Assembly (NCBI GenBank): GCA_001515955.1
Contig: LOES01000104.1
Span: 1-23,513 of the forward strand
DNA length: 23,513 nt
Source: Clostridia bacterium BRH_c25
Lineage (GTDB): Bacteria; Bacillota_A; Clostridia; Lutisporales; Lutisporaceae
Direction of reading: 5' to 3'
Below are positions 1-23,513 of this stretch, piece after piece; position 1 is the first letter of the stretch; every line of letters starts with the position of its first letter. The translations under genes and the position numbers were made by a program. The notes below the pieces were generated by a model. The model did not search any database and was not told where the DNA came from. It saw only the letters and a program-made list of their open reading frames with translations.

Positions 1-95
1 ATAAGCTTACGATAGGGCTTGACGTAGCGTAAAAGCTTCAGCCATAATCCAAAGTCAAACCTTTTATTATATTCCTGCTCTTGAATTGTATTCAT
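1..95 (-). CDS. BmrD/YheH-type ABC exporter subunit, N-terminal fragment
   Basis: Reading from an ATG at 95 towards the left edge gives a protein beginning MNTIQEQEYNKRF and continuing with LLRYVKPYRK, the usual opening of a half-size ABC exporter just before transmembrane helix 1. A ribosome-binding site (AGAGATGA) lies shortly upstream. The gene starts 29 bp after the stop of the BmrC-like gene and is cut by the window edge, so neither the transmembrane nor the ATPase domain is visible. Position and order match Bacillus subtilis bmrC-bmrD, where the second subunit carries the intact catalytic glutamate. That residue cannot be checked here. The ORF and its start are clear; the BmrD assignment rests mainly on its partner. 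Confidence 0.8.
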   Translation of the reverse strand, partial: MNTIQEQEYNKRFDFGLWLKLLRYVKPYRKL

Positions 96-124
96 CTATA
101 TCATCTCTTTTCTGCACAATGCGC

Positions 125-1939
125 TTATGAAACACTCTTGACAAAGTCTTCTCCCACTTCCTTTTCAAGTGCATTCTGGATGGACCAGATGCGTTGATAC
201 AAACCAGGCTCGGATACAAGCGCCTGATGTGTGCCTTGCTGTACGATCCGGCCATTCTCCAAAACGAGGATGAAATCCGCTTCTGCAAGGGTGGTTATAC
301 GATGGGAAATGATGAACGTGGTTGCCTTCCGTTTGCGCTCATCCAGTGCTTTCCTAATGGCAGCATCGGTCTCGGTATCCACTGCACTGAGTGAATCATC
401 AAATATCAATACGGGGCTGTTCTTGATCAAAGTACGTGCAATGGCTACCCGCTGCTTCTGCCCACCGGACAGTGTCACCCCGCGTTCACCCACGACGGTA
501 TCATAGCCTTTTTCAAATTCCGAGATGGAATCATGCACCGCTGCGACCCTTGCAGCCTCCAAGACTTCAGTCTCATCCAGTTCATGTATTGCCAAACCAA
601 TGTTCTCTTTAATAGTTTTTGAGAATAGAAAGGGCTCCTGAAGCACAATACCCACATTCCGGCGCAGCCATTTTTTATCCATTTCCTGAATATCCACCCC
701 ATCAATGAGCAGCCTTCCGCTCTGATAATCGTAAAGTCTTGGCAGGAGATGCATCAGCGTTGACTTTCCTGATCCTGTCGGACCTAGGATCGCGACCGTT
801 TGGCCCGGTTTGGCGGTAAAGGATACATCTTTTATCACCGGATGCTTTTCGTCGTAACCGAAGCAAACCTTATCAAATACTATTTCTCCTTTGATTTCCG
901 GTTTTAGTCCGGTTTCATCCTCTGTCTCCAGGGGATAATCCAATATTTGCTGGATACGCCCAAGGGATACCATTGTCTTGCCCATATCTGTCAGAATCCT
1001 GCCCATCTGCCGAATCGGCCAGAGAAGCATCCCCTCGTAGGTGATAAATACCACCAGTGTCCCCAAGCTGATTTTTCCCAAAGTGCTCCAATAAACACCG
1101 AAGGTGAGCACAGCACCTATCTGAAGCATGCAAAGAAGGTCTGACAAGGACCAATACCCTGCAAGCAATAAGATCAACCGGTAGGTCAGATCCCTGTACT
1201 CCGCATTGCGTTCTTCAAACTTACCGATTTCATATTTCTGCCTTGCAAATGCCCTTACGACACGAACACCCGTCAAATTCTCCTGCAATACGGTGGAGAG
1301 CCTGCCTTCCGATTCATCCGAATCCTTGAAAGCCTTTTTAACACGCAGGAAGAAAACGACTGCAAAGCTGAAGATGACAGGTATTACGGCCATGGCTACC
1401 AGTGACATGGTTACACTGAGTCTAAACATGATCAGCAGTGCCGTCAAGAGCATAAAAAGTGCTCTCCCGATTTCTACAAATTGAACAGCCAAAAAGCTGC
1501 GGATGGTATCTACATCCGATGTACACCGCTGGATGAGATCCCCGGTTTCCGCTTTAACATGGTAGTCGTAGGACACATGCTGCAAATGATCATAAAGCAC
1601 TTCCCGAATGTTCCTGGCAGTGGATTCTGCGGCCATGGCAGACCATTTCCCTTTAAAATAGGTGAAAATCCCATTAAGGATGGATAGGAGCACCAACAAA
1701 CCACCACATACCCAAAGGTTCCTGGTCAGAAAATCCTTTCCCCCGGCCCTGCCGATCAGCTCACCTATCCATGAAGGAACAGCCATGGGACTATTCCCAA
1801 TAATGGAGTCAATGGTCAGTCGTATGACCAATGGTGACAGAAATGTGAATAAAGTGGCTATCCCAATACTTATTACTGCTCCAAAATAGAGCAGCCGATT
1901 TCCTTTCATAAGTTTCCAGAGTAGTTGTAATTTCTTCAT
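125..1939 (-). CDS. BmrC/YheI-type multidrug ABC exporter subunit
   Basis: A 604-residue half-transporter with a six-helix type IV exporter membrane domain (about residues 15-325) followed by an ATPase domain. Visible motifs are Walker A GPTGSGKST (386-394), signature LSGGQ (490-494), Walker B LIFDD (511-515) and the H-loop histidine (about 546). The residue after the Walker B aspartate is Asp515 instead of the catalytic Glu. This is typical of the degenerate subunit in heterodimeric exporters such as BmrC and TM287, so it is expected to pair with the subunit at 1-95. The ATG at 1939 is preceded by GAGGGGAT. A leader ORF and two terminators lie upstream, suggesting drug-responsive attenuation. 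Function is likely efflux of hydrophobic drugs, including ribosome-targeting antibiotics; the substrate is inferred from the family only. Confidence 0.93.
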   Translation of the reverse strand: MKKLQLLWKLMKGNRLLYFGAVISIGIATLFTFLSPLVIRLTIDSIIGNSPMAVPSWIGELIGRAGGKDFLTRNLWVCGGLLVLLSILNGIFTYFKGKWSAMAAESTARNIREVLYDHLQHVSYDYHVKAETGDLIQRCTSDVDTIRSFLAVQFVEIGRALFMLLTALLIMFRLSVTMSLVAMAVIPVIFSFAVVFFLRVKKAFKDSDESEGRLSTVLQENLTGVRVVRAFARQKYEIGKFEERNAEYRDLTYRLILLLAGYWSLSDLLCMLQIGAVLTFGVYWSTLGKISLGTLVVFITYEGMLLWPIRQMGRILTDMGKTMVSLGRIQQILDYPLETEDETGLKPEIKGEIVFDKVCFGYDEKHPVIKDVSFTAKPGQTVAILGPTGSGKSTLMHLLPRLYDYQSGRLLIDGVDIQEMDKKWLRRNVGIVLQEPFLFSKTIKENIGLAIHELDETEVLEAARVAAVHDSISEFEKGYDTVVGERGVTLSGGQKQRVAIARTLIKNSPVLIFDDSLSAVDTETDAAIRKALDERKRKATTFIISHRITTLAEADFILVLENGRIVQQGTHQALVSEPGLYQRIWSIQNALEKEVGEDFVKSVS

Positions 1940-1974
1940 CGTATCCCCTCACTCCCGATTAATATTCCTGCACA

Positions 1975-2022
1975 ATAGTAAAAGCCACAGAAAATGCTAT
2001 TAAATCTGCATTCCTATGGCTT
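1975..2022 (-). terminator. Second attenuator-type terminator ahead of the ABC exporter
   Basis: On the minus strand, AAGCCATAG pairs with CTGTGGCTT (9 bp, one G-U), and an inner AATGC/GCATT stem extends the hairpin. The 3' arm runs into UUUUACUAUU. It lies about 40 bp before the exporter start codon and after the leader ORF, so it would stop transcription before the structural genes. Its arms closely resemble those of the terminator at 2074-2114. Confidence 0.7.
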
Positions 2023-2073
2023 GACTTTGCATACCTCTATTAAACAAGGGTTGATAATGGGCAGCCGCTTATG

Positions 2074-2114
2074 CAAATAAAAAGCCACAGGTGCATACAC
2101 GTACCTATGGCCTT
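2074..2114 (-). terminator. First attenuator-type terminator after the leader ORF
   Basis: On the minus strand, AAGGCCATAGGT (2114-2103) pairs with ACCTGTGGCTTT (2092-2081) to form a 12-bp stem with G-U pairs and a 10-nt loop, followed by UUUAUUUG. It begins about 30 nt after the leader stop codon. The 3' arm core GUGGCU is also complementary to AGCCAC in the last codons of the leader ORF, so a competing fold is possible. Confidence 0.75.
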
Positions 2115-2143
2115 GATCGTCACGTACAAGTACGACTGTGCAA

Positions 2144-2221
2144 TCAGTGGCTACCGGATGGCCGTGCATGATGGTTGTTCTTGTTGACACTGTTGTTTCC
2201 CTTAAATGCGCTTCTAAACAT
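2144..2221 (-). CDS. 25-residue leader peptide (BmrB-like role)
   Basis: A short ORF starts MFRSAFKGNNSVNKNN and ends in a His/Arg/Pro/Ser/Gly-rich tail before TGA. It has one of the strongest ribosome-binding sites in the window: AAAAAGGAGG at 2240-2231, 9 nt before the ATG. It lies between a good promoter (2264-2292) and two tandem terminators in front of the BmrC-like gene. In B. subtilis the bmrCD genes are controlled by translation of the bmrB leader coupled to a terminator. The sequence here is shorter and I see no clear similarity to BmrB, so the shared role is inferred from layout. The peptide has no signal sequence or membrane segment and probably works in cis. Confidence 0.72.
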   Translation of the reverse strand: MFRSAFKGNNSVNKNNHHARPSGSH

Positions 2222-2263
2222 TCTACACGACCTCCTTTTTATAAATTTGTTTTTACCATTTCT

Positions 2264-2292
2264 ATTATATTTATAATATTTGACAATTACAA
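2264..2292 (-). promoter_or_regulatory. Sigma-A promoter of the leader and ABC exporter genes
   Basis: On the minus strand there is TTGTAA (2292-2287), a 17-bp spacer, and a perfect TATAAT (2269-2264). Transcription would start near 2257, about 35 nt before the leader ATG. Confidence 0.72.
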
Positions 2293-2342
2293 TATGTTTG
2301 GGTTATTTGTAATAATTTTGTAATAATGCCAAGTTCATGAAT

Positions 2343-2984
2343 TTAAATCTTTCTGCCCGCCTTGTAAGCGTTCTTCATCATTCTCTCTTCCTTATTTTTC
2401 AAAAACCTGAACAGGGTGTCAGTAAAAATGATCTTGCCTATAAGTTTCCCATTCATTTTACCGATATATGTCTTCATTGCCTTTACAATTCCTGACAGAT
2501 CCCCGGAGAGATGCGATACGGGAAATGGTACCGTCATTGCTGCAACGATTATAAACCGCTTTCCTCGCAGAAAAGGGTGAGATCCGAATTTCTTCATTTG
2601 AGAAAGCAGCGTTTTCAACTTTTCCGTCCATTTCATTTTATAAAATTGAGAAGCTTGTGATGGCTTATACATCGCATAACCGGTATGCCGGTCAAAGAAA
2701 TTCTTCATAATACCGGATATATTGCCCCAATAGCAAGGACTCCCTAGAATAATCACATCTGCCTCCTTTACTCTTTCAAATACGATTTCACACTCATCAT
2801 GCAGTACGCATTTACCTGCTTCGACACATGCCCAGCATCCGGTGCAATAATCTATCCGGTAATCATACAGATTCACCAGCTCTATCTGATGACCGTTTTC
2901 CTCCGCTCCCTCCAGTATTTTTTCGCACAGTCTGCTGACAAGTCCGTTTTTTCTTTTTGTTCCGACCAACGCTAAAACCTTCAT
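2343..2984 (-). CDS. Iron-sulfur flavoprotein / NAD(P)H-dependent FMN oxidoreductase
   Basis: A flavodoxin-fold protein of 213 residues. The N-terminus (MKVLALVGTKRKNGLVSRL) forms the first beta strand and FMN-phosphate loop. Cysteines 47, 50, 53 and 59 form the CX2CX2CX5C cluster typical of Isf-type iron-sulfur flavoproteins, and GSPCYWGNISGIMKNFFDR is the classic flavin-binding segment of the family. It is likely a cytoplasmic electron-transfer or quinone/nitro-reducing enzyme; the substrate cannot be told. The ATG at 2984 is preferred because AGAGGGTGAT lies 8 nt upstream; the in-frame GTG at 2993 falls inside that ribosome-binding site. It lies 65 bp downstream of a TetR gene on the same strand and is probably co-transcribed with it. 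Confidence 0.88.
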   Translation of the reverse strand: MKVLALVGTKRKNGLVSRLCEKILEGAEENGHQIELVNLYDYRIDYCTGCWACVEAGKCVLHDECEIVFERVKEADVIILGSPCYWGNISGIMKNFFDRHTGYAMYKPSQASQFYKMKWTEKLKTLLSQMKKFGSHPFLRGKRFIIVAAMTVPFPVSHLSGDLSGIVKAMKTYIGKMNGKLIGKIIFTDTLFRFLKNKEERMMKNAYKAGRKI

Positions 2985-3049
2985 TTCTATCACCCTCTCA
3001 AATCGATCAATAAAGAATGTTAATTCGTTATTTGCTTAAAAAAATAGCT

Positions 3050-3643
3050 TTATTCAAGAAACTGAGCTATTCCACTGATATGGTACCTGATTAAGTCCTT
3101 GATGGAGCGGTCAGCCCAATCCTCGCTCCTGTAATGCCTAACGATTTCAAGAAGTCCCTCAACTAGATTTGTTGCACTGATATGCATGATGAAAGGCATA
3201 TCAGTTTTTGGGCCGGCTTCTAAACCTTCTGTAAAATGTCTCTCAAGAAATTCAATCAACCCATCCTTCAACTGCTCATGATTCGTTCCCCGACTTTTAT
3301 CGAATAACAGCAGCAATTGAACCCGGTTCTTTTTAACAAACACACCGATTGCATTTGCAATAATCCATATGAACTGCTCAGTAAAATTTCGGTCCTTAAA
3401 GCTCTTACCGTGTTCATTTTCCATAAGCGTCTGCATCAGCTCCTGGATCTGGTAATAAGCCGGATCAACGATCGAATCATACAGCTTCTCTTTGCTTTCA
3501 AAATAGTTATAGATATTGCTTACGCTGATTTTAGCCCTGTCCGCAATCTCCTTCATCAGAGCCTTTTCAAAATCCTTTTCCATAAAGACTTCAATTGCGG
3601 CCCTTTCTATCTGCTGGCGTATCTCATCCTTAAGCACTTGCAT
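3050..3643 (-). CDS. TetR/AcrR-family transcriptional regulator
   Basis: A 197-residue protein with an N-terminal TetR helix-turn-helix (about residues 8-55): the AAIEVFMEKDFEKA helix, then MKEIADRAKISVSNIYNYFESKEKLYDSIV. The C-terminal three-quarters is the variable helical ligand and dimerisation domain. The ATG at 3643 is chosen because a perfect promoter (3671-3699) lies inside the longer open frame, so upstream in-frame codons would not be transcribed. The flavoprotein gene follows on the same strand and is the likely target, with autoregulation probable. No clear palindromic operator was found. The inducer is unknown. Confidence 0.9.
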   Translation of the reverse strand: MQVLKDEIRQQIERAAIEVFMEKDFEKALMKEIADRAKISVSNIYNYFESKEKLYDSIVDPAYYQIQELMQTLMENEHGKSFKDRNFTEQFIWIIANAIGVFVKKNRVQLLLLFDKSRGTNHEQLKDGLIEFLERHFTEGLEAGPKTDMPFIMHISATNLVEGLLEIVRHYRSEDWADRSIKDLIRYHISGIAQFLE

Positions 3644-3670
3644 TAGCGAATCACCATTCTTTTTTATTTT

Positions 3671-3699
3671 ATTATAGGGCATATCCATTTCATTGTCAA
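3671..3699 (-). promoter_or_regulatory. Consensus sigma-A promoter of the tetR-flavoprotein operon
   Basis: A perfect TTGACA (3699-3694), a 17-bp spacer and a perfect TATAAT (3676-3671) on the minus strand, 28 bp before the TetR start codon. A full-consensus promoter suits a gene held down by its own repressor. Confidence 0.85.
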
Positions 3700-3782
3700 G
3701 GCATAGCGGGTATAGAAATATCAACTCTGGATAAGGCAATTTAAAACAATCGCAGTAAGGTATGACCAATACATCCTATTCG

Positions 3783-4091
3783 TCCCCGGCCTATCCAATA
3801 ATGCCAATCCTCTACAGCTTCTCAGGTCTTCTTATCTTTATTCAAAGGCTGCAATTGAGCCAGCGGCACATTGAATCTACGTTCCTTCCATTGTATTTCT
3901 ACCATCATTTCATGGAGGCAATCATCTTGTTTAAAATACTGACCTAGCGCCCTTCCTTGCTTATCTCCAGGGATCCACTCGAGCTTCTGTACTTCTAACA
4001 AATCTGATAGAATTTCTGCATTCTCAGTGAACTCGTTCAGCCAAAGCTGAACATATGAAAGATTTTTTTGTTTTCCTGTTACTATATTAGG
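3783..4091 (-). pseudogene. Remnant of a gene with a CcbP-like C-terminal domain
   Basis: The minus-strand frame directly after the Mpv17-like stop is open for over 80 codons but has no plausible start codon or ribosome-binding site. It contains DDCLHEMMVEIQWKERR and VPLAQLQPL, then a TGA stop at 3824-3822. In the same frame after the stop it continues with EAVEDWHYWIGRG. As I recall the family, HEMFVEIQW, VPLSQL and EAIEDWHYW are hallmarks of CcbP-type calcium-binding proteins (Pfam CcbP). The TGA sits where the family often has Arg, so a CGA-to-TGA change is likely. The missing start and the internal stop together point to a decayed gene. The part before DDCLHEM is not recognised. Confidence 0.6.
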
Positions 4092-4755
4092 TTACAGATA
4101 GCGACTGAGCAGGCTTTCCTTTTTTCGCTATTGCCAGCAAAAAGCCAAGAGCTATAGACAAAAACGCCGAAATAAGAACTCTATACTGATATGGCAACAA
4201 AAACACTATTGTATGAGCCGGTATCCAGAAGAATGGACAGGTTTTGAGCCAACTAAATTCTACTAAAGAGTGCCAATCGTTTTTATCAACTAGTTCGCCT
4301 ATTGTTACTTTTCCGCCATTCTTTTCATGCTTAGCATCTATATACATATCAGTAAACCTGTGAAACGCCATCATCATCGGTCCAAATGTAAGATTCATCA
4401 CTGTACTTCCGAAAAAAGCCTGTGCTAAATTTGAACCTTTAAAAGGCAACCTGGCAGATTCTTGTGCAGATGCTGCGCCACCCATATATACTGTAAAAAC
4501 AAGGGTAACCATAATACCTATTATACCCCATACGACAGCTCTGTAAAAAAGACCTTTAGGAATGACATAATCACCCTTTAGTATTCTTATTCCTAGTAAA
4601 TCACCCATCGTTGCAAGTATAGCAAACTTAACGAATCCTCCTGCATAGGGATGCGCATCGGTAACAGCAATAAATGCTGAACGAAGACCTGGTACTATTA
4701 GAATAACAACCCAAACCAGCAGGCCTGTTGCCCAATATATATCTCCTCTTTTCAA
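4087..4755 (-). CDS. Mpv17/PMP22-like membrane protein
   Basis: A 222-residue polytopic membrane protein with about five hydrophobic segments. The C-terminal part (SWLKTCPFFWIPAHTIVFLL, then YRVLISAFLSIALGFLLAI) resembles the Mpv17/PMP22 signature, in which an aromatic-Pro-Gln/His segment is followed by R-L-x-x-S. GDLLGIRILKGDY near residue 50 would fit the family's early G-D segment. It starts at TTG (4755) with AAAGGAG 9 nt upstream, just after the butyrate kinase stop. It is the last intact gene of the ptb-ior-buk operon. Bacterial members have no well-established function; a pore or export role for acid products would fit the context but is speculation. Confidence 0.62.
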   Translation of the reverse strand: MKRGDIYWATGLLVWVVILIVPGLRSAFIAVTDAHPYAGGFVKFAILATMGDLLGIRILKGDYVIPKGLFYRAVVWGIIGIMVTLVFTVYMGGAASAQESARLPFKGSNLAQAFFGSTVMNLTFGPMMMAFHRFTDMYIDAKHEKNGGKVTIGELVDKNDWHSLVEFSWLKTCPFFWIPAHTIVFLLPYQYRVLISAFLSIALGFLLAIAKKGKPAQSLSVT

Positions 4756-4769
4756 TCCAGTCCACTCCT

Positions 4770-5837
4770 TTACTCAACATACTCCATTGCAGCTTCTTTC
4801 CCTTTAAGCACTCTTAAAATTCCCAAAGCCAGTGACTCCATCTCGTTCTCGCCAGGCATAATTTCAACTGGTGCAATAAATTCCACACGTTTTTTAATCC
4901 ATGAAGTCAATATATTGGAATACGCTATGCCTCCGGTAATAATTACAGCATCCACATTTCCGTCCACTACTGTTGCAAATTCACCAATACCTTTAGCAAC
5001 CTGGTATGCCATTGCCTCATATACCAGCCTTGCTTCTTCATTACCGTTTTGTATCATCTTCTCAACTTCCCTGGCATCAGCTGTGTTAATATAAGCTTTT
5101 AGCCCGCCGTTTCCTCTAAGTTTTTTGTATATGGCTTTCTTGTCAAATTTACCTGAATAGCAAAGGTCAATAAGATTCTTGCATGGAACTCGCCCAGCCC
5201 TCTCTGGGGAGAAGGGACCTTCATCATCTGCAATTATATCCACCATGCGGCCCTTTTCATGAATACTCAAGGATATTCCCCCACCCAAGTGAGCAACTAT
5301 AAAGTTCATGTCACTATATTTTTTCCCATATTTCTCAGCTGCCTTTATTGCCATTGCTCTTGAATTTAGGGCATGGCTTGTACTGGTCCTTGGTATATCA
5401 GGCATACCAGATATACGAGCTATATCATTTAGCTCATCGACTCTTACCGAATCATATATATATGCCGGTACGCCAATTGCATTTGCTATTTCATAAGCTA
5501 TCAAAGCCCCCAAATTTGAAGCATGTTCTACAACAGGGTTATTCTTAAGTCTGTCCACCATTTTGTCATTCACCTTGTAAGCACCTGATTTTACTGCCGG
5601 AAGCATTCCTCCTCTACCAGCCACTGCAGACAATTCATTGACATTATATCCATTTTCCTTTAAAAATGAGAACACTATATCCTTTCTCATTTCGAATTGC
5701 TCCTGTACCTTGTTGTATTTTTCTACTTCTTCTGCAGAGTGATTTAATGTTTTAGTAAATACTTCCTTTTCATCTTCATATAAAGCTATTTTTGTTGAAG
5801 TGGAGCCTGGGTTGATAACCAGTATTTTATACTCCAT
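4770..5837 (-). CDS. buk: Butyrate kinase
   Basis: Acetokinase-superfamily enzyme of 355 residues, the usual Buk length. It converts acyl phosphate plus ADP to acid plus ATP in the cytoplasm. The phosphate-binding opening is VINPGSTSTKIALYEDE, followed by VEHASNLGALIAYEIA, TSTSHALNSRAMA, the adenosine-motif segment FIVAHLGGGISLSIH, and EGPFSPERAGRVP. The ATG at 5837 has GGAGG upstream; the longer frame would begin at a TTG inside that ribosome-binding site. With ptb four genes upstream it completes an acyl-CoA to ATP module. Separating ptb and buk by ior genes suggests substrates beyond butyryl, such as isobutyryl, isovaleryl or arylacetyl; this is inference. Confidence 0.95.
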   Translation of the reverse strand: MEYKILVINPGSTSTKIALYEDEKEVFTKTLNHSAEEVEKYNKVQEQFEMRKDIVFSFLKENGYNVNELSAVAGRGGMLPAVKSGAYKVNDKMVDRLKNNPVVEHASNLGALIAYEIANAIGVPAYIYDSVRVDELNDIARISGMPDIPRTSTSHALNSRAMAIKAAEKYGKKYSDMNFIVAHLGGGISLSIHEKGRMVDIIADDEGPFSPERAGRVPCKNLIDLCYSGKFDKKAIYKKLRGNGGLKAYINTADAREVEKMIQNGNEEARLVYEAMAYQVAKGIGEFATVVDGNVDAVIITGGIAYSNILTSWIKKRVEFIAPVEIMPGENEMESLALGILRVLKGKEAAMEYVE

Positions 5838-5870
5838 TGATTTTTCCTCCAATTATTTCATTTGAAAAAA

Positions 5871-6707
5871 CTATATTTTTTCTGACAGCTTCTCCATCAT
5901 TTGCGCAGTAGAGCTTAATTCTTCCAGTGATGCTGCAATCTCTTGCAATGCGGAAGCTTGTTGCTGGTATATCTGGTTAGATTTGTTCACGTTATCTGCA
6001 ATACTTTCTATTGATGATCTCACATTTTTTAGGAGATCATCAATTTTCTTGACGGACTCTGTAGTTGATGTAGATAATTTTCGTATTTCTTTTGCTACTA
6101 TATTAAATCCTTTTCCTGATTCGCCAACTCTTGCCGCCTCAATAGCGGCATTTAATCCTAATAGATTTGTTTGTGAGGAAATGCCCTTTACAAACTCAAT
6201 TATCATGTCTGTTTCTTCTGTGAGTTTACTTGTTTGTTTCATATTATTTGCTATATCCATGTTCATATTTGCCAGGTTATTAACGTCCAAAGCCAGTGAA
6301 TTGATAGCATCGGTTATTTGTCCTGCAGAATCTGACAGATGCTGTGACATATCAAGTACACTATTTTTTTTTGCAAGGCTTTTCCCCACAAGTATGACAC
6401 TCTCCGCATTATCATCTTTTCCTTTTACGGGTATGGCATATGATTTGAACGGTATTCCAAAAATCTCTTTGGGTACGGTCTTTATTATAACCTTTCCAGT
6501 GTTTATTGCCTCTCTTGCGGCTCCTCCTTCAGGGATAGCCTGACCTGCAACATTATTTAAAGGCAAATTGGAACTGTCATATACTTTAAGAAATTTTTCC
6601 CTGTCTGCTATTGAAAATGAGACTTCATCATCAAGAATGATTGTTAAAACAAGCGAAATAGTCTCAAAAGCATTTAGCACATCATTGCTTGAGATTGGTT
6701 TATTCAT
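5871..6707 (-). CDS. Soluble methyl-accepting chemotaxis-like signalling protein
   Basis: A 278-residue protein without any transmembrane helix or HAMP domain. Residues 1-115 form a PAS- or GAF-sized sensory region ([19 protein letters not shown] near its end). The rest is a coiled coil with the MCP hairpin tip near residues 176-208: [19 protein letters not shown], then [18 protein letters not shown]. The second leg of the hairpin is short, giving a truncated MCP domain. The ATG at 6707 is supported by GAAGGGAG; an upstream ATG lacks a site. It lies between iorB and buk. It may sense a pathway metabolite inside the cell and feed the chemotaxis system through CheA/CheW, or regulate locally. 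Confidence 0.85.
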
Positions 6708-6743
6708 AATATTAACTCCCTTCGATGGTATCATAATCAAGGG

Positions 6744-7319
6744 CTATACTCCATTTATACCTTCATTTAGTGCTTTAATATTCAATTCTACGAAAGCCGG
6801 TTTCACACATTTTTCTATAGCCGATTTCCAGTCCAAATCCTCTAGCTTCATAAGCTTTACCAGTGAACCCAATAAAACTATATTCATTACCTTTGAGTTC
6901 CCCAAGCTTAGCGCAATTTTCCCTGCATCTATCACTGTAGTCTTTGCTTTAGCCTTCACAATCTCAATAACATCTTCCGGATATTCCTCCGAACCTGCAA
7001 GTATTGTAGATGAAGGAATCTTATAATCATTTACAATCACATTTCCATCCGGTTTAATCTGATTAAGATATCTTAAAGCTTCCATAGCCTCGAAGGAAAC
7101 AAGTATATCCGCAGAGCCAGTTCCTATAATAGGGGCATTTACCTTAGTTCCATATCTTACTTGAGTAGTAACACTGCCTCCCCTTTGAGCCATTCCATGA
7201 ATCTCCGACATCTTGACATCATACCCCGAATCCACAAGGCATGTAGAGAGTATCTTGCTTGCCAGTATGGTACCCTGTCCGCCTACACCGCATAACATAA
7301 TGTTTTTTACATCCGACAT
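6744..7319 (-). CDS. iorB: Indolepyruvate:ferredoxin oxidoreductase, beta subunit
   Basis: The small subunit of IorAB (191 residues from ATG 7319), belonging to the pyruvate ferredoxin oxidoreductase gamma domain family. It opens with MLCGVGGQGTILASKIL, then SEIHGMAQRGGSVTTQVRYG and DILVSFEAMEALRYL, all characteristic of IorB. IorA stops one base upstream, so the two are translationally coupled. AGGTG at the iorA end acts as ribosome-binding site; an in-frame GTG at 7328 is the alternative start. With IorA it catalyses CoA-dependent oxidative decarboxylation of 2-oxo acids, classically aryl pyruvates, reducing ferredoxin. Confidence 0.95.
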   Translation of the reverse strand: MSDVKNIMLCGVGGQGTILASKILSTCLVDSGYDVKMSEIHGMAQRGGSVTTQVRYGTKVNAPIIGTGSADILVSFEAMEALRYLNQIKPDGNVIVNDYKIPSSTILAGSEEYPEDVIEIVKAKAKTTVIDAGKIALSLGNSKVMNIVLLGSLVKLMKLEDLDWKSAIEKCVKPAFVELNIKALNEGINGV

Positions 7320-7320
7320 A

Positions 7321-9099
7321 TTATTCACCTACCCTGCTAATAGCTTTTTTAGGACAAACTTGTACGCAAAGCTCACAAGCCACACACTGTGTTTTATCAA
7401 TACAAACCTTCTTTAAGTTCTTTTCGTATTTAAGAGCGGGGCAACCCGTCTTCATACACAGCTTACATCCAATACATTTATCTGCATTTATATCGCATAC
7501 ACCTTTATAATCACCAAAGTCATTCTTGTCTTTAAATGAAAGTTTCTTAAGTACACAGGGCCATTTTGTTATTATCACTACCGGTTCATCCTGAGAAAGC
7601 CCCCAGTCCATAATCTCTTTCATCTCTTCGATTTTTAATGGATTCACAGATTTTACTTTCTTAACACCCAGAGCTTTTACAACGCTTTCAATATCGGTTA
7701 TTTCTGTTGGGTCTCCCTGGAGCGTATATCCTGTCCCGGGATTTTCCTGATGTCCTGTCATACCTGTAATTCTGTTATCAAGAATACAAAATATCGCATT
7801 GCTCCTATTATATACTGCATCTAAGAGGCTGGTTATACCCGAGTGGAAGAATGTTGAATCTCCAAGTACCGCAACCACTCTCATACTCTCATTAAATTTA
7901 TTGAATACCTTTTGTGCTCCGTGGGCCATACTAAAACCTGCTCCCATACAAATACATGTATCCTTTGCATTTAGGGGTGATTGACTGCTCAATCCATAAC
8001 ATCCTATATCACTTGAAATCATAATGTTTTTCCTCTTTGCAAGCTCAAAGAAGAAACCCCTGTGAGGACATCCTGCACAAAGCACAGGAGGCCTTTTTGC
8101 AATTATTGACTCATCATACTCAATGACTTTGTTTTCTCTTCCTAATAATGCTTTTGCAATTATATCAGGATTAAGCTCTCCCATGATAGGTATCTTTTCC
8201 TTGCCAATACAGTTAATGCCTGCCGCTTTAATCTGTTCCTCCATAAACGGGTCAAGTTCCTCTATTACATAAAGAGTTTCTACTTGGCCTTCAAATTCCT
8301 TGATCTTCTTCATTGGCAGAGGATATGTAAAACCAAGCTTAAAATAAGATACATTGTCTTCAAAAATCTCTTTGGCATACTGATAGGATGCACCAGCCGC
8401 TATAATGCCTATCTTTCTATCATTAAACTCCACATAATTAAGCTCTGTATCATTTGAAAACTCCTCAAGCCTTTTTAATCTCTCCTCCACCTTAACGCGT
8501 AGTGCTTTGGCAACTGCCGGTACCGCATCATACTTTTGAAGGTTTCTTACATATGGCTTCTTTGGTACATTAGTTCTCTCTCCAATTTCCACCAATGATT
8601 TGCTGTGACATACTCTTGTAGTCATCCTCATCATAACCGGGGTATCATACTTCTCACTGATTTCCATAGCGTATTTTACCATGTCTTTTGCTTCCTGACT
8701 GTCACTTGGCTCTAACATAGGTATTTTTGAAAACTTTGCATAATTCCTGTTATCCTGTTCATTTTGTGAAGAATGAATACCTGGGTCATCAGCACTTATT
8801 AAAAGCATTCCCCCGCTAACACCTGTATAGGCAAAGGTAAAAAGCGGATCCGCTGCCACATTTAATCCCACATGCTTCATTGCAGCTATGGTTCTTGCAC
8901 CTGCTATAGATGCTCCAATCACAGACTCTAGAGCCACTTTTTCATTTGGAGCCCATTCAGCGATAATGTCCCCTTTATAGGCTGCAATGGTTTCAAGTAT
9001 CTCTGTACTTGGTGTACCGGGATAAGCAGCGGCATAAGCAACCCCTGCTTCATAAGCGCCCCGTGCCACTGCTTCATTTGCTGTAAGCAGTTCTTTCAT
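7321..9099 (-). CDS. iorA: Indolepyruvate:ferredoxin oxidoreductase, alpha subunit
   Basis: A 592-residue TPP- and iron-sulfur-containing large subunit. The N-terminal pyrimidine domain starts MKELLTANEAVARGAYEAGV and contains AAYPGTPSTEILE. The middle carries VLCAGCPHRGFFFELAKR, and the TPP site GDSTFFHSGITSLLDAVY is followed by DNRITGMTGHQENPGTG. The C-terminus has two 4Fe-4S ferredoxin motifs, CIGCKLCMKTGCP and CVACELCVQVCP. It oxidises a 2-oxo acid plus CoA to acyl-CoA, CO2 and reduced ferredoxin. The ATG at 9099 follows GGGAGGAATAGTA; earlier in-frame codons lie upstream of this site. It sits between ptb and iorB, so its acyl-CoA product probably feeds Ptb and Buk. Confidence 0.96.
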   Translation of the reverse strand: MKELLTANEAVARGAYEAGVAYAAAYPGTPSTEILETIAAYKGDIIAEWAPNEKVALESVIGASIAGARTIAAMKHVGLNVAADPLFTFAYTGVSGGMLLISADDPGIHSSQNEQDNRNYAKFSKIPMLEPSDSQEAKDMVKYAMEISEKYDTPVMMRMTTRVCHSKSLVEIGERTNVPKKPYVRNLQKYDAVPAVAKALRVKVEERLKRLEEFSNDTELNYVEFNDRKIGIIAAGASYQYAKEIFEDNVSYFKLGFTYPLPMKKIKEFEGQVETLYVIEELDPFMEEQIKAAGINCIGKEKIPIMGELNPDIIAKALLGRENKVIEYDESIIAKRPPVLCAGCPHRGFFFELAKRKNIMISSDIGCYGLSSQSPLNAKDTCICMGAGFSMAHGAQKVFNKFNESMRVVAVLGDSTFFHSGITSLLDAVYNRSNAIFCILDNRITGMTGHQENPGTGYTLQGDPTEITDIESVVKALGVKKVKSVNPLKIEEMKEIMDWGLSQDEPVVIITKWPCVLKKLSFKDKNDFGDYKGVCDINADKCIGCKLCMKTGCPALKYEKNLKKVCIDKTQCVACELCVQVCPKKAISRVGE

Positions 9100-9147
9100 T
9101 ACTATTCCTCCCATCATTACATAAATATATTTAAACAATTTTTCGTA

Positions 9148-10053
9148 TTATTTTACTGCTGATGCGGATAACACCAGTGATAAATACTTTTCCTCCGCTG
9201 AGGATCCTCTTGATGTCAATACAATAGGTACCTTAGCCCCCACAATAAAACCAGCCATTTTAGCTCCGGCAGAATAGACCAGGGACTTCCCCAAAATATT
9301 CCCTGCAGTAATATTAGGAACTATTAGTATATCTGCATCTTCTACAACGGGACTGTCATAGCCCTTGACTTTCGCAGATTCTCTGCTCATTGCCAAATCA
9401 TAAGAAATAGGGCCCTCCACAATGCAATTTGATATTTCCCCGCTCCGGTTCATCTTATTTAGTATGTCGGCGTCCACTGTTTCGGGCATTTTAGTGTTCA
9501 CATTTTCCACAGCAGCTAAAACTGCTACTTTAGGTTTTTCATAACCCATTGCTACTAAAGTATTGACAGCATTTTCTATTATTTGTTTTTTCTCCTCTAC
9601 ATTTGGGTACATCATCATTCCGCCGTCTGTAACTACAAGGAGCTTATGATAACTTGGCATTTCATGAATTACAAAATGGGACATGACATTTCCTGTTCTC
9701 AACCCTTTTTCTTTATTTACTACTGCCTTTAAAAGATCAGCAGTCTGTATTTTCCCCTTCATAATGAAATCTGCTGCGTTATCATGAATAAGCTTCACCG
9801 ACTTCTCAGCTGCATCAGCATCACTTTCTGCGTGGATTATTGCTTCATCATCTAAATCTTCATTTAAACTTTTAACTATAGATTTTATTTTAACTTTGTC
9901 TCCTATTAAGACTGGTTCTACAATGTTATCCTTTCTGGCTCTAAACACAGCCTCAAGGGTATGTTCGTCCTGTGCCGCAACCACAGCAACCCTTTTCTTT
10001 GCACCAGTATTTTGAACCTTCTGTATTAATTCTTTAAAACTACTAAAAACCAT
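9148..10053 (-). CDS. ptb: Phosphate butyryltransferase-like acyltransferase
   Basis: A 301-residue member of the phosphate acetyl/butyryltransferase family at full length. Recognisable segments are KKRVAVVAAQDEHTLEAV, ADFIMKGKIQTADLLKAV, LLVVTDGGMMMYPNVEEK, VEGPISYDLAMSRESA and DILIVPNITAGNILGKSLV. It exchanges CoA for phosphate on an acyl-CoA, giving the acyl phosphate used by Buk. AAGGGGGGAG lies 5 nt before the ATG. It is the second gene of the sigma-54 operon, next to iorA and away from buk. The acyl chain used in vivo is not determined by sequence; branched or aryl acyl groups would suit the ior genes. Confidence 0.95.
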   Translation of the reverse strand: MVFSSFKELIQKVQNTGAKKRVAVVAAQDEHTLEAVFRARKDNIVEPVLIGDKVKIKSIVKSLNEDLDDEAIIHAESDADAAEKSVKLIHDNAADFIMKGKIQTADLLKAVVNKEKGLRTGNVMSHFVIHEMPSYHKLLVVTDGGMMMYPNVEEKKQIIENAVNTLVAMGYEKPKVAVLAAVENVNTKMPETVDADILNKMNRSGEISNCIVEGPISYDLAMSRESAKVKGYDSPVVEDADILIVPNITAGNILGKSLVYSAGAKMAGFIVGAKVPIVLTSRGSSAEEKYLSLVLSASAVK

Positions 10054-10133
10054 TGCTCTCCCCCCTTACAAAAGATGGTACAGAAAAAATACTTTTTAAA
10101 ACTCATTTCATCATAGCTGCATTTAATTCATAC

Positions 10134-10424
10134 TTAATCCTCCCAGTCAAAAGATACCCTTGAAACCAAATGCTTATCTGTCCTATTAACAAAAGCTTTG
10201 TGTAAATCATCATTTAAATAGGAATCTAAAGATTCTTTGTTTTCAAAATCCATCTCTACCATTACATCCATGTTAGAATCCCTAACTACACAATTGCTGT
10301 AAACATTTACGTTTAGAATATTGTCTAATTTCTTACCTATACTGAAAAAAACTTCTTTTGTATATTTTAGAACATCCTCATTATAGTAGTTAGGTTCAAA
10401 CTTAAAGAGAACATAATGCTTCAT
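10134..10424 (-). CDS. Dabb-type stress-responsive alpha/beta-barrel protein
   Basis: A 96-residue protein opening MKHYVLFKFEPNY and containing NCVVRDSNMDVMVEMDFENK and a DDLHKAF segment. This is the pattern of the dimeric alpha/beta-barrel (Dabb) family: a ferredoxin-like fold that dimerises and often binds small hydrophobic acids or acts as a minor enzyme. It is the first gene of the operon, with GAGGAGG upstream and a -24/-12 promoter 48 bp before the start. Its role is unknown; binding or isomerising a pathway intermediate is possible. Confidence 0.82.
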   Translation of the reverse strand: MKHYVLFKFEPNYYNEDVLKYTKEVFFSIGKKLDNILNVNVYSNCVVRDSNMDVMVEMDFENKESLDSYLNDDLHKAFVNRTDKHLVSRVSFDWED

Positions 10425-10471
10425 AATAAACGTAAACCTCCTCGGGTTTTATACATATGCATAAATTATTC

Positions 10472-10488
10472 AGCAATTTTCATGCCAA
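10472..10488 (-). promoter_or_regulatory. Sigma-54 (-24/-12) promoter of the Dabb-ptb-ior-buk operon
   Basis: The minus strand reads TTGGCATGAAAATTGCT. It has GG and GC exactly 10 bp apart, matching TGGCAYG-N4-TTGCW. The start of transcription is expected near 10461, about 36 nt before the Dabb ATG. A sigma-54 activator gene is divergent and adjacent. Confidence 0.88.
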
Positions 10489-10647
10489 TATAAGAGATTT
10501 AAGATTATATATCGGTGTAATATAGCACTTGCATTGCTGTCCGCCCAATCTTTATTCCATCTTCAGTATATTTAGTAATTAGAGGAAAATGTATATTCAG
10601 AACAGGTAAGTATATTACTTTAAAACTATATAATCATAATTGAATAT

Positions 10648-10703
10648 ATAGTTATTAATTTCAAAAATGAAATTACAATTTTATTTTTGAAATTAATAAC
10701 TAT
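10648..10703. promoter_or_regulatory. Double-palindrome upstream activating sequence (UAS 1)
   Basis: A perfect 21-bp inverted repeat (10648-10668 against 10683-10703) encloses two 16-bp elements. These are ATTTCAAAAATGAAAT at 10658-10673 and ATTTTATTTTTGAAAT at 10678-10693, separated by 4 bp. The first is a perfect ATTTCA-N4-TGAAAT palindrome; the second has one mismatch. The layout equals UAS 2 at 15571-15606. It is centred about 195 bp upstream of the operon A -24/-12 promoter, and ends 9 bp before the -35 of the activator's own promoter. Confidence 0.8.
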
Positions 10704-10711
10704 TTTACATA

Positions 10712-10740
10712 TTGAAAATCAGGCATTTCTCTGTTAAAAT
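10712..10740 (+). promoter_or_regulatory. Sigma-A promoter of the sigma-54 activator gene
   Basis: TTGAAA (10712-10717), a 17-bp spacer, and TAAAAT (10735-10740). The gene starts at 10798 with AAAGAGG as ribosome-binding site. The closeness of UAS 1 suggests that the bound activator may repress its own gene. Confidence 0.65.
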
Positions 10741-10797
10741 TTAATCACTGATAGTAAGAAATATATAGTATGAATGTCAAAATAAAGAGGTTTTTAT

Positions 10798-12699
10798 ATG
10801 ATTAATAAGTTTGAAAAACAATTTTTGGCTATTGTTCCCGTAGAGGAAGAAAAAGAAAAAATATCTAATGATACTAATATAATGAACTATATTTATAAGG
10901 TTATTGTTTCGAACCCTAACGAGGAATTGCTTGCCGAAATAAATGAGATAATAAAAAACGTAAACATTTCCGGAATTATTACAAGAGGAAGCCTGGCCAA
11001 CTATTTGTTTCAAAACAATATCCCTCTTCCTATTTTTGATTTAAAATTTGATTTAACTGTCTTGATGAAGATTTTGGAAAAATGTGTGGTAACAGAATAT
11101 AAAAGAATATGCATCTTTGAAATAGGGTATGAAAGTCTCGGAGTCTCATCTCAAAATATTTTTTCACATAACCATATGGGAGATTATGAGTTTTACTACT
11201 ACAAAATGTTCAATAATATTGATGTTGAAACCACTATTGCTAAACTAGCAAGTAACAGGAGTATCGATGTACTGATCGGGGATGTTGAACCCACCCTCAT
11301 TGCAAATAAATACAATATACCGGTAGAGCATATCGCCATAAACAGCACCTCCTGGAAGACAACTATAAACCAGGCACGCCATTCAACTGATATTTCAATA
11401 AAAGAAAAATCGAAAAATAATTTCATTGAAATAATCACAAATATTATGTCAGAGGCAGTAATAATAATAGATGCTAATGGGATTATAAAGAGATACAATC
11501 TACAGGCTGAAAAACTATTCTTTAATGAAGGTAATTGCTTGAAAATTCAGGATGTATTTAATATAGAAATTGAAGCATTATTATCAACTCCTGCAAATTA
11601 CATAATAAAAATCCAGAAAAATAATTATGTCATAAATATGATTCCTGTTATATTGGAACAGGAAATGCTTTTTGCAATTATAATAAATAATATAAAATAT
11701 GTGCAAAATCTTGAAATGTCGATAAGAACACAAAATCAAATAAAAGGTTTAACTGCAAAAGTATATTTTAAAGATATTATTTGCAAAGATGCTAAAACTA
11801 AGTTAATCGTAAAAATAGCTAAGAAATATGCTAAGTCTAATAGTACTATTATTATATATGGTGAGTCCGGAACAGGAAAAGAAGTATTTGCATCAAGCAT
11901 TCATAATGAGAGTTTGCGTGCAAACGGTCCTTTTGTGGCCATTAATTGTGCATCTTTTAATGAAAATTTAATTCAAAGTGAGCTTTTTGGTTATGAAAAG
12001 GGTTCATTTACAGGTGCTTCAAGCAGTGGCAAAAAGGGGTTATTTGAAATAGCTCATAACGGTACTCTATTTTTGGATGAAATAGGTGAACTTCCATTAA
12101 ATCTTCAGGCAAAACTTCTAAGGGTAATACAGGAAAAGGAAATCATGAGAATTGGCGGAGATAAGATTATCCCCGTGGATGTACGAATTATCGCTGCCAC
12201 AAATAAAGATTTAAAGCAGATGGTTAAGAAAAACTTATTCCGCGAAGATTTGTATTATAGGCTGGCACTACTGGAAATTGACATTCCTCCTCTAAGAGAC
12301 AGGCCTAATGACATTATACCCTTATTTATAACATTTCTAACCGAAATTGCCGAACAGGAAAACAAATCAATATATTGGGATGATATATCCATTTTCAACC
12401 TATTATTGACCTATGATTGGCCGGGAAATGTTAGAGAGCTTAAAAACTTTTGCGAAAGGGTAGTAATATTATCCGATGAAAACAAACTAACTTACAGTTT
12501 TATAGTTAGTATGATCAGTCAAAAACACAATATAGAAAGTACACCAACATATACCACTGAAATAACCGATAACCTAAGGGAATTAGAAGTTAACTATGTA
12601 AATTTCCTTTTGCACAAATTCGGCAATGATAAGGAAAAGCTATGCAATTTTTTAAACATCAGCAAAACAACATTGTGGCGTAAGCTTAGTAATTCTTAA
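10798..12699 (+). CDS. Sigma-54-dependent activator, PrpR_N-PAS-AAA-Fis
   Basis: A 633-residue enhancer-binding protein. Residues about 10-195 form a PrpR_N-type sensor ([19 protein letters not shown] resembles the family's D-V-x-I-G-x-x-x-x-x-x-A segment). Residues about 205-305 are a PAS domain ([20 protein letters not shown]). The AAA+ domain spans about 325-560, with Walker A GESGTGKE (355-362), the sigma-54 contact loop GSFTGA (402-407, Ser replacing the usual Ala), Walker B FLDE (425-428), and FREDLYYRL with arginine fingers. [10 protein letters not shown] and a Fis-type helix-turn-helix (about 609-632, [10 protein letters not shown]) close the protein. It lies between two minus-strand operons that have -24/-12 promoters and a shared palindromic UAS, so it is the likely activator of both. 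The effector is unknown. Confidence 0.95.
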
Positions 12700-12708
12700 T
12701 AATATTAT

Positions 12709-12748
12709 AAAGAAAAGGCCGATGGTTTTCTCCACCGGCCTTTTCTTT
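12709..12748. terminator. Bidirectional terminator between the activator and kdgT-like genes
   Basis: Arms 12709-12725 and 12732-12748 (17 bp each, one mismatch) form a stem with GGCC core, a 6-nt loop, and A/T tracts on both sides. It serves both the plus-strand activator gene (stop 12699) and the minus-strand permease gene (stop 12759). Confidence 0.92.
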
Positions 12749-12758
12749 ATACATTTTA

Positions 12759-13727
12759 CTATGCTTCTATACTATTTTGTTCCTTGGGATATTTCGGGCT
12801 ACCGTATTTTTTTACAACATAACTCGTTATAACTGGAGCAATAATTGCTGTAACAATAACTGCTGTTGCCACAGCAGCCGTTGCTGTATCAACCTGTCCT
12901 GCTAATGAAGGATCGATCTGGGCAAGAATTGCAGGAACTGCAACCGCATTGCCTGCTGTCGTGCAAAGGGCAAAAGCTGCATAGCCTGGACGTCTTAATA
13001 TGAATCTGTCTGCCGGTAAAATAAACAATGCTGATAATATTACTACAGCAATTCCAAGCAGAATGCCTGTTGCACCACCTGTAACGATGTTTTTCAAGTT
13101 TAATCCGGTACCCAGGCAGAAAGCCAGGAACGGAAGTGTAAATAAAATACCAGGCTCTAAAAATTTTCTAATATCTTTATCTAAATTTCCAAGAATAATA
13201 CCTACAATCAATGGCCCAACGGATGCTAATAATGCAACTGCATCAAAGCTTGCAAGTCCTGCCAGGCCCATACCAATAAGAGTTAAAAACGGTCCATCAT
13301 TAATTCCTAATAACGATTGCGCTCCCAAGTCATTTTCATCACCAAACTGACTCATTAGACCAAGGTACATACCACCATTGCTATTTGTCACGGCTGCTAA
13401 AAGCATCAAAGGCGTCAACCCTATAACACCATTAGGCCCCCAAATTTTGGCTACAACCAACGTGGATACAAAGCCAGCTAGAAATTTCGCCGCCAGTAAT
13501 ACAAATCCTCTTTTTAAAGGCTCACCGATTTTTGTAATGGTAATTTGAGAGCCTACACATAACAAGCTGGCGCCTATAAAAGAGCCTGCTCCCGCCTTAA
13601 AGGTTGCTGTAGTCATTCCGCCAATGTTTAATAATTGTGGAAATAGCAAATTAATTACTGCTCCCAGAAACAGAGGAATAACCATCAATCCGCCTGGAAC
13701 CTTTTGTACAGTCTTTAATATTTTCAT
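12759..13727 (-). CDS. KdgT-family 2-keto-3-deoxygluconate-type permease
   Basis: A 322-residue membrane protein with about ten hydrophobic helices, matching the usual KdgT length. It starts KTVQKVPGGLMVIPLFLGA. Family-like segments are AVTNSNGGMYLGLMSQFGDE, LGINDGPFLTLIGMGLAGLA and ALCTTAGNAVAVPAILAQ. KdgT carries 2-keto-3-deoxygluconate by proton symport, and related proteins carry other hydroxy or oxo acids. AAGGGGTG precedes the ATG. It is the last gene of a three-gene operon with the UxaA-type subunits. The exact substrate should not be read from the name, because no kdgK, kdgA or uronate genes are in view. Confidence 0.9.
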   Translation of the reverse strand: MKILKTVQKVPGGLMVIPLFLGAVINLLFPQLLNIGGMTTATFKAGAGSFIGASLLCVGSQITITKIGEPLKRGFVLLAAKFLAGFVSTLVVAKIWGPNGVIGLTPLMLLAAVTNSNGGMYLGLMSQFGDENDLGAQSLLGINDGPFLTLIGMGLAGLASFDAVALLASVGPLIVGIILGNLDKDIRKFLEPGILFTLPFLAFCLGTGLNLKNIVTGGATGILLGIAVVILSALFILPADRFILRRPGYAAFALCTTAGNAVAVPAILAQIDPSLAGQVDTATAAVATAVIVTAIIAPVITSYVVKKYGSPKYPKEQNSIEA

Positions 13728-13751
13728 TTATTCTACACCCCTTTTAGTTTT

Positions 13752-14912
13752 TTAAGCATAACTATTAAATTGGTTAATCGCCATATCTGAAATTTCATTA
13801 TCTTCTGCCTTAACATTCTTGCCGTTACATACCTGAACTATATAACTTAAAAGCTCCTCCCCAAGCTCTTCAACAGATTTAGCTCCTGTAACACTATCAC
13901 TTGTATCGAAATCTATCATATCATTTAGTCGAACAGCTGTATCATGGTTTCCGGTAATTTTTACAACTGGGGCTATAGCATTTCCTACAGGAGTGCCCAT
14001 ACCTGTTGTAAAAGCTACGATTTGAGCGCCTCCGGCTATTAAAGATACTACAGATGCAACATCATAGGCAGTCCCGTCCATAAATACCAAACCCTTTTTG
14101 TCAATCATCTGTCCATATTCATATACTCCACTGAATGGTTTTGTACCGCTTTTATGAACACATCCCAATGATTTTTCTTCCAGAGTTGTTATCCCGCTGG
14201 CCTTATTCCCGGGAGAAGGATTTGTATTTCTAATATCTTCTCCCATATCTGCAAACATCTTTTCATATTTTAATACGGTATCACACAGTTTTTGTCCAAT
14301 TTCAGGAGTTAGAGCACGCTCTTTGAGTATATGCTCTGCTCCAATAGCTTCCGGTGTTTCACACAAAACAGATGTACCATTCAAGTCTACTAATCTATCC
14401 GAGGTATTTCCAAGTACAGCATTAGCAGAAAACCCTGATGTCGGATCAGAACCACCGCATTCCAATCCAAGAATAATATCAGATAAATCACATTCTTCCC
14501 TTACACATTTGCTTGCCTCTTCACTTAAAGCTTTAACTATCTCAACACCTTTTGCAACAGTTTTCTGAATGCCTCCCTCTTCTTGAATGCTGATGTAGTA
14601 TACGGGCTTATTAGTTTTCTTCCGTATAGCTTCCAGATACGTAGCTTCCCGTATCATTTCACATCCCAGTCCTACAATCAGAACACCGTATACATTACCA
14701 TTCGCAATCAGCCCCGATAAAATATTCAGGGTAACTGCAGTATCCCTTGAATTTTGAGCACAACCGTTGGGATTGTATAAATATTGAATACCATCCACTT
14801 TGTTGGCAATCTTCTGGGCCACTCCTGCGGCACATATAACTCCCGGCATAATAACAACATGATTACGAATGCCTACATGCCCATCCGGACGTTTATAGCC
14901 ATTGAATTTCAT
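13752..14912 (-). CDS. UxaA-family dehydratase, large subunit
   Basis: A 386-residue C-terminal-type catalytic subunit of the altronate/galactarate dehydratase family. It begins FNGYKRPDGHVGIRNHVVIM and contains NPNGCAQNSRDTAVTLN, LGLECGGSDPTSGFSANAV and GAQIVAFTTGMGTPVGNAI, all typical of UxaA/GarD/SuyB proteins. It is an iron-dependent lyase that removes water, or sulfite in SuyB, from a hydroxy acid to give a 2-oxo acid. The start overlaps the SAF subunit stop by one base (TAATG), and GGGAGG lies inside the upstream gene. UxaA itself is usually one fused chain; here the SAF domain is a separate gene as in SuyA/SuyB. The substrate is undetermined. Confidence 0.9.
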   Translation of the reverse strand: MKFNGYKRPDGHVGIRNHVVIMPGVICAAGVAQKIANKVDGIQYLYNPNGCAQNSRDTAVTLNILSGLIANGNVYGVLIVGLGCEMIREATYLEAIRKKTNKPVYYISIQEEGGIQKTVAKGVEIVKALSEEASKCVREECDLSDIILGLECGGSDPTSGFSANAVLGNTSDRLVDLNGTSVLCETPEAIGAEHILKERALTPEIGQKLCDTVLKYEKMFADMGEDIRNTNPSPGNKASGITTLEEKSLGCVHKSGTKPFSGVYEYGQMIDKKGLVFMDGTAYDVASVVSLIAGGAQIVAFTTGMGTPVGNAIAPVVKITGNHDTAVRLNDMIDFDTSDSVTGAKSVEELGEELLSYIVQVCNGKNVKAEDNEISDMAINQFNSYA

Positions 14913-15196
14913 TACTCAACCTCCCTCAATTTTTTGCTGTCCAAATTATTTTCATGCACATGCTCACCTGCTTTAATATCATTTGTCGCATAACCTATTA
15001 TTTCACCATACTTTAAAACTGCATCACCCTTCTTAATATCTACAATAGCAACCTTATGATTAACAGGGATATTGAAAACCGCCTTAACTATCGATGTTTT
15101 GCCATTCAAAACAAATGTAATTTCATCGCCACATGATATTGGCTTGGTTACTGTTACAACCATATCATTGTCATTTAGCAGAACTGCATTAACCAT
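14912..15196 (-). CDS. UxaA-family dehydratase, small SAF-domain subunit
   Basis: A 94-residue SAF-domain protein, the N-terminal-type partner of the large dehydratase. It contains MVVTVTKPISCGDEITF, then VNHKVAIVDIKKGDAVLKYG and IGYATNDIKAGEHVHENNL, the usual pattern of the small UxaA/SuyA subunit. GGGGGG lies 6 nt before the ATG. It is the first gene of operon B and is translationally coupled to the large subunit. A -24/-12 promoter lies 57 bp upstream. Confidence 0.92.
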   Translation of the reverse strand: MVNAVLLNDNDMVVTVTKPISCGDEITFVLNGKTSIVKAVFNIPVNHKVAIVDIKKGDAVLKYGEIIGYATNDIKAGEHVHENNLDSKKLREVE

Positions 15197-15252
15197 TTCA
15201 TTCCCCCCTTCCCATTTAAAATTGTTAACAATAAACTTCTAATAATAAAACA

Positions 15253-15268
15253 AGCAAGTGTTGTGCCA
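15253..15268 (-). promoter_or_regulatory. Sigma-54 (-24/-12) promoter of the UxaA-KdgT operon
   Basis: The minus strand reads TGGCACAACACTTGCT, with GG and GC 10 bp apart, close to the consensus TGGCACG-N4-TTGCW. Transcription should start near 15242, about 45 nt before the small-subunit ATG. UAS 2 lies about 330 bp upstream. Confidence 0.88.
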
Positions 15269-15357
15269 TATTAATTTATTTTATTGCTAATTCTATAAAT
15301 CGAAAAACTTTTCTTACTATTCTGCAAAATATAAATTATACACCAGTTTACAAGTTC

Positions 15358-15564
15358 TTAAGCAGTATAGCCTAATTCCAGGAAGCAATCAACAGCATTC
15401 CTAACAGCAAAATAAATTTTATTGTTTTCGAAGCGTTTTATGAAAACATCAAAAATTAATTTTGGGGTCAATTGTTGGTGTTTACCAGCCAAAGCTGCAG
15501 ATTGAAACATTCTACCATAAACCGCTGAAACTGGAATCTGGATGCCACAAATCGATGTTGCCAA
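15358..15564 (-). other. Unrecognised 68-codon open frame, possibly a gene remnant
   Basis: An open frame beginning at TTG without a ribosome-binding site encodes a peptide ending IYFAVRNAVDCFLELGYTA. I do not recognise it. It lies between UAS 2 and the -24/-12 promoter of operon B, where a translated gene is not expected. It could be a fragment of a decayed or inserted gene, or simply open by chance. Apart from this frame, the promoter and the UAS, I see nothing in the 15197-15667 gap. Confidence 0.25.
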
Positions 15565-15570
15565 AAACAG

Positions 15571-15606
15571 ATTTCACTAATGAAATTTACATTTCATTAG
15601 TGAAAT
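15571..15606. promoter_or_regulatory. Double-palindrome upstream activating sequence (UAS 2)
   Basis: ATTTCACTAATGAAAT (15571-15586), a 4-bp gap, then ATTTCATTAGTGAAAT (15591-15606). The two 16-bp arms are perfect inverted copies, and each is itself an ATTTCA-N4-TGAAAT palindrome. Centre-to-centre spacing is 20 bp, two helical turns, identical to UAS 1. This fits two dimers of a Fis-type activator bound on one face of the helix. Confidence 0.82.
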
Positions 15607-15667
15607 AACCTTTATGATTTTTTATTTTATTTTAAGTTATTCTTAGATGGGATAATTAGACATACAA

Positions 15668-17170
15668 TTAAATGCAAAGTGAATTGACATTATCTGCCGG
15701 TTCTTGAGCATTCCTAATAAAAAAAGACATGATTTTATTTTCACCTATATCATCAAGGGGATAACTGTCTATCACGCTGCCTTTTTCAAAATGTAAAACA
15801 TGTGTGCAGCTTCCGAGTATGAGTTCAAGGTCATGGGAAATGATAAATAATGTTTTTCCCATCTGCTGAAGCTGTTTCAGACTATCGGATACTTCTCTCA
15901 TATGACGTAAATCAAGTCCGCTAGTTGGTTCATCGAATAATATGATTTCTTTTTCTGAGGCAACGGCGCTTGCTATTGCCACCCGCTGTTTTTGCCCCCC
16001 CGATAATGACATCGGATGCAGATCCTTCATTGGTAAAAGATCAAGACTGCTCAAAATACTTTCCGCCTTTGCCGTGTCAGCTTCTCCCATACTTAATAAA
16101 ATTTCGTCAAGTACACTTTCAGTAAACAGCTGATGATTGACATCCTGCATGACCATGTAGCATCGCCTCAAGCGGTCCCTTCTCTTGCATATCTCTCCAC
16201 AAAGGTCCAGAGTGCCTTTGCAGCTCTTTTCCAACCCGCAGAGGCATCTGGCAAAGGTTGATTTTCCGGCTCCGTTGTGTCCGATAACAGCAACGATATT
16301 GCCTTTTGGCACTGTCAGCAAATCTATCTTAATTGCAGGAGTTATATTCTTATAAGAAAACACAAAATTAGACAGATACACATCTTCCCATCTCTGAGCG
16401 ACATTTTTTTTGTCTCTTGTCAGGCTTTCCAAAGAAAGCGGTCTAAGTCCCATGCTTGAAAGCTCTGCTAAATTCATCATTTTCATCTGTTTGGCGGTAA
16501 ATTCCTTTTCTATCCTGCCGCTTTTCATGTATAAAACACGATCGACAAGCTCACGCAGAAAATATAGTCGGTGTTCCGCAATAATGATGGTTTTGCCTTT
16601 GCTTTTCCACAGCTCGATGAGCTTTCGCAGATCCTCAATCGCTGCTATATCCAGATTGGAGGAAGGCTCGTCAAACACAAAAATGTCAGGATGGCAGGTT
16701 GAAACTGAAGCACAGGCGATTTTCTGCTTTTCACCGCCGGACAATTGAAAAATACTTCTGTCCATCAACATATCAATTTTAAAATCAGAAACCGTCTCTG
16801 CTATCCGCCTGTTTATTTCTTCTGCGGGCAAGCCCCTGTTCTCGCAGCCAAATGCAAGCTCACTTGTGGTATCCACATTAAAAAATTGTGAGCGCGGGTT
16901 TTGAAAAACAGAGCCTACCATTTTCGCCGTCTCATAGATCTGTAATTTATGGATTGCTTGGTCGTTAATCAATATCTGGCCCGTAAGAGAGCCTTCATAA
17001 TAGTTTGGTATCAATCCGTTAATCAGTCGTGTTAAAGTAGTTTTCCCACAGCCGGATTCCCCGCATAGCAGGACAACCTCACCCTGCCGAATGGTTAAGT
17101 TTATATTGTGCAGCCCGTTTTCTTTCTGACCCTGTGAATATGAAAAAGAGACGTTCTTTAGTTCAATCAT
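15668..17170 (-). CDS. ECF-type double ATPase (fused EcfA-EcfA')
   Basis: A 500-residue protein with two ABC ATPase domains in one chain. Domain 1 has GESGCGKTT (37-45), LSGGEKQK (143-150) and FDEPSSNLD (166-174). Domain 2 has GHNGAGKST (297-305), LSGGQKQR (389-396) and FDEPTSGLD (412-420). Both sets look intact. Separate EcfA1 and EcfA2 proteins are more common; fused forms accompany substrate-specific ECF systems. It powers uptake with the adjacent EcfT and MptD-type S component. AGGAGGAG precedes the ATG. It is the last gene of a five-gene operon, with no clear terminator after it. Confidence 0.93.
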   Translation of the reverse strand: MIELKNVSFSYSQGQKENGLHNINLTIRQGEVVLLCGESGCGKTTLTRLINGLIPNYYEGSLTGQILINDQAIHKLQIYETAKMVGSVFQNPRSQFFNVDTTSELAFGCENRGLPAEEINRRIAETVSDFKIDMLMDRSIFQLSGGEKQKIACASVSTCHPDIFVFDEPSSNLDIAAIEDLRKLIELWKSKGKTIIIAEHRLYFLRELVDRVLYMKSGRIEKEFTAKQMKMMNLAELSSMGLRPLSLESLTRDKKNVAQRWEDVYLSNFVFSYKNITPAIKIDLLTVPKGNIVAVIGHNGAGKSTFARCLCGLEKSCKGTLDLCGEICKRRDRLRRCYMVMQDVNHQLFTESVLDEILLSMGEADTAKAESILSSLDLLPMKDLHPMSLSGGQKQRVAIASAVASEKEIILFDEPTSGLDLRHMREVSDSLKQLQQMGKTLFIISHDLELILGSCTHVLHFEKGSVIDSYPLDDIGENKIMSFFIRNAQEPADNVNSLCI

Positions 17171-17189
17171 TCGTATTAGCTCCTCCTTT

Positions 17190-17918
17190 TCAAAATAATA
17201 AAAAACCTATGAACGCAGCAATAGCAACGATTGACAATATGATATCGTGAATGCCAAATCCTATTTTGCATATGTTCGTTCTCTTAACAGGACTGCCTAA
17301 GCCACGCGTTAATGCAGCGGCCGAAAGCTCTTCTCCTATTTTAACGGTTGACATCATCATCGGGACTAAGCGGTATTCAAGCATAGCCATCGGATTTTTG
17401 AAAAATACCGAAAATCCGATACCTCTCATACGCATTGCATCACCAATTGCCCTTGATTCTTCGCCCACTGTCGGAAAAAACCTAAACATAACCGCAAAAG
17501 GAATAACAATGCTTTGAGGAACATGCATCCGCTCCATTGACGCAATAAATTCACTTACGGTAGTGGTTGAAACCAAATAATACCCGATTGCCAGCCCCGG
17601 AATAAACCGCGTAAATATCCCCGACAGAGCCACAATCAAAAACCCTATAAGTCCGCTTGTCAGCGGTATAAGGTAAAGCTCCATCAAATATGCCGCTGCA
17701 TAAATCAATGCAAATTTTATCGTTGTTTTGAACCTGCCAATCATCAGAAACAGAAGCAGCGGCAACAGCGCCAAGGCCGGCCTTATCACATTCATCACAC
17801 CGCCTGCGCTTCCGGCAATCAAAATTGTACTGCCAATAAACACGAGCAGAATTTTTGTTCTCGGATCAAGCACAAAGGCAGAAGGTGTTCTCTTACTTTG
17901 CATTAATTCTTTTTGCAT
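17190..17918 (-). CDS. ECF transporter transmembrane component (EcfT)
   Basis: A 242-residue membrane protein of the CbiQ/EcfT family. Hydrophobic helices from about residue 25 to 125 are followed by the cytoplasmic coupling region with SEFIASMERMHVPQSIVIPF and the conserved AMRMRGIG (residues about 163-170), whose A-R-G type motif contacts the ATPases. A second similar motif, AALTRGLGSP, follows near residue 202. The ATG shares one base with the stop of the S component (TGATG), so translation is coupled. It forms a module with the S component and the double ATPase. Confidence 0.92.
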   Translation of the reverse strand: MQKELMQSKRTPSAFVLDPRTKILLVFIGSTILIAGSAGGVMNVIRPALALLPLLLFLMIGRFKTTIKFALIYAAAYLMELYLIPLTSGLIGFLIVALSGIFTRFIPGLAIGYYLVSTTTVSEFIASMERMHVPQSIVIPFAVMFRFFPTVGEESRAIGDAMRMRGIGFSVFFKNPMAMLEYRLVPMMMSTVKIGEELSAAALTRGLGSPVKRTNICKIGFGIHDIILSIVAIAAFIGFLLF

Positions 17919-18472
17919 CAGGCCATGCCTGCCTTTTTAAAGTGCTTTTTTAAAACCGATTTGCCGATAAGCGCCCCGCAAAATCCGCCTAAAATTGTAA
18001 GTGCGGTCAATGCAAAGAACGACCAGGTCGGCGTATAGGACATAAGTGCATCAACATATTCCTGCCCATAGGTCGGCACCATAGCAGCAAAGTAGCTGTC
18101 CCTCATAAAGTACAGCGGCAGCATCATACCCATGAGCCAAACGCTAAAAACAGTATAGGCAGTAATAGTTTTTTTAGAGCTTTGATAATTTCCGGATTTT
18201 AAAATAAAATCAGCAATCAAACCAAAACCCAAACCTGTAAAAATTGGTGGCCAGGACATCCCGGTGATAAGCATCAAAATGCCGCAAATAAGCCCGGTTA
18301 TTGTAACCATCCCAAACCTTTTTATCTTCGTCAGGTAGAGCATAAATGGAATGCCCGCCACAAAAGGGCAGATGAACGGAATAAGCAGCATAAATATAGG
18401 AATGTATCCCAGCATACCGCATGCAAAGAAAACCACGAAATAAATCGCTGTAAAAACGCCGACCGTAATCAA
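17918..18472 (-). CDS. MptD-type ECF transporter S component
   Basis: A 184-residue, strongly hydrophobic protein with about five or six helices. The N-terminus VGVFTAIYFVVFFACGMLG and a conserved middle section (GLICGILMLITGMSWPP) match the MptD/Trep_Strep family of putative S components. It should bind the substrate and hand it to EcfT/EcfA. No ATG is available: the frame follows the upstream gene's stop, and the best start is TTG at 18472 with AGGT 8 nt before it. Substrates of MptD proteins are not established; the neighbours here suggest an iron- or metallophore-related ligand. Confidence 0.82.
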   Translation of the reverse strand: MITVGVFTAIYFVVFFACGMLGYIPIFMLLIPFICPFVAGIPFMLYLTKIKRFGMVTITGLICGILMLITGMSWPPIFTGLGFGLIADFILKSGNYQSSKKTITAYTVFSVWLMGMMLPLYFMRDSYFAAMVPTYGQEYVDALMSYTPTWSFFALTALTILGGFCGALIGKSVLKKHFKKAGMA

Positions 18473-18487
18473 GTCTTTTACCTGTAA

Positions 18488-20239
18488 TTACACACTCCAT
18501 CCCAAGCTTTTCTGCTGAATGGTATAAAGCCTCTCGTACAATCCCCTTTTCTTAATCAGCTCTTCATGGGTACCTTGCTCCACAGCTCTGCCCTTGTCCA
18601 TGACAATGATTTTATCGGCACCTGCTACAATCCTTAACCGATGTGCAATTACGATAACTGTTTTGCCTTCTATTAGCTTTGAAATTGCCTGCTGAATCAA
18701 CACTTCATTTTCCGGGTCCAAGGAAGCCGTTGCTTCATCCAGAAGGACAATGGGTGCGTTTTTCAGCAGTGCGCGGGCAATAGAAATTCTCTGTCTTTCG
18801 CCTCCGGAAAGGGTACTTCCATTTTCTCCAAGCATAGTCTGATATCCATCCGGCAGGCTGCTTACAAATTCTTCACAGCAGGCTGACTTTGCCGCTGCTA
18901 TAACCTGCGCTTTAGTGGCATCCATATTACCGATTCTAATATTATTGTAAATGGTATCGTTAAACAGCACCACATCCTGAAACACAAAGGACATATAACT
19001 CATCAGATGCTCCGGATCCAGAGTCTTAACATCGATACCACCTATTTTTACTACTCCTTTGTTTACATCCCAAAATCTTGCAATCAACTTTGATATAGTG
19101 CTCTTTCCACTTCCGGACGGACCCACTAATGCAGTAATACCGTTTGCAGGAATGGAAAGGGTTATATTTTTAATGACTGCTTCCTCGGGGGAAAGCTTGC
19201 CGGTGTAGCTGAAGGATACATTCTCAAAGTCTATATTGTAGTCCTTTATTTCCTTCTCCGTATCCCCCTCCATAGCAGGAGTTGAAACAAGAGTTCTCAT
19301 GCGGCTTGTAGAAACCTGCATATATAAAAGCTCCGGGAGAAGGGTAAACTCTGTAAGTATCGGTCCATATATTCTTACCACAATCAAAAAGAACATGAGC
19401 AACGGGATTAATTCAATTTTCCCTCCCGTCAACAAATAGGTCCCTGCAAAAACCGTAAGTCCGACTCCTGCCTGCACAACAATCTGTGCTCCGGTCACAA
19501 AAACTCCTGTTACAAATTCCATCCTAATTGCCATTTGCTTCATTAATTTAAGGGCATTGTTCAATGCGGAAAATTTGGAGCCCTGCAGACCGCAGGATTT
19601 AATCACTTTGATACCTTCCAAATATTCTTGCACCTGGTCGGAGGCTTTTAGCTTGGATTCTACATGTTTTTCACTTAATCTTCTCTGTACTTTTCTGCTT
19701 AAGACTATAATTAAGAATGCGACAGGTACCGTACAAAAGACCGTCATCGCCAATCTCCAATCGAAAAATGCAAGTGAAAAGCAGATAACTGTGATAGAAA
19801 CAGCATTAGCTAAAAGCTGTGGGATAATATGACTTAACACATGCTCACTTGTTGCACAGTCTCCCATTATATTGGTAGTAAGCTCCGATAAATCCTTAGT
19901 ATTGAAAAAGCACATAGGAAGCTTTCTGATATGCTCCGCAACACGAATTCTGGTTGCTTCTGATTCCATATAGGAGGCTACATAGGTCTTCTTGTAATCA
20001 TTTTTATTGGCCAGAAATATAAGAATTGCCGCTATTATACCAATTCCGAAAAAAAACCACATTTTTGTCCAGGAGATTTCTTCTCCCATAAGCGGTTTCA
20101 ACAGCTCGCCGAATATCTGAATTGAAATGCCGAAGGGGAGTATCAAGGACAGATTGGTAATGGTGCACGCAGTAATCGCTTTCTTTAAATCCGAGTATCC
20201 TTTATCGGTCAACATTAATTTTTTCTTTAAATTAAACAT
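18488..20239 (-). CDS. YbtQ/IrtB-like ABC half-transporter
   Basis: A 583-residue ABC protein with fused membrane and ATPase domains. The ATPase part shows GPSGSGKST, FQDVVLFNDTIYNNIRIGN, LSGGERQR, VLLDEATASLDPE and IVIAHRL, with an intact catalytic glutamate. The ATG at 20239 is chosen because it overlaps the end of the previous gene by a few bases and has AAAGGAG upstream. The longer open frame to 20422 is an out-of-frame shadow of that gene. It pairs with the similar upstream subunit. Such pairs include the siderophore importers YbtP/YbtQ and IrtA/IrtB, which have an exporter-like fold. Import is inferred from the neighbouring ECF and DtxR-like genes. Confidence 0.88.
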   Translation of the reverse strand: MFNLKKKLMLTDKGYSDLKKAITACTITNLSLILPFGISIQIFGELLKPLMGEEISWTKMWFFFGIGIIAAILIFLANKNDYKKTYVASYMESEATRIRVAEHIRKLPMCFFNTKDLSELTTNIMGDCATSEHVLSHIIPQLLANAVSITVICFSLAFFDWRLAMTVFCTVPVAFLIIVLSRKVQRRLSEKHVESKLKASDQVQEYLEGIKVIKSCGLQGSKFSALNNALKLMKQMAIRMEFVTGVFVTGAQIVVQAGVGLTVFAGTYLLTGGKIELIPLLMFFLIVVRIYGPILTEFTLLPELLYMQVSTSRMRTLVSTPAMEGDTEKEIKDYNIDFENVSFSYTGKLSPEEAVIKNITLSIPANGITALVGPSGSGKSTISKLIARFWDVNKGVVKIGGIDVKTLDPEHLMSYMSFVFQDVVLFNDTIYNNIRIGNMDATKAQVIAAAKSACCEEFVSSLPDGYQTMLGENGSTLSGGERQRISIARALLKNAPIVLLDEATASLDPENEVLIQQAISKLIEGKTVIVIAHRLRIVAGADKIIVMDKGRAVEQGTHEELIKKRGLYERLYTIQQKSLGWSV

Positions 20240-22061
20240 TTGCCGCAATCTCCTTTCCGGTGTCGATTTTCCAGTCAAGTGTCTTTGTATACATTTCCCA
20301 CATCGCGCTGTATTTTCCGTTCTGCAGTATAAGCCGTTCATGAGTGCCCTGCTCCACCGGCTGTCCTTTATCCATGACAATAATCTTATTAGCGCTTCGT
20401 ATGGTAGACAAGCGATGGGCAATAATGATGACTGTTTTGTTTTGTATCAGCTTTTCAAAGGCTTTTTGTATTAAGTGCTCATTTTCCGGATCCGCAAAAG
20501 CCGTGGCCTCATCAAGGACAATAATAGGCGAATCCTTTACAATGGCTCTGGCAATAGCAATACGCTGCCGTTCACCTCCCGAGAGATGCACTCCCTTCGT
20601 GCCAATGACTGTATTATAGCGTTTTGGCAGTCTTTCAACAAACTCATGACATTGCGCAGCTTTCGCAGCAGCAATAACCTGTTCATCAGTAGCCCTTTGA
20701 TTCCCGATTCTTATGTTGTCCATGATGCTTTGCTTAAACAGGAACACATCCTGGAATACAAAGCTGACCTTTTCCATCAAGTAATCAATCTTCATATCCC
20801 GGATATCCACACCACCGATTTCAATACTGCCCGCAGTCACGTCAAAAAACCTCGGTATCATATGAGCTATGGTACTTTTACCACTGCCGGAAGGACCGAC
20901 AATGGCAGTAACCTCCCCTTGATTTGCTTGAAAGGATGTATTTAGCAAAGCAGAAGTATCCTTATCTTCGTCATAGGAAAATGATACGTTTTTGAACTCA
21001 ACCCCACAGCCCTCACAGGTTTTCGGGTTATCTGCCTCTGGTAGTTTTTCTCTTTCCAAAACGCTGTCCATACGCTCTATACCTCCGGAAATCTGCATCC
21101 CGCTGCTGGAAACGTACATAATCTTCATCATAACCGAAGAAATGGATGGAACAAATAATAGATAGAAAATAAAGGTCATGGCATAGGTTTTATAATCGGT
21201 AGTATTTAATCCAATCAATATTCCTACCGGGATTAAGAACAGATATATATTATTAATAATAGTGGAAAATCCTGACATGTAATTCTCCCAGCTTAAGGTG
21301 TATGGAATGACAAAATTGGTGTATGCTTTAATGGTTTCATGCAATCGCCTGAAGGAATAGACTGTCTGCTTATATGCTTTTACAACAGAAATACCCCGGA
21401 TATATTCTACTGATGCATTATTCATATCCTCCAAAGCTGACTGATATTTATTCATCATTGCTTTAGAACCTTCATTTCCATATGCCTTAAATTGCATAAT
21501 AAAGGCAATGACAATTCCGACTAAGGCTGCCAATCCAAAGCGCCAGTCAAACATAAGCAAAATTACCAGCATGACAACCGGTGCCACCATTGAAGCTACA
21601 ATATCCGGAAGCTGATGGGCAATAAACCCTTCTATTTTTTCTATATTTTCATCCATAACTTTACGAAGTTTTCCGCTTCCAAAGGTTAAGTGAAAACCAA
21701 GCGGCAGTTTGGCAATATGAGAAGCAAAGCTTACCTTTAACTCATATAAAGTTCCGAATGCCGCAAAGTGGGAACACATTAACGCCGTAAAATAAAGCAG
21801 AATGTTCCCGAGAACTCCCCCAAAGGCAAGCCACCCAAATCCAATTGTCTTTTGCACATCAAGACTTGAAAAATTCGGATAAGCACTCATTATTTCTTGC
21901 ACAATATAATAAATTGCAATATAAGGCACAAAAGAAACAATTGATGCCAGTGCCGATAAAATTGCAGAGCATATTACCAGAGACTTCTTTGTAGCCGCGA
22001 GCTCCAAAAGCCTTGCCACTCCGCTTTTGGTTTTAGCAGTTTTCAAATTTTTCTTCTCCAT
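20232..22061 (-). CDS. YbtP/IrtA-like ABC half-transporter
   Basis: A 609-residue half-transporter. The membrane domain (about 20-330) contains FGSGKLRKVMDENIEKIEG and FIAHQLPDIVASMVAPV, a segment I associate with the YbtP/YbtQ and IrtA/IrtB siderophore-importer group. The ATPase domain has GPSGSGKST (389-397), FQDVFLFKQSIMDNIRIGN, LSGGERQR (493-500), IIVLDEATAFADPE with Glu518, and IIIAHRLST. A cysteine pair (ECF-like TCEGCGVEF, 348-356) sits between the domains. It is the first gene of the operon, with AGAGGG before the ATG and a leader of about 220 nt. It overlaps the next gene by 8 bp. Confidence 0.88.
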   Translation of the reverse strand: MEKKNLKTAKTKSGVARLLELAATKKSLVICSAILSALASIVSFVPYIAIYYIVQEIMSAYPNFSSLDVQKTIGFGWLAFGGVLGNILLYFTALMCSHFAAFGTLYELKVSFASHIAKLPLGFHLTFGSGKLRKVMDENIEKIEGFIAHQLPDIVASMVAPVVMLVILLMFDWRFGLAALVGIVIAFIMQFKAYGNEGSKAMMNKYQSALEDMNNASVEYIRGISVVKAYKQTVYSFRRLHETIKAYTNFVIPYTLSWENYMSGFSTIINNIYLFLIPVGILIGLNTTDYKTYAMTFIFYLLFVPSISSVMMKIMYVSSSGMQISGGIERMDSVLEREKLPEADNPKTCEGCGVEFKNVSFSYDEDKDTSALLNTSFQANQGEVTAIVGPSGSGKSTIAHMIPRFFDVTAGSIEIGGVDIRDMKIDYLMEKVSFVFQDVFLFKQSIMDNIRIGNQRATDEQVIAAAKAAQCHEFVERLPKRYNTVIGTKGVHLSGGERQRIAIARAIVKDSPIIVLDEATAFADPENEHLIQKAFEKLIQNKTVIIIAHRLSTIRSANKIIVMDKGQPVEQGTHERLILQNGKYSAMWEMYTKTLDWKIDTGKEIAANV

Positions 22062-22122
22062 TTTTTTTACCCTCTTTTCTTTATAAACTATTGATTTACC
22101 TTTTAAGTTCCCATCTCATTAA

Positions 22123-22182
22123 TTATGTAATAAGCCTCCACTCGGACGTTAGATAATTGGAAAGCTGTTCTACAGCAACCAT
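22123..22182 (-). CDS. Possible 19-residue upstream ORF in the ABC-ECF operon leader
   Basis: In the untranslated leader of the 20232-22061 gene, an ATG at 22182 has AGGA 8 nt upstream and opens a frame encoding MVAVEQLSNYLTSEW plus four residues before TAA. It sits between the refolding hairpin (22234-22264) and the structural gene, where a regulatory leader peptide could act. The frame is short enough to arise by chance, and nothing else proves translation. Confidence 0.3.
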   Translation of the reverse strand: MVAVEQLSNYLTSEWRLIT

Positions 22183-22233
22183 AAAAAAATTCCTGATTCA
22201 TATACAATTCAATAAGTTCTAATCTTCTAACTT

Positions 22234-22264
22234 AAGTACCTGATAAAAGCGCCTTTCGGCACTT
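22234..22264 (-). promoter_or_regulatory. Refolding hairpin in the ABC-ECF operon leader
   Basis: On the minus strand, AAGTGCC (22264-22258), a GAAA tetraloop and GGCGCTT (22253-22247) form a 7-bp stem followed by UUAUC, which is terminator-like. The same AAGTGCC can instead pair with GGTACTT (22240-22234), also 7 bp with one G-U. The two pairings exclude each other, as in attenuators. The hairpin begins about 20 nt after the predicted transcription start. Confidence 0.45.
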
Positions 22265-22290
22265 ATTTGCACACATTCTTACAAGATGGT

Positions 22291-22299
22291 ATTATAGCA
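22291..22299 (-). promoter_or_regulatory. Extended -10 promoter of the ABC-ECF operon
   Basis: TGCTATAAT on the minus strand is a perfect extended -10 element. The hexamer 17 bp upstream (around 22314-22319) is not like TTGACA, so activation by a protein bound just upstream is likely; two direct repeats lie there. Confidence 0.62.
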
Positions 22300-22318
22300 A
22301 AAATTAACAGTATCATCC

Positions 22319-22351
22319 GCTCCATTTAGCCGGGATTTGCTCCATTCAGAC
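22319..22351 (-). promoter_or_regulatory. Paired direct repeats, possible AraC-type activator site
   Basis: On the plus strand, GCTCCATTTAGCC (22319-22331) and GCTCCATTCAGAC (22339-22351) agree at 11 of 13 positions with a 20-bp period. The nearer copy abuts the poor -35 of the ABC-ECF promoter. Two direct repeats on one face of the helix next to -35 are typical of AraC-family class II activation. No AraC gene lies in the window. Confidence 0.5.
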
Positions 22352-22430
22352 ATAATATTTTTGATATTTTGCATTGATCTGCAGGTCTCTCTCTTATCCC
22401 ACCTCCTTGCTCTCCCCATATATTGCTTAA

Positions 22431-22478
22431 GTTCATCTCACGCCAGAGCGGGATGAACCTGATAAGTTTTCAGGCTCT
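22431..22478 (+). promoter_or_regulatory. Overlapping alternative hairpins upstream of the DtxR-like gene
   Basis: GTTCATCTC (22431-22439) pairs with GGGATGAAC (22450-22458). Alternatively AGAGC (22445-22449) and CCTGA pair with TCAGGCTCT (22470-22478), followed by TTATTATTATT. The two folds share bases. It could be an attenuator or a terminator of a short transcript reading towards the DtxR-like gene. No convincing promoter was seen upstream. Within the 22062-22607 gap I otherwise support only the elements listed separately. Confidence 0.35.
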
Positions 22479-22607
22479 TTATTATTATTGTGTGATAGGA
22501 TATACTAAGATTGTAATGAAATTATAATTTTGTTGCCGACTATCTTAACTCATAGATTTTAAGCAAGGCTCTATCTAGCCACAATGCGGAAATAGGGAGG
22601 GGTATAA

Positions 22608-22985
22608 GTGGAAAAACTTACATTCACAATGGAAAACTACCTTGAAGCAATATATGAACTTTCAAGTGAAGGAACAGGAGCACGAGTATCGGATATTGCC
22701 GACCGATTGGGCGTTACAAAAGCAAGCACCAACAGCGCCATGTCAACGCTTGCCGAAAAAGGGCTGATCGTCAATGAAAAATACAAGGAAATTTTCCTTA
22801 CGCCTGAAGGATTGAAACTAGCTGAGTTTACTTCAAAAAAGCATCATGTGATACAGCAATTTTTGACTAAGATATTAAAAGTAGAACCCTCAGTCGCCGA
22901 TAATGATGCATGTGCAATTGAGCATGTGATAAGCAACGACTCCATTGCAGCCATGCAGGAATTTATGCAGGCAGGCAAGAAGTAA
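22608..22985 (+). CDS. DtxR/MntR-family metal-dependent regulator, short form
   Basis: A 125-residue protein starting at GTG with GGGAGGGG upstream. The winged helix-turn-helix (about 5-70) contains ENYLEAIYELSSEG, VSDIADRLGVTKASTNSAM and LIVNEKYKEIFLTPEGL. The dimerisation and metal region has KKHHVIQQFL and DNDACAIEHVIS. Cys102, Glu105 and His106 match the DtxR primary iron site, and His79 matches the ancillary site. The residue aligned with DtxR Met10 or MntR Asp8 is Asn10, which is unusual. There is no SH3-like C-terminal domain. It is divergent from the ABC-ECF operon and is the likely Fe(II)-responsive regulator of it. I did not find a convincing DtxR or MntR box. Confidence 0.9.
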   Translation: MEKLTFTMENYLEAIYELSSEGTGARVSDIADRLGVTKASTNSAMSTLAEKGLIVNEKYKEIFLTPEGLKLAEFTSKKHHVIQQFLTKILKVEPSVADNDACAIEHVISNDSIAAMQEFMQAGKK

Positions 22986-23033
22986 AGCTAAAACTGAATT
23001 ATGCTTATTTACATCTATAGTGCTCTGACTTAG

Positions 23034-23513
23034 CTAAGCGCTGAGAGTTACTTGTGCATTCTTTCGTCTGAGGAGGGTAAATTCTCTTTTTACCATGATC
23101 ATTGTCCAAAGAACTATAACCACATCAATAGCAAACGAGCCGTAATAAATGCCGGATATACCAATCATTTTAGGCAAAATCAGCATGACTGGCACATAGA
23201 AGATCAGTTGCCTTGCAATGCCAATGATGGTTGCCGGTTTTCCTTTATCTATGGATGGAAATAATGTCATCGCCATAAAGATAATTGACAATATCGGCAA
23301 AATCGCCATATAGATGCGGAAATACTGAAATTGTGTTCCTGTGAACAGTTGCTCCGTCAGCATCAAGCCCAATACCGCGCCGGGAGATACCATAGAAACA
23401 ATCCAAAACGGCAAGGTCAGCGCCATGGCTGCAACCGCAAAAATCTTATAGGACCTAATGACGCGTTCATACTGCTTTGCGCCATAATTAATACCGATTA
23501 CCGGCTGTAGAGC
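23034..23513 (-). CDS. MATE-family efflux protein, C-terminal fragment
   Basis: The minus-strand frame is open from the right edge to TAG at 23034 and encodes 159 residues. It enters with ALQPVIGINYGAKQYERVIR, the well-known MATE-family segment between helices, and continues with about five or six hydrophobic helices and a basic tail (KREFTLLRRKNA). The N-terminal half lies outside the window. It exports cationic compounds in exchange for sodium ions or protons in typical members. It converges with the DtxR-like gene with a 48-bp gap, and is probably a separate transcription unit. Confidence 0.9.
   Translation of the reverse strand, partial: ALQPVIGINYGAKQYERVIRSYKIFAVAAMALTLPFWIVSMVSPGAVLGLMLTEQLFTGTQFQYFRIYMAILPILSIIFMAMTLFPSIDKGKPATIIGIARQLIFYVPVMLILPKMIGISGIYYGSFAIDVVIVLWTMIMVKREFTLLRRKNAQVTLSA

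What the first reader, a model, noticed from the sequence alone, without database searches (positions are those of the whole stretch)
10472..15606. One sigma-54 regulon with a shared double-palindrome enhancer flanking its activator gene
Two separate minus-strand operons each carry a well-formed -24/-12 promoter (10472-10488 and 15253-15268). Upstream of each is the same 16-4-16 layout of ATTTCA-N4-TGAAAT elements with 20-bp centre spacing (10658-10693 and 15571-15606). The PrpR_N-type activator gene lies between them. The central N4 bases differ between the two sites while the flanks are kept, which is what selection for protein binding looks like. I know of no described activator with this site.
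Basis: partly seen in the sequence, partly recalled or inferred. Interest (0 to 1): 0.82.

Follow-up and report, generated by a model that had tools for sequence, protein, structure and literature searches.

The report
Conserved twin switch site, one activator
Two neighbouring operons of an uncultured clostridium each carry the same paired DNA control site, and in relatives the site keeps company with one branch of activator genes, which makes it a credible gene switch of an ordinary kind with a DNA address not found in the literature searched.

Summary
Both minus-strand operons have a -24/-12 promoter and, upstream, two ATTTCA-N4-TGAAAT units with centres 20 bp apart (one mismatch at site A, none at site B); 100 shuffled windows give none. 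In relatives the units follow the activator: at all five other loci of its branch that I could read (EBPs 40-80% identical) two units stand upstream of a -24/-12 box, 20 bp apart in four and 32 bp apart in the fifth. A unit with at most one mismatch is within 400 bp of 7 of 7 promoters of this branch and 0 of 12 others. In 393 genomes the 20-bp pair stands near a -24/-12 box only in the three that carry the branch. So the site is very probably this activator's enhancer. The two-operon regulon is less secure: relatives keep the site at dabb or uxaA, but ptb-iorAB-buk lies under it only here. Site B is also a perfect hairpin behind an ABC gene. Sigma-54 control of kdgT-uxaA and of ior-buk operons is already known in Clostridiales, under separate activators with a TGT/ACA site. 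New member of a known kind; no binding data.

The parts
10798..12699 (+). sigma-54 activator (EBP), 633 aa: PrpR_N sensor (42-200), AAA+ with GSFTGA loop, C-terminal Fis-type HTH (593-630)
   Evidence: HTH_8 below Pfam's cut-off in this protein (17.0 vs 22), above it in close relatives P0004 and P0006
10658..10693 (.). site A: pair of 16-bp palindromes, centres 20 bp apart (1 mismatch); far end 206 bp upstream of the -24 box of the dabb operon, and also upstream of the activator gene
15571..15606 (.). site B: exact pair, far end 338 bp upstream of the -24 box of the uxaA-kdgT operon; also a perfect 16-bp hairpin
10473..10487 (-). -24/-12 promoter of the dabb operon, TGGCATGAAAATTGC
   Evidence: dabb also has one in G001, G002, G003
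15254..15268 (-). -24/-12 promoter of the uxaA-kdgT operon, TGGCACAACACTTGC
10712..10740 (+). probable housekeeping promoter of the activator gene, TTGAAA-17-TAAAAT, kept in G001 and G002
10134..10424 (-). Dabb-domain protein, first gene of operon A
   Evidence: PF07876
9148..10053 (-). phosphate butyryltransferase-like phosphotransacylase (ptb)
   Evidence: below the ptb equivalog cut-off (344.6 vs 410.5)
7321..9138 (-). indolepyruvate:ferredoxin oxidoreductase alpha (iorA)
   Evidence: TIGR03336 above cut-off
6744..7328 (-). indolepyruvate oxidoreductase beta (iorB)
   Evidence: NF005325 above cut-off
5871..6740 (-). MCP-signalling-domain protein
   Evidence: PF00015
4770..5852 (-). butyrate kinase (buk)
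   Evidence: TIGR02707 above cut-off
4087..4755 (-). hydrophobic protein without Pfam match, last gene of operon A
14912..15196 (-). SAF-domain subunit of an altronate/galactarate dehydratase-family enzyme (uxaA1)
13752..14912 (-). large subunit of the same enzyme (uxaA2)
12759..13727 (-). KdgT-family permease
   Evidence: PF03812; below the kdgT equivalog cut-off (223.1 vs 453.8)
12706..12751 (-). terminator-like hairpin between the convergent ends of kdgT and the activator gene

Best explanation
The paired palindrome is the upstream activating site of the PrpR_N-type sigma-54 activator encoded between the operons. Inferred mechanism: an activator dimer binds each 16-bp ATTTCA-N4-TGAAAT unit through its Fis-type HTH; two dimers about two helical turns apart (three in G609) seed the AAA+ hexamer on one face of the DNA; on ligand binding by the PrpR_N domain the hexamer loops to RNA polymerase-sigma54 at the -24/-12 box and opens it by ATP hydrolysis. 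Site A drives dabb-ptb-iorA-iorB-mcp-buk and the last gene, site B drives uxaA1-uxaA2-kdgT, and site A may also tune the activator's own promoter. The likely job is uptake and dehydration of a hydroxy acid to a 2-oxo acid, oxidation of that to an acyl-CoA and ATP formation through an acyl phosphate. Shown: motif, promoters, conservation with the activator branch. Inferred: binding, activation, ligand, pathway, and that ptb to buk are read from the dabb promoter.
For: Pair present twice here, 0 in 100 shuffles. Other loci of the branch: G001 (EBP 73%, pair at 4 mismatches), G002 (80%, 0), G003 (67%, 2), G047 (42%, 3), far end of the pair 95-184 bp upstream of a -24/-12 box; G609 (40%), two units at 1 and 2 mismatches, 32 bp apart, 147 and 115 bp upstream of one. 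Without any spacing rule, a unit at 0-1 mismatch lies within 400 bp upstream of 7 of 7 promoters of this branch and 0 of 12 others, whose best is 2-4. In 393 genomes of the order of G003, 3 have the EBP at E below 1e-130 and all 3 have the 20-bp pair at up to 3 mismatches; 8 of the other 390 have one, all at exactly 3 mismatches, and none of these 8 has a -24/-12 box at up to 1 mismatch in the 3 kb around; the reversed control pattern gives 6 hits in 5 genomes. The EBPs of these loci, with 21 database proteins, form one side of a 100/100 branch against the other EBPs. In 24 counted half-sites TTT-C-A is nearly fixed and the core free.
Against: No binding or expression data. The motif was defined on the window, and of the five other loci three are close relatives. 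G609 lacks the 20-bp pair (best 7 mismatches in 19 kb) and its second unit has 2 mismatches, one of seven such units in that stretch. G001 fails the 3-mismatch pair search. The seven genomes with more distant EBPs (E 4e-107 to 8e-102) have no pair, as expected for another address but also untested. In one search only the 3 best candidates per genome were scored. The ptb-iorAB-buk operon of G003 has its own -24/-12 box and no unit under 4 mismatches; iorA loci of G001 and G002 show no pair and no -24/-12 box (the G001 contig starts about 300 bp before ptb; no ptb was found next to iorA in G002). G001's uxaA2 homologue (40%) has neither. The HTH of the window protein is below Pfam's cut-off. Site B is farther from its promoter (338 bp) than the 100-250 bp that Nie et al. 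give for most sites.
Confidence: 0.8

Rival explanations
1. Site B is the transcription terminator of the upstream ABC gene (15668-17170, same strand) and resembles site A by shared palindrome alone.
For: A perfect 16-bp stem with 4-nt loop 61 bp past the stop codon, called terminator-like with a CTGTTTTTGG tail; RNA fold -17.9 kcal/mol with tail.
Against: Only 3 G-C pairs and a poor T-tract; the same pair occurs at site A and in G001 and G002 between divergent genes; the whole-site hairpin is weak in G001, G003 and G047 (-3.2 to -9.5 kcal/mol on the two strands) whereas the two units are kept.
Confidence: 0.08
2. The pair is bound by a different regulator (for example a CRP/FNR-like or other palindrome-binding protein) that acts with or against the activator.
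For: Binding is not shown; single palindromes of this core occur elsewhere in relatives.
Against: The units track the activator branch and the pair is found once in each of G002, G003 and G047. Most of the single copies in G002 that I printed are cores of longer GAGGAAATTTC..GAAATTTCCTC-like hairpins, a different element.
Confidence: 0.1
3. Site A only autoregulates the activator gene and has nothing to do with the dabb promoter.
For: It lies just upstream of a conserved TTGAAA-17-TAAAAT promoter of the activator; in G003 a single unit stands before the activator gene.
Against: In G003 the pair is upstream of dabb, 5 kb from the activator gene's start; in G047 it is between the activator and uxaA1 and in G609 before the uxaA operon, over 7 kb from the activator.
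Confidence: 0.04

Closest known systems
XduR group (kdgT-uxaA regulon of Clostridiales, Nie et al. 2019, PMC6615313; C. difficile CD2869, PMC7438776)
   Same: Sigma-54 activator next to its target, -24/-12 promoter, kdgT and uxaA targets; sigL-dependent in C. difficile (passage of PMC7438776).
   Different: Its site is described as TGT and ACA 10-12 bp apart; neither window site has that within 400 bp upstream of the -24 box. Five other EBPs next to uxaA and/or kdgT, which I take as its kin without having fetched a named XduR, fall outside the branch and their promoters lack the unit.
ZypR group (tyrB-iorAB-butK, same papers)
   Same: Sigma-54 control of an ior-buk operon.
   Different: TGT/ACA-type site; separate activator; this operon has dabb and ptb and no tyrB.
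PrpR (propionate catabolism activator, TIGR02329)
   Same: PrpR_N sensor plus AAA+ plus HTH.
   Different: Below the PrpR equivalog cut-off (337.7 vs 499.2); different neighbours.
PrdR (proline reductase activator, NF041552)
   Same: Best-scoring NCBIfam model (400.7 bits).
   Different: Far below its cut-off of 795; published TGT/ACA-type site.

Membership tests
sigma-54 activators (bacterial enhancer-binding proteins) | AAA+ sigma-54 interaction domain | tested here: met
   PF00158 234.9 bits, cut-off 20.2
sigma-54 activators (bacterial enhancer-binding proteins) | GAFTGA loop or accepted variant | tested here: met
   GSFTGA here and in G003, GAFTGA in G001, G002, G047 and G609; GSFTGA named as a working variant by Nie et al.
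sigma-54 activators (bacterial enhancer-binding proteins) | Fis-type DNA-binding domain | tested here: inconclusive
   PF02954 17.0 bits against cut-off 22 in the window protein and 21.7 in P0020; 25.9 and 26.7 in P0004 and P0006
sigma-54 activators (bacterial enhancer-binding proteins) | binds an upstream site and activates a -24/-12 promoter | not testable with these tools
   sites and promoters present; binding not measured
XduR group | target operon kdgT-uxaA | tested here: met
   uxaA1-uxaA2-kdgT behind site B
XduR group | TGT-N10-12-ACA site | tested here: not met
   none in 400 bp upstream of either window promoter
XduR group | orthology of the activator | tested here: inconclusive
   other uxaA/kdgT-linked EBPs branch apart, but no named XduR protein was fetched
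ZypR group | TGT/ACA site in front of tyrB-iorAB-butK | tested here: not met
   no TGT-N10-12-ACA upstream of the dabb promoter; no tyrB among the operon's genes
PrpR equivalog (TIGR02329) | curated score cut-off | tested here: not met
   337.7 vs 499.2
intrinsic terminator (site B) | G+C-rich stem followed by a T run | tested here: inconclusive
   perfect stem with 3 G-C pairs, CTGTTTTTGG tail

The most novel reading that the evidence does not exclude
One branch of PrpR_N activators uses a twin ATTTCA-N4-TGAAAT address, distinct from the published TGT/ACA address of the activators that run the same kinds of operon. The address tolerates spacings of two or three helical turns (20 bp, 32 bp in G609). 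In this organism the branch has captured the ptb-iorAB-buk operon through dabb, so that one switch runs a whole route from hydroxy-acid uptake to substrate-level ATP formation. G003 and G047 hold activators of both kinds, a natural experiment in the change of enhancer specificity.
Probability: 0.35. Interest if true: 0.5.

Novelty: new member of a known kind. Interest (0 to 1): 0.4.

Why it matters
It adds an enhancer address with strong comparative support to the sigma-54 regulons of uncultured Clostridia, and gives sites that can be tested directly. Genomes with two related activators on different addresses (G003, G047) would let one ask how HTH changes rewrite an enhancer code, and G609 how spacing is relaxed by whole helical turns. 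It would not change the general picture of sigma-54 control.

Tried and rejected
The single palindrome looked abundant in G002 (42 forward and 45 reverse matches of ATTTCA-N4-TGAAAY against 1 and 1 in the control), which first spoke against a specific site. Of the 26 G002 loci looked at (two of them repeats of others) two held no ATTTCA-N4-TGAAAT match; most of the rest show cores of longer intergenic hairpins, and the only 20-bp pair in G002 is the one in front of dabb. I did not look at every G002 match.

A first tree of 23 EBPs put the five EBPs with the 20-bp pair on one branch (97/98). Adding G609 and 22 database proteins showed that this was too simple: G609 lies in the wider branch without the 20-bp pair, so the label 'pair' needs two changes. 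Looking at G609's promoter then showed two units at 32 bp, and I repeated the promoter test without a spacing rule.

Reading by eye the regions next to other EBPs I saw no motif common to them. G138 and G165 (near-identical, 35% EBP) have ATTTCA half-sites with a 3-bp core and the same [11 protein letters not shown] helix; a lead only (pair at 8 and 7 mismatches). TGT-N10-12-ACA counts did not discriminate: found in 2 of 6 promoters of this branch and 5 of 12 others; only the promoter next to G003's second EBP has two.

More EBPs with DNA: class of G003, 4 of 391 genomes at E<=1e-115, two new (G539, G609); G539's contig has the length of L004's and its matches equal L004's, so it adds nothing. 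Order of G770 with P0020, 0 of 394 (no positive control). Family of G002, 1 of 3. Family and order of G001 gave the same 22 genomes. The 50 proteins P0019-P0068 (42-60% identity) have DNA that my searches did not reach. Literature; one search was swamped by C/EBP papers and one search returned nothing. Nie et al.: abstract, Results parts 1 and 2 of 3, and passages seen; Table S3 and motif logos not seen. PMC7438776: passages only. Other papers: listings only.

In some searches the L004 row was anchored some 10-16 bp off its promoter, whose -12 box is not canonical; the G003 ptb row is not tied to an EBP; p values there are from single-base shuffles.
Full report
What is there. The window carries, on the minus strand, operon A (dabb 10134-10424, ptb-like 9148-10053, iorA, iorB, an MCP-domain protein, butyrate kinase, and a last gene ending at 4087) and operon B (uxaA1 14912-15196, uxaA2, kdgT ending at 12759), with a sigma-54 activator gene on the plus strand between them (10798-12699). 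Each operon has a -24/-12 box, the only two exact TGGCAY-N5-TTGC matches in the window. No listed terminator-like site on the minus strand falls in the 80-bp gap between dabb and ptb, so ptb to buk is probably read from the dabb promoter; this is inference.

The paired site. Sites A (10658-10693) and B (15571-15606) each hold two ATTTCA-N4-TGAAAT units with centres 20 bp apart; site A has one mismatch. Two matches at up to 3 mismatches in the window, none in 100 shuffles. Within each window site the two cores are reverse complements, as in G002; in G001, G003 and G047 they are not (3, 2 and 1 of 4 core bases). So a long hairpin is not what is kept; the units are.

Conservation. A scan of the genome-contig collection with the activator gave 24 loci. 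The three closest (L001 73%, L002 80%, L003 67%) lie in genomes G001, G002 and G003. In G001 and G002 the activator and dabb are divergent, as here, and the pair (4 and 0 mismatches) lies between them with a -24/-12 box in front of dabb. In G003 dabb-uxaA1-uxaA2-kdgT form one row of genes behind one pair (2 mismatches) and one -24/-12 box. G047, found by protein search (42%), has activator, then pair (3 mismatches, overlapping the end of the activator's open frame), then -24/-12, then uxaA1-uxaA2. G609, also found by protein search (40%), has no 20-bp pair (best 7 mismatches in 19 kb), but two units at 1 and 2 mismatches stand 32 bp apart, 147 and 115 bp upstream of the -24/-12 box of a row of genes that includes uxaA. 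Twenty and 32 bp are close to two and three turns of the helix. In the alignment of the dabb-activator intergenic region of window, G001 and G002 the first unit and the TTGAAA-17-TAAAAT box of the activator gene are among the longest kept blocks; the -24/-12 boxes were not brought into register there.

Genome-wide test. At up to 3 mismatches the 20-bp pair occurs once in G002, once in G003 and not in G001, whose pair has 4. In 393 genomes of the order of G003, 11 have it; G002, G003 and G047 are the three with an EBP at E below 1e-130, and only these three have a -24/-12 box at up to 1 mismatch in the 3 kb around. The other 8 are all at the 3-mismatch limit, about what the reversed control gives (6 hits in 5 genomes). 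The seven genomes with only more distant EBPs (E 4e-107 to 8e-102) have no pair. One search scored only three candidates per genome, so a missed EBP cannot be excluded.

Promoter test. Over 18 promoter regions the best pair match is 0-4 mismatches for 6 of 6 of the branch and 7-12 for 12 of 12 others. With G609 added and no spacing rule, a unit at 0-1 mismatch lies within 400 bp upstream of 7 of 7 promoters of the branch and 0 of 12 others, whose best unit has 2-4. In a tree of 45 EBPs the window, G001, G002, G003, G047, G609 and 21 database proteins are on one side of a 100/100 branch; the others, including those next to uxaA and/or kdgT in L004, L009, G008, G003 (second EBP) and G047 (second EBP), are on the other (loci).

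What is not conserved. Targets shift. dabb has the site in window, G001, G002 and G003; uxaA in window, G003, G047 and G609. In G002 dabb is followed by a 338-aa protein that looks like a D-2-hydroxyacid dehydrogenase (my reading, no family search) and a 273-aa protein, not by ptb. No uxaA2 was found in G002 and no iorA at E<=1e-100 in G047. G003's ptb-iorAB-buk operon has a -24/-12 box identical over 15 bases to the window's dabb promoter but no unit. So joint control of uxaA-kdgT and ior-buk by one activator rests on this window alone.

Function. Family matches say: KdgT-family permease, a dehydratase of the altronate/galactarate family split into SAF and large subunits, 2-oxoacid:ferredoxin oxidoreductase of the indolepyruvate type, phosphotransacylase, butyrate kinase. 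From general knowledge such enzymes would make a 2-oxo acid from a hydroxy acid, an acyl-CoA from that, and ATP through an acyl phosphate. The substrate is unknown; Nie et al. label kdgT-uxaA 'pectin degradation'.

What is known. Nie et al. 2019 reconstructed 39 EBP groups in 57 Clostridiales species; XduR (kdgT-uxaA) and ZypR (tyrB-iorAB-butK) are among those with TGT and ACA 10-12 bp apart; six further groups resemble one another and fifteen are called distinct, but their motifs are in figures and a supplement that I could not read. In C. difficile both operon types are listed as sigL-dependent with XduR and ZypR as their regulators (passages of PMC7438776). Hence the kind of system is known; the address and the grouping are new as far as the searches reach.

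Noticed in passing
G002 contigs (loci L045-L062): Some 40 single ATTTCA-N4-TGAAAT palindromes; most of those printed are cores of longer GAGGAAATTTC..GAAATTTCCTC-like intergenic hairpins, several next to AATTAAGAATTAAG repeats: a dispersed repeat or terminator type in that genome.
   Followed up: partly
L081 8030-8220, L082 6940-7130 (G138, G165): EBPs 35% identical with the same [11 protein letters not shown] helix have ATTTCA half-sites with a 3-bp core before their -24/-12 box.
   Followed up: partly
L119 1383-1544 (G609): Two units 32 bp apart, not 20, before the -24/-12 box of a uxaA-containing row of genes: the spacing is relaxed by about one helical turn.
   Followed up: partly
L086 17731-18131 (G003): A shortened ptb-like frame keeps a -24/-12 box identical to the window's dabb promoter but has no unit upstream.
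   Followed up: partly
L003 7905-7920: A single unit GTTTCAATTTTGAAAT stands upstream of the activator gene in G003, possible autoregulation.
   Followed up: partly
window 15668-22061: ABC protein with two ATPase domains, EcfT-like protein, small membrane protein and two ABC half-transporters in a row; not studied (names are my reading of the frames).
   Followed up: no
window 5871-6740: An MCP-domain protein sits inside the ior-buk operon.
   Followed up: no
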